Assembly: GCF_016125955.1 (NCBI RefSeq)
Contig: NZ_JADEVE010000191.1
Span: 1 to 56,913 of the forward strand
DNA from: Acetomicrobium sp. S15 = DSM 107314
GTDB taxonomy: Bacteria > Synergistota > Synergistia > Synergistales > Thermosynergistaceae
DNA: 56,913 nucleotides
Direction of reading: 5' to 3'
The position numbers and the translations under genes were made by a program. The notes under the pieces were generated by a model, which searched no databases, was not told the origin of the DNA, and worked only from the letters and a program-made list of their open reading frames with translations. Every line of letters starts with the position of its first letter. Position 1 is the first letter of the stretch. Shown piece by piece: positions 1 through 56,913 of the stretch.

Positions 1-219
1 CCTGAAAGTCAGTTTATGCCCGGGGTTGTATATACTTGCCTTAGATGTGTGCTTACCTTACCAGATATATCCTACATTGCCTTAAAAACATATACAAGGG
101 CATATGCCGCAAAGCTTTTAGAGCTTCCTTTGGAGCTTAAAGTAAATGTCGGACAAGGGCCATCTTTAGAGGCTCTATTTCAAAAGATTGCCAAAGTGGC
201 GCAAGAGGTGGATAATTAA
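1..219 (+). CDS. 3' end of an unrecognised protein gene (cut by window edge)
   Basis: The reading frame is open from base 1 to the stop at 217-219, so only the last 72 codons of a longer gene are visible. An internal ATG at 16 exists, but the frame is already open before it and no ribosome binding site can be judged. The visible part is soluble, with a leucine- and lysine-rich helical tail (SLEALFQKIAKVAQEV) and no metal-binding motif, signal peptide or membrane segment. I do not recognise the family. A hairpin follows 7 bases after the stop, so this is probably the last gene of its transcript. Confidence 0.45.
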   Translation, partial: PESQFMPGVVYTCLRCVLTLPDISYIALKTYTRAYAAKLLELPLELKVNVGQGPSLEALFQKIAKVAQEVDN

Positions 220-226
220 AAAACCG

Positions 227-263
227 ACCGGGTTCGTGAACGCCTAAAGGGCGGAAACCCGGT
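227..263 (+). terminator. Stem-loop after the first gene, probable terminator
   Basis: ACCGGGTT at 227-234 pairs perfectly with AACCCGGT at 256-263. Inside, CGCC (241-244) can pair with GGCG (250-253). The sequence after it is T-rich but has no clean T run, so termination may be inefficient. It lies between the end of the first gene and the pheC-like gene. Confidence 0.45.
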
Positions 264-335
264 AGGCATGTTTAGATTTTAGGTGTTTCTTGTATTTTTT
301 TGCGTTTTAATCATGGGAAGGAGAGTGAGAGGTTC

Positions 336-1145
336 ATGAAGTTGAGCAAAGGGGTTTTAAAAAGGCGTTTTTTGCTTGTAGCCGCTGTGGTGGCCATTTT
401 GTCGCTGGCCATTGGAAACCTTGCGGTAGCAGCTGGGCCATCGAGGCTTGACGAAATTCTGGAACGAGGCGTGGTCAAGGTTGGGACGACCGGAGACTAC
501 AAGCCTTTCACTTATCTTAACAAAGAGACCAAAGAGTATGAAGGAATCGACATCGATATGGCCAGGTCGCTGGCAAAGGCCCTCGGCGTAAAGCTGGAAT
601 TCGTCCCCACAACCTGGAAAAACATAGTGACGGATCTCGTGGAGGATAAATACGATGTGGCAGTTGGTGGTATCTCTAAAAAGCTCGACCGCCAGATGAA
701 AGTCTTTTTCACCATACCTTATATGGAGACAGGGAAGGCCCCTATCACTCGCAAGGAAAACGTGAATAAATTTCAGACCCTGGAGCAGATCGACCAGGAG
801 AATGTAACGGTCATCGTCAATCCTGGTGGGACGAACGAGCAATTTGTCCGTGAGAACCTTAAGAAGGCAAAGATCCTTGTTTATGATGACAATGTAACCA
901 TCTTCGACCAAATCGTTGCGGGCAAGGCGGACCTTATGATTACCGATGCCGTGGAGACGTTAGTGCAGGAGCGGATACATCCTGAGCTCGCCGCCGTCAA
1001 CCCCGACAAACCTTTCACCTTTACGGAATTCGGTTACATGCTCCCCCGAGGAGACATAATCTTCAAGGAGTGGGTAGATCTGTGGCTCCATACCGCTCTT
1101 AAAACAGGGCAATTCAAAGAGATCTTTGATAGCCACATTAAATGA
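336..1145 (+). CDS. pheC: Periplasmic PheC-like protein (cyclohexadienyl dehydratase / solute-binding fold)
   Basis: A 269-residue exported protein. The ATG at 336 follows a GGAAGGAG ribosome binding site and opens a clear signal peptide (KRR, then a hydrophobic stretch ending AVAA). A TTG at 300 in the same frame is less likely. The mature part starts LDEILERGVVKVGTTGDYKP and has the periplasmic binding protein type II fold. Segments such as VNPGGTNE, ADLMITDA and HPELAAVNPDKPF closely resemble the Pseudomonas-type periplasmic cyclohexadienyl dehydratase PheC rather than ordinary amino-acid-binding proteins. PheC converts prephenate to phenylpyruvate and arogenate to phenylalanine. No ABC transporter permease or ATPase genes adjoin it, which fits an enzyme better than a transporter subunit. 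An amino-acid-binding role is not excluded. Confidence 0.7.
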   Translation: MKLSKGVLKRRFLLVAAVVAILSLAIGNLAVAAGPSRLDEILERGVVKVGTTGDYKPFTYLNKETKEYEGIDIDMARSLAKALGVKLEFVPTTWKNIVTDLVEDKYDVAVGGISKKLDRQMKVFFTIPYMETGKAPITRKENVNKFQTLEQIDQENVTVIVNPGGTNEQFVRENLKKAKILVYDDNVTIFDQIVAGKADLMITDAVETLVQERIHPELAAVNPDKPFTFTEFGYMLPRGDIIFKEWVDLWLHTALKTGQFKEIFDSHIK

Positions 1146-1172
1146 ACTTTTAAAGGGTTTTTTGGACTTGGC

Positions 1173-1448
1173 TCACGCGCCGAACTGAAAGGCGTTTCTT
1201 ATGCGGTGGGATTCGAGGTAAAGGAAGAGGGACTCTCCGTCGGATGAGAAAGCGAAGGGTCCCTCTTTTAAGATTTCGATGAGCCTTACATCTTCTTCGG
1301 AAAGCAGCGGGTTATAAAAGCGCTGAGTTTTAAGTCCTACAGCTTCGATCCTCATTTGGTTTCTGCCTATAGATGTGGCTGAAATTACCCTTACCCTTTC
1401 GGGCCAAAAGGGCCCTTTAAGGATATTGCTGGGCTGAACCTGTGCCAT
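1173..1448 (-). CDS. Small protein resembling the N-terminal domain of a SNF2/DEAD-type helicase
   Basis: 91 residues, with a strong ribosome binding site (GGAGGTGA) 5 bases before the ATG at 1448. It starts 41 bases after the folK stop and is read in the same direction. The text ILKGPFWPERVRV ... LLSEEDVRLIEI ... ESLFLYLESHRIRNAF resembles, from memory, the segment preceding the helicase motifs in large archaeal and bacterial SNF2-like helicases. The protein stops where the ATP-binding core would begin. No Walker motif, membrane segment or cysteine cluster is present. It may be a stand-alone domain or a remnant that kept its translation signals. The family assignment is tentative. Confidence 0.5.
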   Translation of the reverse strand: MAQVQPSNILKGPFWPERVRVISATSIGRNQMRIEAVGLKTQRFYNPLLSEEDVRLIEILKEGPFAFSSDGESLFLYLESHRIRNAFQFGA

Positions 1449-1488
1449 CTTGTCACCTCCAGCGTTTTCGGGCTAACTTTGAGACGAG

Positions 1489-1974
1489 CTAAAGAGTTGT
1501 TATGTATATTATGCCGCTTAATGAGACCTCCGTTAATAACTCTTCGACGGTTTTGCCCAAGATCGGATGCCTCCAATTGGGGGCAATTTGGGATAGCGGC
1601 AAGAGTACAAATGCCCTCTCGTGCATCCTCGGGTGCGGTATTTCCAATTCTCCATCGCGTATCGCAAGATCGTCGATGTAGAGTATGTCGAGGTCGATCT
1701 CCCGCGGCCCCCAAGGCCCTCTATCCTGTCGCCCTATGGCCACTTCCATCTCCTTCAGTTGCGCCAACAAGAGCTGTGGGTCCATGGATGTCTTGACCAA
1801 TACGCAGGCGTTTAGAAATCTCGGTTGTTCGGTCAGGCCGACAGGGGGGGTCTCGAAGACGTCGCTTTTTCTGAGGATCTCCACGCCCTTTCTCTTCAGG
1901 AGGGACAAGGCGCGTCTGAGCGCGCCGAGCCTGTCTCCCACGTTGCTTCCGAGTCCTATGGCTGCAACCCTCAT
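1489..1974 (-). CDS. folK: 2-amino-4-hydroxy-6-hydroxymethyldihydropteridine pyrophosphokinase
   Basis: 161 residues. It transfers pyrophosphate from ATP to 6-hydroxymethyl-7,8-dihydropterin, the step before dihydropteroate synthase in folate synthesis. HPPK hallmarks are the N-terminal IGLGSNVGDR, the middle PRFLNACVLVKTS, and the metal/ATP-binding GPWGPREIDLDILY followed by IPHPRMHERAFVL. The ATG at 1974 overlaps the folP stop as ATGA, indicating translational coupling. A longer upstream frame is only the shadow of folP. Length is normal for a monofunctional enzyme. Confidence 0.95.
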   Translation of the reverse strand: MRVAAIGLGSNVGDRLGALRRALSLLKRKGVEILRKSDVFETPPVGLTEQPRFLNACVLVKTSMDPQLLLAQLKEMEVAIGRQDRGPWGPREIDLDILYIDDLAIRDGELEIPHPRMHERAFVLLPLSQIAPNWRHPILGKTVEELLTEVSLSGIIYITTL

Positions 1975-3182
1975 AACGGCGCCCCCTTTATCGCTTCTAT
2001 TACTTTTAGGATTTCCGCGTTTGCTTTCACGTCGTGGACCCTCAAGATATCTACGCCCTTCCAGGCGCACAAGCTGCTTACAGCGATCGTGCCAAATAAG
2101 CGTTCCTCGGGGTCCGGCCGGTTCAGGATTTGGCCTATGAAGCTCTTCCTCGAATGTCCAATAAGTATGGGCAATCCGAAGGTGCGGAAGGCCTCTATAT
2201 GCTTCAGTATAACTTCGTTGTCGACGAGGCGCTTGCCGAAACCTATCCCTGGGTCCAAGATGATTTGTGACCTCTTTATCCCACAACGCTCGGCCAGTGC
2301 GAGTCGCTCTTCGAAGTAGGCGGCGACTTCGGTCGTTACGTTTTCATAATAGGGATCTCGCTGCATGTCCTGTGGCGTTCCCTTTATGTGCATGAGTATG
2401 AGTGGAACGCCCAGTTTCGCTATAGTCGATGGCATATCGGGATCGAAACCCAGCCCCGATATGTCGTTTATCATATCTGCGCCGGCTTCTACGGCGGCTT
2501 CGGCCACTTGCGCTTTGTACGTGTCTGCAGATATCACCACGTCGGGCAGGGCATCCCTGATTGCCCTTATGGCTGGGATGAGCCGCCCCATTTCTTCGTC
2601 TAAAGACAGAAAGGAAGAGCCTGGGCGCGTCGATTCTGCCCCCACGTCTACGATCGCCGCTCCTTCTTCTACCATGGCGACGGCTCTATTCGCGCACTTG
2701 CTTAAATCGATGCGGCTTGCGGCGTAGAAGGAGTCGCTGGTGACATTTATGATGCCCATTATGAGCGTCCTGTTTCCGAGCTCGAGTCTTCTGCCCCTCG
2801 GAAGCTCGAGCTCCCATCTTTTGCGTGAAAGCCCCTCTATAGCTGCGGATAGCCCTTTGCGCACCTCTTCGAGCCCCCAATACGGCATGGCGGAAAGCTT
2901 CTGCACGAGGCCTTTTAGCTGTTTGGGCGTGCCGAGGAGGATCACGTCCGAAGCCTCCACCTTGCATTCGATGCAGCGCTTATGCACCGCGGCGTCTCCT
3001 CCCAGCGACAGCATTTCCTGCTTCAAGGCGTTCGCGGCTCTGGACTCGACAGCCGGCAAAAATAGCGCCAACGTCTTTCCCTTATTCGCGAAAAAAGGGA
3101 AAGACCGTGGGTCTGCACCGAGCTTTTCGACGGCCCTGGCCAGTTCTTCGGAGTCTGTAAAGTCGAAATAGCAGATGGCCAT
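1971..3182 (-). CDS. folP: Dihydropteroate synthase with N-terminal extension
   Basis: 403 residues, about 120 longer than the minimal enzyme. The catalytic TIM barrel occupies the C-terminal ~270 residues: LIMGIINVTSDSF (pterin and loop region), DVGAESTRPGSS, ADTYKAQVAEAAVEAGADMI, NDISG, MHIKGTPQDMQ, DPGIGFGK and IGHSRKSFIG. It condenses p-aminobenzoate with the pterin pyrophosphate made by FolK. The first ~120 residues (MAICYFDFTDSEELARAVEKL onward) are an accessory domain of unknown function that I believe also occurs in other anaerobe DHPS proteins. The gene lies 16 bases after the upstream phosphatase gene and overlaps folK, so all are one operon. Confidence 0.94.
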   Translation of the reverse strand: MAICYFDFTDSEELARAVEKLGADPRSFPFFANKGKTLALFLPAVESRAANALKQEMLSLGGDAAVHKRCIECKVEASDVILLGTPKQLKGLVQKLSAMPYWGLEEVRKGLSAAIEGLSRKRWELELPRGRRLELGNRTLIMGIINVTSDSFYAASRIDLSKCANRAVAMVEEGAAIVDVGAESTRPGSSFLSLDEEMGRLIPAIRAIRDALPDVVISADTYKAQVAEAAVEAGADMINDISGLGFDPDMPSTIAKLGVPLILMHIKGTPQDMQRDPYYENVTTEVAAYFEERLALAERCGIKRSQIILDPGIGFGKRLVDNEVILKHIEAFRTFGLPILIGHSRKSFIGQILNRPDPEERLFGTIAVSSLCAWKGVDILRVHDVKANAEILKVIEAIKGAPL

Positions 3183-3198
3183 AGTTTCGGCGCCCCCG

Positions 3199-3840
3199 TT
3201 AAACCCACTCCTGGATGAAGCTTTCCAGGTGATTGGTCTCGTTGAGCTGAGTGAGGCAGTAGCCGCGCGCTTCTTCGTATACGAGCGTACTGTAGGAGGC
3301 CGTATCCACGTGGACTCTCCAGAAATAGGGCGGCGATATCTTCAGGCATGCCGCGATCATCGGCTTTATGACCGCTCTATGGCTCACGACGACGAAGGAC
3401 TCTCCCCTATGTCTTCGGATCAGCGCCTCGAGCCCTTCGAAAGCCCTCCTTTGCACGTCGCCGAGGCTCTCGGCCCCGGGGAGGCGGAGGTCTTCGGGGC
3501 TCAAGAGCCACGTCTGCCACTCCTTTGGAAATTCCTTTTCCACCTCGACTTTCGGGCGCCCCTCCCAGGGGCCCAGGTTTATGTTGTTGAAGCTTTCGTC
3601 GGGATAAAAAGGGGCGTTGCAGCGTTCGGCGACGATGCGGGCCGTCTCCGTGGCTCTGCTCAAGGGGCCGGAGTATACGGTGGAGATGCCCCAGCGCTTC
3701 GATATCGCCGTAGCGAGCGCCTGTGCCTGCTTTACGCCGTTTTCGTTCAGCGGAAAATCCTTTCTGCCGCGAAAGAGCCCCTCCCTATTGCCCGGACACT
3801 CGCCGTGCCGCACGATTATGGCCGTAGTCATAGCCTCCAT
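3199..3840 (-). CDS. Histidine phosphatase family protein (phosphoglycerate mutase-like / CobC-like)
   Basis: 213 residues with the histidine phosphatase signature IIVRHGECPGNREG near the N terminus (phospho-acceptor His of RHG) and the second catalytic histidine in VVVSHRAVIKPMIAA. The arginine and glutamate pockets are present (SGPLSRATETA, LGPWEGRP). Length and motifs fit alpha-ribazole phosphatase or a broad sugar-phosphate phosphatase. As first gene of the folate operon it could instead dephosphorylate a pterin or nucleotide, but the sequence does not decide this. The ATG at 3840 has AAAGGAGA upstream. A second ATG three codons later is possible. Confidence 0.85.
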   Translation of the reverse strand: MEAMTTAIIVRHGECPGNREGLFRGRKDFPLNENGVKQAQALATAISKRWGISTVYSGPLSRATETARIVAERCNAPFYPDESFNNINLGPWEGRPKVEVEKEFPKEWQTWLLSPEDLRLPGAESLGDVQRRAFEGLEALIRRHRGESFVVVSHRAVIKPMIAACLKISPPYFWRVHVDTASYSTLVYEEARGYCLTQLNETNHLESFIQEWV

Positions 3841-3915
3841 TTGCTCCGTTTCTCCTTTCGAGGATGTGTCTGTGGTGTCTTTTCTTATACCATTCCTTTA
3901 TATCATTTTACCGCG

Positions 3916-3944
3916 GAAGGGATAAACGGGAAGCCGTGCCGCAC
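3916..3944 (-). promoter_or_regulatory. Possible promoter of the phosphatase-folP-folK operon
   Basis: On the minus strand TTATCC and TATAAA lie 17 bases apart in the A/T-rich stretch upstream of the phosphatase gene. The -10 match is good and the -35 match is poor (3 of 6). A second -10-like TATAAG lies further downstream. Placed mainly because the gene needs a promoter in this divergent intergenic region. Coordinates are approximate. Confidence 0.3.
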
Positions 3945-3982
3945 TTTTCGGGCCCGAGAGTGCCAGAGAAATTTGACCAGTC

Positions 3983-4011
3983 TTGACAATCGGCATCTAT
4001 ATTGGTAACCT
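3983..4011 (+). promoter_or_regulatory. Promoter of the hrcA heat-shock operon
   Basis: A perfect -35 box TTGACA (3983-3988) is followed after 17 bases by TAACCT (4006-4011), a weaker -10. It lies about 20 bases before the CIRCE operator, the usual arrangement for vegetative-sigma promoters repressed by HrcA. Confidence 0.65.
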
Positions 4012-4031
4012 ATTTTTGGCTTAAGGGTGTC

Positions 4032-4058
4032 TTAGCACTTCTCTTATGAGAGTGCTAA
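4032..4058 (+). promoter_or_regulatory. CIRCE operator (HrcA binding site)
   Basis: TTAGCACTT, nine bases, then GAGTGCTAA. The consensus is TTAGCACTC-N9-GAGTGCTAA, so only the last base of the left arm deviates. It lies between the -10 box and the hrcA start (4081), so HrcA would block transcription of hrcA-grpE-dnaK-dnaJ and autoregulate itself. Confidence 0.93.
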
Positions 4059-4080
4059 TAGAGCCTTTGGAGGTGCGGAT

Positions 4081-5094
4081 ATGGTCACCGAGAGGCAACT
4101 TGAGATCATCCTTGCGGTTGTTTACGAATACATAACGACGGGCGAACCGGTCGGCTCGAGGGCGATTTCTAAGCGTTACCTTACGGGCGAGAGCCCGGCC
4201 ACCATACGCAACGAGATGGCCGACTTGGAGGAGATGGGGTATTTATGGCAGCCTCATACCTCTGCCGGTCGCGTTCCGACATCCAAGGCCTATCGGCTTT
4301 ACGTGGATGCCATACTGCAGAGAAAACCTGCGCCGCCGCAGGGTTTGGAACGATGGCTAAGAGAGATCAAGAAGCGCCGCAGGAATACGGAGGAGCTCCT
4401 CTCTTATGTCTCGACGCTGATGAGCAGGACAACGCGGTGCTTCTCGGTAGCGGCCATCGGCGCCTCGGGGAACATGCAGCCGAGGCGGGTGGATTTCGTC
4501 CGACTCGACAGCGGACACGTGATGGTTTTGGTCGTCCTCGAGGGCGGCTTGGTGCACCATCGCGTCATTGCCGTGCCTGGCGATATTTCGCAGGATAAGC
4601 TCGACGCCGCCGCGAGGAAGGTCAACGAGTTGATAGCAACTCGGCCGTGGAGCGAGGTGCGCGCCGCTTTGTATCGACAGATCAGGGGAGAATTAGAGGA
4701 CTATCTCAACGCCTGCCTCGCCGCCATCGACGAGCTGGACGCCATGGCTCTGCGCCAAAACTATCACTTCTTTGCGCGCGGGGCGAGCGAGATACTGAAA
4801 CTCCCCGATTTCCAGGATGTGAGCCGCATCAGCGCCATCCTCGCCCTTTTAGAGGAGGAGGAGTCATTGCTGCGCCTTTTGGAGAGCTACTCCTTGAAGG
4901 AAGGGCTCCACGTCATCATAGGAGAGGAAAATGCCATCGAGGAAATGCGCGATTACTCTTTACTCTTCAATGTGGTGGACGCTGCGGGATGCAGGATGAT
5001 TTTGGGCCTCATAGGGCCGCTGAGGATGGACTATGAAGGCTCCATCGCTACGTTGGAGGCGATATCCAAGGATCTCAGGGAGGATCACATGTAA
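4081..5094 (+). CDS. hrcA: Heat-inducible transcription repressor HrcA
   Basis: 337 residues. The N-terminal winged-helix domain (TERQLEIILAVVYEYITTGE, then GSRAISKR, SPATIRNEMADLEEMGYL, PHTSAGRVPTSKAYRLYVD) is the standard HrcA DNA-binding region. The remainder is the GAF-like and dimerisation core ending in RMILGLIGPLRMDYEGSIA. It binds the CIRCE site just upstream and represses its own operon, with activity normally maintained by GroEL. The ATG at 4081 follows TTTGGAGGTGCGGAT. grpE starts 17 bases after the stop. Confidence 0.97.
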   Translation: MVTERQLEIILAVVYEYITTGEPVGSRAISKRYLTGESPATIRNEMADLEEMGYLWQPHTSAGRVPTSKAYRLYVDAILQRKPAPPQGLERWLREIKKRRRNTEELLSYVSTLMSRTTRCFSVAAIGASGNMQPRRVDFVRLDSGHVMVLVVLEGGLVHHRVIAVPGDISQDKLDAAARKVNELIATRPWSEVRAALYRQIRGELEDYLNACLAAIDELDAMALRQNYHFFARGASEILKLPDFQDVSRISAILALLEEEESLLRLLESYSLKEGLHVIIGEENAIEEMRDYSLLFNVVDAAGCRMILGLIGPLRMDYEGSIATLEAISKDLREDHM

Positions 5095-5111
5095 ATGCGG
5101 AGGGGATAGAC

Positions 5112-5729
5112 GTGTTGGAGGATAGAGTCGATAAACCCTTGGAAGAGCAGACTCAGCCTTCTTCGGCACCGGAAGGGTCATCCAGGCCGAAGAAGGGCAG
5201 GGCGCCTACCAAGGAGGAGTTAAAGAAAGAACTCGAAGAGACTATGCAGGAGCGAGACAAGTTGAAAGAAGAAGTTGAAGAGGCGCGTTCATCTTATGCG
5301 GCTTTGCTCGACGAAGCGAGTCGCATAAAGGCGGATTTCTACAACTACCGCCAGCGAGCCGAAAGGGAGATCAAGAGGGAGCGCCAGCGAGGCGCTGAGG
5401 ATATACTGATACAATTGTTGCCGGTTCTCGATAACCTGGAGCGCGCCCTGATGCACCTGGGCGAATTGGATGACTCGCCCATGGCAAAGGGTATCTCCAT
5501 GATCTATAAACAACTCCTCCAGAGCTTAAACGAAGCGGGCCTGCAGCCGATACCGACGGTCGGGCAGCGTTTTGATCCAGCCCTCCATGAAGCTGTAGGC
5601 GTCGTCGTGACCGATGATGCAGAGCGCGACGGCGAGATCCTGGAGGAGATAGAAAGAGGTTTTACCTTTGGCGGCAAAGTCTTGAGGACCGCTAAGGTCA
5701 AGGTAGCGAGATATTTCGCCAAACCGTAG
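5112..5729 (+). CDS. grpE: Nucleotide exchange factor GrpE
   Basis: 205 residues. It releases ADP from DnaK. An acidic, disordered N terminus is followed by a long charged coiled coil (about residues 35-95, [20 protein letters not shown]), then the dimer core ([26 protein letters not shown]) and the C-terminal beta domain ([28 protein letters not shown]). It starts with GTG at 5112 behind GCGGAGGGGA. A TTG one codon later is equally placed. Second gene of the hrcA operon, ending 13 bases before the dnaK ATG. Confidence 0.96.
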
Positions 5730-5742
5730 GAGGGTGATCTAT

Positions 5743-7581
5743 ATGAGCAAGATAATAGGCATAGACTTGGGAACTACAAACAGCGTCGTAGCTGTTAAAG
5801 AAGGAGACAACATCACTGTCATACCGAACGCCGAGGGCAGCCGTCTCACCCCTTCTGTCGTGGCCTTTACGAAGGAGGGGGAAAGGCTGGTCGGACAGCT
5901 CGCCAAGCGCCAGGCCATCATCAACCCTGAGCGAACGATTATGTCCATCAAGCGCAAGATGGGCAGCGACTATAAAGTGGTGATAGATGGCAAGGCTTAT
6001 ACTCCTCAGGAGATCTCGGCTATGATACTCCAGAAATTGAAGCACGATGCCGAGGAATACCTGGGCGAACCCGTGACGAAGGCGGTAATCACCACGCCTG
6101 CCTATTTCACCGACGCTCAGCGCCAGGCCACGAAGGACGCGGGTGAGATAGCTGGGTTAGAGGTGGTGCGCATCATCAACGAGCCGACGGCGGCGTGTTT
6201 GGCCTATGGCGTCAACAAGGAAGGAGAGCACAAGATCCTCGTCTTCGACCTCGGCGGAGGCACCTTCGACGTTTCTATCCTGGACGTGGGCGAAGGGGTC
6301 TTCGAGGTCCTGGCGACCTCCGGAGATAACCATTTAGGAGGCGACGACTGGGATCAGCGCATTGTAGATTGGATGATAGCCGAGTTCAAAAAGCGCGAGG
6401 GCGTGGACCTGAGCCAGGACAGAATGGCACTCCAGCGCCTGCGCGAGGCTGCAGAGAAGGCTAAGATTGAACTTTCGTCCATGCCTGAGACCACGATATC
6501 GCTGCCCTTCATCACGGCTACCAACACAGGGCCTAAGCACCTCGAATTGACCTTGACACGGGCGAAGTTCGAGGAAATGACGGCCGATTTGCTCGAGCGA
6601 GTAGTGGGGCCGGTGCAGAGGGCTTTATCCGACGCAGGCCTTACGCCTAACGAGGTAGATAAAATCCTCTTGGTTGGCGGAGCTACGCGCATGCCGATGG
6701 TCCAGCGCAAGATCAGAGAGCTCTTAGGCAAAGAGCCGACGAAGGGCGTCAACCCGGATGAGTGCGTAGCCGTCGGCGCAGCCATACAGGCGGCCATCCT
6801 GGCCGGCGAACATAAGGACATCGTGCTCGTCGACGTGACACCGCTTTCACTCGGCGTCGAAACCTTGGGCGGCGTGTTCACCAAGATCATAGAGCGTAAC
6901 ACGGCTATCCCTGTCTCTAAGTCGCAAGTATTTACCACTGCAGCCGACAACCAGACGCAGGTCGAAATTCACGTCCTTCAGGGAGAGCGTCCTATGGCCG
7001 CAGATAACGTTACGCTCGGGCGCTTTGTTTTAGACGGCATACCGCCCGCACCGAGGGGAGTGCCTCAGATCGAAGTCACCTTCAATATCGACGTGAACGG
7101 CATATTGAACGTGACGGCCAAGGACAAGGCCACGGGCAGGAGCCAGCACGTGACGATTCATTCGTCCCGCCTATCCGAGGCCGAAATAGAGCGGATGCGG
7201 AAAGAGGCAGAAGCTAACGAAGAGGCCGACAGGCGCAGGAAGGAGCTGGCCGATGCGCGCAACGAGGCCGACTCGTTGATATATAATACCGAAAAGCTCC
7301 TTAAAGATCTCGGCGACAAAGTCACGGCGAGCGAAAAGGTTCAGGTGGAGCAAGAGATCGAATCGCTTCGCAATGTCGCCAAGGGAGAGGATGTCCAGGC
7401 TATAAAGTCCTCCTGCGAGAAGCTCACGTCCAGATTGCATGAGCTCTCGTCAAGGCTGTACGCGCAGGCTCAGGCGCAGCAGGCAGGAGGTGGCGCTGCC
7501 GACTCGGCCCAGGCGCCGGGAGGCGCTCCTAACGAGGGCCCGACGGTGGACGCCGAGTTCAGGGATCAAGGCAAAGTTTAG
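5743..7581 (+). CDS. dnaK: Chaperone protein DnaK (Hsp70)
   Basis: 612 residues. ATP-dependent folding chaperone. The ATG at 5743 ([14 protein letters not shown]) follows AGGAGGGTGATCT. A GTG at 5734 inside that site is not the start. The ATPase motifs are complete: GTTNS phosphate loop 1, [42 protein letters not shown], and [11 protein letters not shown]. The linker region [14 protein letters not shown] leads into the substrate-binding beta domain and helical lid, with a Q/A/G-rich tail ending [10 protein letters not shown]. It works with the adjacent GrpE and DnaJ. Confidence 0.98.
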
Positions 7582-7599
7582 AAGTTGAGGTGATCTTCC

Positions 7600-8745
7600 G
7601 TGCCCGGACCTGGAGCGAAGGATTATTACGAAATATTGGGCGTGCCTAAGAATGCCTCTCAGGACGAGATAAAGAGGGCTTACAGGAAGCTGGTGCGCAA
7701 ATATCATCCCGACGCCAACCCAGGGAACCGGGAGGCGGAGGAACGTTTCAAGCTCATAAACGAAGCCTATGAAGTCTTGAGCGACCCGCAGAAGCGTGCC
7801 CAGTATGACCAGTTCGGCACGGTGGGCGAGACGCCTCCTCAGTGGGGCGGCGGGCCTTACGCCGACTTCGGCGGTTTCGACTTCGGTGACATCTTCGGGG
7901 ATTTCTTCGATAGTTTTTTTGGCGATTCCCGGAGGTCGACGAGGAGGGGGCGTCCGGTCCCGCAGCGCGGAGACGACATCGAGATGCCGATGTCCGTTAC
8001 GCTTGAGGAGGCGGCCCGCGGAGCGGTAAAAGAGGTTTATATACCGAGGTGGGAGACGTGCAAGCGCTGCGGCGGCACCGGCGCGGAACCTGGTTCGGAG
8101 CCCAGGGTTTGCCCCACGTGCAAGGGTCATGGCCAGGTGGAAAGCCACAGGCGAACCGCCTTCGGCGATTTCGTCTCCGTCACGACCTGTCCCACGTGCA
8201 GGGGGCGCGGCCAGGCTATATCTCATCCGTGCAAGTCCTGCGGGGGGCAGGGGCGCTCTCGAGCACGTCATCGCGTGGAGGTGAAAATCCCGCCAGGCGT
8301 TAACACGGGCACGAGGTTGCGCATCCAGGGCGAGGGCGAAGCCGGAACGAACGGCGGGCCGCCCGGTGACCTTTACCTCGTCATCCACGTCTTGGAGCAC
8401 CCTCGCCTGGTGAGGAAAGGAGACGACCTCTATACGGACATCTACGTCCCGTTTCCCATAGCAGCCCTGGGCGGCAGCGTCGAGGTCTCGACCCTCGACG
8501 GCGAGGAGACGCTCGAGATAGCGCCTGGGACCCAATCGGGCACTTCAATACGCCTAAAGGGCAAGGGAATGCCTCGCCTTGGTAGCCTCGGGCGTGGAGA
8601 CCTTATAGTCCGCGTCATGGTCGATGTCCCACGGGATCTCTCCGAGCGGCAGAGGGCGCTTATAGAGGCCCTAGCCCAAGAGATGCACGTTCCGGTCAAG
8701 GCGACGGGCCTTTTGGATAAATTGAAAGGTTGGTTCGCTTCGTGA
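7600..8745 (+). CDS. dnaJ: Chaperone protein DnaJ (Hsp40, type I)
   Basis: 381 residues, GTG start 18 bases after dnaK. J domain at residues ~8-72 with the HPD triad at 36-38 (KYHPDANPG), a short G/F region ([14 protein letters not shown]), and four CxxCxGxG zinc repeats ([32 protein letters not shown]). The C-terminal peptide-binding domains follow ([26 protein letters not shown]). It stimulates DnaK ATPase and delivers substrates. Last gene of the CIRCE operon, followed directly by a terminator. Confidence 0.97.
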
Positions 8746-8771
8746 GGGGGCTTTGCCCCCTTTCCTTTTAT
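8746..8771 (+). terminator. Terminator after dnaJ
   Basis: GGGGGC (8746-8751), loop TTT, GCCCCC (8755-8760), then TTTCCTTTTAT. The stem begins right after the dnaJ stop and ends 25 bases before the prmA ATG, so it separates the heat-shock operon from the following run, at least partly. Confidence 0.8.
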
Positions 8772-8785
8772 GGAGGGGTGGAAGC

Positions 8786-9655
8786 ATGGACAGCGGAGAG
8801 GCTTTTTGGTGGTACATCACAATAAAGGCCCCCGAATCGCAGGAAGATCTCTTATACTCGATAGCCGACGCCACCGGGAGCATAGGCGCCGAACTCCGCG
8901 AACTGCCCGAAGGCCTGATCTTGAAGGCCTATTACAGGGCGAGCAAAGATTTGGAAAGCTGGGTTTCCCGCGTCAATGAAGCCATATCGAAAGAGCCGAG
9001 TATGGCCATAGTCGATATGGGAAAGGTGGAAAACCGCCAGTGGCATGTGGCGTGGCGCGATGCCTTTCCTCCCCTTCTCGTGGGAGAGCGCTTTGTGGTT
9101 ATGGCTCCATGGCATAAGGGAAACGAGCCGGCGGGCCACATTCCTATATATATCTACCCTGGCAGCGCCTTCGGCACTGGTTATCACGAGAGCACCCAGA
9201 TAGCCCTCTCCCTGTTGAGTCGCCATTGCCGCCCCGGTATGACAGCGATAGATGTGGGCAGCGGCTCCGGGATACTCTCTATAGCGTGCTGGCGCTTGGG
9301 AGCGCGCAAGGTCTATGCGAGGGACGTAGATCCTGCCACGCTGGAGGAAGCGCGAAGGAATTTTGAACTGAACGGCGTGGAGGAAGGGGCAATCGAGTTA
9401 TCCTCAGGCGACGGATTGATAGGCTTGCCTGTTGCCGCGGATTTGATAGTCGCTAATATATTGTTGGAAGAGCTTTTAAGGCTCATCCCCGATATCAGAG
9501 CGCACCTTAAAGATGGAGGGGTGGCCATATTCTCAGGCCTTATACTTAAAGAGAAAGAAAGCTTTCTCGATGCGCTGCAGAGAGCTGGCTTTTGCTCTTT
9601 AGACGAGTTGGAGAAGGAGGAGTGGTGGGGTGTCGCGGCCGCGCGTTCGGCTTGA
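8786..9655 (+). CDS. prmA: Ribosomal protein L11 methyltransferase
   Basis: 289 residues. SAM-dependent methyltransferase that trimethylates ribosomal protein L11. The N-terminal L11-recognition domain (first ~110 residues) precedes the catalytic domain with GSAFGTGYHESTQIAL, the SAM loop DVGSGSGILSIA, acidic DVDPATLEEARRN and the NPPY-equivalent ADLIVANILLEEL. The start ATG at 8786 follows GGAGGGGTGGAAGC. An upstream in-frame TTG lies inside the dnaJ terminator and is rejected. The 3' end overlaps rsmE by 26 bases. prmA and rsmE downstream of dnaJ is a conserved order in many bacteria. Confidence 0.93.
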   Translation: MDSGEAFWWYITIKAPESQEDLLYSIADATGSIGAELRELPEGLILKAYYRASKDLESWVSRVNEAISKEPSMAIVDMGKVENRQWHVAWRDAFPPLLVGERFVVMAPWHKGNEPAGHIPIYIYPGSAFGTGYHESTQIALSLLSRHCRPGMTAIDVGSGSGILSIACWRLGARKVYARDVDPATLEEARRNFELNGVEEGAIELSSGDGLIGLPVAADLIVANILLEELLRLIPDIRAHLKDGGVAIFSGLILKEKESFLDALQRAGFCSLDELEKEEWWGVAAARSA

Positions 9656-10361
9656 GCGCTGTGAAAAGGTCTCCGAAAGGGTATGGCGCCTCGGCGAGGA
9701 AGAGTCCAAGCATATCGATGTGCGCCGCTGTCGCGACGGAGAGCTCGTCGATGGGTTGTTGCCAGGGCGATGCCTGGTGATGAGGCTCATACGCAACGGC
9801 AGGGAGCTTTTCCTGGAGGAGCTGTACGCCCTTTCCAGCGCCCCGCCGGCTGGGAAGGTAGTCCTACTTTTGGGGATGCTGAAAAGCGAGGCCCTCGAAA
9901 GCGCCATTCGCCAGGTCACGGAGATAGGCGTTACTGAAATAATCCTCGTAAATTGTCGCCGCAGCGTCATCGCGCTTAACGGGTTGAGGCTCGAACAAAA
10001 GCTCGCGAGATGGCGCCGCATAGCCGATGAGGCCACGAAGCAGTGCGGAGCCCCTGACCCTCCTGTTATTCATCCTCCCATAGCCGTCGAGGAGCTGTCT
10101 TCGATTGCGCTACCCCAGTGGCGTTTTGTGGCAGCGCTTTCCGGCGCCAAGCCGCTCGGTTCCGTAGAGTTTGGCGGCGAAGCGGCGCTCGCAATCGGAC
10201 CGGAGGGGGATTGGACACCGGAGGAGCTAAAGTTTATGTTCAATTTGGGTTTCGAGCCGGTATCCTTGGGGCCGCGCATACTCCGCGCCCCCACAGCGGC
10301 AGCCGTGGGGTGCGGTTATCTGCTGCTTTCCATGGAGAACAAGGTCAATGCGTCCTCTTGA
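9630..10361 (+). CDS. rsmE: 16S rRNA (uracil-1498-N3)-methyltransferase
   Basis: 243 residues. SPOUT-class methyltransferase that N3-methylates U1498 of 16S rRNA. A PUA-like N-terminal part leads to the knotted catalytic domain with QVTEIGVTEIILVNCRRSV, RIADEATKQCGA, the SAM-binding AIGPEGDWTPEE and LGPRILRAPTAAAVG. GTG start at 9630 inside prmA, preceded by AAGGAGGAG. The 3' end overlaps mtaB by 14 bases, so the genes are translationally linked. Confidence 0.93.
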   Translation: MSRPRVRLERCEKVSERVWRLGEEESKHIDVRRCRDGELVDGLLPGRCLVMRLIRNGRELFLEELYALSSAPPAGKVVLLLGMLKSEALESAIRQVTEIGVTEIILVNCRRSVIALNGLRLEQKLARWRRIADEATKQCGAPDPPVIHPPIAVEELSSIALPQWRFVAALSGAKPLGSVEFGGEAALAIGPEGDWTPEELKFMFNLGFEPVSLGPRILRAPTAAAVGCGYLLLSMENKVNASS

Positions 10362-11721
10362 AGGCAAGCGCGTCTTCGTCCATGCCCTCGGCTGCAGGAC
10401 CAACATCTATGAGGCTTCGGCGCTCTCTTCCATGCTGAGCGAGGAGGGCGCCCAGATCGTGGATCGCTTGCCCTTCGACATAGCCGTAGTGCTGACCTGC
10501 ACCGTTACGTCCACGGCGGACAAGAAATGCCGTCAGCTCATCCGACGGCTCAGGCACGAATCGCCGAATGCCGCGATCGTGGCCTGCGGCTGTTTCGTGC
10601 AACGGACCTCTCGGGAGGATCTGTCTGACCTCGGCGTCGACCTCGCCGTAGGCAGCCGCCTCAAAGGCAAATTGCCCGAACTGTTGTCGGCTTTGCTCGA
10701 TGGGAAGGCAGAGCGGGGGGAGATCTTGACTGCAGACCTCTGGTCCGAGAACAGATGGGACGATCTGCGCCTGAGCTGCACGGGGTCGCGCGCTCGGGCC
10801 TTCTTGAAGGTTCAGGACGGCTGCGATCGCTTCTGCGCCTATTGCGTAATACCCTTCGTGAGGGGCAGGCCTATCAGCCGAAGTCTCAAAGACGTGGAAA
10901 AAGAGGCAAAGCAACTCGTCGAAAACGGCTGCCGAGAGATAATCCTCACTGGGGTAAACTTGGGGTTATACGGGGGCGATATATCCTCTTCTTTAGGTGA
11001 GTTGGTGAAGCGCTTGGGCCGCATCGAGGGTTTAAGCCGGCTGCGTTTCGGTTCGATCGAGTCTTTCGCCGTGGACGAGGAATTGCTCAGGGCGTTGGCC
11101 GAAACGCCGAAGTTTTGCCCCCATCTCCACATACCCCTCCAAAGCGGCGACGACGGCGTGTTGGCCAAGATGGAGCGCGGGTATACGAGCGCCGATTTCG
11201 CTAAGATGACAGAGCGGGTTCGCGCAATTTTGGGAGAAGACGTGCACCTTAGCACGGACCTGCTCGTCGGCTTTCCGGGTGAGGACGAAGCCGCTTTCGA
11301 CAGGAGCTTAAAGTTTATATCCTCTATCGGCTTTGGGAGGCTTCACGTGTTCCCTTATTCCCCCAGGCCAGGGACTAAGGCCTTTAGTATCGCGGGAAGG
11401 GTCGGGCGGAAGGTCGCACACGAGCGCGTCAGGGAGGCGATCGCGCTCGGTAAAACACTACTCGATCGTTACGCCAGTCGCTGGCTGGGCAGGGAGGTGG
11501 AGGTGCTCGTGGAAGGGCACACCGGGGAGGTCTCTTTCGGTTATACGCGCCATTACCTGCGCGCCGAGGCAAGAGGGGGCAGCGCGATCCATCCGGAGTT
11601 CCGCGTAAAAGTGTTGAAGGTGCAAGATGGAGGGTTGAGTGGTATCGTTGTGGGCGATTTCGCCGACGAGGAGGAGCACTCATATGGATCTGCAGCAACT
11701 TGCCAGGCTGGTCAGCGATAA
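10348..11721 (+). CDS. mtaB: tRNA (ct6A37/t6A37) methylthiotransferase MtaB
   Basis: 457 residues. Radical SAM enzyme adding a methylthio group to t6A37 of tRNAs reading ANN codons. The N-terminal UPF0004 domain carries cluster cysteines at about C16 (ALGCRTN), C51 (LTCTVT) and C82. The radical SAM triad is C159/C163/C166 (CDRFCAYC), followed by HIPLQSGDDGVL and DLLVGFPGEDEAAF. A C-terminal TRAM-like domain binds tRNA. The HALGCRTN and CTVT wording separates MtaB from MiaB and RimO. The last 38 bases overlap bpsA. Confidence 0.92.
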   Translation: MRPLEGKRVFVHALGCRTNIYEASALSSMLSEEGAQIVDRLPFDIAVVLTCTVTSTADKKCRQLIRRLRHESPNAAIVACGCFVQRTSREDLSDLGVDLAVGSRLKGKLPELLSALLDGKAERGEILTADLWSENRWDDLRLSCTGSRARAFLKVQDGCDRFCAYCVIPFVRGRPISRSLKDVEKEAKQLVENGCREIILTGVNLGLYGGDISSSLGELVKRLGRIEGLSRLRFGSIESFAVDEELLRALAETPKFCPHLHIPLQSGDDGVLAKMERGYTSADFAKMTERVRAILGEDVHLSTDLLVGFPGEDEAAFDRSLKFISSIGFGRLHVFPYSPRPGTKAFSIAGRVGRKVAHERVREAIALGKTLLDRYASRWLGREVEVLVEGHTGEVSFGYTRHYLRAEARGGSAIHPEFRVKVLKVQDGGLSGIVVGDFADEEEHSYGSAATCQAGQR

Positions 11722-12736
11722 AACCGGAATACCTTGGGGTCCTCGCAACGTAGAGAGGGCGCTTGCCGCCGTTTTCGTGAGCGATAACCTCTGGGAGATC
11801 GTCCATAAAAGCGATGAGCCGCTACCCGCGGTGTCGGCTCTCGTCGGGCTTTTGCTGGAAGAGGGGATGCTTCGTGCCTCCTCTGGGGGCATTTCTCTGA
11901 CGGAAAAGGGAAAGGCTTTCTGCGAAGGCTTGGGGGTTTTCCCTTTTGAGGATCATACCTGCCCAAGCTGCAGGGGGAGAGGCCTGGGCCTGGATAAATT
12001 CAAAAGAGCCTTGGAATGCTTTTATGAGATCCAGCGCGATAGGCCGGAGGCGGCTATCCGATATGACCAGGGGTATGTGACGCCAGAGACGACGTTTGCC
12101 AGGATCGCCCTGGCGGACGAGAGGGGCGATCTGCGCGACAAAATCGTGATCGTCTTCGGCGATGACGATTTGGTGGCACTGGCACTGGCAATGACGGGAC
12201 TCCCGAGGCGAGTGGTCGTTATAGAGATAGATGAGCGCATAGTCGAATTTGAGAGAAAGGCAGCCGAAAAGCTCGGGTTGAATTTTGAGGTGATCATGCG
12301 CGACGCGAGGCTTCCCCTGCCGCAGGAGCTCTTGAAGCGCTTCGACACGTTTTTCACCGATCCCCCGGAGACCGTGGAGGCGATGCGCGTCTTCGTGGGG
12401 CGCGGCATATCTGCCCTGAAAGGCGTGGGCGGAGCCGGCTATTTCGGCCTCACGAGAGTGGAGAGTTCGTTAGTCAAGTGGCGGTCGGTAGAGCGTCTGC
12501 TCTTGGATATGGGGGTTACGATCACCGATATAATTCATCATTTTAATGAATATGTCAACTGGGGCTATCTTGAACAGATGAAGGCGTGGGAATTGGCGCC
12601 TGTGAAGCAATTTCCGTCGAAGAATTGGTATTATTCTTCTATGTTCAGGATAGAAGTGGTGGAATCCGTCGAGGTTCCCAATGCCGACGTGACCGGCAGG
12701 GATATATATACAGACAGCGAAAGCTCCACTGTATGA
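11684..12736 (+). CDS. bpsA: Branched-chain polyamine synthase (N4-bis(aminopropyl)spermidine synthase)
   Basis: 350 residues. The BpsA family adds two aminopropyl groups from decarboxylated SAM to spermidine, giving a branched polyamine that stabilises nucleic acids at high temperature. An N-terminal winged-helix-like part precedes a zinc-ribbon-like CPSCRGRG. The catalytic Rossmann domain has VTPETTFARIAL, IVIVFGDDDLVALALA, VVVIEIDERIVEFE, DARLPLP and FTDPPETVEAM, all typical of the family. The ATG at 11684 has GAGGAGGAG nine bases upstream; earlier in-frame starts lie well inside mtaB. It ends four bases before the divergent Hsp70 gene. Confidence 0.88.
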   Translation: MDLQQLARLVSDKTGIPWGPRNVERALAAVFVSDNLWEIVHKSDEPLPAVSALVGLLLEEGMLRASSGGISLTEKGKAFCEGLGVFPFEDHTCPSCRGRGLGLDKFKRALECFYEIQRDRPEAAIRYDQGYVTPETTFARIALADERGDLRDKIVIVFGDDDLVALALAMTGLPRRVVVIEIDERIVEFERKAAEKLGLNFEVIMRDARLPLPQELLKRFDTFFTDPPETVEAMRVFVGRGISALKGVGGAGYFGLTRVESSLVKWRSVERLLLDMGVTITDIIHHFNEYVNWGYLEQMKAWELAPVKQFPSKNWYYSSMFRIEVVESVEVPNADVTGRDIYTDSESSTV

Positions 12737-12739
12737 GCG

Positions 12740-14320
12740 ATGGAAGCGGCGAAGTCTCCTCCGGCAGGAATTGACCTCGGCGCCCGTTACGCCAAAATCG
12801 CAGTGAACGGCGAATCTTCCGTCCGCGTGGCAAGAAACAGATGGGGAGGCCGCTTCACGCCTGCCGTCGTCGCCAGGGCGGGCAAAGGGTGGCTTGTGGG
12901 CGCAGAGGCGGAGCAGATGTTCGTTCGCTTTCCCGAGAGCGCGTGGTGGGGCATGATGCGCCGCGGTGGCGCCTCGGGGGACATCTTCATAGGTGGACGA
13001 AGATGGAAAGCCGAAGAAGCCCTCGCGCCGCTCTTTCTGTCGCTCAGGGAGGACGCGGAGGTCGAGCTCGGTAAGATCGTCTCGTCTTGTGCTATCGCTC
13101 TGCCCGTCGGATTCCCTACGCAAAGGCGGGATGTCGTAGATAGGGCAGCCAAGGTTGCCGGCTTTGACGAAGTGACGTTCGTCGATAAGCCTGTTGCAGT
13201 TGCGCTTTCATCCGGCGTCGACGGAAAGTTTTTCGTCCTTCACGTCGGTGCTATTTCGACCGGCGCCTCGGTCGTCGTTGTCGAAAAGGGTAGGGGCCAT
13301 CTCCTCGAAAGCAGGTCTATCGGTATAGGAGGTGCCGATTTCGACAGGTCCTTGGCGCACCATCTGCAGGAAAAAGTTTGCGACCTCCGCTTGGACGAGA
13401 GAGACCCTCGATGGAAGGCCCTCCTCTTTCATGCCGAAGAGCTCAAAGAGGCCCTTTCGTTCGTGGAGAGGGCTTCGTGGTTTCCCGTTGCAGCGGGATT
13501 TACGAATGCGCGTGAACATGTCGTAAGCCGCGGCGAAATTGCCTCCCTTTATTTTCCTTTAGTAGATTCCATATTGAACTTGTGCGAGCCGCTCTGGCGG
13601 CATTGTGGCAGGCCGAGGGTTATACTTGCAGGTGGCGGCAGCAGACTCCCGTTGCTCAAGGCGCAGATAGCCGCGCGCCTGTCTAAACCCGTTCCGCTTC
13701 GCTTTCCGCCTGAGGAGGCGGAGGCCGTGGGCGCGCTCCTGTCGGCGCAAGACAATCCCGTACCTTGCCTCCTCGCTTCTGATTTGGGAATAGTCACGGC
13801 CGGCGGCGACGCGGCGCTCATATTAAAGGGCGGAACGAAGCTCCCGGCCAAGTCTACCAGGCGTTTCGCAGTCATAGGCGGTGGTAGGATGAACGTGCGC
13901 GTAGTCAAAGGAGGAGCTGACTTGGCGCGGGGAGATATCGTAGGCGATTTGGCGATCGAGGCAGCTGACGGCGAAGAGGTCACAGTGACCATTTCTGCTG
14001 ATGTCGGAGGCACTTTGAACGCAAGCATATCCAGCACGAGAGGGCTTCTTGCGCACGAGGTGTTTCACCTCGGGCCTCAGGCCTCGGACTTTTACGGCCG
14101 CCGTGAGAAGACAAAAGTTATCAGGGCGCGAATGGCTCGCCTCGCTGCCCGCCTCAGCCAGTATCAAAAGCGCCGCCTGGAAAAGCTTTTGGATCACCTG
14201 AAGGATTTGGAAGACAGCGACGATAGGCTTTGGGAGAGAGGGGTGTCGCTTTTGGAAAGTTTAGCCTCTCGCCTCGAAAGGGAGAAAGCCGATGGCAGCC
14301 CAGAGAGAGATGTGGTATAG
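12740..14320 (+). CDS. Divergent Hsp70-family protein (DnaK paralogue)
   Basis: 526 residues, shorter than DnaK (612). The actin-like ATPase fold is recognisable: GIDLGARYAKIAVNG (phosphate 1), IALPVGFPTQRRDVVDRAAKVAG, VTFVDKPVAVALS (for NEPTAAAL), FFVLHVGAISTGASVVVV (where DnaK has DLGGGTFD), IGIGGADFDRSLAHHL and VILAGGGSRLPLLKAQI. The TT/TN and GGGTFD elements are altered, so ATP hydrolysis may be slow or absent. A beta-rich region (~360-440) and an Arg/Lys-rich helical tail (~460-520) stand in for the substrate-binding domain and lid. It starts four bases after bpsA and overlaps the following J-domain gene by 29 bases, suggesting a dedicated chaperone pair. Confidence 0.8.
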   Translation: MEAAKSPPAGIDLGARYAKIAVNGESSVRVARNRWGGRFTPAVVARAGKGWLVGAEAEQMFVRFPESAWWGMMRRGGASGDIFIGGRRWKAEEALAPLFLSLREDAEVELGKIVSSCAIALPVGFPTQRRDVVDRAAKVAGFDEVTFVDKPVAVALSSGVDGKFFVLHVGAISTGASVVVVEKGRGHLLESRSIGIGGADFDRSLAHHLQEKVCDLRLDERDPRWKALLFHAEELKEALSFVERASWFPVAAGFTNAREHVVSRGEIASLYFPLVDSILNLCEPLWRHCGRPRVILAGGGSRLPLLKAQIAARLSKPVPLRFPPEEAEAVGALLSAQDNPVPCLLASDLGIVTAGGDAALILKGGTKLPAKSTRRFAVIGGGRMNVRVVKGGADLARGDIVGDLAIEAADGEEVTVTISADVGGTLNASISSTRGLLAHEVFHLGPQASDFYGRREKTKVIRARMARLAARLSQYQKRRLEKLLDHLKDLEDSDDRLWERGVSLLESLASRLEREKADGSPERDVV

Positions 14321-14714
14321 CGCCCTTGAACTTCCCTACGACGCCTCCTGGGACGAGGTGAGATCGGCCTTCAGGAGGCTCGCCAGGCGTTATCATCCAG
14401 ACGTGGCTGGGTCGGAGTGGGCTTCTCATTTTCAGACCATAACCGACGCCTATGCGTCCTTGAGGGCGGAACTTTTCGGCTCACCGTCCGCGAAAGCCGA
14501 GAGGAGCGCCTCTGCGGCGAGGGAGAGCCGAATTGACGAAATTCTCGCCGGCGCAGAGCGAGAGATGGAAGACATCATGCGCGAAGCCGATAGAATTAGG
14601 CGCGAGAAAGAAAAATCGCTCCTCTTGCGCCTGCACAGCCGCCGCCTTGACGTCCGCCTGCTCGCTATGGACGCGCTCTTTCGCCTCCGCTCAACCGCTT
14701 ACGCGAAGCGGTAG
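14292..14714 (+). CDS. Small J-domain protein
   Basis: 140 residues. An N-terminal J domain (EMWYSALELPYDASWDEVRS, then FRRLARRYHPDVAG with HPD at 35-37) is followed by a charged helical tail (EREMEDIMREADRIRREKE). There is no G/F region, zinc repeat or C-terminal substrate domain, so this is a class III J protein. It overlaps the end of the divergent Hsp70 gene, with its ATG read within it. The natural inference is that it activates that Hsp70 rather than the canonical DnaK, which has its own DnaJ. Last gene of the prmA run. Confidence 0.82.
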   Translation: MAAQREMWYSALELPYDASWDEVRSAFRRLARRYHPDVAGSEWASHFQTITDAYASLRAELFGSPSAKAERSASAARESRIDEILAGAEREMEDIMREADRIRREKEKSLLLRLHSRRLDVRLLAMDALFRLRSTAYAKR

Positions 14715-15112
14715 CTCATACTTCCCTTTAGCGATTTGCTTTCTTGGTTTAATGCCTCAAGTAAAAATGTAGTAAGAGTGGATGCAAGCCTTGTATATGG
14801 TTCTAAGGGCTCGTAGACTATTATAAGAAAGATTAAGTGATCTTAAGGGAAGAGATAGCGGTATAGAACCTGGATATCCATAGTGCCAAGAAGTTTGTGT
14901 ATAGCTCATCGCGCGCAACTCTTGAGAGGTGGCCTCGGCTTGGTCATATTTGCCCCTCCTGATATGTAGCAGCGCTTCCTTAACCAAAGAAAACCCTGGG
15001 ATCACCATCCTGCTATATTGTGGTATATGGCTTCAGAGTCTGCTGCAAAATCCATCTTCCCTTACTTTATGGTATTATAATACTCAAGAAGTTAACAGCT
15101 GCACAGGAGGTC
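14715..15112. other. Intergenic stretch without a convincing gene
   Basis: About 400 bases between the J-domain gene and the transposase remnant. A minus-strand open frame at 14757-15008 (83 codons) has no recognisable motif and no ribosome binding site that I can see; it may be a fossil. An A/T-rich TATTATAAT-like sequence just before 15080 could be the old promoter of the insertion element. Nothing else is supported. Confidence 0.4.
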
Positions 15113-15374
15113 ATGCCCTTGTTAGGACGTAGATCGAATCAAGCGACATTCTTCAGTGAGGCCGTAAAGGAACGGCTCCCCAAAAATCACTTTTTAAAAG
15201 TTAACGACCTCATAGATTGGTCTCCTATAGAAAAGAGATTAGAACGTCTATATGACCCTTCAAACGGACGTCTTAGGCTATCCACCTCTTGTTATGTTTA
15301 AAGCCCTCCTCTTGCAGCAGTGGTTTAACCTCTCCGACAGAGGCTTAGCAGAGGCCATAGCAGACAGGCTCTAA
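15113..15374 (+). pseudogene. Remnant of an IS5-type transposase (frameshifted, truncated)
   Basis: The ATG at 15113 follows ACAGGAGGTC. The first frame reads FFSEAVKERLPKNHFLKVND, then LIDWSPIEKRLERLYDPSNG. Near 15268 the sense switches frame and continues as GYPPLVMFKALLLQQWFNLS, then DRGLAEAIADRL, ending at a stop at 15372-15374. This is the conserved N-terminal ~90 residues of IS5-group transposases; the DDE catalytic core is missing. No terminal inverted repeats were identified. The element is dead and old. Confidence 0.75.
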
Positions 15375-15435
15375 GGTGGTTTCATATCTGGTCGTGGGTC
15401 TTTTTTTAAGTGGTTTACCATATCTTTTTTGCTTG

Positions 15436-15465
15436 TTGTAAACATGGCGTTGTATGCTGTAAAAT
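15436..15465 (+). promoter_or_regulatory. Promoter of hinT-rpsU
   Basis: TTGTAA (15436-15441) and TAAAAT (15460-15465) are separated by 18 bases, 30 bases before the HIT gene start. Reasonable vegetative-sigma boxes, placed by eye. Confidence 0.5.
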
Positions 15466-15495
15466 GCTTATAGAGCAAGAGATTGGGGAGGATCA

Positions 15496-15834
15496 ATGGT
15501 GCAGCCGGAGTGCCCTTTTTGTAGCATAGCAAGAGGTGAACAGAAAGCCGACGTCGTCCTTGAGACGGAGGATGTCGTGGTGATCCGCGATATCGCCCCT
15601 CAGGCTCCGGTTCACCTGCTGGCTATCCCAAAGGTCCACATACCCTCCGCTGCTTTCGCGAAAGACGGCAGTTTGTGGGCTTCCCTCATGACCACGGCCG
15701 TGGAGGTCGCTGCCGCTCAGGGGCTTTCTTCCTACAGGCTGGTCGTGAACTGCGGCGAGCAGGCGGGCATGAGCATCCCCCATCTCCACGTGCACATCCT
15801 CGGAGGTCGCCGTTTCCGTTGGCCTCCAGGGTGA
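15496..15834 (+). CDS. hinT: HIT family protein (HinT-type purine nucleoside phosphoramidase)
   Basis: 112 residues. Contains the zinc-binding-like start [29 protein letters not shown] and the histidine triad HLHVH (H96, H98 nucleophile, H100) followed by [12 protein letters not shown], the usual HinT C terminus. HinT hydrolyses AMP-lysine and other nucleoside phosphoramidates, including adducts formed by aminoacyl-tRNA synthetases. The ATG at 15496 has TTGGGGAGGATCA upstream. rpsU follows after 26 bases; in other bacteria HIT genes also sit beside rpsU. Confidence 0.92.
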
Positions 15835-15860
15835 GACGCGAGCGAGAAGGGGGTGATAGC

Positions 15861-16037
15861 ATGACCACCATACATCGCCGGGAAGACGAATCCATAGATG
15901 ATGCGCTCAGGCGGTTTAAACGCGAGCTCAAAAAACAGGGCACGTTGAGAGAGGCGCGCCGTCACGAACATTATGAGAAGCCGAGCGAAGCCAAGAAGCG
16001 CAAGAGGATGGCATCCAAGCGACGCAAGAAAAGCTGA
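15861..16037 (+). CDS. rpsU: 30S ribosomal protein S21
   Basis: 58 residues, very basic. [17 protein letters not shown] and the C-terminal [19 protein letters not shown] match S21. The ATG at 15861 lies behind AAGGGGGTGATAGC. Longer frames reaching back into hinT are not real. S21 binds near the anti-Shine-Dalgarno end of 16S rRNA. Confidence 0.95.
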
Positions 16038-16122
16038 CGCTTTTACCGCAGAGGAAGTCGCCTCGCGGCGATTGAGGCGTCATCCAGAAATATGAGCGCT
16101 CCCCGCTTAGGGGTGCATAACA

Positions 16123-16162
16123 TCAGGGACAGATAAGGCGTATGGGCCTTGTCTGTCCCTGA
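16123..16162 (+). terminator. Stem-loop downstream of rpsU, probable terminator
   Basis: A 17-base arm starting TCAGGGACAGA (16123-16139) pairs with the arm ending TCTGTCCCTGA (16146-16162), with a single G-T wobble and a 6-base loop. Only a short T tract (ACTTTAG) follows. It lies 85 bases after rpsU and may terminate that transcript. Confidence 0.6.
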
Positions 16163-16263
16163 ACTTTAGGGATTGGACGCTTTAGTTTTACGCGACGGAG
16201 CGCCCCGCCGCTCACGTCTCCCAGGTTATGTATACAAGAAAATAGTCCTTTAGGCCCTATTAA

Positions 16264-16279
16264 ACACCAGATATGGTAG
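16264..16279 (+). promoter_or_regulatory. Putative NrdR box 1
   Basis: ACACCAGATATGGTAG is an imperfect 16-base palindrome like the NrdR box consensus (ACACTATATATAGTGT type). Its centre is exactly 31 bases from that of the second box. The -10-like TATAAT at 16280-16285 lies between the boxes. Confidence 0.6.
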
Positions 16280-16285
16280 TATAAT
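16280..16285 (+). promoter_or_regulatory. -10 box of the nrdR-nrdD-nrdG promoter
   Basis: A perfect TATAAT sits between the two putative NrdR boxes. No good -35 box is seen 16-18 bases upstream (CTATTA region), so either the promoter is weak or the -35 element is poorly conserved. Confidence 0.5.
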
Positions 16286-16294
16286 TCCAGTTAG

Positions 16295-16310
16295 ACCCTA
16301 TATATAGAGG
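16295..16310 (+). promoter_or_regulatory. Putative NrdR box 2
   Basis: ACCCTATATATAGAGG, an A/T-cored 16-base palindrome ending 8 bases before the nrdR start. With box 1 it forms the tandem, three-helical-turn arrangement typical of NrdR-regulated ribonucleotide reductase operons. It overlaps the likely transcription start and leader, suiting repression. Confidence 0.62.
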
Positions 16311-16317
16311 TGATCGC

Positions 16318-16788
16318 GTGCGCTGCCCTTATTGTAGCGCCATGGATACCAAGGTAATAGAGACGCGCACCGCAGAGGAAGGGCGCGCTATCCGCAGACG
16401 GAGGGAGTGCCCCGATTGCGGACAACGTTTCACCACCTATGAACGGCTCGAGGAGAGCAAACTGCTTTTGGTGATCAAGAAGGGCGGCCACAGAGAGGCC
16501 TTCGACAGGGAAAAGCTCTTGCGGGGATTGGTGAAGGCCTGCGAGAAGCTCCCTGTGCCGCTTGAGCGGCTCGAAGACGCGGCATCGCAGATAGAGAAGA
16601 GATTGCGCGACATGGGCCAGGGCGAGGTCTCCAGCTCCCTCATAGGGGAGTTGGCGATGGAGGCCCTCAAGGAGATTCATCAGGTGGCCTATGTGCGCTT
16701 TGCCTCGGTATATCGCGAGTTCTGCGACATCGACCAATTTTATCAAGAAATCCATCGTCTCGTCGAAGAGAGGGGGAAGGCAGAATAA
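16318..16788 (+). CDS. nrdR: Transcriptional repressor NrdR
   Basis: 156 residues, GTG start directly after GAGGTGATC. A zinc ribbon with C3, C6, C31 and C34 (MRCPYC ... CPDCGQRF) joins an ATP-cone domain (LLLVIKKGGHREAFDREKLL). NrdR senses ATP/dATP and represses ribonucleotide reductase genes through tandem boxes, which are visible just upstream. The stop overlaps the nrdD start as TAATG, so it heads the RNR operon and probably autoregulates. Confidence 0.97.
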   Translation: MRCPYCSAMDTKVIETRTAEEGRAIRRRRECPDCGQRFTTYERLEESKLLLVIKKGGHREAFDREKLLRGLVKACEKLPVPLERLEDAASQIEKRLRDMGQGEVSSSLIGELAMEALKEIHQVAYVRFASVYREFCDIDQFYQEIHRLVEERGKAE

Positions 16789-18905
16789 TGAACGATTTGG
16801 AATTTCTCGTGAAGGAGATTGGAAGACAGAAGCACATCATCGAGACGGGCGTCGAATCTACAGATTTGGCCTTGATGGTAGATGCCCCGTCGCGGGAGGA
16901 GTCTCATCCTTGGGATATGACGCGCATAGTCAGCGCCCTCGTAACGGAGGCCGGCGTTGACCCCAATACAGCCATGAGCATCGCGGCGGAAGTGGAAGAA
17001 GAGATACTGCGCCCCTGGCGGACGCGCGTTACCACTTCCCTCATCAGGGAAATGGTCAACGTGAAGCTCTTTCAGAGGGGGCTCGACGCTCGGATAGCCG
17101 ATCACTCCCGTATAGGGATCCCTTTGTATGACCTCGAGCTCGTCATGCGCGCTCCCAATAAGGAAAACAGCAATACGTCGCACAATCCGGAGTCGATAAA
17201 TCTCACCATAGCCGAGACCGTGCTGAAGGAATACGCCCTCACCAAGGTGTTCTCGCCCGATGTGGCGAGGGCTCACTTGAACGGCGACTTTCACCTTCAC
17301 GACCTCGGCATGATAAATAGGCCTTATTGCTCAGGGCAGAGCCCGGCCTACGTAGCCAAGTTCGGCCTTTCGCTCCCTTCCATAACGAGCGTCTCTTCGC
17401 CCGCCAAACACGCCGATGTCTTGTTGGCGCATCTTCTAAAGATGACATCTGTCCTACAGAACAACTTCGCCGGCGCCATAGGTTGGGATGCTGTAAACCT
17501 TTTCTTCGCTCCATATTTGACGGGCTTGAGCGACAAAGAGATCCATCAGCTCGCCCAGATGCTCATATTCGAGTTCAACCAGCTTGCAGGTGGGCGCGGC
17601 GGTCAAGTGGCCTTCACGGACATAAACCTCTATTACGAAGTCCCCAAGCACTTCCGCGACGTACCGGCTATAGGTCCAGGCGGGAAGTTCACAGGCCGCA
17701 CCTACGGGGAGTATGCCGAGGAATCGAAGCGTTTCTTGCGCGCCCTCTTCGAAGTCTACTTGGAGGGAGATAGCCGAGGGCAGCCCTTTTTCTTCCCCAA
17801 GCCCCTGCTCCACATAACGGACGCCTTCTTCGAGGAGCCCGGTTGGGAAGACATGCTCGCCCTCGCTTCTCTTGTCGCCGCGGAGAAGGGCAACACCTAT
17901 TTCGTCTTCGACCGGGGCGGCGTGGCCAAACTGTCGGAGTGCTGCAGGCTTTCTTTTGAGTTGACGCCGGAAGACCTCCTCGAGGCCAAAACCCCATGGA
18001 AGATGCGATATTCTGCGCTGCAGAACGTCACGATAAACCTGCCGAGGCTCGCCTACCGCAGCTTCAAAAACTTGGACGTCTTTTTCGATGGCTTGGATGG
18101 CCTGCTCGAACTTGCCGCGAAGGCCCACGTCCAAAAGCGGGACTTCTTAATAGAACTCCTCTCTGCCGGCAAAAACGGGCCGCTTGCGGTGCTGGCGATG
18201 GATACGGATGGCTCGCCGTATCTGCGCATGGAGAAGGCCAGCCACCTAATGGGCATTTTGGGTCTGAACGAAGCGGTGCAGGCGCTCACCGGAAAACAGC
18301 TGCACGAGGACGAGAAGGCAAGGGAGCTCGCGCGCTCGATAGTGAAGTTCATGGACCTCAAATGCCAAGAGCTTTCGGAAAGGTGCGGCTTTAAGGTTGT
18401 ATTGGAGCAGACGCCAGCTGAGAGCACGTCCTACAGGTTCGCCAAGCTCGACCTCAAAAGCTTCCCCGAGGCTGCTTCCATCGTGAGGGGCAATCGTTCT
18501 ACGGGTGAGGTTTACTACACCAACAGCACGCACATCCCTTACGATGTGCCGATGGACCCCATAGACAAGGTGATAGAGGAAGGGTGCTTCCACCCGATGA
18601 TCAAGGCCGGCGCTATCACCCATATTTGGATGGGGGAACATCGCCCCGACGAGCGGGCCTTGGCCTCATTCGTCAAGAAGGTCTTTTCGCATTCGGATAA
18701 CGCCCAGGTTGCGTTCAGTCCGGAGTTCACAATCTGCAACGCCTGTGGACGAGTGACGCGTGGACTGCTCAAGGCCTGCAATTCCTGCGGCTCTTTCGAC
18801 GTAGACGGCATAACCAGGATCACCGGTTATTATACGCGCATATCCTCATGGAATGCCGGCAAGCGCGGCGAGCTCAAAGATAGATTCAGGGTGGCTGTCC
18901 ATTGA
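16788..18905 (+). CDS. nrdD: Anaerobic (class III) ribonucleoside-triphosphate reductase
   Basis: 705 residues. Glycyl-radical enzyme reducing NTPs to dNTPs without oxygen. Recognisable parts: NKENSNTSHNPESINLTIAE, NGDFHLHDLGMINRPYCSGQ, QNNFAGAIGWDAVNLFFAPY, the zinc site CNACGRVTRG ... CNSCG, and the radical site RITGYYTRISSWNAGKRGEL with the glycyl radical expected at Gly680. I do not see a clear N-terminal ATP cone, so allosteric control may differ from E. coli NrdD. The 3' end overlaps nrdG by four bases (TTGA). No class I or II reductase is visible nearby. Confidence 0.97.
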   Translation: MNDLEFLVKEIGRQKHIIETGVESTDLALMVDAPSREESHPWDMTRIVSALVTEAGVDPNTAMSIAAEVEEEILRPWRTRVTTSLIREMVNVKLFQRGLDARIADHSRIGIPLYDLELVMRAPNKENSNTSHNPESINLTIAETVLKEYALTKVFSPDVARAHLNGDFHLHDLGMINRPYCSGQSPAYVAKFGLSLPSITSVSSPAKHADVLLAHLLKMTSVLQNNFAGAIGWDAVNLFFAPYLTGLSDKEIHQLAQMLIFEFNQLAGGRGGQVAFTDINLYYEVPKHFRDVPAIGPGGKFTGRTYGEYAEESKRFLRALFEVYLEGDSRGQPFFFPKPLLHITDAFFEEPGWEDMLALASLVAAEKGNTYFVFDRGGVAKLSECCRLSFELTPEDLLEAKTPWKMRYSALQNVTINLPRLAYRSFKNLDVFFDGLDGLLELAAKAHVQKRDFLIELLSAGKNGPLAVLAMDTDGSPYLRMEKASHLMGILGLNEAVQALTGKQLHEDEKARELARSIVKFMDLKCQELSERCGFKVVLEQTPAESTSYRFAKLDLKSFPEAASIVRGNRSTGEVYYTNSTHIPYDVPMDPIDKVIEEGCFHPMIKAGAITHIWMGEHRPDERALASFVKKVFSHSDNAQVAFSPEFTICNACGRVTRGLLKACNSCGSFDVDGITRITGYYTRISSWNAGKRGELKDRFRVAVH

Positions 18906-19573
18906 AATTGCCACCCATCGGCAGCTACGTCTCCACGTCGTTCATAGATTGGCCCGGGCACGTCGTGGCGGTGATATTTACCAAGGGGTGCAACTGGCGT
19001 TGTCCTTTCTGCCATAACGGACCCCTGGCCTTGGGTATCGCAGAGGAACTCGACGGCGAGGCAGTCTTGGATGATGTAGCGAGGCGCGCTTCCTTTCTGG
19101 ACGGTGTGGCGGTGAGCGGAGGCGAGCCTACGATTCACGACTCCCTCCCCTCCCTCCTTCGCTGCATCAAGAGAGCTGGCTTGGCCGTGAAGCTCGACAC
19201 GAACGGCAGCGACCCGTCGGCGATCGGGGAATTGCTGGACGAGGGATTGATAGACGCCGTGGCTATGGATATCAAGGGCCCTTGGGACAAATACGAGCGC
19301 TTTACCGGCGTAACGGTAGATCTGAAGCTCGTGAAGCGCTCCGTGGAGCTATTGAAGAGCTCTTCTATCGATGTGGAGTTTCGCACCACTTATGTGCCTC
19401 ACCTCATGGATGAAGAAGACCTCCGCACGGTGCGTCGCCAGGTTGAGCCTGGTCGTTGGGTCATCCAGCTCGCCGACATGCGCCTCGCCTTGGATCCCGC
19501 GCTCGCCGGCACCGCTTCGCCGGAGAGGGAACGCGTAGCAAAAGCCTTTCCCGATGTTCCGATAAGGGGTTAA
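18902..19573 (+). CDS. nrdG: Anaerobic RNR activating protein (radical SAM)
   Basis: 223 residues, TTG start overlapping the nrdD stop. Radical SAM cluster C30/C34/C37 (GCNWRCPFCHNG), then AVSGGEPTIHDSL, KLDTNGSDP and MDIKGPWDKYERFTGV. It generates the glycyl radical on NrdD. Sequence and length fit the longer NrdG type paired with NrdD in Clostridia and Thermotoga. It is the last gene of the operon; about 130 bases separate it from pgsA. Confidence 0.95.
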   Translation: MKLPPIGSYVSTSFIDWPGHVVAVIFTKGCNWRCPFCHNGPLALGIAEELDGEAVLDDVARRASFLDGVAVSGGEPTIHDSLPSLLRCIKRAGLAVKLDTNGSDPSAIGELLDEGLIDAVAMDIKGPWDKYERFTGVTVDLKLVKRSVELLKSSSIDVEFRTTYVPHLMDEEDLRTVRRQVEPGRWVIQLADMRLALDPALAGTASPERERVAKAFPDVPIRG

Positions 19574-19617
19574 CTTCGACCGAGGTCTGCAAAAGATATT
19601 TAAGACGTTAAATATAG

Positions 19618-19623
19618 TATAAT
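19618..19623 (+). promoter_or_regulatory. -10 box upstream of pgsA
   Basis: TATAAT in an A/T-rich stretch after nrdG. The sequence 16-17 bases upstream (GATATT) is a poor -35 match. It implies that pgsA and the following peptidase gene have their own promoter. Confidence 0.4.
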
Positions 19624-19702
19624 CTCTTTGTCTTAGCTCGCGTGCCTTCATTGAGGCAGGTTGTGACTACGGGAAGTTTGTCGTTTGATGGAGGTGCCCC
19701 TG

Positions 19703-20266
19703 TTGGCCAGTCTGAATCTCCCAAATATGCTGAGCTTGTCGCGCATTTTCCTTGCGCCGTTGATCATGGTCATCCTCACGCTCAGGATAAATTCCCCCGT
19801 GCGCGGGCTTGCGCCGTTGGGCTTAGACGTAGGGTATGGCGATCTGGTGGCAGGGCTCGTCTTCATAGGCGCCGCCCTTACCGATACGGCCGATGGGTAT
19901 ATAGCGCGCAAGCACGGCCTGGTCACCAACATGGGCAAGTTCATCGATCCCCTGGCTGACAAAATACTCGTGACGGCGGCGCTGATCTCGCTCGTCGAGC
20001 TCCAACGCCTTCCGGCTTGGATCGTGGCGGTCATAGTGTCGCGGGAGTTCATGGTGACAGGCTTGCGCATGGTGGCCGCAGCCGAGGGTGTGGTAATAGC
20101 TGCCTCCTGGGGGGGCAAGGCCAAGACCATAAGCCAGATTATAGCCATAAGCCTTGTGATACTGAACCTTCCAGGGGGAGTGCCCGCCATGTGGATCGCC
20201 ATGGTTTTAACTGTATGGTCGGGCGTCGATTATATCTATAAGGGCAGGGATTTTCTCTTCAGCTAA
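19703..20266 (+). CDS. pgsA: CDP-diacylglycerol--glycerol-3-phosphate 3-phosphatidyltransferase
   Basis: 187 residues, integral membrane protein. It makes phosphatidylglycerol phosphate from CDP-diacylglycerol. The CDP-alcohol phosphotransferase motif is intact: DTADGYIARKHG, then MGKFIDPLADK (D-x2-DG-x2-AR ... G-x3-D-x3-D). The TTG at 19703 (MASLNLPNMLSLSRI) lies six bases after GGAGGTG and gives the family's usual start; TTG/ATG codons at 19685/19688 precede that site and are less likely. Several hydrophobic helices follow. Confidence 0.92.
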   Translation: MASLNLPNMLSLSRIFLAPLIMVILTLRINSPVRGLAPLGLDVGYGDLVAGLVFIGAALTDTADGYIARKHGLVTNMGKFIDPLADKILVTAALISLVELQRLPAWIVAVIVSREFMVTGLRMVAAAEGVVIAASWGGKAKTISQIIAISLVILNLPGGVPAMWIAMVLTVWSGVDYIYKGRDFLFS

Positions 20267-20302
20267 ATAGGTGTGCTTTTGTGATTCGGGGAGGAATCGA
20301 CT

Positions 20303-21517
20303 TTGGAGGAGCTATATCGTCAAATCGATGCTATGAAAGGAGAGATGGCAGAGGCGCTCTGCAGGTTGGTCGAAATACCCGCCGTTTCTCCTGCAAGCGG
20401 GGGAGAGGGAGAGCGCGCAAAGGCTCAGGTGATAGCCGAAATCGTCAGCGATATGGGCCTGCCTTCTCCGGAGCGATACGATGCGCCTTCGCCTGAGGGG
20501 GTTCGTCCGAATTTGGTCGTCGCGCTCGAAGGAGCGAAGCGCGAGAGGCTTTGGATCGTGACGCACATGGATGTTGTGCCGGAGGGCGATCGCTCCCTAT
20601 GGGACACGGATCCGTTCAAGGGCCTGATCAAAGACGGAAAGGTCTTCGGCAGGGGGGCCAATGACAACGGGCAGGAGCTCGTGGCGAGCCTTTATGCGCT
20701 TTATGTCCTAAAGCGGTCCGGCGTGACGCCGGCCAGGGATATATGCTTGGCCTTCGTTGCGGACGAGGAGATGGGTAGCGCATACGGCATTCAGCATCTG
20801 ATTTCCCTTGGGCTTTTTAAGCCGGACGATCTCGTGGTCGTGCCCGACGTGGGGAACGAAAGAGGGGACTTCATCGAAGTCGCAGAGAAAGCGATATTGT
20901 GGCTCGAATTCTGCGTCTTGGGGAAACAGGCCCACGCCAGCCGCCCGGAGGACGGGTTAAACGCCTGCCGCGTGGCAAACCAGCTCTCTGTCGCGCTCGA
21001 CGAGGCGTATCACCGCGCCTTTCCGGAGGAGGATCGACTGTTTTCGTCCCCCGTCTCCACCTTCGAGCCCACGAGGAGGAGGGCCAACGTGTCGAACGTA
21101 AACACCATCCCCGGGAAGGAGGTCTTTGCTTTCGACTGCAGGATACTGCCCAGCGCAGGGAATGAAGCGGCCTTGAAGGTCGTCGATCAGGTGTGCCGGG
21201 ATATCTCGGATCGTAGCGGAGCGAAAATATCGTATGAAGTCCTCCAGCGCACCGACGCGGCCCCTGTGACCCCTGTGGATGCGCCGGTGGTGAGGCTGCT
21301 CGAGGCTGCCGTAGAGGACGTCTTGCATATAAAGCCGGTCATAGGCGGTGTGGGAGGTGGGACGTGCGCGGCGTTCTTCCGCCGTGTGGGAATTCCAGCC
21401 GCCGTGTGGGCTCAAGAGGCGAACGTGGCCCACGAACCCAACGAGTACGCCGTCATAGAACATATGGTCAACGAAGCTAAAGTCTTTGCCCGCATGATGG
21501 CATCGTCTCTCCCTTGA
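20303..21517 (+). CDS. M20 family metallopeptidase (DapE/ArgE-like)
   Basis: 404 residues, TTG start after GGGGAGGAATCGAC. Di-zinc amidohydrolase fold: IVTHMDVVPEGD (metal His/Asp), FGRGANDNGQELV, FVADEEMGSAYG (catalytic and metal Glu), VVVPDVG, a dimerisation lid with KQAHASRPEDGLNA, and a C-terminal HEPNEY metal His. It cleaves an N-acyl amino acid or peptide; succinyl-diaminopimelate desuccinylase and dipeptidase are both possible and the substrate cannot be read from sequence. It lies 36 bases after pgsA and probably shares its transcript. Confidence 0.88.
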   Translation: MEELYRQIDAMKGEMAEALCRLVEIPAVSPASGGEGERAKAQVIAEIVSDMGLPSPERYDAPSPEGVRPNLVVALEGAKRERLWIVTHMDVVPEGDRSLWDTDPFKGLIKDGKVFGRGANDNGQELVASLYALYVLKRSGVTPARDICLAFVADEEMGSAYGIQHLISLGLFKPDDLVVVPDVGNERGDFIEVAEKAILWLEFCVLGKQAHASRPEDGLNACRVANQLSVALDEAYHRAFPEEDRLFSSPVSTFEPTRRRANVSNVNTIPGKEVFAFDCRILPSAGNEAALKVVDQVCRDISDRSGAKISYEVLQRTDAAPVTPVDAPVVRLLEAAVEDVLHIKPVIGGVGGGTCAAFFRRVGIPAAVWAQEANVAHEPNEYAVIEHMVNEAKVFARMMASSLP

Positions 21518-21587
21518 TACGATAATATAAATGAGGCGCGTTGTATCTGCCCTCGATTCATAACGCTAAAAACGGAGGTGAATTCAG

Positions 21588-22340
21588 GTGAAGCTGGTGC
21601 GCTTTGTGGTCTCCGGAGAGGAAAACCCCCTGTGGGGTGTCCTTGAGGGGGACTCGATTCGCGTTACGGATGGTTTGGGCGGGGATTTTACGGGCGACCG
21701 GTTCCCCCTGGCGAAGGTCTCGCTCAAAGCTCCCGCGGAAACCCCTAAGATCGTGTGCGTGGGCAAAAACTACGTAGATCCCACCAAACCTACGCCCGCT
21801 GACGAATTGCCCAAGGAGCCGGGCCTCTTTTTGAAGGCGGCCAATGCCCTTGCCGATCCGGAGCAACCCCTGCCGTATCCGCCGTTCACGAAGGAGCTAG
21901 CCTTCGAGGGGGAGCTTGCGGTCATCGTAGGGCGGACAATGAAGAAAGTTCGCGAAAGTGACGCCTTGGATTACGTCCTCGGATACAGCTGCGCGATCGA
22001 CATAACGGCCAAGGACTGCCAGAAGTCGGACCTCCAATGGGTGAGGGCCAAGTCGGCCGATCGCTTTTGTCCCCTTGGGCCGTGGATCGAGACCGATCTA
22101 TCCCCTCAAAATGTGATGCTCAGTACGCGCATAAACGGGGAGGTGCGCCAGGAGTCCTCGACCGCACACATGATTTTCCCCGTGGCGTTTATCCTGAGCT
22201 ACATATCGTCCTTTATGACGCTCCTGCGTGGTGATGTGGTGTTAACGGGCACGCCTAAAGGGGCGGGCCCGCTGCAGCGCGGCGACGTGATCGAGGTTTC
22301 TATAGAAGGTATAGGGACGCTGAAGACGCCGGTGGTTTAG
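21588..22340 (+). CDS. Fumarylacetoacetate hydrolase family protein
   Basis: 250 residues, GTG start behind ACGGAGGTGAATTCAG. FAH-fold enzyme: KIVCVGKNYVDP, FLKAANALADPEQPL, FEGELAVIVGR (metal-binding Glu pair), YSCAIDITAKDCQK, GPWIETD and VVLTGTPKGAGPLQRGDVIE. Relatives include oxaloacetate decarboxylase/acylpyruvase and 2-hydroxyhepta-2,4-diene-1,7-dioate isomerase; the exact activity is open. Its 3' end overlaps the convergent addA gene by four bases. Confidence 0.88.
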   Translation: MKLVRFVVSGEENPLWGVLEGDSIRVTDGLGGDFTGDRFPLAKVSLKAPAETPKIVCVGKNYVDPTKPTPADELPKEPGLFLKAANALADPEQPLPYPPFTKELAFEGELAVIVGRTMKKVRESDALDYVLGYSCAIDITAKDCQKSDLQWVRAKSADRFCPLGPWIETDLSPQNVMLSTRINGEVRQESSTAHMIFPVAFILSYISSFMTLLRGDVVLTGTPKGAGPLQRGDVIEVSIEGIGTLKTPVV

Positions 22341-25300
22341 GCTCGCCTTCCGGCCGCGGCGAGCTCTTTAAAGCAGAAGTTTCGCCAAGGACAGCTGCCA
22401 CAACGAGTATGTGCGGGGGGGAAGGGGCCGTTCGCCCCCGCACATACGGATTCCCGCACCGCTTCCTCTATCTCTTCGAAGTCTACGCCTTCTAAGAGCT
22501 CCGTCTTGCCCTCCCTCAAGAAGCAAAGCCCTAATTTCACGGCTCTGTTAGGGTGTAGCAGGTGCCAGGCCAGGCCGTAGAAGCGCATCTGCTCGGCATA
22601 CAGCTCCATAGGGGCGTTCTCCAGGGACGTTATCTTGTAGTCCCAGATGTGGATATGATCTTCCTCTTCCCAGAGGACGTCAACAATGCCCACGAGTGCC
22701 GTTTCGCCCACGCGCGTCCGAAATGGCACTTCCCGACGCAGGAGGCCCATGCCGAGCTTTTGGCGCAAAAGCTGCCCCAATTCTCCTTCCGCGAGTCCCG
22801 AGAGCCACTCCCTCAGTTGGCGCCGCGACGCTTCTTCGCTAAAGGGGGCTTTTAAGGCTGGCGGCAGGCTCTCGACGTGCTCGCCTTTTTCTGAAAGGAG
22901 GCGATCGAGCGATTCAGGCGCAAAATCCCACCGGGCTAAGATCCAGTGGGCCAAGCTCCCGAGCTCGGGCCCGCCCGAGGCGCCTTCCTCCGACGGCAGT
23001 TCCCAGGTGAGGGGCAGCCCTTGTTTGTATTTTAGCCTGAAGGCCTTGGGGCAATACCTGAGCGTCGAAAAAGCCGTAGCGCTCAAGACTTCAAGCGCGC
23101 CGCCTCTTTGCCTCGGCAACGCCAGAGCCGCGGATCGCTCGGGCGACGGCGCCTTTTTTTCTGCCCTCTCTGTGCGGGTGCCCTCATCATCGGAGGAGTC
23201 TAAGGAGGCATAGTCCTCGAGCTTTTCCCCTTTGGAGTCGAGCCAATTGAAGACGTGGTGGAGCCATGTGCCCTCCTTTGGGCCTCCTCCCTTTTTTGGC
23301 CAGATGCCGCAGAGGAGTAGAGCGTCTTGGGCCCTGGTGCAGGCAACGTAAAAGAGACGCTTCCACTCCTCCGATCCCTCTCTCTCTTCGATGAAGCGGT
23401 GCGCCTTTTTGGAGACGGGGTCGTTCTTTTGTCCCCAGCGGTCCGGGAAGCGGCTTCCGGATGCCAACAAGGGGATCGACGGGAAGAGGCTCTCCCCCCG
23501 GCGGGCGGCGAAGTGCCTTTCGAGGCCAAAGACCGCTACCACGGGAAACTCTAACCCTTTCGCGGCGTGAACCGTCAACACTTTGATCGCGTCCTCCGCC
23601 TCGAGGTCGACGTTCACCTCCTCCGCCTTCAACCCCTCCCGCGTAGCCTCGTGCAGATATGCGGCGCATCCCTCCAAGCTCGGTCCCAACGCCGCTTCGT
23701 ATTCGCGGGCGATGTCCACAGCTCTTTGCAGGGCGAGCATGGCGCCGATGCGCAGATGAACGGGGAGCGCGTAGAAAGCTCTCGCCTCATCGATGAGCGC
23801 TGCCAAGGCCCTCGAGGGGCCTTCAAGCGCTGCCAACCTTTTTAGCGAAATGAGGCGAGAGGCGACCTCCGGTTCCCTGCGCTCGAGCAGCTTCCACAGC
23901 CCCCATTTTTCGTCGTTATCAGCCCCTTCGCTTATGAGTTCTGTGGCTCTGTGGGGCGGCAACTTAGAGAAGGGGGACAGGAGGTACCCCGCCAAAGCCA
24001 AGTCGTCGGATGGGTCGGCGAGGGCCTTCAGGAGCGAAGAGGCGTCTTGCGCTTCGAAGCGGGAGAAGTATCTCATGCCGCTGAAGAACGCCACGGGCAG
24101 CCTCATCTCATCCCTCAGGACGCGCTCGAGGGCGGCAAAGGATGTCCGCGCGGGCACGAGTACGGCCATGTCCTTCCACTCGCACGGCCGCGCTTCTCTC
24201 TTTTCCTTGTCCCATATGTCTTTGCCCCTCAGAGAAGATAGCGCAGCGCCTAACTTGCGCACCGCCGCTTCCCTCTCTTCCTCCGCCTTTGTTTCCTCGC
24301 TGCCCCTTTCGATGAGGATCGCAAAGGGCTTTACGCCCGCGGCGCTGCACCTTTCGCTCCACCAGGGCGCCTCCTTTGCTCCATCGATCGGTTCGTAGGG
24401 GATAGAGGAGCGCCCCTCTACGCCATCGCGCCAGATGAACCCGAAGAGGTCGTTTATCACCTCCAGCAGCGCGTCGCGAGTGCGAAAGGATTCGTTCATT
24501 GCAACGTAAAGGCCGTTTTCGTCGTCGCGCGCCGCTGCGATTTGGCGGGCGAATATCGATGGGTCGGCGTGGCGAAAGCGGTATATGGATTGCTTTATGT
24601 CGCCCACCAGAAATAGGCTCGCGCCGCTCAATTTCTTCAATGACTCGAGGAACGCGCCTTGGACGCCGTTTATGTCCTGAAACTCGTCCACCAACACGGC
24701 CTTGAAACGCCTTACGAGGGATGGGTCCTCTTCGATGATGTCCTTGGCGTAGCGGATCATGTCGTCGAAGGAGAGCCACAGCTCGTTTTCCTTTTGGGTT
24801 TCCCAAACGGCCCAGAGCAGCGCCGCCGCCTTGGCGAGTGCCAGGCGAAGCCTCCTGTCGAGTTCGCAATCGCCTTCGTCGAACAGCGCTGCTATGTCGT
24901 CCGCCGTCGCACCGCAGGATACCAAGGCCCCGTCCCTTAGGGCGAGCGCAGCCTCGTCGAGCCAGAGGTCGTCGGGACAGCTGCCATGGCTTGAGAATAA
25001 TCCGATCGCTCCCCTTGCGAAGGCGATCATCGAGGCGGTGCCGAATTCCTCGAGCACGTCGAGGAAATCCGGCTCCCTCAATAAGCTCGCCCATTTTCTT
25101 TTTTCGCCACTGAGCCTAGCGGCGAACCACTCCGAATCCACTGCGTCGAGCGCTTCCTCGACGGAGCGCCAAAACTCCTCTTCTTCGGGCATAGATGGGA
25201 CTCTGTGCGATTCCGTCCCGCGGGTGGGACCGGCGGAGCGAATCAGGTCCATGGAGAAGGAGTGAACCGTCGATATGGTGGCCTCCTCGATCCTGCGCTC

Positions 25301-25618
25301 GGCATCCTCGAGCCTCAGCGCCAAAAGGTTGTCGCCTTTTTCCCCTGTCGCTTTTAAGGTTTCCTTCCACGAGCGGAGGGTGGCCCTTATGCGCGAGGCC
25401 ATTTCGAGAGCCGCCTTTTCCGTGTAGGTCACGGTGAGTATCTGGTCGCACTTGGCCTCACCCGTGGCCACGAGCCATGCGAACCGCCACGCCAACGTGC
25501 TGGTCTTTCCTGTGCCAGCACCTGCGCTCACCGCTATGAAGTGCTTGTTTGAAGTGATCGCCTCGCGCTGGGAGGGCGTGGCGGTTCGCAAGAGGGCGAG
25601 GAGCCCGCCGTCACTCAT
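22337..25618 (-). CDS. addA: AddA-like UvrD-type helicase/nuclease with C-terminal Fe-S cluster
   Basis: 1093 residues. The ATG at 25618 is preceded by GGAGGCGACAACA; a GTG at 25633 lies inside that site. Superfamily 1A helicase motifs: SAGAGTGKT (31-39), VTYTEKAALEM, VDEFQDINGVQ, VGDIKQSIYRFR and VLTVHAAKGLEFPVV. The C-terminal RecB-type nuclease has GIVDVLWEEEDHIHIWDYK. One cysteine before the nuclease (RYCPKAFRLKYK, about C856) and three at the end (CGSCPWRNFCF) form the 4Fe-4S staple pattern usually described for AddB, not AddA. Start and addB end overlap (25611-25618), as for a two-subunit double-strand-break resection complex that feeds RecA. Confidence 0.85.
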   Translation of the reverse strand: MSDGGLLALLRTATPSQREAITSNKHFIAVSAGAGTGKTSTLAWRFAWLVATGEAKCDQILTVTYTEKAALEMASRIRATLRSWKETLKATGEKGDNLLALRLEDAERRIEEATISTVHSFSMDLIRSAGPTRGTESHRVPSMPEEEEFWRSVEEALDAVDSEWFAARLSGEKRKWASLLREPDFLDVLEEFGTASMIAFARGAIGLFSSHGSCPDDLWLDEAALALRDGALVSCGATADDIAALFDEGDCELDRRLRLALAKAAALLWAVWETQKENELWLSFDDMIRYAKDIIEEDPSLVRRFKAVLVDEFQDINGVQGAFLESLKKLSGASLFLVGDIKQSIYRFRHADPSIFARQIAAARDDENGLYVAMNESFRTRDALLEVINDLFGFIWRDGVEGRSSIPYEPIDGAKEAPWWSERCSAAGVKPFAILIERGSEETKAEEEREAAVRKLGAALSSLRGKDIWDKEKREARPCEWKDMAVLVPARTSFAALERVLRDEMRLPVAFFSGMRYFSRFEAQDASSLLKALADPSDDLALAGYLLSPFSKLPPHRATELISEGADNDEKWGLWKLLERREPEVASRLISLKRLAALEGPSRALAALIDEARAFYALPVHLRIGAMLALQRAVDIAREYEAALGPSLEGCAAYLHEATREGLKAEEVNVDLEAEDAIKVLTVHAAKGLEFPVVAVFGLERHFAARRGESLFPSIPLLASGSRFPDRWGQKNDPVSKKAHRFIEEREGSEEWKRLFYVACTRAQDALLLCGIWPKKGGGPKEGTWLHHVFNWLDSKGEKLEDYASLDSSDDEGTRTERAEKKAPSPERSAALALPRQRGGALEVLSATAFSTLRYCPKAFRLKYKQGLPLTWELPSEEGASGGPELGSLAHWILARWDFAPESLDRLLSEKGEHVESLPPALKAPFSEEASRRQLREWLSGLAEGELGQLLRQKLGMGLLRREVPFRTRVGETALVGIVDVLWEEEDHIHIWDYKITSLENAPMELYAEQMRFYGLAWHLLHPNRAVKLGLCFLREGKTELLEGVDFEEIEEAVRESVCAGANGPFPPAHTRCGSCPWRNFCFKELAAAGRRA

Positions 25619-28385
25619 TGTTGTCGCCTCCACGCACGATCTCCTCTCTTCTGCACAGGGCTTTGTAGCCGCAATCCCGGCAGCTTTTTGACGAATAGTC
25701 CGGCGAGAATAGCCCCGAAGTCATTCTATTGGCCATGCTTTCTAATGTGCTTCTCGCCTCGTCGATTTTATCCTTCAGCGAAGTTTTCTTCCTTCCCTGC
25801 TCGAAGATTTTTGCAAGCTTCAAGTCGGCGAAGTGACCGTAGATCGATCCGTCTTTGTGGCAGAGATAGGCATAGCCGGCCACGCTCGTGCCCGCTTCTT
25901 CGAGCGCTACGGCGTAGGCTGCAAGCTGAACCGAATCCCTGTAGTAGTCGCTCCCTCCCGACTTGTAGTCAAGGACCACCGCGCTCCCGTCGGTCAATAG
26001 CTCGATCCTGTCGGCCCTTCCCTTAAAAAGGACGCCGTTTATCTTTAATTCGGGCAGCGGATATTCCCGCATCTGGTCTCGGCGCAGCGGCGCCAAGCGG
26101 CTTTCGAGCGAGTCCTGCAGGCGCGCCAAGCGCTGGACTTGGTATAAAAGGCGACGTCCGTAAAGGCTGTATCGCGACAGGACCTCTTCGTAGAACGAGC
26201 GCGCCACCTCTTCCCACAGCGCCTCCACGAGGTCCGACAGCGCTTTGCCGCTTCGGAAGCGTTCCTCCCACAGGCGCTTCCAAAGCTCGTGGAGCAGGTT
26301 TCCTCCTAACTTTGGATCGAATCCGGAAGGGGCCTCCTCTTCTATGTTCCAGAGGCGCCTTGCGGCGTAGCGGAAAGGGCAACCCTTCCATTCGTTCACA
26401 TCGCCCAAATAGGCCTCTTTCGTGCGCGCGGGAGGAAAGGCCTGTGGGAGCGCTCGCCCCCTGCTCGGCACGTCAGCGGCCGCCTCTACGCCAGAAAAGC
26501 GCATCTCTCGCGCCGAAAGCAGCGCGCGGCTTGAGGGGCGCTCTACGGAGCATGCAAGGGAAACCCAGGGCGTTTCTCCGCCTGTGGCCTCCTCGAAAAA
26601 GGGCGATGGCGGAATCGGGCGACCCTCCGTATCTGCGAGCGGGCGCACCGCGAAGACGACCCCGTCTCCCGCCGCTAAAAGCCTCCTAAAGAGCGCGCGC
26701 CGCTGTTCCCTCCTCTCGTTTAGGAGGGGAAGATGTGTGGGGGAAAGCCCGAGGTTGCGGTCGTGAAAGATTTGCCTCTGCTCGTCAGGCAGTATCGGCG
26801 ACTCGCGGAGCTTGCCGGGCCAACGATCGCTGCCGACCCCAACCAATACCCAGGCCGGGTGGTGGGCGAGGACAGGCGGAGAATCCACGTATACGTTGAG
26901 GACTCCTTTTCGTTGGAGCGGTGGCAGGAGGATCGCCTCCTCCGACCATGTCCTCAAAAATTCGATCGCATGGTCACCAGCGAGCGCGCGATTTGCCGTA
27001 TCCGTAGCTTCACTGCTCGCACTGTGCTCAAGCGCCCACTTTTCCGCATCGGCACAGGAGGACGCGAGCATGCGCACGCTCTCGTCCAATGCGATGTCTT
27101 CTCCGGCCAGGTCGCTCGCCTTGTGCAAAACCTCCAAGCGCTCGCCTATGAATTTCGCAAGGGCCTCCAAGAGCTCTTCCGGCAGGCCGCCTTCGCTTAT
27201 GTTCTTCCAGAATGAGGCGAGGGCGTCGAAAACCTCCACCCCTTTAGGTACATCTTTCAAGAATGCCTTCCATCCCCCTTCCCCCGACGGAGCCTTGCGA
27301 GTTGCCTCGCTCAAAGGTAAGCCTTCGCCCAAGAGGAGGCGGTCCGCCAGTAGGAAAGATGTCTTTCGGGTGGGCCAGTTGTCCTTAGCGGCGGCGAAGA
27401 TCCGGCTTACGAGCGACCAGAATTGCGTCTGTGCGACCGGCAGGCCGCTTTTAAGCTGATACGGTATTTGAAAGCGGACCAAGGCCTCTTTTGCCGTCGG
27501 GAGGTCGTCTTGAGGGAGCAACATCCCGACATTTTCCCATCCCGGAAACGGCTCATCCCCCCATGTGACCTTACCGAGGGACCAGAGCAGCAGCTCTTTC
27601 AACGCCGTCTCTATGGCGAGGCGATCGGTGGCACCGGATATCTCTATGCACTTCGGCGGAAAGGCGAAGTTAGCCTCTTTCTTCGTGATGCCTTCGAGCT
27701 GGTCGGCCGCGCTGTAGGCCCCAGTGCCGCTCTCCGGCATGAAAACGCGAAGGTGCGCATCGAACTTCGTTAAGCCCCTCACCAGCTCAAGTTGGCCGTG
27801 AGTGAAGCTCATGAAGCCGACGAAGGCCCAGGTGTATCTTCTTACAATGTGTGCGAGGCTCCGCGAATTTGCGAGGAGGAGCTCTCTCGTCAGCGTGGCG
27901 ACCTGGGCGCTGTCGGCCAAGCCTCTATCCTGCAGATATCGTTCGTATTCTCTGAGTAGCCAACACAGCCACGCCCCGACCTCGTCGAATTTTGCACAGG
28001 GGCCGCCTTCGCACGGCTCTTTGCAGCCCGTGGCGTTTTTGTATGTTTCCCACGAGATCTCCTCTCGGAGCAGTTCCCTGAGGGACGAGGCGAATTCTTT
28101 GACCATTGCTGGCCTGCGCGCCGTCGGCGGGAGGGCCTCGCTGCAGGATGGTCCAGCCCATAGAGACTGAATGATGAGCCACCTCTCGGCGGGATCGACC
28201 TGTCTGCGCCACCTAATGCCTTTATCTTTAAGCGCTTCACAGGTTTTTTTGTATATGTCGGTCCATTGCCATATGCGAACCCTTTCGCGATATGGACTTT
28301 CGGCCTCCAATATCGCCGATAGGATACCGCCATCGTGGTCCGTTGGAACCACGAATACGGCGGGTCTCTTCGCGATGGCGCGCAA
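25611..28385 (-). CDS. addB: AddB-like PD-(D/E)XK nuclease subunit
   Basis: 924 residues. The C-terminal nuclease domain has GRADRIELLTDGSAVVLDYK and the Fe-S cysteines GCPFRYAARRLW plus CRDCGYKALC. The N-terminal two thirds are a degenerate helicase-like region without a Walker A loop (FVVPTDHDGGILSAIL at its place), as expected for a non-motor partner. It overlaps addA. The start is uncertain: TTG at 28385 is the only standard codon, but the frame stays open to 28466 (TAYRSVRQIEEELR would be added) and no good ribosome binding site lies at the TTG. Confidence 0.8.
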   Translation of the reverse strand: MRAIAKRPAVFVVPTDHDGGILSAILEAESPYRERVRIWQWTDIYKKTCEALKDKGIRWRRQVDPAERWLIIQSLWAGPSCSEALPPTARRPAMVKEFASSLRELLREEISWETYKNATGCKEPCEGGPCAKFDEVGAWLCWLLREYERYLQDRGLADSAQVATLTRELLLANSRSLAHIVRRYTWAFVGFMSFTHGQLELVRGLTKFDAHLRVFMPESGTGAYSAADQLEGITKKEANFAFPPKCIEISGATDRLAIETALKELLLWSLGKVTWGDEPFPGWENVGMLLPQDDLPTAKEALVRFQIPYQLKSGLPVAQTQFWSLVSRIFAAAKDNWPTRKTSFLLADRLLLGEGLPLSEATRKAPSGEGGWKAFLKDVPKGVEVFDALASFWKNISEGGLPEELLEALAKFIGERLEVLHKASDLAGEDIALDESVRMLASSCADAEKWALEHSASSEATDTANRALAGDHAIEFLRTWSEEAILLPPLQRKGVLNVYVDSPPVLAHHPAWVLVGVGSDRWPGKLRESPILPDEQRQIFHDRNLGLSPTHLPLLNERREQRRALFRRLLAAGDGVVFAVRPLADTEGRPIPPSPFFEEATGGETPWVSLACSVERPSSRALLSAREMRFSGVEAAADVPSRGRALPQAFPPARTKEAYLGDVNEWKGCPFRYAARRLWNIEEEAPSGFDPKLGGNLLHELWKRLWEERFRSGKALSDLVEALWEEVARSFYEEVLSRYSLYGRRLLYQVQRLARLQDSLESRLAPLRRDQMREYPLPELKINGVLFKGRADRIELLTDGSAVVLDYKSGGSDYYRDSVQLAAYAVALEEAGTSVAGYAYLCHKDGSIYGHFADLKLAKIFEQGRKKTSLKDKIDEARSTLESMANRMTSGLFSPDYSSKSCRDCGYKALCRREEIVRGGDNNE

Positions 28386-28565
28386 CTCTTCTTCGATTTG
28401 CCTTACGCTGCGGTAGGCCGTGATCGAACTTTCCGTATCCTTACACCTTCTCGTATTGTGAGCTCACTATTGGTCCTTGTGCGTTTTAATTCGTTCCAAG
28501 CCGAGATGAAGCGCGAGTATACCTCGAAGGCCGAAGACAAATGCTCAATCGTAGGCTAACATCAT

Positions 28566-28571
28566 TATAAT
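28566..28571 (+). promoter_or_regulatory. -10 box upstream of the activase/dehydratase gene
   Basis: A perfect TATAAT about 70 bases before the start codon, in the divergent intergenic region. No clear -35 box is seen. Confidence 0.4.
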
Positions 28572-28637
28572 ATATCGTATCCGCCCATCCCGTTCACGAT
28601 GGGCATCATGGGCATTGACGAAAAGAAGGGAAGGGAA

Positions 28638-31600
28638 ATGGGCAAGTTCTATGCGGGCTTCGATATAGGTTCTTTTGCAGTGCACGGCGCCGTTGTGGAC
28701 GAAGGGGGCCGTGTCGTATATGTGCCGAGGAGCCTTCCTCACTTCGGCGATCCGTTGGGCTGTCTTTTTACCTTATGGCAAGATATTGCGAAAGCAGCGG
28801 GCAAAGACGGCATAGCCTCTACGGCCTTTACCGGCATAGGGGCGGCTTCCTTCCCCAAGGTCTTCGATGGCCTGTTGTTCGATTACGACAGCGTCACCAT
28901 ACCGAAGGGCGTGGCCAAGATGGCGCCCGACGTCACATATGTCTTCCACGTCGGCGCCAAGGATTCATATTTTTTCAGGATCGAGCATATCGAGGGTCAG
29001 CCGGCGATGCTCGAGTGGTCAGCCAACAGCAAGTGCGGCGGCGGCTCCGGCACCCTGCTTGAGAAGCAGGTCCGTCGCCTTTACGGCGGCAACTCCGACT
29101 CTTCTGCGGACGAGGCTGAACTTCTGGAGCATCTCTTCCGGGAGGCCGAGAGCGAGGCCGCCCTGTACGAGGATCTCGCCGGTTATAACGCTCGCTGTGG
29201 GGTGGTGGTCCAGTCCGACCTCATTCACGAGCAGAACGAAGGGGCGAAGAGGCCCTATCTCCTGGCTCGTCTTTATGCTACCGTGGCGCGCAACTATAAA
29301 AACGACGTAATAGGCCCCAGGGAGCTTAAAAAGGAGGCCGTAGCCGTCGCCACGGGTGGCGTCTTCGGGAGCGACTTTATACTGCACCGCGTCCAGGAGT
29401 TGACCGGCGTCGAATTGAGGCGCCTGGAGGCCTTCAGGAGCGTCGGAGCCATAGGAGTAGCTTTGCTGGCTCTGGAGAAAAGAAACGATTTCATCATGGA
29501 CTTCTCTCGCATCGGGGAGGTAGCTTCTTATGCGAGAGAGCACCGCCTATACGCCGAGCCGCTTAAGGGTTATCTCGACAAGGTGCACGTATTTCCCGAT
29601 ACGCCTGTGGAGCTGCCCTCGAAAGGGACTATCGATGTAACTATAGGTGTGGATGGAGGTTCGACCACCACAAAGGCGGCCGTCATAGACATGGAAAGCG
29701 GTGCACTTCTCGATAAGATTTACATTAGCACGCACGGCGACCCGGAGGGGGCGCTTCGCAAGGTCTTCCGGCATCTCGCGCAGAAGAAAGATCGCTACAA
29801 CGTGAGGGGTATCTGCACGACCGGTTCCGCCCGCAAACTCTACGAGCGCATCTTGGTGAGCAAGTCCAAGGCCAAAGCCTTGGAGGAAGAGGGTTACGCC
29901 GTGCCCGATGGCGCCGTGGATGAGATCACCTGTCATGCCTACGGGATTAAATTCCACGACCCCGACATAGATACGGTATTCGAAGTGGGCGGCCAAGACA
30001 TGAAATTCACCACTTTCAAACGCAGGGACGGCAAGGCCACCGATGAGGTGGCCGAAGCGAGGATGAACTATTCCTGCCAGGCCGGAGCGGGGCAGACGCT
30101 CGAAAACATGGCGCTCCTCTTGGGATTGGACGTCAAGGACTCCCTCCAGGAGTACGCTCTCAAGGCGGATCGCGTCCCCTTGATCGACGCCACGTGCGGC
30201 GTCTTTATGGAGATGGAAGAAAACCGCCTCATCGCCGAGGGCTTCTCCAAGGAGGAGATCGCTGCCGCCATAGTGCGAGCCACGACGGCCAGCTATTACC
30301 ACAAATTCGTAGGCGGCCCGCAGTATGTCCAGGAGAAACCTTCGTGCCAGGGCGGACCGGCGCTCGGTCTGGCTTTTTTGGCCGCCATGGCTCAGGTGAC
30401 GGGAAAGGACATCTACGCCTACCCGCACAGGGAGCTCTTCGGAGCCTGGGGAGCGGCGCTCGTCTCCAGAGAGCGCGTGAAGGAGCTCGAGCTGCAAGGT
30501 AAAGCTGTGCGCTCGGCATATCGCGGTTGGGATTGGCTTGAGGAATCCTTCGCCCGACGAGAGGTCTTTTGTCTCGACCACTTCGGCCCGCTATCGTGCG
30601 GCGTGCGCAATTGCAAGCTCAAGATATTCACTATAGGACAAGACGAGGTGATCACCGGCGGCTTTTGCCCCAGGGGGAACAGCGAGGGGAGTGGCAATGC
30701 CAAGAGGGATTACGTGGAACTCTACCACAGGCTATTAGAGAAACACTTCGACGGCGTGCTTTATCAAAAGCTCGAAGAGGCGAAGTTGGATGGGTCCCCA
30801 ACGATCGGCATCCGCCGGAGCGGAGTGACGCTCGGCGAGTTCGGCGTATGGGCAGGTGCGCTTTTTAAGGCCCTCGGCTTTCTGCCGGTGCTGACGCCCG
30901 TTTCGGACGAGCGCATCGCACAGCTCGGCATCAACTTGGCCCATACGGAGTTTTGCATAGCCATGAAGTTGGTCGTCGGACATGGGGCGCTCTTGAACAG
31001 CGATGAGCGGATACACTACATCTTCAATCCCTCCTTCATCGAAGAGGTGCGCACCTCAAAGCCGAATAGGAAGTTCTGCATCTATACGGAGGCCGAGGGC
31101 TACATGCTCCAGGACATATTGGGGATCGATCGGAGCAGGGAGGTCATACCGGTTTGGCACTTAGGCGATGAGAGCCAGATGGTAGAGTCATTGAAGGGGG
31201 AGCTCGAGCGGTTGGGGCTTCCGGTCTCGATCGAGCGCATAAAAGAGGCCTTTCGCTACGCCGACTCTAAGAAGGAGGCCTTTTTGAAGGAAGTGAGTGA
31301 GTGGGGCGATCGCTTCTTCGAAGAGCTCGAGGAGTCGGGCGAAGTGGGTTATGTAGGGCTCGGCAGGGAATACGTCGTCTTGGACCCTGAAGCATCATCC
31401 CGCTCTGGGCAGATGTTTTCCAGGGAACGGGGGATGCGCTATATTCCTCAGGCCTTTTTGCACCACCTCTACAAGGATATACCCATAGATGACCTGGTCT
31501 TCAACGAGTATTGGTATCAAAACGCCGCCATACTTCAGGCCGCGGTCTTCGTGGCTCGTCACCCCAAGCTGTTTCCGATCAGGCAGATGAATTTTGCCTG

Positions 31601-33089
31601 CGGCCCAGACTCAATGAAGTTCTATCATGAAAAATTGATATTCGACAAGGCAGAAAAACCGTTCCTGCACCTGGTCACGGATGCCCAAACCAACAACGCC
31701 CCCTTCGTCACCAGGGCTGAGGCCCATGAGCGCGTGGTTTCGCGCGCCCGCCCTCGCAGGGATTTGGATATCTATGATTTCGCCCTTTTCAAGGAGAAAT
31801 CGAGCGGGAGTTTGAACTTAGGGAAGAGGCGCTGGTTGATACCCTATATGGGCGAGGCCAGCCGCTTCGGTGCGGCCGCCGTGCGCCACTTCGGCCTTTC
31901 GGCCTCGATCATACCCACTAACACGGTCGAATCGCGCGAGTATGCGAACAAGTTTATAGCAACGGAGACGTGTTTCCCCTTGAGGGGCGTAGTGGGAGAC
32001 GTGTTGGCCCATCTGGAGGAGCTTGCGCGAGAAAGGGGTAAGGACTGGGTTAAGGAGAATTACCTCGTCTTTTTGCCCACCACGAGCGGGCCGTGCCGCT
32101 TCGGCAAATACGGCGAAGTCTTGAAGATATTTTTGGCGCAGTTGGGTTATGAGGGTCTGCCGGTGCTCGGCCCTTCGTCCGATAGCGGTTATCTGGACTT
32201 CGAAGTGCCGGCACCGCTTAAGGGATTTTTCAAGCAATCGCGGGCCCTCATTCAGATATTCAACGCCATAAAGATGAGCGACATGCTCGATGACCTGGTG
32301 CGGCGCTTCCGCCCCTATTGCCGGGACAAGACCGCCTTCGATAGGCTTTACGAGAAGGAGATCGTGGAGCTGGAACTCTTGATCGAAGAAAAAGGGGCCT
32401 CCGTGGGCACGCTAAAGGAATGGAGCAGAAAGGCTAGCCGAAGGTTCGCCGCCCTCACCACCGACGCACATGACCGCTTTCCTCTCGTCCTTTATGTGGG
32501 CGAGATTTATACCAGGCAGCACGACCTCTACGCCAATAATGTCATTAGACACCTCGAGGAAGGGGGACTTGAGGTCATCCGTGGCTCGATTTCCGAATGG
32601 ATCGAGTACGTGAACTACACCACATACCGAGAGAACCCTCATTGGATCCACAAAGTAGCCGACCTCTATCTGTCCTTTGCCGATTGGCGGTTTCACAGGC
32701 TCTTCGGCGGGACGAACGGGGAGAGGAAGGTGCTTCCCAAGCCGGAGCAGATAATAGAGGGGGTTGAGGCTGCAGGCATCTATCACGGCGACATCACTGG
32801 CGAATCGCCGCTTGTTATAGGGATCTTCCGCGAACTTATGGAAGGTCGCCTCCCCTCTAAGAACGGAGCCAAGGTGTGCGGCATTTTCCACGTGGGCCCC
32901 TTCACGTGCATGCAGGAAGGGGTGGCGATGGCCAAGATGGACGCCATGCTCAAGGAGGCTCAAAAGAAGAACCCGAACGTGATAGTGCCCGTCATTCACG
33001 CCTTTTTTGGCGATTCGGCCAACCCCAACTTGGAGGCCGAGATAGCGGCCTTCCGCGAGCAATGTTATCTCAAGGCGAGGCTCGCGTGA
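28638..33089 (+). CDS. Fused acyl-CoA dehydratase activase / 2-hydroxyacyl-CoA dehydratase-like protein
   Basis: 1483 residues. The ATG at 28638 (MGKFYAGFDIGS) has GAAGGG seven bases upstream; ATGs at 28599 and 28608 lack a site. Two BadF/BcrA-type ASKHA ATPase modules lie in tandem: residues ~1-300 (FDIGSFAVHGAVV, SKCGGGSGTLLE) and ~335-600 (IGVDGGSTTTKAAVID, FEVGGQDMKF, SCQAGAGQTLENMALL, ATCGVF). A cysteine-bearing DUF2229-like region (CGVRNCKLK, GGFCPRG, from ~650) and an HgdB/FldB-like C-terminal part follow. In 2-hydroxyglutaryl-CoA dehydratase the activase passes an electron, driven by ATP, from ferredoxin to the dehydratase. Here both roles sit on one chain. The substrate is unknown and the reaction may be another reductive step. 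Confidence 0.85.
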   Translation: MGKFYAGFDIGSFAVHGAVVDEGGRVVYVPRSLPHFGDPLGCLFTLWQDIAKAAGKDGIASTAFTGIGAASFPKVFDGLLFDYDSVTIPKGVAKMAPDVTYVFHVGAKDSYFFRIEHIEGQPAMLEWSANSKCGGGSGTLLEKQVRRLYGGNSDSSADEAELLEHLFREAESEAALYEDLAGYNARCGVVVQSDLIHEQNEGAKRPYLLARLYATVARNYKNDVIGPRELKKEAVAVATGGVFGSDFILHRVQELTGVELRRLEAFRSVGAIGVALLALEKRNDFIMDFSRIGEVASYAREHRLYAEPLKGYLDKVHVFPDTPVELPSKGTIDVTIGVDGGSTTTKAAVIDMESGALLDKIYISTHGDPEGALRKVFRHLAQKKDRYNVRGICTTGSARKLYERILVSKSKAKALEEEGYAVPDGAVDEITCHAYGIKFHDPDIDTVFEVGGQDMKFTTFKRRDGKATDEVAEARMNYSCQAGAGQTLENMALLLGLDVKDSLQEYALKADRVPLIDATCGVFMEMEENRLIAEGFSKEEIAAAIVRATTASYYHKFVGGPQYVQEKPSCQGGPALGLAFLAAMAQVTGKDIYAYPHRELFGAWGAALVSRERVKELELQGKAVRSAYRGWDWLEESFARREVFCLDHFGPLSCGVRNCKLKIFTIGQDEVITGGFCPRGNSEGSGNAKRDYVELYHRLLEKHFDGVLYQKLEEAKLDGSPTIGIRRSGVTLGEFGVWAGALFKALGFLPVLTPVSDERIAQLGINLAHTEFCIAMKLVVGHGALLNSDERIHYIFNPSFIEEVRTSKPNRKFCIYTEAEGYMLQDILGIDRSREVIPVWHLGDESQMVESLKGELERLGLPVSIERIKEAFRYADSKKEAFLKEVSEWGDRFFEELEESGEVGYVGLGREYVVLDPEASSRSGQMFSRERGMRYIPQAFLHHLYKDIPIDDLVFNEYWYQNAAILQAAVFVARHPKLFPIRQMNFACGPDSMKFYHEKLIFDKAEKPFLHLVTDAQTNNAPFVTRAEAHERVVSRARPRRDLDIYDFALFKEKSSGSLNLGKRRWLIPYMGEASRFGAAAVRHFGLSASIIPTNTVESREYANKFIATETCFPLRGVVGDVLAHLEELARERGKDWVKENYLVFLPTTSGPCRFGKYGEVLKIFLAQLGYEGLPVLGPSSDSGYLDFEVPAPLKGFFKQSRALIQIFNAIKMSDMLDDLVRRFRPYCRDKTAFDRLYEKEIVELELLIEEKGASVGTLKEWSRKASRRFAALTTDAHDRFPLVLYVGEIYTRQHDLYANNVIRHLEEGGLEVIRGSISEWIEYVNYTTYRENPHWIHKVADLYLSFADWRFHRLFGGTNGERKVLPKPEQIIEGVEAAGIYHGDITGESPLVIGIFRELMEGRLPSKNGAKVCGIFHVGPFTCMQEGVAMAKMDAMLKEAQKKNPNVIVPVIHAFFGDSANPNLEAEIAAFREQCYLKARLA

Positions 33090-33100
33090 GTATTGTTTGG

Positions 33101-33129
33101 TTGACGCGTCGGGGGGTTCTCATTAATAT
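33101..33129 (+). promoter_or_regulatory. Promoter of the symporter-oxidoreductase operon
   Basis: TTGACG (33101-33106), 17 bases, TAATAT (33124-33129). Good vegetative-sigma boxes 67 bases before the symporter start and just after the preceding gene. Confidence 0.65.
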
Positions 33130-33195
33130 GGTTTAAGCGTGAAGTTGAGGCAGCATCCGATATTTTCGTCACAATTTTTGGAGGTGAGCTTTTAG

Positions 33196-34626
33196 ATGAG
33201 CGTTCAGTTGGCGATATTGGTAGGATACATCGTTCTGCTCTACGCGGTTTCGTGGTATGCTACGCAGCTTGTGAAGCGCGGCGGAGGAGGGGCCTTGAAC
33301 TATCTGCTGGCCGGAAGGCATTTCCCGACCGTGGTCGTGGCCACTATGATCACCGGGCTCGCCGTGGGTGGCGCCTCGACCGTCGGCGTGGCTGAGGGAG
33401 CCTACACCCAGGGGCTGTCGGCCGGCTGGTACAATGCCGCCTGGGGGGCCGGCGGCATCATAGCGGGCCTCTTGGTCGCCGAGGCTTTTAGGCGCATGGA
33501 AGTGCGCACCATCCCCGAGATGATGGAGCGGATGTACGGACCTTCGGCCAGGTTGGTGAGCATAGTTGCACAGCTTCTGATAATGATGGTGATCACTTCG
33601 CTCCAGTACGTGGCGGGCGGGGCGATCCTCACGGCTTTGCTCCCCTCTATTTTCACGTTTCAGCAAGGCGTGCTCTTGACGGCCTTGGTCTTCGTGGGCA
33701 TCACGCTGATAGGGGGTTATTGGGCGGCCGGGCTCGCAAACGTGATCAACGTCATCTTGATCTACGTCGGTGTGGTGGTGGCCCTCTTTTTCTCCTTCTC
33801 CAATTTTGGGGGTTTCGACGCCATAGCCTCGCGTCTCCCTGCGGGGGGATCCTGGTTTCACCCGATAAGGGGTGTCGGGCTTTCTGTCGTGGTCGCCTGG
33901 ATGGTCGTCATGATCACCCAGACATTTTCGGTTCAAGCCATCTCGCAGATAGCTTTCGCCGCTAAGGATGGCCCTGCGGCCCGCCGTGGCTTCATTATAG
34001 GTGGCATCATAACGCTGCCAGCCGGGTTTTTGTGCGCCTTTTTCGGCATCATCGCGGCAGCTCAATTTCCTGGACTGAAAAACGCTGCCATGGCTCTTCC
34101 TACCTTGGTGACCCAGATCACGCCCTTGGTCGGCGGATTGCTGCTGGCTGCCCTTTGGGCCGCCGACATCTCTACGGCTGTGGGATTGCTTTTGGGGTGC
34201 TCGACCCTCGTCACGGAAGATTTCCTGAAGCGGCTCGTGCCGGGGATGGTATCACCAAAGAGAGAAGTCCTCATATCTCGCCTTGCGGTTTTGCTGGTGA
34301 GCGCGGCTACGCTGTGGTTGGCCCTCACATCCGTCGGGATTTTAAAGACCGTCACTACGGCCCTCGCCATGACTTCGTCCTTCACGCTACTTATTCTGGC
34401 CAACATCTACGTTCCGAGCCTGTGCAGGAAAGCGACGGGCTTTTGGACGATCCTCGCTTCTGTGCTCGTATGGTTGGCCTGGACGTGGCTGCCAGCCGTG
34501 CGCATCGTTCCGCACGTAATATACCTCGAGTGGCCCGTTTGCCTTGTGGTGTTTGCCCTTTGCGCCGTCTTGAGCAGGGAGCCGGCGGAACGGCTGATAA
34601 AAGCGACAGCTGAATTGGGCAGCTGA
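33196..34626 (+). CDS. Sodium:solute symporter (SSS family)
   Basis: 476 residues, about 12-13 hydrophobic helices. SSS features: YLLAGRHFPTVVVATMITG, GGASTVGVAEGAY, RTIPEMMERMYGPSAR, GGYWAAGLANVIN and LLLAALWAADISTAVGLLLG (the TM8 sodium-site region). Sodium-driven uptake of a small organic solute. The strong ribosome binding site TTGGAGGTGAGC precedes the ATG. The Ldh-family dehydrogenase 45 bases downstream suggests the solute is a 2-hydroxy acid or its product, but this is inference from context. Confidence 0.9.
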   Translation: MSVQLAILVGYIVLLYAVSWYATQLVKRGGGGALNYLLAGRHFPTVVVATMITGLAVGGASTVGVAEGAYTQGLSAGWYNAAWGAGGIIAGLLVAEAFRRMEVRTIPEMMERMYGPSARLVSIVAQLLIMMVITSLQYVAGGAILTALLPSIFTFQQGVLLTALVFVGITLIGGYWAAGLANVINVILIYVGVVVALFFSFSNFGGFDAIASRLPAGGSWFHPIRGVGLSVVVAWMVVMITQTFSVQAISQIAFAAKDGPAARRGFIIGGIITLPAGFLCAFFGIIAAAQFPGLKNAAMALPTLVTQITPLVGGLLLAALWAADISTAVGLLLGCSTLVTEDFLKRLVPGMVSPKREVLISRLAVLLVSAATLWLALTSVGILKTVTTALAMTSSFTLLILANIYVPSLCRKATGFWTILASVLVWLAWTWLPAVRIVPHVIYLEWPVCLVVFALCAVLSREPAERLIKATAELGS

Positions 34627-34670
34627 AGCGCCGTCTTTGACCATAAATCATTCCATAGGAGGCCTTTGCA

Positions 34671-35744
34671 ATGTATAAGGTATCGTATGATAGATTGATC
34701 GAAATAACATCACAAATACTCGAAGGTTTTGGTTACCCTCCCGACAAGGCTGCGATAACGGCGGAAACGCTCGTTGAAGCCGATGCTCGGGGCGTGCCTT
34801 CTCACGGGGTGGCGCGCCTTGAGTTCTACAAAAGCAACATCGATTTGGGCTTTGCGGTGCCGGCTGCGGAGCCCGAGGTGGTTGCGGAAACGCCCTTGAG
34901 TCTGACCGTAGATGGCCACAAGGGCGTAGGACCTTATGTGTCGCTTTTTTCCGTGAATCGGTGCCTTGAGAAGGCAAAGCAATCCGGCGCGGCCTTTGCT
35001 GCCGTCCGCAAGTCCAATCACTTCGGCATGGCTGGCCTATGGGCCGAAAGGTTTGCCAAGGAAGGCTTTATAGGCATAGCCCTCACGAACACGATCCGCG
35101 CGGGCATCCCCACTTTCGGCAGGGAGCGCATGTTGGGGACGAATCCCATATGCGTGGCCATTCCAGGTCATGGCGACGATATGTTCATGGTCGACATTGC
35201 CACATCCACCGTCTCCAGGGGAAAGGTCGAAGTCTATGACCGCCGCGGCAAGAAAATGCCCGAAGGATGGGGCGTCGGGAGCGATGGGCACGTCACCACG
35301 GATCCCGGGGAGATAGTCAAGCTCATGCGGCCCGGCAATCCCTTCGGTGGGCTCCTCTATCTCGGAGGAGAGGGAGAGCTCTTGGGAGGGCACAAGGGAT
35401 ATGGCCTCGCCCTTTTGGTGGAACTCTTGTGCGTCGGGCTTTCTTTAGGTGACTTAAGCCGCGATGCTCTGACCGTAAAAGATGCCACGGTCTGCCACTT
35501 TTTTGGCGCCGTAAACCTCGCGCTCTTCGGTGACGCTGTGGCCATAAGGCACAAGGTGAGCGAAATTCTCGATGCCATGAGGAAAAGCGCTAAGGCGGAG
35601 GGGCAGGAGCGCATATACATTCCGGGCGAGAAGGAGACGGAGAACAGAGCGAAGTCCTTGCGCGAGGGCATTCAGCTCGATGACGCCACTTTGAATTTAT
35701 TGAATAAGTATGCAGCTGAGCTAAGTATAGAGCCGCTCGCATAA
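34671..35744 (+). CDS. Ldh-family NAD(P)-dependent oxidoreductase (malate/L-lactate/ureidoglycolate type)
   Basis: 357 residues. Family hallmarks: VEADARGVPSHGVARLEFY, AVRKSNHFGMAGLWAERF, NPICVAIPG, DIATSTVSRGKVEVY, LYLGGEGELLGGHKGYGLAL. These enzymes oxidise 2-hydroxy acids (malate, sulfolactate, ureidoglycolate, 2,3-diketogulonate reductases) with NAD(P)H and a non-Rossmann fold. The substrate cannot be fixed from sequence. The ATG follows CATAGGAGGCCTTTGCA. It probably acts on the cargo of the symporter encoded just upstream. Confidence 0.9.
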   Translation: MYKVSYDRLIEITSQILEGFGYPPDKAAITAETLVEADARGVPSHGVARLEFYKSNIDLGFAVPAAEPEVVAETPLSLTVDGHKGVGPYVSLFSVNRCLEKAKQSGAAFAAVRKSNHFGMAGLWAERFAKEGFIGIALTNTIRAGIPTFGRERMLGTNPICVAIPGHGDDMFMVDIATSTVSRGKVEVYDRRGKKMPEGWGVGSDGHVTTDPGEIVKLMRPGNPFGGLLYLGGEGELLGGHKGYGLALLVELLCVGLSLGDLSRDALTVKDATVCHFFGAVNLALFGDAVAIRHKVSEILDAMRKSAKAEGQERIYIPGEKETENRAKSLREGIQLDDATLNLLNKYAAELSIEPLA

Positions 35745-35790
35745 CTGACGTGGCAAAACCTGATCGGTTAATCGGCAAGGAGCGGGTGCG

Positions 35791-37053
35791 ATGAGGGCAA
35801 AGACGGGTTTAAGATCGGCGGGCGAGCGGAGGTTGGAGAGCCCCTTTGAGCGATACCTCACGCTGTGGGTGGCTTTGTGCATCGCCGGCGGTATCGTCTT
35901 AGGCAGGGTTGCCCCCGGTCTTGCCCGCAGGCTCGACGGGTTCGCCATCTATGTGGGCGAAGCGCCGGTCATATCGATCCCCATCGCGATATGCCTCTTC
36001 TTCATGATGTATCCGATAATGGTAAAGATAGACTTCGGTGAGGCCATAAAGGCGGGCAAGAGCGGTAAGCCTGTGGCCTTGACGCTCTTTTTGAACTGGG
36101 CCATAAAGCCATTCACTATGTATGCCATCGCTCTCTTCTTTTTGGGCACGGTCTTCAGGGGGTTTATCGGAGCGGAGGCGGTGGACTTGGTCAAAATGCC
36201 CTTTGGCCTGGATCTCCCTGTGGGCGCCCTTCACGGATCTGGGAGGGTGGTTCTCCACGAAGGTATGAAGATGCTCGAGGTTCCGCTCTGGCGGAGCTAT
36301 CTCGCAGGTTGCATACTGCTCGGCATAGCTCCGTGCACGGCCATGGTTTTGGTGTGGGGGTATCTCGCCAGGGGCAACGATGGCCTCACGCTCATTATGG
36401 TGGCCATCAACTCCCTCACGATGCTCCTCCTTTATGGCCCTTTAGGAGGATTCCTATTGGGCGTGGGGCGTCTTCCCGTTCCGTGGCAGGCGCTCGTCCT
36501 TTCCATATCGATCTACGTGGCACTTCCCCTCGTAGCAGGTTATTTCACGAGGAAATGGGTCATCAAAGCCAAGGGAGAGGTTTGGTTTAGGGAGAAATTC
36601 CTCCATGCGCTTACGCCGATCACCATAATTGCGCTCCTTACGACGCTCGTTCTGCTCTTCAGCTTTAAAGGCGACGTCATCGTCGCAAATCCCTTGACGA
36701 TATTGTGGATAGCCATACCGCTCTTCATCCAGACGAACCTCATTTTCTGGCTCGGCTATGGCCTTGCCAGGGTCCTTAAACTGTCTTACGAGGATGCGGC
36801 GCCGGCTGCCATGATCGGCGCCTCTAACCACTTCGAGGTCGCTATCGCCACGTCCACGATGCTCTTCGGCCTCTCTTCGGGCGCTGCCCTGGCGACGGTG
36901 GTGGGCGTGCTGATCGAGGTGCCGGTAATGCTTGCGCTCGTAAAGATATGCCTCGCCACTTGTCATTGGTTCGCAGAGTGCCACCTCGACCTCCCCCACT
37001 GCAAGGCAAAGCTGAATCATCCTACGCATTCCTCGGGTTGTGTTAGCAGATAA
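35791..37053 (+). CDS. arsB: ACR3-family arsenite efflux transporter
   Basis: 420 residues, about ten helices. Signature [20 protein letters not shown] contains the conserved essential cysteine (C182), and [18 protein letters not shown] is the second conserved block; [13 protein letters not shown] is also typical. It exports arsenite, normally driven by the membrane potential. Residues ~125-165 appear longer than the loop I remember from other ACR3 proteins. No arsR or arsC lies beside it; the only neighbour on this strand is the Ldh oxidoreductase 46 bases upstream. The C terminus ends in a Cys/His-containing tail ([18 protein letters not shown]), which might bind metal. Confidence 0.88.
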
Positions 37054-37147
37054 ATACGTTTGGCTTTTCGCCTCTTTAAGCTATATTAAATACAGAAAGT
37101 AACGGTTTGTATAAGACAAATTTATCTATAGTGCGGAGGCCTTAAAA

Positions 37148-38026
37148 ATGAAACTAGGCTTAATTGGATTTGGCCAAGTAGGATCAGCTTTTGCTAAGGG
37201 GCTTCGCAAAGAAGGGTTTCCTCACATTGTAGCATACGATAAAATGCAAGACACTCAACAATACGGCGATATGATTAAACGTAGAGCAAAAGAAGCTGAT
37301 ATCGAGCTTTTATCAGATGCGGAGCAGCTTGTAAAGAATTCAGACATTATAATATGTGTCACCTCTGCAAGTGTTGCTGTTGAGTCAGCGCAACAAATTT
37401 TGCCGTTTATCGCTCCGAATCACATTTATGCTGACCTCAATTCTACCTCGCCTGAAGTAAAAGAACGGATAGCTAACCTTATCATGGAGACTGAGGCTAA
37501 GTTCGTGGATGGCGCTATCATGGGTAGCATCTCGCTTTATGGATATAAATCTCAAATTTTAGTGTGTGGCGACGGTGCTGAAATATTTGCGAAAGCCCTA
37601 TCAACTTGGGGTATGAATATAAGAAAAATTGGGGATAAACCTGGTCAAGCATCAGCATTAAAGATGGTCCGCAGCGTATGGGCCAAAGGCATAGAGGCAC
37701 TTTTGATCGAATCTCTTTTGGCTGCTTATGAGTACGAGATCCTTGAGCCGGTTTTCGAATCCGTATGTGAGATGATGCAGGAAGATTTTGCAACCCTTGC
37801 AAATATGTTGATCACCACAGATGCCATACACGCTCAAAGACGAGCTCACGAGATGGATGAAGTGATACGAACTTTACAACATGTAGGAGCCGATTTCACC
37901 ATGTCCCAAGCGACGAGAAATAAACTTCAATGGAGTGCCAATCTTGGCCTTAAAGAAGACTACAAAGGGGAAATTCCTAACGATTTTCGCGAAGTTTTGG
38001 CTAAATTAGCACAAAAATCACATTAA
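37148..38026 (+). CDS. NAD(P)-binding dehydrogenase with DUF1932-type C-terminal domain
   Basis: 292 residues. N-terminal Rossmann fold (LIGFGQVGSAFAKGL), IICVTSASVAVESAQQILPF and ADLNSTSPEVKERI resemble 6-phosphogluconate / 3-hydroxyisobutyrate dehydrogenases. The all-helical C-terminal half (SALKMVRSVWAKGIEALLIE, Lys in KMVRS as probable catalytic base) is the DUF1932 type. First gene of the AT-rich block. TTTGCTAAGG-style codon choice with many A/T third positions differs from the GC-rich genes before it. A TRAP transporter follows, suggesting oxidation of an imported hydroxy or sugar acid. The ribosome binding site is GCGGAGGCC. Confidence 0.85.
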   Translation: MKLGLIGFGQVGSAFAKGLRKEGFPHIVAYDKMQDTQQYGDMIKRRAKEADIELLSDAEQLVKNSDIIICVTSASVAVESAQQILPFIAPNHIYADLNSTSPEVKERIANLIMETEAKFVDGAIMGSISLYGYKSQILVCGDGAEIFAKALSTWGMNIRKIGDKPGQASALKMVRSVWAKGIEALLIESLLAAYEYEILEPVFESVCEMMQEDFATLANMLITTDAIHAQRRAHEMDEVIRTLQHVGADFTMSQATRNKLQWSANLGLKEDYKGEIPNDFREVLAKLAQKSH

Positions 38027-38049
38027 ATTCAGGTTTAATTAACCATGTT

Positions 38050-38071
38050 GTGTAAAATTGTAACAGTACAC
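38050..38071 (+). promoter_or_regulatory. Inverted repeat upstream of dctP, possible operator
   Basis: GTGTA (38050-38054) and TACAC (38067-38071) flank 12 A/T-rich bases, and GGTTTAATTAACC lies just upstream. Such palindromes before a solute-uptake operon may be regulator sites. No regulator gene is adjacent, so this is weak. Confidence 0.25.
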
Positions 38072-38099
38072 ATAAACATCAAAAAGGGGGAGTGGGGAA

Positions 38100-39164
38100 A
38101 TGAAAAGGGGTAAAAGGTTTAGTGTTGTTATTTTGACTTTCGTGCTTGTTATCTTGATGCCCATCGTAGCAGGCGCCGCAGACAAGACTTATACCCTGAA
38201 GTATGCCACCACTGGTCCAGCGGATCCTGTCACCTATACGCCCTATAGTGTTGGTTTTGTTTTCAAGACACTGGTAGAGGCTCAGTCTCAAGGAAAAGTC
38301 AAGGTCGAACTTTTCCCTGGCGGGCAGTTAGGTAACCAAAGGGAGACAATTGAGGGAGTCATGATGGGGACTGTTGAAATAGCTTCGACTAATATAGCGG
38401 CCCTTTCCGGTTTTTTCCCTCCGGCCGATATCTTTTCGATACCCTACCTATTTTCTTCAGATAATGAAGCCATAGCTGTGCTTGACGGTCCGTTTGGAAT
38501 CAAATTTATCGAAGAGATGGCAAAAAAATTGGAGCTTAGAGTTGTTGGTGGGATAAGTCTCCTTGGTTTTAGGCATTTAACCAACAGCGTTAGACCTATA
38601 AAGACTCCAGGTGACGTCAAAGGTTTGAAGTTTAGGACAATGGATACGCCAATTTTCATTGAAATGTTTAAAGCTATGGGTGCACATGCTACACCGATCT
38701 CTATAACAGAAGTGTATTTAGCTCTTCAGCTGGGCACGGTAGATGGCCAGGAAAATCCAGCCAGCGTAACAAGGTCTTACAAGTTCCATGAAGTTCAGAA
38801 ATATATGACCTTAGATGGCCATACTATGGGTATGCAAGTTGCTGTTATGAATGAATCTTATCTCAAATCTCTTCCAGATGAAATTAGGAAGACTATATTG
38901 CGCTGTATGAGAGATGCTGTCGTGAATGTGCGAGGGGTCACCAAGCTAAGCGAGCAGATCGATATTGATGCAATGAGGAATGAAGGATTGCAAATCTACG
39001 CACCCACGGAAGACGAGCTCGAACAATTTAGAAAAATTACACAGCAACCTTGCATAGAGTTGCTAAAAGCTAACATATCTGAAGACTGGATAAATGGCGT
39101 ATTGGGTGCGGTAGAGGAGGCCAAGGAAAAGGTGGAAGCTGAATATAAAAAATTTGTTTTTTAG
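38100..39164 (+). CDS. dctP: TRAP transporter substrate-binding protein (DctP family)
   Basis: 354 residues with a signal peptide (MKRGKRF, hydrophobic core, cleavage near AGAADKTY). DctP features: LKYATTGPADPVTYTPYSVG, VKVELFPGGQLGNQRETIEG, the IPYLFSS motif, GLKFRTMDTPIFIEMFKAMG (conserved arginine for carboxylates) and LQLGTVDGQENPA. It captures an organic acid in the periplasm for DctQM. The ATG follows AAAAAGGGGGAGTGGGGAA. A strong hairpin separates it from dctQ. Confidence 0.93.
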   Translation: MKRGKRFSVVILTFVLVILMPIVAGAADKTYTLKYATTGPADPVTYTPYSVGFVFKTLVEAQSQGKVKVELFPGGQLGNQRETIEGVMMGTVEIASTNIAALSGFFPPADIFSIPYLFSSDNEAIAVLDGPFGIKFIEEMAKKLELRVVGGISLLGFRHLTNSVRPIKTPGDVKGLKFRTMDTPIFIEMFKAMGAHATPISITEVYLALQLGTVDGQENPASVTRSYKFHEVQKYMTLDGHTMGMQVAVMNESYLKSLPDEIRKTILRCMRDAVVNVRGVTKLSEQIDIDAMRNEGLQIYAPTEDELEQFRKITQQPCIELLKANISEDWINGVLGAVEEAKEKVEAEYKKFVF

Positions 39165-39180
39165 TATGCAAGGACAAAAC

Positions 39181-39218
39181 AAGAGTCCTCGTTTGTAGAT
39201 AGACAAACGAGGACTCTT
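39181..39218 (+). terminator. Perfect 16-bp hairpin between dctP and dctQ (attenuator)
   Basis: AAGAGTCCTCGTTTGT (39181-39196) and its exact complement ACAAACGAGGACTCTT (39203-39218) flank a 6-base loop. No T run follows. Its position, 17 bases after the dctP stop, suggests an mRNA-stabilising or partial-termination element that raises binding-protein synthesis over the membrane subunits. Confidence 0.75.
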
Positions 39219-39272
39219 CACTCCCAAGATCAACTATATGTGTGTTTGTCGTTTTTGAAAGGAGCGTTGATC

Positions 39273-39770
39273 GTGCGGAAAGTATACAAGTATGTAACGC
39301 TGACTACACAAGGTTTTCTTGTACTGGCGACTGGTGTTATGGTGGTAATAGTAATACTCGAAGTTGTTTTAAGGTACGGCTTTAATACGGGATTCTCATG
39401 GAGTGAGGAATTGTCCAGGTTCTTGTTTATCGCTTTGAGTTTTATAGGAGCCAGCGAGGCCTTGCGGAGAGGACAACATGTATCCGTTAGTATATTTATA
39501 GATATGTTGCCCAGTGGTGTAAAAAGAAAAGTAAGATTTATAGTGCGTGTTTTTATGGTATTGTTTTTATTATTGTTCGCCTATTCTAGCTTTTTACTGC
39601 TTAAGAAATTTCACTTCCAGTTGGCTCCAGCACTGAGAATCTCCATGGCATGGCCACATAGCGCTCTCTTTTTGGGTGCTATCCTTATGCTGTTTCAATT
39701 GTTATGGGTAATGCTGAAGGGCTCCAATGGAGAAGAGGATTCGAAATCTCTTCTGAAAGATGAGGTGTGA
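39273..39770 (+). CDS. dctQ: TRAP transporter small permease (DctQ)
   Basis: 165 residues, four transmembrane helices. The GTG at 39273 has AAAGGAG eight bases upstream; an ATG at 39240 lacks a site. The family pattern is visible: VVLRYGFNTGFSWSEELSRF, FLFIALSFIGASEALRRGQH and the final helix pair. It forms the membrane complex with DctM. Its stop overlaps the dctM start (GTGA). Confidence 0.9.
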   Translation: MRKVYKYVTLTTQGFLVLATGVMVVIVILEVVLRYGFNTGFSWSEELSRFLFIALSFIGASEALRRGQHVSVSIFIDMLPSGVKRKVRFIVRVFMVLFLLLFAYSSFLLLKKFHFQLAPALRISMAWPHSALFLGAILMLFQLLWVMLKGSNGEEDSKSLLKDEV

Positions 39771-41068
39771 ATATCTTGCCATTGACGGGGCTTGGTATAG
39801 CTTTTATAGCATTTTTGATATTTGGAGCACCTATAGCGTTTGTTTTGGGTTTGGCTTCGGCTACCTATCTTGCTATAGCAGGTAAATTCTCATGGGCTGT
39901 AATGGCGCAGAGGATGTTTTCCATTGTTGATTCTTTTCCATTGTTGGCGGTGCCGTTTTTTATTCTGGCGGCCAAGCTTATGGAAGAAAGCGGGATTTTA
40001 GATTCCCTGCTTGAGCTTGCTGACGCCTTGGTTGGGCATATTAGGGGTGGCCTGGCGCATGTAAACATTGCGGCCAGCATGCTGTTTGCTGGCATAACGG
40101 GGTCTCCTACGGCTGATACTGCTGCTATAGGTTCTATTCTAATTCCAGCTATGGAAAAAGACGGCTATGAAACAGACTTTAGCGCTGCAGTAACTGTAGC
40201 CTCGTCCACAATAGGACCTATTATTCCGCCTAGTATACCGATGGTCATTTATGCTATGTGCGAAGGTCGAGTTTCCGTGGCGGCTCTCTTTTTGGCAGGG
40301 GTAATACCCGGTATTTTGGTAGGTTTGACGCAGATGGTGGTGGCATATTTTATTTCGATTAAGAAGGGTTATTCAGCTACGCGCACAGGATTTGTAAGCC
40401 TCAAAGAGTTTGTTGTTATATTTGCCAGATCGTTTCTTGCCTTGCTGATGCCGTTAATAATATTAGGGGGTATATTCAGCGGAATATTTACTCCTACGGA
40501 AGCAGCCGCTGCTGCGGTTGGTTATGCTTTGATAATTGGCCTTTTTGTTACTCGCAAATTGAAAGTGCGCTCATTGGTACGTCATCTTTTAGATACGGCA
40601 GTTGTTACTTCTGTGGTCATGTTCGTGTTGGCTGGGTCCAGCGTTTTTGGCTGGCTGATAACTGTAGAAATGGTACCCCAACGAATCGCCAATCTGATTT
40701 TAGAGTTCTCGCATAATCCTCTTGTATTTCTTCTGTTGGTTAATATTTTCCTCCTGATCGTGGGATGTTTTATGAACACAACTGCTGCTATTGTAATACT
40801 CACTCCGATACTTAGCCCAATAGCTACATCTTTGGGGATTGATCCTCTGCACTTCGGATTTGTAGTTATAATGAATCTTATTATAGGACAGATCACACCC
40901 CCAGTTGGATCTTGTCTTTTTGTGGTTATGGGGATATGTAATACCACTATGGAACGTGTGACTAAAGCCTTGCTGCCGTTCTTGGCGGTAGAAATAGGGG
41001 TGCTTCTTTTAATTACTTATGTGCCTATTATTACCTTATGGCTGCCTACTATGCTGGGCTTTCATTGA
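39767..41068 (+). CDS. dctM: TRAP transporter large permease (DctM)
   Basis: 433 residues, about 12 helices, GTG start overlapping dctQ. DctM motifs: FPLLAVPFFILAAKLMEESG, LFAGITGSPTADTAAIGSIL, IGPIIPPSIPMVIYAM, GIFTPTEAAAAAVGYAL and IIGQITPPVGSCLFVVMGI. It is the sodium-coupled transport channel of the TRAP system. It is the last gene of the AT-rich first block; iolB with different base composition follows after two short stem-loops. Confidence 0.94.
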   Translation: MNILPLTGLGIAFIAFLIFGAPIAFVLGLASATYLAIAGKFSWAVMAQRMFSIVDSFPLLAVPFFILAAKLMEESGILDSLLELADALVGHIRGGLAHVNIAASMLFAGITGSPTADTAAIGSILIPAMEKDGYETDFSAAVTVASSTIGPIIPPSIPMVIYAMCEGRVSVAALFLAGVIPGILVGLTQMVVAYFISIKKGYSATRTGFVSLKEFVVIFARSFLALLMPLIILGGIFSGIFTPTEAAAAAVGYALIIGLFVTRKLKVRSLVRHLLDTAVVTSVVMFVLAGSSVFGWLITVEMVPQRIANLILEFSHNPLVFLLLVNIFLLIVGCFMNTTAAIVILTPILSPIATSLGIDPLHFGFVVIMNLIIGQITPPVGSCLFVVMGICNTTMERVTKALLPFLAVEIGVLLLITYVPIITLWLPTMLGFH

Positions 41069-41100
41069 TGCTATGAATGAAAGTGGCCTGGAATTTCCAG
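41059..41100 (+). repeat. Two adjacent small inverted repeats after dctM
   Basis: CTTTCATT (41059-41066) pairs with AATGAAAG (41076-41083), overlapping the dctM stop. CTGGAA-T-TTCCAG (41088-41100) follows. Together they may end the TRAP transcript or act on iolB expression. No T run is present. Confidence 0.4.
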
Positions 41101-41142
41101 TTGTGACCGATGAGGTTATTTAAAAAAGGAGGGGGGATGGTT

Positions 41143-41949
41143 ATGTCGTTCCTGGTTAAAAGGCCGGAGGGAGAAGGGTTGATTCCGGTTGTGGAAAAGG
41201 GAAAGATGGAATATGAAAGCTTCGCCCTTCTGAGGGGCAAGGCGGGAGATGTCTTTTCCCTGCCTGTGGCCGATGAGGAAAAGGTGGCGGTCCTCCTTTC
41301 GGGCCAAATTGAGGCTAAGGTGGGCGGCAAAATCTTTTCCACAGGCTATCGGAAGGATGTATTTTCCTCCAACGCCTGGGCTTTCTATGTCCCACCAGGC
41401 ATTGAGGCATCCGTACGGATGCTTTTGCCATCAGAGCTTGCCATAGCTGCAGCACCTGCGACGATTCAAGGCGAGCCGTTTCTCGTTACCCCTGAGGACG
41501 TGCGCGCCAAATCGGCGGGCGTGTGGAACTGGCGCAGAGATGTAAAAGACATAATAGACGGTCGTCACAAGGTAGAAAAATTGATTATAGGCGAAACGAT
41601 AAATGCTCCTGGGAATTGGTCCGGCTGGCCGCCTCACAAACACGATACCGAAAACTTCCCCGTCGAAGTAGTGATGGAAGAGATCTATCACTTTAGGATT
41701 AAGCCTCAAGGGGGTTTCGGGGTGCAGCGCATCTATGACGGAAAGGAATTGGACGAGCTTTACGTCATAAACGACGGCGATACGGTGATGATACCTAAGG
41801 GCTACCACCCCGTCGTTGCCGCTCCCGGCTATTCTCTCTATTATCTCTGGATCTTGTCGGGAAAAACGCGATTTATGGCCCCCTATGAGGATCCTCTCCA
41901 TGTCTGGCAGAGGGGAGCGGAAGCCTTAATACACGAGGTCCTGCGTTAG
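41143..41949 (+). CDS. iolB: 5-deoxy-glucuronate isomerase (IolB)
   Basis: 268 residues, bicupin. The metal site is in WSGWPPHKHDTE (H165, H167) with EEIYHFRIKPQGGFG (E180) and KGYHPVVAAPGYSLYYLW (H222). It isomerises 5-deoxy-D-glucuronate to 2-deoxy-5-keto-D-gluconate in inositol breakdown. The ATG at 41143 is chosen over 41137 and 41110 because of spacing to AAAGGAGGGGGG. No other inositol genes are visible within the window, so the pathway is either elsewhere in the genome or the enzyme has another role. GC-rich codons contrast with dctPQM just before it. Confidence 0.9.
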   Translation: MSFLVKRPEGEGLIPVVEKGKMEYESFALLRGKAGDVFSLPVADEEKVAVLLSGQIEAKVGGKIFSTGYRKDVFSSNAWAFYVPPGIEASVRMLLPSELAIAAAPATIQGEPFLVTPEDVRAKSAGVWNWRRDVKDIIDGRHKVEKLIIGETINAPGNWSGWPPHKHDTENFPVEVVMEEIYHFRIKPQGGFGVQRIYDGKELDELYVINDGDTVMIPKGYHPVVAAPGYSLYYLWILSGKTRFMAPYEDPLHVWQRGAEALIHEVLR

Positions 41950-41963
41950 GCGTGACGAAAGAA

Positions 41964-42006
41964 GGTGGGGAGAGCGCTTTTGCCGGCTTTCCCCACCATA
42001 TTTTTG
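41964..42006 (+). terminator. Terminator between iolB and the convergent hydrolase gene
   Basis: GGTGGGGAGAGC (41964-41975) pairs with GCTTTCCCCACC (41986-41997), with one G-T wobble, followed by ATATTTTTG. It lies in the 66-base gap between converging genes and may serve both. Confidence 0.85.
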
Positions 42007-42015
42007 CGATAGCTC

Positions 42016-42834
42016 TTATCGAGTCTCGAAGAGCTCGGCGAAGAAGACTTTCATCGCCTCCCAAGATCTGCGGTCTGCCCGTTCGTTATACGCTACGCCT
42101 TTCGACGGGTCGTTGCCGGAGGCGGGATTGGTGAAGCTGTGGACCGTGCCGCCGTAGAAAACCATCTGCCAGTCGACGCCACCGCTTCGCATCTCCTCCT
42201 GAAATGCTGAAATGTGCTCTTGGGGGACGAGGGGGTCGTCCGCCCCGTGGAGAACGAGTACCTTACAGTTTATGTTTTTGGCGTCTTCGGGGTTCGGCGT
42301 ATCGAGATTTCCGTGGAAACTCACCACGCCTGAGAGTTCTGCGCCGCTCCTGGCGAGCTCTAAGACCGTTCCGCCTCCAAAACAGTAGCCTATGGCTGCT
42401 ACTTTAGCTGGATCTACGAGCGGATGCTTTTTTAGCGCCTCCAACGCTGCCCTCGCACGGGAGCGCAGGGTGGCGCGATCGGAGCGGAATTTGGTAGCGA
42501 GGCTTGAAGCCTCTTCTGGGGTATGCGCCCTCACCCCTTTGCCGTATATGTCAGCTGCCAGGGCCACATATCCCATCTCTGCGATCTCTTTGGCACGCCT
42601 TTTCTCATACTCGCCGAGTCCCGTCCACTCGTGCACCACGAGCACCCCTGGGCGCTTTTCCTTTATCGTCTCGTCATAGACGATATACCCTTCGCAGACC
42701 ACATCTCCGTCGCGGTATTCGAAGGCTTCTGCCCTCATGGCCTTGTCCCTCCCATCGGTTGTAGCATAAGCAGCGCTTGAGGTGATGATATATGCGGCTG
42801 ATAACGCTGCGGCGATCGCGATCTTTTTCTTCAT
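42016..42834 (-). CDS. Exported dienelactone hydrolase family protein
   Basis: 272 residues with a signal peptide (MKKKIAIAAALSAAYIITSS, cleavage near AYATT). Alpha/beta hydrolase with the dienelactone-hydrolase triad C151 (IGYCFGGGTV), D200 (HGADDPLVP) and H232 (GGTVHSFTNP), plus the oxyanion-side VVHEWTGLGEYEKRRA. It probably cleaves esters or lactones in the periplasm; the substrate is unknown. The ribosome binding site upstream reads GGGAGAGGAGGAGTC. Confidence 0.88.
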   Translation of the reverse strand: MKKKIAIAAALSAAYIITSSAAYATTDGRDKAMRAEAFEYRDGDVVCEGYIVYDETIKEKRPGVLVVHEWTGLGEYEKRRAKEIAEMGYVALAADIYGKGVRAHTPEEASSLATKFRSDRATLRSRARAALEALKKHPLVDPAKVAAIGYCFGGGTVLELARSGAELSGVVSFHGNLDTPNPEDAKNINCKVLVLHGADDPLVPQEHISAFQEEMRSGGVDWQMVFYGGTVHSFTNPASGNDPSKGVAYNERADRRSWEAMKVFFAELFETR

Positions 42835-42888
42835 AAGACTCCTCCTCTCCCTTGATCAAATCGATTTTATTTTAAGGCAAAGGAACCC

Positions 42889-42957
42889 TCAAATCCACCC
42901 CTTCTCTTTCCAGTATGCGTATTCGCCCTTACTGGAAGCGACTGCACCCTTGAAGCG
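42889..42957 (-). pseudogene. 3' remnant of an FMN-reductase-like gene
   Basis: On the minus strand the last ~22 codons read RFKGAVASSKGEYAYWKEKG followed by WI and a stop at 42889-42891. This parallels the C terminus of the complete flavoprotein gene at 52994-53665 (FFKSVISSRKDEWKGEYAYY), including similar DNA (ATGC-TATTCGCCCTT and CTGGAAG blocks). No upstream part of the gene remains. It lies at the left edge of the second AT-rich block. Confidence 0.6.
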
Positions 42958-43040
42958 TGACAGAGAAGTGAAGTTGCAAGGAGATCCAGAAGGCGGAATC
43001 ATGGTAAAATTGTCAGGATTTAGAAAAGAGGTGATGATCC

Positions 43041-43274
43041 ATGTCTTATCTCGGCGTTGCGAAGGGAAAGATCATTGAGCTGAGGGAGAAGCTGCCATTG
43101 CCCGAAGGGACGCAGGTTGAGGTGTCGATCAGCCTGCTGCATAGTGCCGAGACAGCTCAGTTAACTCTTCAGTGCGCAGGCATGCTCAGCGACCTGATCG
43201 AAGATCAGCGTACTGCCTACGAGGAAGCACTCAACCGGCGGCTCAGGTTTTTGCGAAGGTTACCGGTATTATGA
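43041..43274 (+). CDS. Antitoxin-like small protein
   Basis: 77 residues. The N terminus, VAKGKIIELREKLPLPEGTQ followed by VEVSI, resembles the short beta-barrel antitoxins paired with PIN-domain toxins (generic G-x-I-x-L ... L-P-L-P-E-G pattern). AAAGAGGTGATGATCC precedes the ATG. Its stop overlaps the start of a toxin-like frame as ATGA, the usual toxin-antitoxin layout. The toxin is broken, so this antitoxin is probably an orphan. Confidence 0.55.
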   Translation: MSYLGVAKGKIIELREKLPLPEGTQVEVSISLLHSAETAQLTLQCAGMLSDLIEDQRTAYEEALNRRLRFLRRLPVL

Positions 43275-43360
43275 AGAGAAGTTTACTCGACACGTATACA
43301 CTCGATGATTATTGTACACTGAGGTGCGGCTGTTGGAAGCAGGGCAATTTTGGCGGATGA
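43271..43360 (+). pseudogene. Decayed PIN-domain (VapC-like) toxin start
   Basis: The frame starts MKRSLLDTYTLDDYC, close to the N terminus of PIN toxins (MKxxLLDTDTLS type, with the first catalytic Asp), but degenerates and stops after 29 codons at 43358-43360. The start overlaps the antitoxin stop. Reads as a dead VapC. Confidence 0.5.
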
Positions 43361-43484
43361 TTGCTAAATATGGAAGTAGTCTGGTAAGATTGGCATAGAG
43401 AACTTTAAATAATAAAAGACAGAATATGACCATCATGCTACCTTTGCGTTGTTTGGTAGTCTAAAAAGGCAAATTGACACGTAG

Positions 43485-44156
43485 CTATGTCTTCTTATCT
43501 ACATCAACTAACCCACAAGAAATGGCGCGTACGACTGCATCAGTTCTACTTGAAGCACCTAGCTTTTTGATTATGGAAGCCACATGCGCTTTCGCCGTAT
43601 TAGAACTTATATAAAGGTCCTGGGCAATCTGAGCATTAGTTAATCCTTTTGACATCAAATGCAATACTTCTATTTCTCTTGAAGTTAAACTCTCAATATA
43701 TGTTTCATTAACATCTTTTAATACACTATTTATTACTATTCTTGCTATATTTGGACTAATAAAAGTTTTTCCAGAGTTAACAATCCTAATAACCTTTATT
43801 AGCTCTTGCTTATTAATATCTTTTAAAACAAATCCATTTGCCCCTGCTTTTATTGATTGTTCTACATATTGTTTATCGTCATATGCGGTTAATATCACTA
43901 TTTTAGTTTGAGGTGATATCTTTTTGATATTACTAATTATATCATATCCCATACAATCAGGCATTTTAATGTCAAGAAGTATTATATCTGGATTGAAGTT
44001 TTTGCAGCAACTTATAGCAGAGGTTCCATTGGAGCAATCTGCTACTACTTTTATGCTTTTTTCTGATTTAAGTAAGGCTTTTAGACCTTTGCGAACTATA
44101 GGATGATCGTCAACTATGACTACTTTGATAGGATGACTTTCCTTATTCTCTATCAT
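43485..44156 (-). CDS. NarL/FixJ-family response regulator
   Basis: 223 residues. The ATG at 44156 has GGAGG seven bases upstream; the longer frame to 44246 lacks a site. Receiver domain with phospho-acceptor Asp62 (ILLDIKMPD), acidic VVIVDDHP, conserved Thr/Lys (VILTAYDD, GFVLKDI). LuxR-type helix-turn-helix at ~155-215 (LTSREIEVLHLMSKGLTNAQ, AQDLYISSNTAKAHVASI). It is encoded 360 bases downstream of its kinase on the same strand. The natural target is the divergent thiolase-to-nitrilase cluster, an inference from position. Confidence 0.93.
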   Translation of the reverse strand: MIENKESHPIKVVIVDDHPIVRKGLKALLKSEKSIKVVADCSNGTSAISCCKNFNPDIILLDIKMPDCMGYDIISNIKKISPQTKIVILTAYDDKQYVEQSIKAGANGFVLKDINKQELIKVIRIVNSGKTFISPNIARIVINSVLKDVNETYIESLTSREIEVLHLMSKGLTNAQIAQDLYISSNTAKAHVASIIKKLGASSRTDAVVRAISCGLVDVDKKT

Positions 44157-44515
44157 TTTATTGCCTCCAAATATAATATGTAGGAACCTGAGCTTGACCC
44201 AGTCAGATCTTGAGCCTAACAAATGTGATGAAAATAAGCTTTGCATTTTTTAGCTGATATGCTTAGATCAGTTCTTTAGATGGCTTAATATTATATGGTA
44301 GTAATTATGAACAAAAGATTAATCACATGTTATCGCAATTAAACATGTTATAAAAGATCCACAGATATAACTAACTCAGGCTTCCGATCCGCGACTCTTG
44401 CATCGCAAATTTTATCTACTATCCAAACATTGAAGCAAGAAGTAGAATCAGTTGTTATAATTAGATGTTTTTGTTCCGCTTATTTTAATTTATTTTAATT
44501 TAGATAGAAATTTTC
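44157..44515. other. AT-rich gap between regulator and kinase genes
   Basis: About 360 bases without a supportable gene on either strand. Very A/T-rich, with a repeated TTTTAATTTA near 44480-44500. It must hold the ribosome binding site and possibly a separate promoter for the response regulator. I see no clear -35/-10 pair. Confidence 0.5.
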
Positions 44516-46171
44516 CTATGTTAACTGTACACTAAACTGTGAGTTTGCTTGTATAACTGGTTCCAATGGAATAATGGCCCATATTGTAGTACCCTTTCCA
44601 GGCTTAGACTTGATGCGCATTCTGCCATTTATACTATTAACTCTCTCGCTCATCCCGATAAGGCCATACTTATCTTGCCTTTCCAGATATTGTGGGTCTT
44701 TATCCATGGGAAAGCCGACTCCGTTATCCTGGACCACTATCCCCACAAAGGATTTATAGAAGCGAAGAGATATTTTTGCTTCTGAGGCATTAGAATGTCG
44801 GTTTATGTTGTTTAGAGCTTCTTGGACAACCCTGTATATGACGAGCTCATAGCGAGAGGGAAGCCTGCGCTGCGATCCGCGCACATGAATATTTATGCGA
44901 AGCTTGCTTTCGGAGACAGAACCTTCTGCTAGTTTTCTAATCGCTGCGACTACGCCAAGGTCGTCCAATAAGGGTGGACGTAAATTGTTAACAATACGCC
45001 GCATAGCTTTTATAGCTTCTTTGATGCTATCCTTAGTTGCTTTGACATTTTCTATGAGTTCTTGATTATGTGCAGATAATGCTTCTTCACAAGCCTCTAA
45101 GAGGTATGAGGTTGCGGAAAGAAGTTGTAGTGGACTATCATGAAGCTCTGCAGCCAATAGCCTTCTTTCCTCTTCACGCGCATTGATAGTTCTTATTGTG
45201 AGTTCCTTTGAAAGCTTCTCCTTTTCGGCCATAGTTTTGAATAACCGGACATTTGCGATAGCACTACTTAAAGCATTAGCAAAGCTTCGAAGTAGATTTA
45301 ATTTGTCAGGTCCTAAGGGCAATCGTGGGCACCTAATGTACAATAATCCAACGTCTTCGTCATAGATGCTTATTTTGATTATAATCCACTTTTCTAAACG
45401 CCCTTTCAAAGCCTCTCTCGTTATGACTTTTATGATTTTTGGCGTAGAAGAATCTGCAAGCTGTTGAATTTTACCCTTAACTCTATAGGTCAAAGCACTA
45501 AATGCAGTATTGTTACTAATACTATACTCGTACTTTGGATTATATGATACAAAACCGCAGTCGTAAGCTTCAAATATATCTTTAGACCTGTTAGTGACTT
45601 CAGATATAACTCTTGATAAATCATTTGATGAAAATGCAGATGTAGATACTTGATAAACAGATTGTAGATATTTTTTCTGAATAAGCACTTTTGCTTCGTA
45701 CGAATCAATATAACCCATAGCAAGTATAACTCTTGAAGCATCAAGTGCATTCTCTAACTTTTGCAAGATCAGCATAAGGCTCAAAGGAACATAAACCTTG
45801 GTTTGATGAGTTAAATATTCAGATTTGCCGTATGCACATATATTTGATAAAATAATATCCCATATAGCTCTTTTTGTTTGAACGGATACGTCTAAAACTC
45901 CTGAGAGAGGATATCCTTGTTCTGCGCGAAGTCTTCCTATGGTCTTTTGATCTTCGAAAAACGGCGTCGGGTCCTTTATGGAAGCTATTGATAACCTTAC
46001 ATAGATGGAAACCCGCTTGCGTCCCTCCTTTCCGGCGAGAAAGGCTGCATAATCAGGGGTTGCCGCGGGTGAGTTCTGTAAATATTGGATTACCCATTCT
46101 ACTATACTATTTTTATGCGAAGATAATAATTTAATTAGCCAATCTTCTGTATACTTTTCGTATTTCCTCAT
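44516..46171 (-). CDS. Soluble NarX/DegS-type sensor histidine kinase
   Basis: 551 residues and no transmembrane segment. Helical N-terminal sensor region (1-160, with EQGYPLSGVLDVSVQTKRAI as in RsbR/PucR-type input domains), a GAF-like domain (~175-312), HisKA_3 with H344 (REEERRLLAAELHDSPLQLL), and a C-terminal ATPase (N box EALNNINRHS, G1 DNGVGF, G2 GLIGMSERV, GKGTTIWAIIP). Cytoplasmic sensing of a metabolite or redox signal is likely. It partners the downstream NarL-type regulator and is divergent from the thiolase cluster by about 260 bases. Confidence 0.92.
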   Translation of the reverse strand: MRKYEKYTEDWLIKLLSSHKNSIVEWVIQYLQNSPAATPDYAAFLAGKEGRKRVSIYVRLSIASIKDPTPFFEDQKTIGRLRAEQGYPLSGVLDVSVQTKRAIWDIILSNICAYGKSEYLTHQTKVYVPLSLMLILQKLENALDASRVILAMGYIDSYEAKVLIQKKYLQSVYQVSTSAFSSNDLSRVISEVTNRSKDIFEAYDCGFVSYNPKYEYSISNNTAFSALTYRVKGKIQQLADSSTPKIIKVITREALKGRLEKWIIIKISIYDEDVGLLYIRCPRLPLGPDKLNLLRSFANALSSAIANVRLFKTMAEKEKLSKELTIRTINAREEERRLLAAELHDSPLQLLSATSYLLEACEEALSAHNQELIENVKATKDSIKEAIKAMRRIVNNLRPPLLDDLGVVAAIRKLAEGSVSESKLRINIHVRGSQRRLPSRYELVIYRVVQEALNNINRHSNASEAKISLRFYKSFVGIVVQDNGVGFPMDKDPQYLERQDKYGLIGMSERVNSINGRMRIKSKPGKGTTIWAIIPLEPVIQANSQFSVQLT

Positions 46172-46432
46172 ATTTACATATATAACAATCTAATTAGCTT
46201 TTGTCAAGCTCTTGTTCCTGACTGCGAAACATCGATTGACCCAATGTTATGAGGTCTCGAATCCATGAGCTTTTGATCCTCTCTATGCTATGTTAATACA
46301 CATCGCTATTATTTCAGGCCTAATATGTTCTACCCATTTGGGTAATGATTAAATCATGATTTTGGGGAATGGCTAAATTTGAGAACCACTACCAGAATAT
46401 GAACATCCACGTTTTTAATGGGAGGGATTGAA

Positions 46433-47593
46433 TTGAGACCAGTAAGTATCATAGGTATAGGATCTACCCCCTTCTCTAAACTTGAGGGGAAAGGCCCCGT
46501 TGACCTTGCCGTTGAGGCTTCTATTCAAGCATTAGGGGATGCTGAAATCCACCCGAAAAAAATCGAAGCTCTCTATCTTGGTAATTTTACTAGCGGTATT
46601 TTAACTGGTCAGGAAATTTTGGGACCACTAGTGGCTAATCGTTTAGGCATGAGGGCAATTCCTTCTATTAAAGCAGAAGGGGCCTGCTCTTCGGCTACCC
46701 TCGCCTTCAGGGAGGGCGTGTTAGCTGTAGCTAACGGTGTACACGAATTAGTCCTTACAGTTGGTGTCGAGAAGATGACTTCTGCTAGCACAAGTAAGGT
46801 AACAGCTGCGTTGGCTTCTGCCTTAGATCAATCCAAAGAGGGTTCTTGTGGACTTACTTTCCCGGGTGTCTTTGCCATGATGGCGAGACGACACATGCAC
46901 GAGTTCGGTACTACGAGAGAACAGATCGCAATGGTCTCCATTAAAAATAGGAAAAATGGAGTAAAAAACCCCCTTGCTCAATTTAGGGCAGAGGTAGCTA
47001 TGGAGAAAATACTGGGAGCTAAACCGGTTACGGAACCGTTCGTTCTGTATGATTGTTGTCCTATAAGTGATGGAGCAGCGGCGGCAATAATATGCCCTAC
47101 GGAAATGGCAAGAAAGTTATCAACTAAAGCGATTTCCATTTTAAGTTGCGAGGTGTCAATAGGTAACGCATCTATTGATATGATGAGTGACATGGTGAGT
47201 TTTCCGGCAACGGTAGAGGCGGCTAAAAAAGCATTTTCGACTGCTGGATTATCTACAAAGGACATCAATTTTGTGGAATTGCATGATTGCTTCACTATTG
47301 CGGAGATCATAGACTCAGAAGACTTAGGATTTTTTGAGAAGGGGGAAGGAGGCTTAGCGCTCGAAAAGGGATTGACTCAAATCGATGGCAAGCTACCTAT
47401 TAACCCGAGCGGTGGCCTTTTGTCCAAGGGTCACCCAGTCGGTGCTACGGGTCTTGGGCAAATATACGAGGTCTGTAAGCAGTTGCGTGGAGAGCATCCA
47501 AATCAACTTGATAATCCTAAGATAGGGCTTGCTCATAACTTGGGCGGTACAGGTGCTGTATGTGCCATAACGATTCTTTCGAGGAATTTTTAA
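46433..47593 (+). CDS. SCP-x-type thiolase / acetyl-CoA acetyltransferase
   Basis: 386 residues. The TTG at 46433 (MRPVSIIGIGSTPF) is six bases after GGGAGGG; an ATG at 46418 begins inside that site and is rejected. Nucleophile Cys85 (AEGACSSATLAF), HDCFTIAEI, and the catalytic His in LLSKGHPVGATGLGQIYE. This non-classical thiolase type commonly pairs with a zinc-ribbon/OB protein, which is the next gene. It would cleave or form a 3-oxoacyl-CoA. First gene of the catabolic cluster. Confidence 0.9.
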   Translation: MRPVSIIGIGSTPFSKLEGKGPVDLAVEASIQALGDAEIHPKKIEALYLGNFTSGILTGQEILGPLVANRLGMRAIPSIKAEGACSSATLAFREGVLAVANGVHELVLTVGVEKMTSASTSKVTAALASALDQSKEGSCGLTFPGVFAMMARRHMHEFGTTREQIAMVSIKNRKNGVKNPLAQFRAEVAMEKILGAKPVTEPFVLYDCCPISDGAAAAIICPTEMARKLSTKAISILSCEVSIGNASIDMMSDMVSFPATVEAAKKAFSTAGLSTKDINFVELHDCFTIAEIIDSEDLGFFEKGEGGLALEKGLTQIDGKLPINPSGGLLSKGHPVGATGLGQIYEVCKQLRGEHPNQLDNPKIGLAHNLGGTGAVCAITILSRNF

Positions 47594-47608
47594 GAGAGGT
47601 GGGTGATT

Positions 47609-47923
47609 ATGGTGGCGCTGCTAAATGGTTTTAAGTGTGAGGAGTGTAGCTGTTTTACACCTTATAAGACTATCCTTTGCCCCAAATGTAGCTCATCCAA
47701 TATTGTTCCGATAGAGTCACAGGGAGCTGGCGAGATTTATACCTTTACCACCATTCATGTTCCTCCTGAAGGTTTCGAGGACAAGGTTCCATACACAGTG
47801 GTAGTAGTTAAACTTGACGAAGGTACCCTTGTATCAGCCTCATGGAGCGGTGAAACCAAACCACAGATAGGACAAAGGGTAGCCTTCCAAGAAATAGCGG
47901 GTAGTAGTTTTGTTTTTAAGTAG
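47609..47923 (+). CDS. Zn-ribbon / OB-fold (DUF35) acyl-CoA-associated protein
   Basis: 104 residues. Zinc ribbon C-x2-C-x10-C-x2-C (KCEECSCF ... LCPKCSS) followed by an OB fold (GEIYTFTTIHVPPEGFEDKV, PYTVVVVKLDEGTLV). Such proteins form complexes with SCP-x thiolases or HMG-CoA synthase-like enzymes and channel the acyl-CoA. The ATG at 47609 is spaced properly from GAGAGGTGGGTG. It lies 15 bases after the thiolase gene. Confidence 0.9.
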   Translation: MVALLNGFKCEECSCFTPYKTILCPKCSSSNIVPIESQGAGEIYTFTTIHVPPEGFEDKVPYTVVVVKLDEGTLVSASWSGETKPQIGQRVAFQEIAGSSFVFK

Positions 47924-47947
47924 CCTTGGCTAAAAGGAGTTTTTGAG

Positions 47948-48361
47948 ATGAAACTATTAGGTATAGATCATATTGGTATATTGGTAAAAAATATTGATAG
48001 TGCTATGAAAGTATATTCTGTTATGGGGTTAAAGCCAGCACTGATAGAGGAAAATGAAGCGTATAAGGTAAAAATTGCCTTTTTGCCTGTAAGTGGTGGA
48101 GTCTTGGTCGAATTGATAGAGCCTATAGGACCGGGGCGATTAAAAGAGCAGCTTGAAAACTACGGCGAAGGAATCGACCATATTGCTTTTAAAGTAGATG
48201 ACATTGAAAAAAGCTTGCGTGAATTGAAGGAACAGGGCATCCCGTTACAGGACGAGACCCCGCAATTAGGTGGAGCTGGTGCAAAAGTTGCCTTTTTGAA
48301 AAAAGAAGGGGCTAATAATGTCTCGATAGAATTAAAAGAAGGAGGTAGCGAAATAGTATGA
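47948..48361 (+). CDS. mce: VOC-family epimerase, methylmalonyl-CoA epimerase-like
   Basis: 137 residues. KLLGIDHIGILVKNIDSAMK (metal His8), VLVELIEPIGPG, GEGIDHIAFKVDDIEKSL (second metal His) and GANNVSIELKE (metal Glu) fit methylmalonyl-CoA epimerase. No methylmalonyl-CoA mutase or carboxylase is next to it, so in this cluster it may epimerise another branched 2-methyl acyl-CoA. Its stop overlaps the next start (ATGA). Confidence 0.85.
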   Translation: MKLLGIDHIGILVKNIDSAMKVYSVMGLKPALIEENEAYKVKIAFLPVSGGVLVELIEPIGPGRLKEQLENYGEGIDHIAFKVDDIEKSLRELKEQGIPLQDETPQLGGAGAKVAFLKKEGANNVSIELKEGGSEIV

Positions 48362-49272
48362 ATAGTAAAAAGGTTACAGATCTTAAGAGTGCTATCAGTG
48401 AAGTGAAGGACGGCATGACGGTCTTTGTTGATGGCTTTGGTTATAACAGGACACCTATGGCGTGTGTGCATGAGATTATAAAACAGCAAGTACAGGGTTT
48501 GTGCACCCTGGGAAGCATAGAAATACAAGCAGACATGTTAATAGGGGCTGACTGTGTCTCTATGCTCGATAACGGTTGGACTGGAGCGGAAGGTTGGCCT
48601 CATGGGAGTTTTTCGTCCTATCCCATGAGGAGGAAAATCGAGGAAGGGAAACTTAAAGTGGAATATTATTCTAATCTAGCCATTGCATGGCGCCTCATCG
48701 GTGCGGCTTATGGATGGAGTTTCGTCCCATTCCCTGGATTTCAGTCATCCGACCATTTTAGGCTTAGGGGGTATCATGGGGAGAATAAAGTCAAGATGAT
48801 AAAATGCCCCTTCACGGGTGAAGATGTTCCCGTATTACCCACCTTTTCTTTAGATGTTGCCATTATTCACGTACAGAAAGCTGATGTAGATGGGAATGCG
48901 ATGATTACTGGACCTTTAGGTTATGCTCGCTCCAGTGCGTTTGCAGCTAAAACTACTATTATCACATGTGAAGAAATAGTGCCGGTTGAATATACGAGGC
49001 AACACATGCACGAAGTTGTGATACCTGGCGCTTTTGTGAAACATGTAGTAGAAGTACCCTTTGGGGCTTACCCAACTGCTTGTCAAGGATATTACGACTA
49101 CGATTGGGATTGGATTAAATACTACTTTGAACAATCGAAAGAGGAGACTACATTCAGAGCATATCTTGATGAGTATGTTTTTGGCTGTAATACGTGGGAA
49201 GATTTTTTAAATAAGGTATTAACCCAAGATAAAAGGAACGAGATAAAAGCAAGTAGTGTTCTTCTTTACTGA
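48358..49272 (+). CDS. CoA-transferase alpha subunit (glutaconate CoA-transferase / IpdA-like)
   Basis: 304 residues. Family I CoA-transferase A fold: SAISEVKDGMTVFVDGFGYN, IKCPFTGEDVPVLPTFSLDV, AIIHVQKADVDGNAMITGPL, CEEIVPVEYTRQ and HVVEVPFGAYPTACQGYYDYD. Closest in layout to GctA and to the steroid-ring hydrolase subunit IpdA. It forms a complex with the beta subunit encoded 26 bases downstream. Because the beta subunit keeps the expected catalytic glutamate, transfer of CoA to an imported acid is the likelier role. Confidence 0.88.
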   Translation: MNSKKVTDLKSAISEVKDGMTVFVDGFGYNRTPMACVHEIIKQQVQGLCTLGSIEIQADMLIGADCVSMLDNGWTGAEGWPHGSFSSYPMRRKIEEGKLKVEYYSNLAIAWRLIGAAYGWSFVPFPGFQSSDHFRLRGYHGENKVKMIKCPFTGEDVPVLPTFSLDVAIIHVQKADVDGNAMITGPLGYARSSAFAAKTTIITCEEIVPVEYTRQHMHEVVIPGAFVKHVVEVPFGAYPTACQGYYDYDWDWIKYYFEQSKEETTFRAYLDEYVFGCNTWEDFLNKVLTQDKRNEIKASSVLLY

Positions 49273-49298
49273 TTCTAATTAAGCGAGGAGGAGAAATT

Positions 49299-50102
49299 AT
49301 GACGAAATATAGCATGGATTATAGCCTTACAGAAATGATGTGCGTGGCAGCCGCCCGTGAAGTTAAAGACGGAGAACGAGTCTTTGCTGGCGCTGGACTT
49401 CCACTTCTAGCTTCGATTGTCGCAAAACGCACTCATGCTCCAAACATTCAAATATGCTTGGAGTCTGGAATAGTTGGTGCTGAGTTTCCCGACGACGAAA
49501 TAAGAGGGAAATCTCCATTGCCTCGTTTCGTTGCGGATCCTAGGATCTTTCCTGGGGCAGTTTATCAATGTGAGCTTTTAGAGATTAATGGCATATTTTT
49601 GACTCAACGCAAGATGGACGTAGGGTTCCTTGGGGGAGCGCAGGTGGATAAGTACGGCAACCTTAATTCTACAATAATAGGAAGTTGGGATAAGCCCAAG
49701 GTCTGGCTTCCCGGCTCTGGTGGTGCAGCAGAAATTGCTATGTTTGCGAATAGGGTTCTAATTATAATGGCACCTCATGATAAACGAAGGTTCTGTGAGA
49801 AAGTAGATTGCATTACCTCTCCTGGATACCTTGAGGGACCGGGCTCAAGGGAAGCTCATGGACTTAAGTGGGGTGGGCCGGAAGCCGTTGTGTCTACTCT
49901 TGGAATATTGAGGTTTGACCCCGATACCAAAGAGATGTATTTAGCTGCAACATATAAAGGCGTAACCGCTGAACAAGTCAAAGAGAATACAAGCTGGGAT
50001 CTGAAGATCTCTTCAAACCTGCAAGAAGTCGAGCCGCCTTATGAGGAGGAAGTGCGGATCATTAGAGAAATAGATAAGGAGGGGTTATTTACATCAAGAT
50101 AG
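49299..50102 (+). CDS. CoA-transferase beta subunit (glutaconate CoA-transferase type)
   Basis: 267 residues. Expected nucleophile Glu55 in QICLESGIVGAEF, with FLGGAQVDKYGNLNST and the glycine-rich WLPGSGGAAEIAMFANRV, then KVDCITSPGYLEGPGSREAH. It would form a glutamyl-CoA thioester intermediate and pass CoA to a carboxylic acid. It starts behind GAGGAGGAGAAATT and is followed by a micro-gene for a membrane peptide. Confidence 0.88.
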   Translation: MTKYSMDYSLTEMMCVAAAREVKDGERVFAGAGLPLLASIVAKRTHAPNIQICLESGIVGAEFPDDEIRGKSPLPRFVADPRIFPGAVYQCELLEINGIFLTQRKMDVGFLGGAQVDKYGNLNSTIIGSWDKPKVWLPGSGGAAEIAMFANRVLIIMAPHDKRRFCEKVDCITSPGYLEGPGSREAHGLKWGGPEAVVSTLGILRFDPDTKEMYLAATYKGVTAEQVKENTSWDLKISSNLQEVEPPYEEEVRIIREIDKEGLFTSR

Positions 50103-50145
50103 CCTTTCGAAGGTGAGAAGTTTTTAGAAAGGAGTGTTGGAGATC

Positions 50146-50256
50146 ATGGGAAAGATGATGATGCTCTTCATAGGATGGTGGATATTCTGGTCTATTGTTC
50201 AGACGGTAGTTGTTTATAGGTTTTCAAAGAGTGCCATCTATACAGAGGCTGAATGA
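50146..50256 (+). CDS. 36-residue single-helix membrane protein before a symporter
   Basis: The frame runs from ATG 50146 (MGKMMMLFIGWWIFWSIVQT, then VVVYRFSKSAIY) to TGA 50254-50256. AAAGGAGTGTTGGAGATC lies upstream. One hydrophobic helix with a W-rich start and a basic/acidic tail is predicted. It ends 21 bases before the sodium symporter start. Small accessory proteins next to SSS symporters are known; this one most likely binds or stabilises the adjacent transporter. I cannot assign a named family. Confidence 0.65.
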   Translation: MGKMMMLFIGWWIFWSIVQTVVVYRFSKSAIYTEAE

Positions 50257-50277
50257 GTTAGGGAGGAGGTTGAATAG

Positions 50278-51756
50278 ATGCCAGTAAGGATGTGGTCATG
50301 GATATTCATGGTTTTGTACTTAGTCGGAGTAGGCTACTTTACCTGGAGAGCATATCTCAAAACAAAAACATTGGCAGACTTTTCTACTGCGGCTCGAAGC
50401 TATGGTTGGTTCATAATCTCTATGGCTACTGTAGCAGCATGGTGTAGCGCAGCTGCGTTTCTTGGACAGCCTGGCATGGGTTATGGCATCGGTTTTCCAG
50501 CCTTGTGGTATGTTATGGGATATGCCTTTTCAGGACTCGGATGGGCCATATCTATGTTTGGCATGTGGCGAGTAGGGGCAAGAGTAAATGCCAAAACCCC
50601 AAGTGATTTTTTGGGCAAGCGCTTCAATAGTGATCTAGTAAAGACTGTAGCATCTTTAATAGTAATATTGAATATATATTATGTTGCAGGGCAATTCGTT
50701 GGCTTGGGATGGCTGTTTGAAACGGCCCTTGGAATACCTTATGTATGGGGGGTCTATATAGCTGCTGGTGTAACGGCTCTATATGTAGTCCTCGGAGGGA
50801 GCCATTCTAGTCTATTGAATCAAGCATATCAGGCCACTATAATGGTTGTGGGAGCTATCATCGTTTTGTTTGTGGCCTTCTTCTTCGCTGTGCCAGGGGG
50901 CGTACATGGTGTAAACGAAGCTATTGTGGCGCAAAACCCGGCACTAGGGTGGGATAATATTTTTAGCACAATAAGTCCGCTTTTTGCGCCATTTCCTGCT
51001 ATTTCTATTTGTATAGGGCTTGGACTTGGGGCGATGTCACCACAGATGTGCAAAAACTTCTTTTCTATTAAAGATAAGAATAATCTTCCGAAAGTCGCAA
51101 TCGCCGGTTTTGTGCTGATGTTTATAATGAGCTTTATGATGCTTGGGGGCATTGGCGCTAGGGCCGCCCTGGGAGATGCATTTATGAAAGCTCCAGATCG
51201 TGCACTCCCTGAGCTTCTTGTTCAGCGCCTCCCAGCTCCAGTTGCAGCTTTTATCGTCATAGGAATGCTTGCGGCAATCATGTCTAGTGCAGGAGCGCTT
51301 TACCTTGCTATATCAAATGCCGTGATTGTAGACCTATATAGAGATATCATAGCTCCTAAGCTATTTAAGACTGTCGATCCAGCTCGCCTGGACAAACAGG
51401 CTCTTTTAATGAGTAGGATATTGATCGTCATCGTAACATTGGCTGGTGTTGCAATTGCCATCCCACCGCCTCCTTACCTTACTGCCTTGATTTGGTCGGG
51501 CCTCGGTGGGATAAGCTGTGCTGTAAGTCCTAGCGTGATTTTAGGCGCAGTATGGCGACGTGTTAACGCAAAAGCCTCTGCTATATCAATGATAGCAAGC
51601 ATTATTGTCTATTTGTATGTCCTTTTTGGCCTCCATCTCCATCCTTATACTGCTCTCGGCATTGGGTGCATAGTATCGTTCCCTCTCATAATTATAATTT
51701 CCTTGGTCACTAAGCCACAGCCCAAGGAATATCTGGTTAAACTCTTTGGCTATTGA
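50278..51756 (+). CDS. Sodium:solute symporter (SSS family)
   Basis: 492 residues, about 13 helices. Typical SSS: DFSTAARSYGWFIISMATVA, AAWCSAAAFLGQPGMGYGIG, NAKTPSDFLGKRFNSDLVK, VVLGGSHSSLLNQAYQATIM, GMLAAIMSSAGALYLAISNA. It imports an organic acid or amide with sodium and is probably the uptake step of the thiolase/CoA-transferase cluster. It starts behind GGGAGGAGGTTGAATAG. The nitrilase-fold gene follows after 49 bases. Confidence 0.9.
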   Translation: MPVRMWSWIFMVLYLVGVGYFTWRAYLKTKTLADFSTAARSYGWFIISMATVAAWCSAAAFLGQPGMGYGIGFPALWYVMGYAFSGLGWAISMFGMWRVGARVNAKTPSDFLGKRFNSDLVKTVASLIVILNIYYVAGQFVGLGWLFETALGIPYVWGVYIAAGVTALYVVLGGSHSSLLNQAYQATIMVVGAIIVLFVAFFFAVPGGVHGVNEAIVAQNPALGWDNIFSTISPLFAPFPAISICIGLGLGAMSPQMCKNFFSIKDKNNLPKVAIAGFVLMFIMSFMMLGGIGARAALGDAFMKAPDRALPELLVQRLPAPVAAFIVIGMLAAIMSSAGALYLAISNAVIVDLYRDIIAPKLFKTVDPARLDKQALLMSRILIVIVTLAGVAIAIPPPPYLTALIWSGLGGISCAVSPSVILGAVWRRVNAKASAISMIASIIVYLYVLFGLHLHPYTALGIGCIVSFPLIIIISLVTKPQPKEYLVKLFGY

Positions 51757-51805
51757 GAACTAAATGCTTTTTATTTCAATGGAAGGATAGATAGGAGGTG
51801 TTTAG

Positions 51806-52699
51806 GTGAAAGAGTTTGTTGTTGCAGGTATACAAATTGCTCCAGTGCAAAACCAGGTAGACGTAAATATAAATAGAGCACTTGAATGGATACCCAAAGC
51901 TATAGAGCTCAATGCAGAGCTGGTTGTTTTCCCAGAGACAGCTACTACTGGATTTGACACAGGTTTGCCTAGGAAAGCGCTATGGGATTTGGTTGACTAT
52001 ATTCCTGGCCGAACAACCGAGGGGATCCAAGCAGCTGCAGCCAAACATAATGTCTATGTGGTATGGCCCACCTATGAACGCGGTGAAGAAGAGGGTGTTA
52101 TTTATAATAGTGCTGTTTTAATAGACAGAACGGGTGAGATTGTCGGTATATATCGCAAAACCCATCCATTCCCTGGTGAGATGGCTCAGTTCGGCGGGTG
52201 GACTACTCCTGGCAGTAGTGTCAATGTCTATGAGACGGACCTGGCTAATATAGGTATAATTATCTGCTACGATGGTGACTTTCCAGATCTTTCTACAACG
52301 CTGGCACTTAAGGGAGCTGAAGTGATAGTTCGTCCATCTGCGTTTCTTCGCACTTTCGACCACTGGTGGGCCACCAACTTTGGCAGGGCTTATGATAATC
52401 ACGCTTATGTGATGGCTGTTAATGCCGTTGGGGCTGATAAGGGAGGCAACTTTTATTTCGGTCATAGCATGATTATATCTCCTAACGGGTGGAAGATAGC
52501 ACAAGGAAGATGCGCTGAAGAGATCGTATATGGCGTGCTTAAACCAGACGCTCTAAAATATGTTTATGGCGGCATGACAAGCCTTCAGTCCTTTGATCAT
52601 CTGGAAGATAGAAACCTCGGTGTTTACAATGTGATGCAACCAGGAAAGTCCATGTTTGAGCCAGGCAATCATGTAAGAGCAAGATTTAAGAAAGTATAA
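51806..52699 (+). CDS. Carbon-nitrogen hydrolase (nitrilase-fold amidase)
   Basis: 297 residues, GTG start. Catalytic triad E44 (VVFPETATTG), K118 (IYRKTHPFPGE) and C154 (IIICYDGDFPD), with RAYDNHAYVMAVNAVG and FGHSMIISPNGWKIA. It hydrolyses an amide, carbamoyl compound or nitrile. Being last in the cluster, after the symporter, it may release ammonia from the imported substrate before CoA transfer. An aliphatic amidase, omega-amidase or N-carbamoyl amino acid hydrolase are all possible. Confidence 0.92.
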   Translation: MKEFVVAGIQIAPVQNQVDVNINRALEWIPKAIELNAELVVFPETATTGFDTGLPRKALWDLVDYIPGRTTEGIQAAAAKHNVYVVWPTYERGEEEGVIYNSAVLIDRTGEIVGIYRKTHPFPGEMAQFGGWTTPGSSVNVYETDLANIGIIICYDGDFPDLSTTLALKGAEVIVRPSAFLRTFDHWWATNFGRAYDNHAYVMAVNAVGADKGGNFYFGHSMIISPNGWKIAQGRCAEEIVYGVLKPDALKYVYGGMTSLQSFDHLEDRNLGVYNVMQPGKSMFEPGNHVRARFKKV

Positions 52700-52777
52700 A
52701 AGGTGTGAAATGTAATAGTTGGAATAACCTCTATTTATTTCAGTTTCTAATAAAAAATGGGTGAGTATCATGTTGTT

Positions 52778-52832
52778 TTAGCCAAAAATAGGATAATACT
52801 ACGATGTGTAGTATTATCCTATTTTTGGCTAA
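52778..52832 (+). repeat. Perfect 25-bp inverted repeat with 5-base loop
   Basis: The left arm starts TTAGCCAAAAATAGG (52778-52802) and the right arm ends CCTATTTTTGGCTAA (52808-52832), with no mismatch; the loop is GATGT. It lies about 80 bases after the nitrilase gene and 160 before the convergent flavoprotein gene. It is longer than an ordinary terminator and lacks a T run. A bidirectional terminator or a mobile-element end are both possible. Confidence 0.85.
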
Positions 52833-52993
52833 GTACCATAGAGAAATTGCGGACTTTAGTAGTTCTCAATCCGGCACTATAAGTTTTTCTTTAAACTTCT
52901 TCCAGCGGTTTTCAGTGCAGCGCTAAGTATTTTGGAGTTGCTTTTTTATTTAACGCTTTTAGTATCATATTGCATAGTTTATGATACAATAAA

Positions 52994-53665
52994 CTAAGTT
53001 TTAAATCCAGCTATTTTTTTATTATAATATGCATATTCGCCCTTCCATTCGTCTTTCCTGGAAGAGATTACGCTCTTGAAGAACTCCCGCCGCTTTTCCA
53101 TATAGGATAACTGGTCGGGATATGCTATGTGACTTTTTACTGCTTTGGCGAGATCTGCCCCTAAGATCCTTGCTTCTTCCTTTAATGTATCGAAGCGAGA
53201 CATCGGGCCGGAGACGCCGCCCACATATTGGACGCCGCAACTTACGAGATATTCCTTCAAGTAGTCCAAGACCATGGCATGAGGGCCGCCTCCAGAAGTG
53301 GCAAAAGCGGCTCCGTATTTGCCGGTTAACATTTGGCAGTGGATAAACGGGCTTGAGCGGTCCAAAAGCGCCTTGAGCTGTGCCGTCACATGGTTTATAT
53401 AGACAGGCGATGCGAGGACGATTGCATCGGCTTCCTGCATAGAGTGTAGCACCGGCGCAACGTCATCTTTTAGCGGACAGAAGAGGAGCTTCCGGTGGCA
53501 GGTGCCGCATCCCGTGCAGAATTCCATCCTTAGACTCCCGAGGTGTATGTATTCTACGGAAACGCCTCGTTCGGCGGTGGTGATCCCCGCGACTGCCTCT
53601 TTAACGAGTCTAAATGTGTTGCTGTGTTCACCCCTCGGGCTTCCTGAAATGCACAATATCTTCAC
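52994..53665 (-). CDS. NADPH-dependent FMN reductase / iron-sulfur flavoprotein-like
   Basis: 223 residues. Flavodoxin-like fold: KILCISGSPRGEHSNTFRLV (FMN phosphate loop), IVLASPVYINHVTAQLKALL and GGGPHAMVLDYLKEYL. Cysteines in EFCTGCGTCHRKLLFCPLKD match the compact CxxCxxC-x(n)-C motif of the Isf iron-sulfur flavoproteins, giving a two-electron/one-electron switch. The long C-terminal tail (KSVISSRKDEWKGEYAYYNK) is echoed in the remnant at 42889-42957. The start ATG at 53665 has AGGAGATGAAGATACGTG-like upstream sequence. Likely redox housekeeping in an anaerobe. Confidence 0.87.
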   Translation of the reverse strand: MKILCISGSPRGEHSNTFRLVKEAVAGITTAERGVSVEYIHLGSLRMEFCTGCGTCHRKLLFCPLKDDVAPVLHSMQEADAIVLASPVYINHVTAQLKALLDRSSPFIHCQMLTGKYGAAFATSGGGPHAMVLDYLKEYLVSCGVQYVGGVSGPMSRFDTLKEEARILGADLAKAVKSHIAYPDQLSYMEKRREFFKSVISSRKDEWKGEYAYYNKKIAGFKT

Positions 53666-53780
53666 GTATCTTCATCTCCTCGTTGGTATACTCGACATCT
53701 ACACGGCAGGGTGTATTCTTATTATAATCTCTCGATTTTGAATCCGACGTTTAGCTCTACGCACAAGGAAGTGAGAAATC

Positions 53781-54866
53781 ATGAAGGCGAAAGCGGTGTC
53801 TGTTTTGAAGGATCTCGTTTCTATCGACGGCGTTTCGGGGTTTGAGAAACCGGTGGCAGATTATATAAGCTCCCGCCTTTCGCGGTTATCTGTGGGCGTA
53901 AGGAGAGACGTCATGGGAAACGTGCTTGCCAGCCTTCGCTTAGGTAACGGCGAGCCCTCGCTCAAGTTGATGTTTTGTGCCCACATGGACGAGGTGGGTT
54001 TGATGGTGAAGGGCGTAGAGCCAGATGGTTTTATCAGGTTCGAGAAGGTGGGGGTTATCCCAGACGCTTTCCTTCCGAGAACGCCCGTCAGGATAAAGGG
54101 GATAAACGGCACCATCGGCACGAGGCCCGGTTACCTGATGGAAGGTTCGGATAAGCCTCATAGCGCGAGGGACATGTATGTGGACGTGGGGGTTTGCAGC
54201 TCAAAGGAGATATCTGATCTTGGCATAGAGGTTGGAGACCCCATATCCTTCGCGACGGCTTTTTCCCCGACGGGAAACCCCGACAGAGTCATAGCTAAAG
54301 CCGTTGACGACAGAGCAGGCTGCGCCGCCCTTTTGCTTTTGGCCGAGCTTCTGTCGTGTCAAGATTTTAGCGGCTACCCCTCGTCGGCCGAAGTCGTTTT
54401 AGCCTTCACCGCTCAAGAGGAGGTGGGGTGCAGGGGGGCTGTCGCAGCGGCCGCGGCGGTGCGCCCCGATTGCGCCTTTGTGCTGGATACCGTCCCCTCT
54501 GGAGACACGCCCGACGCCAGCATGACCAAGGATATAAACGCCCGTCTCGGGGGTGGGGTGGTGATACCCGTCATGAGCGGCGGGGTGAGCATGGGCGAGA
54601 TAATGGCTGAACCGATTAAGCGGCTACTGCGGGATGTGGCGGACAAGAAGGGCATACTTTATCAGCTTGCCATACTCCCGGTGGCTGCCACAGACTCGTC
54701 TGCCATAAAGACGTCAGGGGAAGGAGTGCCCGTAGGAACTATAGGCATTCCCAGGCGTTATGCCCATTCGCCCGTGGAGTTGGTAGACCTGAACGACATT
54801 ATATCCGCCACGCAGTTGGCTTTGGGTTTAACCGAGAGATTGCTCGAGGGGGTAAAACTTCGATGA
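53781..54866 (+). CDS. M42 family glutamyl aminopeptidase/endoglucanase-like metallopeptidase
   Basis: 361 residues. Di-metal aminopeptidase: LMFCAHMDEVGLMVKG (metal His/Asp), IAKAVDDRAGCAALLLLAEL (bridging Asp), AFTAQEEVGCRGA (catalytic Glu and metal Glu), FVLDTVPSGDTPD and IGIPRRYAHSPVELVD (metal His). It forms tetrahedral dodecameric peptidases in relatives and trims peptides in the cytosol. The stop overlaps the next gene as ATGA. With the symporter downstream it suggests peptide or amino acid use. Confidence 0.92.
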   Translation: MKAKAVSVLKDLVSIDGVSGFEKPVADYISSRLSRLSVGVRRDVMGNVLASLRLGNGEPSLKLMFCAHMDEVGLMVKGVEPDGFIRFEKVGVIPDAFLPRTPVRIKGINGTIGTRPGYLMEGSDKPHSARDMYVDVGVCSSKEISDLGIEVGDPISFATAFSPTGNPDRVIAKAVDDRAGCAALLLLAELLSCQDFSGYPSSAEVVLAFTAQEEVGCRGAVAAAAAVRPDCAFVLDTVPSGDTPDASMTKDINARLGGGVVIPVMSGGVSMGEIMAEPIKRLLRDVADKKGILYQLAILPVAATDSSAIKTSGEGVPVGTIGIPRRYAHSPVELVDLNDIISATQLALGLTERLLEGVKLR

Positions 54867-55072
54867 ATGCGGGATCAAGATCAAGAGGCGCAAGAAGCAG
54901 GGCGTTCTTCATCATGTACGCAGTCCTGGTGCTGTGCGGCCTTTGGCCCGTCATAGCGATCTTCAACAGGCCCGTGTTATTTTTGGGGTTGCCACTGCTT
55001 GAGGTCTGGAGCTTCTTCGTGGCTATAGCGACTGCCGTTGTGTTGTTTTTGGCTGACATTAGGGGGGATTAG
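54863..55072 (+). CDS. Small two-helix membrane protein (DUF3311-like), symporter partner
   Basis: 69 residues: a basic N terminus (GSRSRGARSRA) then two hydrophobic helices (FFIMYAVLVLCGLWPVIAIF; LEVWSFFVAIATAVVLFLAD). This is the typical form of the small DUF3311 proteins encoded directly before SSS symporters. It overlaps the peptidase stop and ends three bases before the symporter ATG, so the three genes are one tightly coupled operon. Confidence 0.8.
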   Translation: MNAGSRSRGARSRAFFIMYAVLVLCGLWPVIAIFNRPVLFLGLPLLEVWSFFVAIATAVVLFLADIRGD

Positions 55073-55075
55073 CGC

Positions 55076-56530
55076 ATGCCGATTCAATTTTGGATCACAC
55101 TCGGGTATGTGGGCGTGGCTATAGCGATAGGCGTGACCTCCGCCAGAGGGCGCATCATGTCAAAGGTGGAAGAGTGGGGTTTGGCGGGTCATACTATGGG
55201 CTTTATGGTTATGTATTTCTTGAACGCCGCCGGGATCATAAGCGCCTTTTCCATGTTGGGGGCTCCGGGTTTCGCCTATGTCCACGGAGTGGCAATATGT
55301 TATCTCGTAATCTACGTGGCGTTGCAGGAAATAATAGCTTTTCACGTGGCACCCAAGGTGTGGGAAATGGGATTTCGCATGGGGCATCTCACTCAGGCCC
55401 AAGCCGTGGCTGAGCGCTACGAAAGCCCGTTTTTGGGCGCTGCTTTTGCCGTAGTAACGTCCTTTGGTCTCATAGCCTATGCCGTAACTCAGGCCATGGG
55501 GTGCGCCTACGTCTTAAACGCCGTTAGCGGCGGGTGTCTCTCCATGGGTTTAGGAACTTCCATAGTGATGGCGAGCATGGCAGCTTATATCTTCATAGGC
55601 GGCATGAGGGCCATAGGGTGGACCAACGTCTTTCAGGGAATCCTCATGTTTGTGATGGCTTGGGTCGCTGGCATCTGGGTGGCGAAAGCCGCCTTCGGCT
55701 CGTGGTGGTTCGGCGAGATCTTTCGCTCGCTGGCGGAGAGTTCCCCAAAGCATTTGACGCTGCCCGGGCCCATGGGCGCGTGGTCATATCGTTTTTTCAG
55801 CAGTTCCGTAATAGTTTCGACCCTGTCCGTATGGCCCACAGGCTGGGTGTGGTGGATGGGGGCAAAGGACTTAAAGATCCTTCGCAGGTCTATAGCACTC
55901 ATGCCGTTGTTTCTCTTCATCTTAATCCCTACGCTCTCCCTCGGCTTTGCGGCCATAACATTAATCCCAGGGCTCAAGGTGCCCGACCAGGCCGCGCTTG
56001 CCGTGGCAAACGCCTACCTTCCTCCGATCCTTGCGGGTCTCCTCGGGGCGGGCGTTTTGGCTGCCGCCATGTCATCGGCGGAGCCGTGCCTCCACGTTAC
56101 TGCCTTGACCTATGCTGTCGACGTGATATCCCCCGTCGCCAAGCTCTCAAAGGAGCAATGCGCTAAAATTGCGCGGACCCTTACCGTGGTAGTAGCGCTC
56201 TGCATCGTTTTGCCTCTGGCACTCTTAAGGCCGGCAAGTCTTGTATACGTCACGCTTATAGGCTACGGATTTTTGGGCCAATCGTTCCCCGCCCTGATGG
56301 GCGTGTTGTTCTGGCGCTGGGCCACGCGCGCGGGAGCGCTCTCCGGGCTTTTGACGGGTTTTGCCGTCACTACTGCTTTGTCTGTGGCCAAGTCTCATCC
56401 CATGGGGATACACGCTGGCGCTTGGGGGTTGGCCGCAAACTTCGTCGTCTTTTTAATCGTGAGCTATTACACTGGATCGCAGCAGAAGGCGATAGGGCGC
56501 TTCTTCCCTCACTTAAAACGCAAACCGTAA
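55076..56530 (+). CDS. Sodium:solute symporter (SSS family)
   Basis: 484 residues, about 13 helices. EEWGLAGHTMGFMVMYFLNA, GIISAFSMLGAPGFAYVHG, TQAQAVAERYESPFLGAAFA, FIGGMRAIGWTNVFQGILM and GVLAAAMSSAEPCLHVTALT (TM8 region) are SSS features. Encoded with an M42 peptidase and DUF3311-like protein, it may import an amino acid or small peptide, but substrate is not readable. Little sequence is available after it before the CRISPR-like repeats. Confidence 0.9.
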   Translation: MPIQFWITLGYVGVAIAIGVTSARGRIMSKVEEWGLAGHTMGFMVMYFLNAAGIISAFSMLGAPGFAYVHGVAICYLVIYVALQEIIAFHVAPKVWEMGFRMGHLTQAQAVAERYESPFLGAAFAVVTSFGLIAYAVTQAMGCAYVLNAVSGGCLSMGLGTSIVMASMAAYIFIGGMRAIGWTNVFQGILMFVMAWVAGIWVAKAAFGSWWFGEIFRSLAESSPKHLTLPGPMGAWSYRFFSSSVIVSTLSVWPTGWVWWMGAKDLKILRRSIALMPLFLFILIPTLSLGFAAITLIPGLKVPDQAALAVANAYLPPILAGLLGAGVLAAAMSSAEPCLHVTALTYAVDVISPVAKLSKEQCAKIARTLTVVVALCIVLPLALLRPASLVYVTLIGYGFLGQSFPALMGVLFWRWATRAGALSGLLTGFAVTTALSVAKSHPMGIHAGAWGLAANFVVFLIVSYYTGSQQKAIGRFFPHLKRKP

Positions 56531-56580
56531 ACGCGATGGGGAAAGCTTCCCTCTGAAAGGCAATCTGTTTTAAGTTCGCC

Positions 56581-56744
56581 TTCAGTATATGCTTCATCTG
56601 CATGGGGGCGACCAACGCGCCTATAGCAGCCCGCATCCGACACAAGGTTTCAATCCACGCCCCCGCGTGGGGGGCGACAATATACTTGAATTTATAAAGG
56701 CCGGGGAATCTGGTTTCAATCCACGCCCCCGCGGGGGGGGCGAC
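56581..56744 (-). CRISPR. Very short type I-C-like CRISPR array (two intact repeats, one degenerate)
   Basis: Two 32-base repeats at 56647-56678 and 56713-56744 differ by one base (position 22, T or G). As given they begin GTTTCAATCCACGCCCCCGC and end GGGGGGCGAC. Reversed, they begin GTCGCCCCCC and end GTGGATTGAAAC, the type I-C form, so the array is likely transcribed leftward. The 34-base spacer is 56679-56712. A third, degenerate repeat at 56581-56612 keeps only the nine-base GGGGGCGAC end and is separated by another exact 34-base spacer (56613-56646). Degeneration at that side fits the distal end. The leader would be right of 56744. No cas gene is in the window. Confidence 0.85.
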
Positions 56745-56913
56745 CGCGTCAATGTTGTGTATACGCACAAGTTCGCCTGTTTTGATATTAGAAGTGGCTA
56801 TTCCGATAGGTCTATAGTATTCGATAACATTTTCGCCTGAAGAAATCTCTTTAAGGGCAATCTTATTTCCAATTTGTATTGTATAGAGTACTTATATTAA
56901 ACCCTCAAACAAA
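56745..56913. other. Region after the CRISPR repeats, possible leader
   Basis: 169 bases, increasingly A/T-rich to the window end, with no gene I can support. If the array is read leftward this is where its leader and promoter would be. At 56779, exactly 34 bases after the last repeat, GTTT occurs again but the next bases do not match, so I do not count another repeat. Confidence 0.4.

Follow-up and report, generated by a model that had tools for sequence, protein, structure and literature searches.

A run of seven closely spaced (+)-strand genes, plus a 36-codon open reading frame (ORF), lies at positions 46433-52699 of the 56,913-nt stretch of Acetomicrobium sp. S15 DNA that was analysed (the window). 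In order, the families are thiolase, DUF35 protein, VOC-fold protein, CoA-transferase alpha, CoA-transferase beta, micro-protein, SSS symporter, and amidase. We propose that this cluster is a horizontally acquired catabolic unit with its own two-component switch, in which a 2-substituted 3-oxo acid would be broken down by the route set out below; we put the probability of this reading at about 0.5. The kit is of a recognizable type, and its exact gene combination was found nowhere else among the genomes searched. If the reading is true, a fermenting anaerobe would gain a carbon and a nitrogen source in a single self-regulated step.

Gene Content, Composition, and Origin

The features of the locus are as follows.

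43485..44246, (-) strand: NarL/FixJ-type response regulator (receiver plus LuxR HTH; Pfam Response_reg and GerE above cut-off)
44516..46171, (-) strand: soluble histidine kinase, HisKA_3 plus HATPase_c, phospho-acceptor His344
46337..46378: 18-nt direct repeat in two copies, 24 nt apart, with 15 of 18 positions matching; candidate regulator sites
46433..47593, (+) strand: archaeal/SCP2-type thiolase (Thiolase_C_1), of the kind partnered by DUF35 proteins
47603..47923, (+) strand: DUF35/ChsH2-type Zn-ribbon OB-fold protein (Pfam OB_ChsH2_C, 57.5 bits)
47948..48361, (+) strand: VOC-fold protein, methylmalonyl-CoA-epimerase-like (TIGR03081 and alignments)
48358..49272, (+) strand: CoA-transferase alpha, glutaconate CoA-transferase family (Pfam CoA_trans, 87.6 bits)
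49299..50102, (+) strand: CoA-transferase beta, catalytic Glu55
50146..50256, (+) strand: 36-codon ORF, one predicted membrane helix (ribosome-binding site, hydropathy)
50278..51756, (+) strand: SSS-family sodium:solute symporter, 12 hydrophobic segments (Pfam SSF, 152 bits)
51806..52699, (+) strand: nitrilase-superfamily amidase (Pfam CN_hydrolase, 171.6 bits)
52778..52832: perfect 25-bp inverted repeat with a 5-nt loop; candidate terminator

Each of the seven genes lies where a preliminary description of this DNA had placed it, as do the micro-ORF and the kinase-regulator pair, which is divergent from them. Purine-rich ribosome-binding sites precede most of the cluster genes, and the VOC and CoA-transferase alpha genes overlap by 4 nt. 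GC content in the cluster is 33-46%, and GC3 is 0.25-0.49, versus mostly 0.55-0.74 in genes outside low-GC patches; low GC3 is common to all ten genes, including those of the two-component pair (0.25 in the regulator). The inverted repeat, which is unique in the genome, begins about 80 bp past the last gene and is likely to be a terminator closing the cluster. Because of the low GC and GC3 and the perfect 25-bp palindrome after the last gene, we do not regard the cluster as a chance assembly of genes.

Lack of co-conservation had been named in the preliminary description as an outcome that would refute its reading, and such a lack is seen here: no second copy of the complete gene set turned up in the plasmid searches or in any of 188 genomes from the phylum. 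Since the set is absent from every other genome searched, its co-inheritance as a single pathway is unsupported; taken with the foreign base composition, the lack of co-conservation is better explained by an acquired island than by an artefact. Acquisition is further argued by the low GC3 combined with the rarity of relatives in the phylum, in that the other 187 genomes contain no relative of the kinase at E<=1e-40, neither the symporter nor CoA-transferase alpha has a close relative among the 188, and the closest relative of the thiolase in these genomes is only 48% identical. The host has its own epimerase/mutase operon, SCOT-type CoA-transferases, and classical thiolases, so the island is an additional, alien set.

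Catalytic Proteins

A TTG at 46433, with a GGGAGG site upstream, is preferred as the thiolase start over an ATG at 46418, which is without such a site. The Cys/His motifs of the enzyme are intact. Against the classical thiolase model TIGR01930 it scores 97.8 bits (cut-off 240.55), and the PcaF model falls outside the best 25 NCBI models, so the protein is not assigned to the classical PcaF kind. Its neighbor carries a CxxC...CxxC ribbon (cysteines 12, 15, 26, and 29), and the pairing of a Thiolase_C_1-type thiolase with an adjacent OB_ChsH2 protein bearing this ribbon identifies a DUF35-dependent thiolase. The best PDB match of both proteins is the archaeal thiolase complex 6esq (its DUF35 chain in the case of the second). 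As in that acetoacetyl-CoA thiolase/DUF35/HMG-CoA synthase complex, the catalytic residues and Zn ribbon are kept; unlike it, the locus encodes no HMG-CoA synthase in any ORF between 43 and 53 kb. The idea that this is the sole thiolase of the genome was rejected, as the host has three classical thiolases.

The VOC protein resembles methylmalonyl-CoA epimerase (TIGR03081) in its fold and in four metal-ligand positions, whose motifs (DHIG, VELIEP, DHIAF, and SIEL) are kept; the ligands His8, Glu55, His78, and Glu128 either align to the 3oa4 and 6xbr chains or lie inside the expected motifs. With 83.4 bits against a cut-off of 114.95, it falls 31 bits short of the epimerase model, and it could have another substrate or be no epimerase. 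It shares 44% identity with the host's own epimerase. An identity with the host's methylmalonyl-CoA epimerase was rejected, since the real one, scoring 168 bits, is encoded on a different contig, together with the mutase and the decarboxylase. The island offers a testable enzyme function, that of an epimerase for a 2-substituted 3-oxoacyl-CoA.

Both CoA-transferase subunits exceed the Pfam CoA_trans cut-off, in keeping with a two-subunit class I enzyme of the glutaconate type. GctAB is the closest solved structure for both (1poi; GctA, E 1.7e-37, for alpha and GctB, E 6e-54, for beta), and the catalytic Glu is retained: Glu55 of the beta subunit, proposed earlier as the nucleophile, lines up with the Glu conserved in GctB and homologues. 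The enzyme is not GctAB proper, as the tree places it outside the GctAB clade and its gene neighbors are not those of the hydroxyglutarate/glutaconate pathway; against the SCOT/AtoDA models it remains well under the cut-offs (TIGR02429, 49.3 bits versus 128.5; TIGR02428, 44.5 bits versus 243.55). When 84,980 species genomes were scanned for the alpha subunit, a single match emerged, in a Desulfobacteraceae MAG, where it belongs to a glutarate/glutaconate operon; as the scan required exact 8-residue matches, it excludes no more than near relatives.

The amidase has the Glu-Lys-Cys triad of the nitrilase superfamily at E44, K118, and C154, as the preliminary description had it, and the triad is invariant in six homologues. 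The protein shares 74-75% identity with a paralogue in the host and with a protein of a sister species. These closest relatives occur in operons of another kind, with a CaiB CoA-transferase and homologues of AllFGH, the oxamic transcarbamylase (PMC11326118), so the island amidase may not act on the amide of a 3-oxo acid. More widely, of 13 other loci with members of the family, 10 have a CaiB-type CoA-transferase nearby. The locus also raises a testable substrate question for this amidase family, which is well represented in the phylum.

Regulation and Transport

Response_reg and GerE domains bear out the NarL-type regulator noted earlier beside the cluster; its nearest NCBI models are MadR, NarL, and MctR, all of which it matches below cut-off. 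The kinase is soluble, having no membrane segment, as had been claimed, but the GAF-type label given with that claim finds no support in Pfam, which returns no GAF match and only a sub-threshold DUF3369. Its N-terminal sensor part of about 330 residues was assigned no type, and the structure model (mean pLDDT 38) was too poor for use. The adjacent pair would control the operon. The direct repeats, which precede the thiolase start by 55-96 nt, are candidate sites for the regulator, but only suggestive ones, because 5 of 300 dinucleotide shuffles equalled them.

The symporter is panF-like, yet under the equivalog cut-off. Upstream, the 36-codon ORF encodes a putative small partner of this transporter; it has no Pfam or NCBIfam match at E<=1 and does not fall into the known families of small SSS partners such as DUF3311.

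A Proposed Pathway and Its Alternatives

In the route that we favor, a small organic acid would be sensed by the kinase-regulator pair, which would then activate the divergent operon. Uptake of the acid, or of an amide of it, would be coupled to Na+ through the symporter, probably together with the one-helix protein of 36 residues. A carboxamide would be hydrolysed by the amidase to free acid and ammonia, and the glutaconate-type CoA-transferase would pass CoA from an acyl-CoA to the acid via Glu55. The C2 hydrogen of a 3-oxoacyl-CoA, lying between two carbonyls, is acidic, and the compound is in this respect chemically like methylmalonyl-CoA; the VOC protein may epimerize it at C2. Thiolase and DUF35 protein would then cleave it to acetyl-CoA or propionyl-CoA and a shorter acyl-CoA. 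There is no dehydrogenase in the cluster, and therefore the substrate would have to enter at the 3-oxo level. Gene order, families, intact catalytic residues, and alien composition are observed; from there we infer the order of steps, the C2-substituted 3-oxo acid as substrate, the direction of thiolysis, the role of the micro-protein, and regulation by the neighboring pair.

The logic of uptake, amide hydrolysis, CoA transfer, epimerization, and thiolysis put forward in the preliminary description survives in part. The intact catalytic residues, the proximity of amidase family and CoA-transferase (10/13), and a core shared with a haloarchaeal plasmid speak for it; it calls for amendment where the whole set fails to be co-conserved and where the VOC protein scores below the cut-off of the methylmalonyl-CoA epimerase model. 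The substrate suggested there, a branched keto acid amide or a lactam-derived acid, is a conjecture. We suggest only tentatively, and with some doubt, that the pathway is an undescribed one, in which an amide is hydrolysed and CoA-activated and the resulting 2-substituted 3-oxoacyl-CoA is epimerized at C2 by a specific VOC protein before DUF35-dependent thiolysis, and in which the SSS symporter needs a one-helix subunit of 36-46 residues, encoded upstream of related bacterial and haloarchaeal symporters.

The enzymes of the E. coli ato operon, a CoA-transferase and a thiolase with a transporter, serve a short-chain 3-oxo acid. That operon (AtoSC/atoDAEB; PMC3118216) is similarly made up, with a two-component system, CoA-transferase alpha and beta, transporter, and thiolase, and homologues of the island CoA-transferase adjoin the 3-oxoadipyl-CoA thiolase in pca/cat operons (pcaIJ/catIJ-pcaF), the arrangement of the lower beta-ketoadipate pathway (PcaIJ/CatIJ plus PcaF). 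Along with the PDB match to an acetoacetyl-CoA thiolase complex, these likenesses make a case for a plain short-chain 3-oxo-acid island of the acetoacetate or 3-oxoadipate type, with the VOC protein and amidase as helpers or passengers of a different reaction. We think this unlikely: two SCOT-type CoA-transferase pairs are already encoded by the host, one of them beside a classical thiolase, and the VOC gene overlaps that of the CoA-transferase while the amidase gene shares the spacing and composition of the rest. Nor does the island qualify as an ato operon, for its CoA-transferase is glutaconate-type rather than SCOT-type, its thiolase DUF35-type rather than AtoB, its transporter SSS rather than AtoE, and its regulator NarL-type rather than NtrC-type, and it adds the VOC protein and amidase. 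PcaF, for its part, is a classical thiolase without DUF35, and the pca/cat stretches, unlike the island, are without VOC, amidase, and SSS genes.

A dicarboxylate monoamide route, with an oxamate-type or related amidase, a CoA-transferase activating the dicarboxylate, and the thiolase pair serving a condensation or side reaction, would accommodate the amidase paralogues in AllFGH/CaiB operons and the nearest structure of the CoA-transferase, that of glutaconate CoA-transferase, a dicarboxylate enzyme. It is improbable, however, as oxalyl-CoA and dicarboxyl-CoAs without a 3-oxo group are no thiolase substrates, and the first gene of the operon encodes a thiolase with intact catalytic residues. 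Synthetic DUF35-thiolase complexes do exist (archaeal acetoacetyl-CoA thiolase and PhlABC, both among the PDB matches), so the thiolase might condense and the cluster build a branched acyl product instead of degrading one; we give this very little credence, because the cluster is without HMG-CoA synthase, reductase, or any other downstream synthetic gene, and because a CoA-transferase, an amidase, and a Na+ symporter adjoining a two-component system point toward import and degradation.

Parallels in Other Genomes

Within the phylum, one other genome (G073) has a run of CoA-transferase, classical thiolase, metallo-amidohydrolase, and SSS symporter genes, and its CoA-transferase groups with that of the island in the tree. 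This is a parallel operon, with the same logic built from different parts and another hydrolase. Nothing relevant came from literature searches on the combination of thiolase and DUF35 with a CoA-transferase of the glutaconate type, or on amide catabolism in Synergistetes.

A plasmid of the haloarchaeon Halocatena marina carries SSS symporter, thiolase, OB-fold protein, and CoA-transferase alpha and beta in a single gene run, in which an SDR and a larger membrane protein take the place of the island's VOC protein, amidase, and micro-protein. Identities to the island are 35% for the thiolase, 34-38% for the CoA-transferase, and 25% for the symporter; because the symporter pair is only 25% identical, the parallel is one of composition and not of orthology. 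Halorientalis litorea has CoA-transferase alpha and beta with OB-fold protein and thiolase. As a separate observation, the four nearest symporter relatives found, all haloarchaeal, each have a tiny one-helix ORF directly upstream (4/4). As related symporters from two domains are accompanied by such an ORF, its product is a candidate for an unrecognized transporter subunit.

Organization and Origin of the Island

The window is one contig of the 2.44-Mb genome of Acetomicrobium sp. S15 (phylum Synergistota). The genes of interest, a cluster and a divergent regulatory pair, are as follows:

Within 46433-52699, + strand: thiolase, DUF35 Zn-ribbon/OB-fold (OB) protein, VOC protein, CoA-transferase alpha, CoA-transferase beta
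Within 46433-52699, + strand, 3' of CoA-transferase beta: 36-codon ORF, sodium:solute symporter (SSS) family gene, nitrilase-superfamily amidase
46171-44516, divergent from the thiolase cluster: kinase
44246-43485, divergent from the thiolase cluster: NarL-type regulator

The preliminary description of this gene set was accurate, all members being present and the cluster lying on the + strand. It had also called the kinase soluble and of GAF type; the absence of any hydrophobic segment agrees with the former, but a GAF domain was not detected in the protein. The best start for the thiolase gene is a TTG at 46433, most starts in the cluster are preceded by a purine-rich ribosome-binding site, and the VOC and CoA-transferase alpha genes overlap by 4 bases. 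A perfect 25-bp palindrome approximately 80 bp after the amidase gene, which occurs only once in the genome, is probably a terminator. Two 18-nt direct repeats (spacing 24 nt) are found 55-96 nt upstream of the thiolase gene and are weakly supported as candidate regulator sites, since 5 of 300 shuffles equal their match.

GC3 in the ten genes is 0.25-0.49, compared to mostly 0.55-0.74 in genes outside low-GC patches. Among 188 genomes of the phylum, no close relatives of the kinase, symporter, or CoA-transferase alpha were found, and the best relative of the thiolase is 48% identical. The block thus looks like an acquired island. The amidase is exceptional in having close relatives (74% identity to a paralogue in the host genome and 75% to a relative in the sister species). 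A second low-GC patch (37148-41068; GC3 0.37-0.44), encoding an NAD-dependent oxidoreductase-like protein and a TRAP transporter (DctP, a small subunit-sized gene, and DctM), is perhaps a separate acquired uptake cassette; an iolB homologue follows at 41110-41949.

Predicted Enzymes and Related Operons

Both the thiolase, in which the nucleophilic Cys and the HDCF and GHPVGATG motifs are intact, and the DUF35 protein, with an intact CxxC...CxxC ribbon, best match the archaeal acetoacetyl-CoA thiolase complex. The CoA-transferase is of the glutaconate type and retains Glu55 in beta, the residue previously named as nucleophile; in a tree it branches outside the GctAB enzymes used by other phylum members. 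The VOC protein retains all four metal-ligand positions and falls 31 bits under the cut-off of the methylmalonyl-CoA epimerase model. The host's real methylmalonyl-CoA epimerase is encoded on another contig (C215), together with mutase and decarboxylase genes. Three classical thiolases are encoded in the host as well, along with two SCOT-type CoA-transferase pairs, of which one adjoins a thiolase. These host genes make the island an additional set and speak against plain acetoacetate as the island's substrate.

Similar cores elsewhere speak for the logic of the proposed pathway. A Halocatena marina plasmid carries adjacent genes for an SDR, a small membrane protein, an SSS symporter, thiolase, OB protein, and CoA-transferase alpha and beta; a Halorientalis plasmid groups both CoA-transferase subunits with OB protein and thiolase; and other homologues of the island CoA-transferase adjoin a 3-oxoadipyl-CoA thiolase. 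In G073, another genome of the phylum, a run at 7900-15800 of locus L099 encodes a related glutaconate-type CoA-transferase, then a classical thiolase, metallo-amidohydrolase, and SSS symporter, as well as a DUF6282 protein and an enoyl-CoA hydratase; this operon is the island's plan built from different parts.

The exact gene set was not found a second time in genomes of the phylum, in a near-relative scan of 84,980 species, or on plasmids. This is not proof of uniqueness, because the genome-wide searches covered the host's phylum, the scan required exact short peptide matches and so detects near relatives only, and the plasmids were mostly of other phyla. The unassigned pathway proposed earlier (uptake, amide hydrolysis, CoA activation, epimerization, and thiolysis) is reasonable as to reaction types. 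All parts of the island are of known kinds, and we rate it as a variant belonging with the 3-oxo-acid CoA-transferase/thiolase catabolic operons.

Amidase Neighborhoods

Beyond the window, we surveyed 13 loci of the phylum that carry the amidase family, two of them from the host and its sister species. Of these loci, 10 have a CaiB-type CoA-transferase, 11 a PucR-type regulator, and seven a complete set of AllF, AllG, and AllH homologues plus a cyclase. Given these neighboring CoA-transferases, the acid product of the amidase family is probably passed to a CoA-transferase, a place that in the island is probably filled by the glutaconate-type enzyme.

In E. coli, where oxamate is an end product, AllFGH functions as oxamic transcarbamylase (PMC11326118). 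In seven genomes of the phylum, the host included (L049 2505-11031; also L048, L053, L054, L055, L061, and L064), the amidase accompanies AllF, AllG, and AllH homologues, the CaiB-type CoA-transferase, and a cyclase-family hydrolase. At these loci the amidase family could be an oxamate amidohydrolase that extends the breakdown of ureides to oxalate and oxalyl-CoA.

A Possible Symporter Subunit

The four nearest symporter relatives found (31-33% identity) are all on haloarchaeal plasmids, and each has a 43-46-codon ORF with one predicted helix and a one-base overlap with the symporter start.

One-helix micro-ORFs immediately preceding SSS genes (L-numbers, haloarchaeal plasmid loci with their own coordinates)
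Window, 50146-50256
L072, 5840-5980
L073 and L092, 5852-5983
L093, 5846-5983

Among 127 background haloarchaeal genes of the loci examined, such ORFs are listed before four, three of which are these symporters. The 36-residue protein of the window shares position and design with the haloarchaeal ORFs, though not clear sequence similarity, and matches no model in Pfam or NCBIfam. For other transporters, one-helix proteins of such size are known as regulators (PMC10710835). The tiny ORFs beside related SSS genes may encode an unrecognized symporter subunit, a role that the 36-residue protein may also have.

Another small-ORF and symporter pair lies at 54863-56530, where a 69-residue membrane ORF with a very weak DUF3311 match directly precedes a second, PanF/MctP-related SSS symporter. 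Near the contig end, two 33-nt repeats (GGTTTCAATCCACGCC...), 66 nt apart at 56646-56744, are likely the edge of a CRISPR array.
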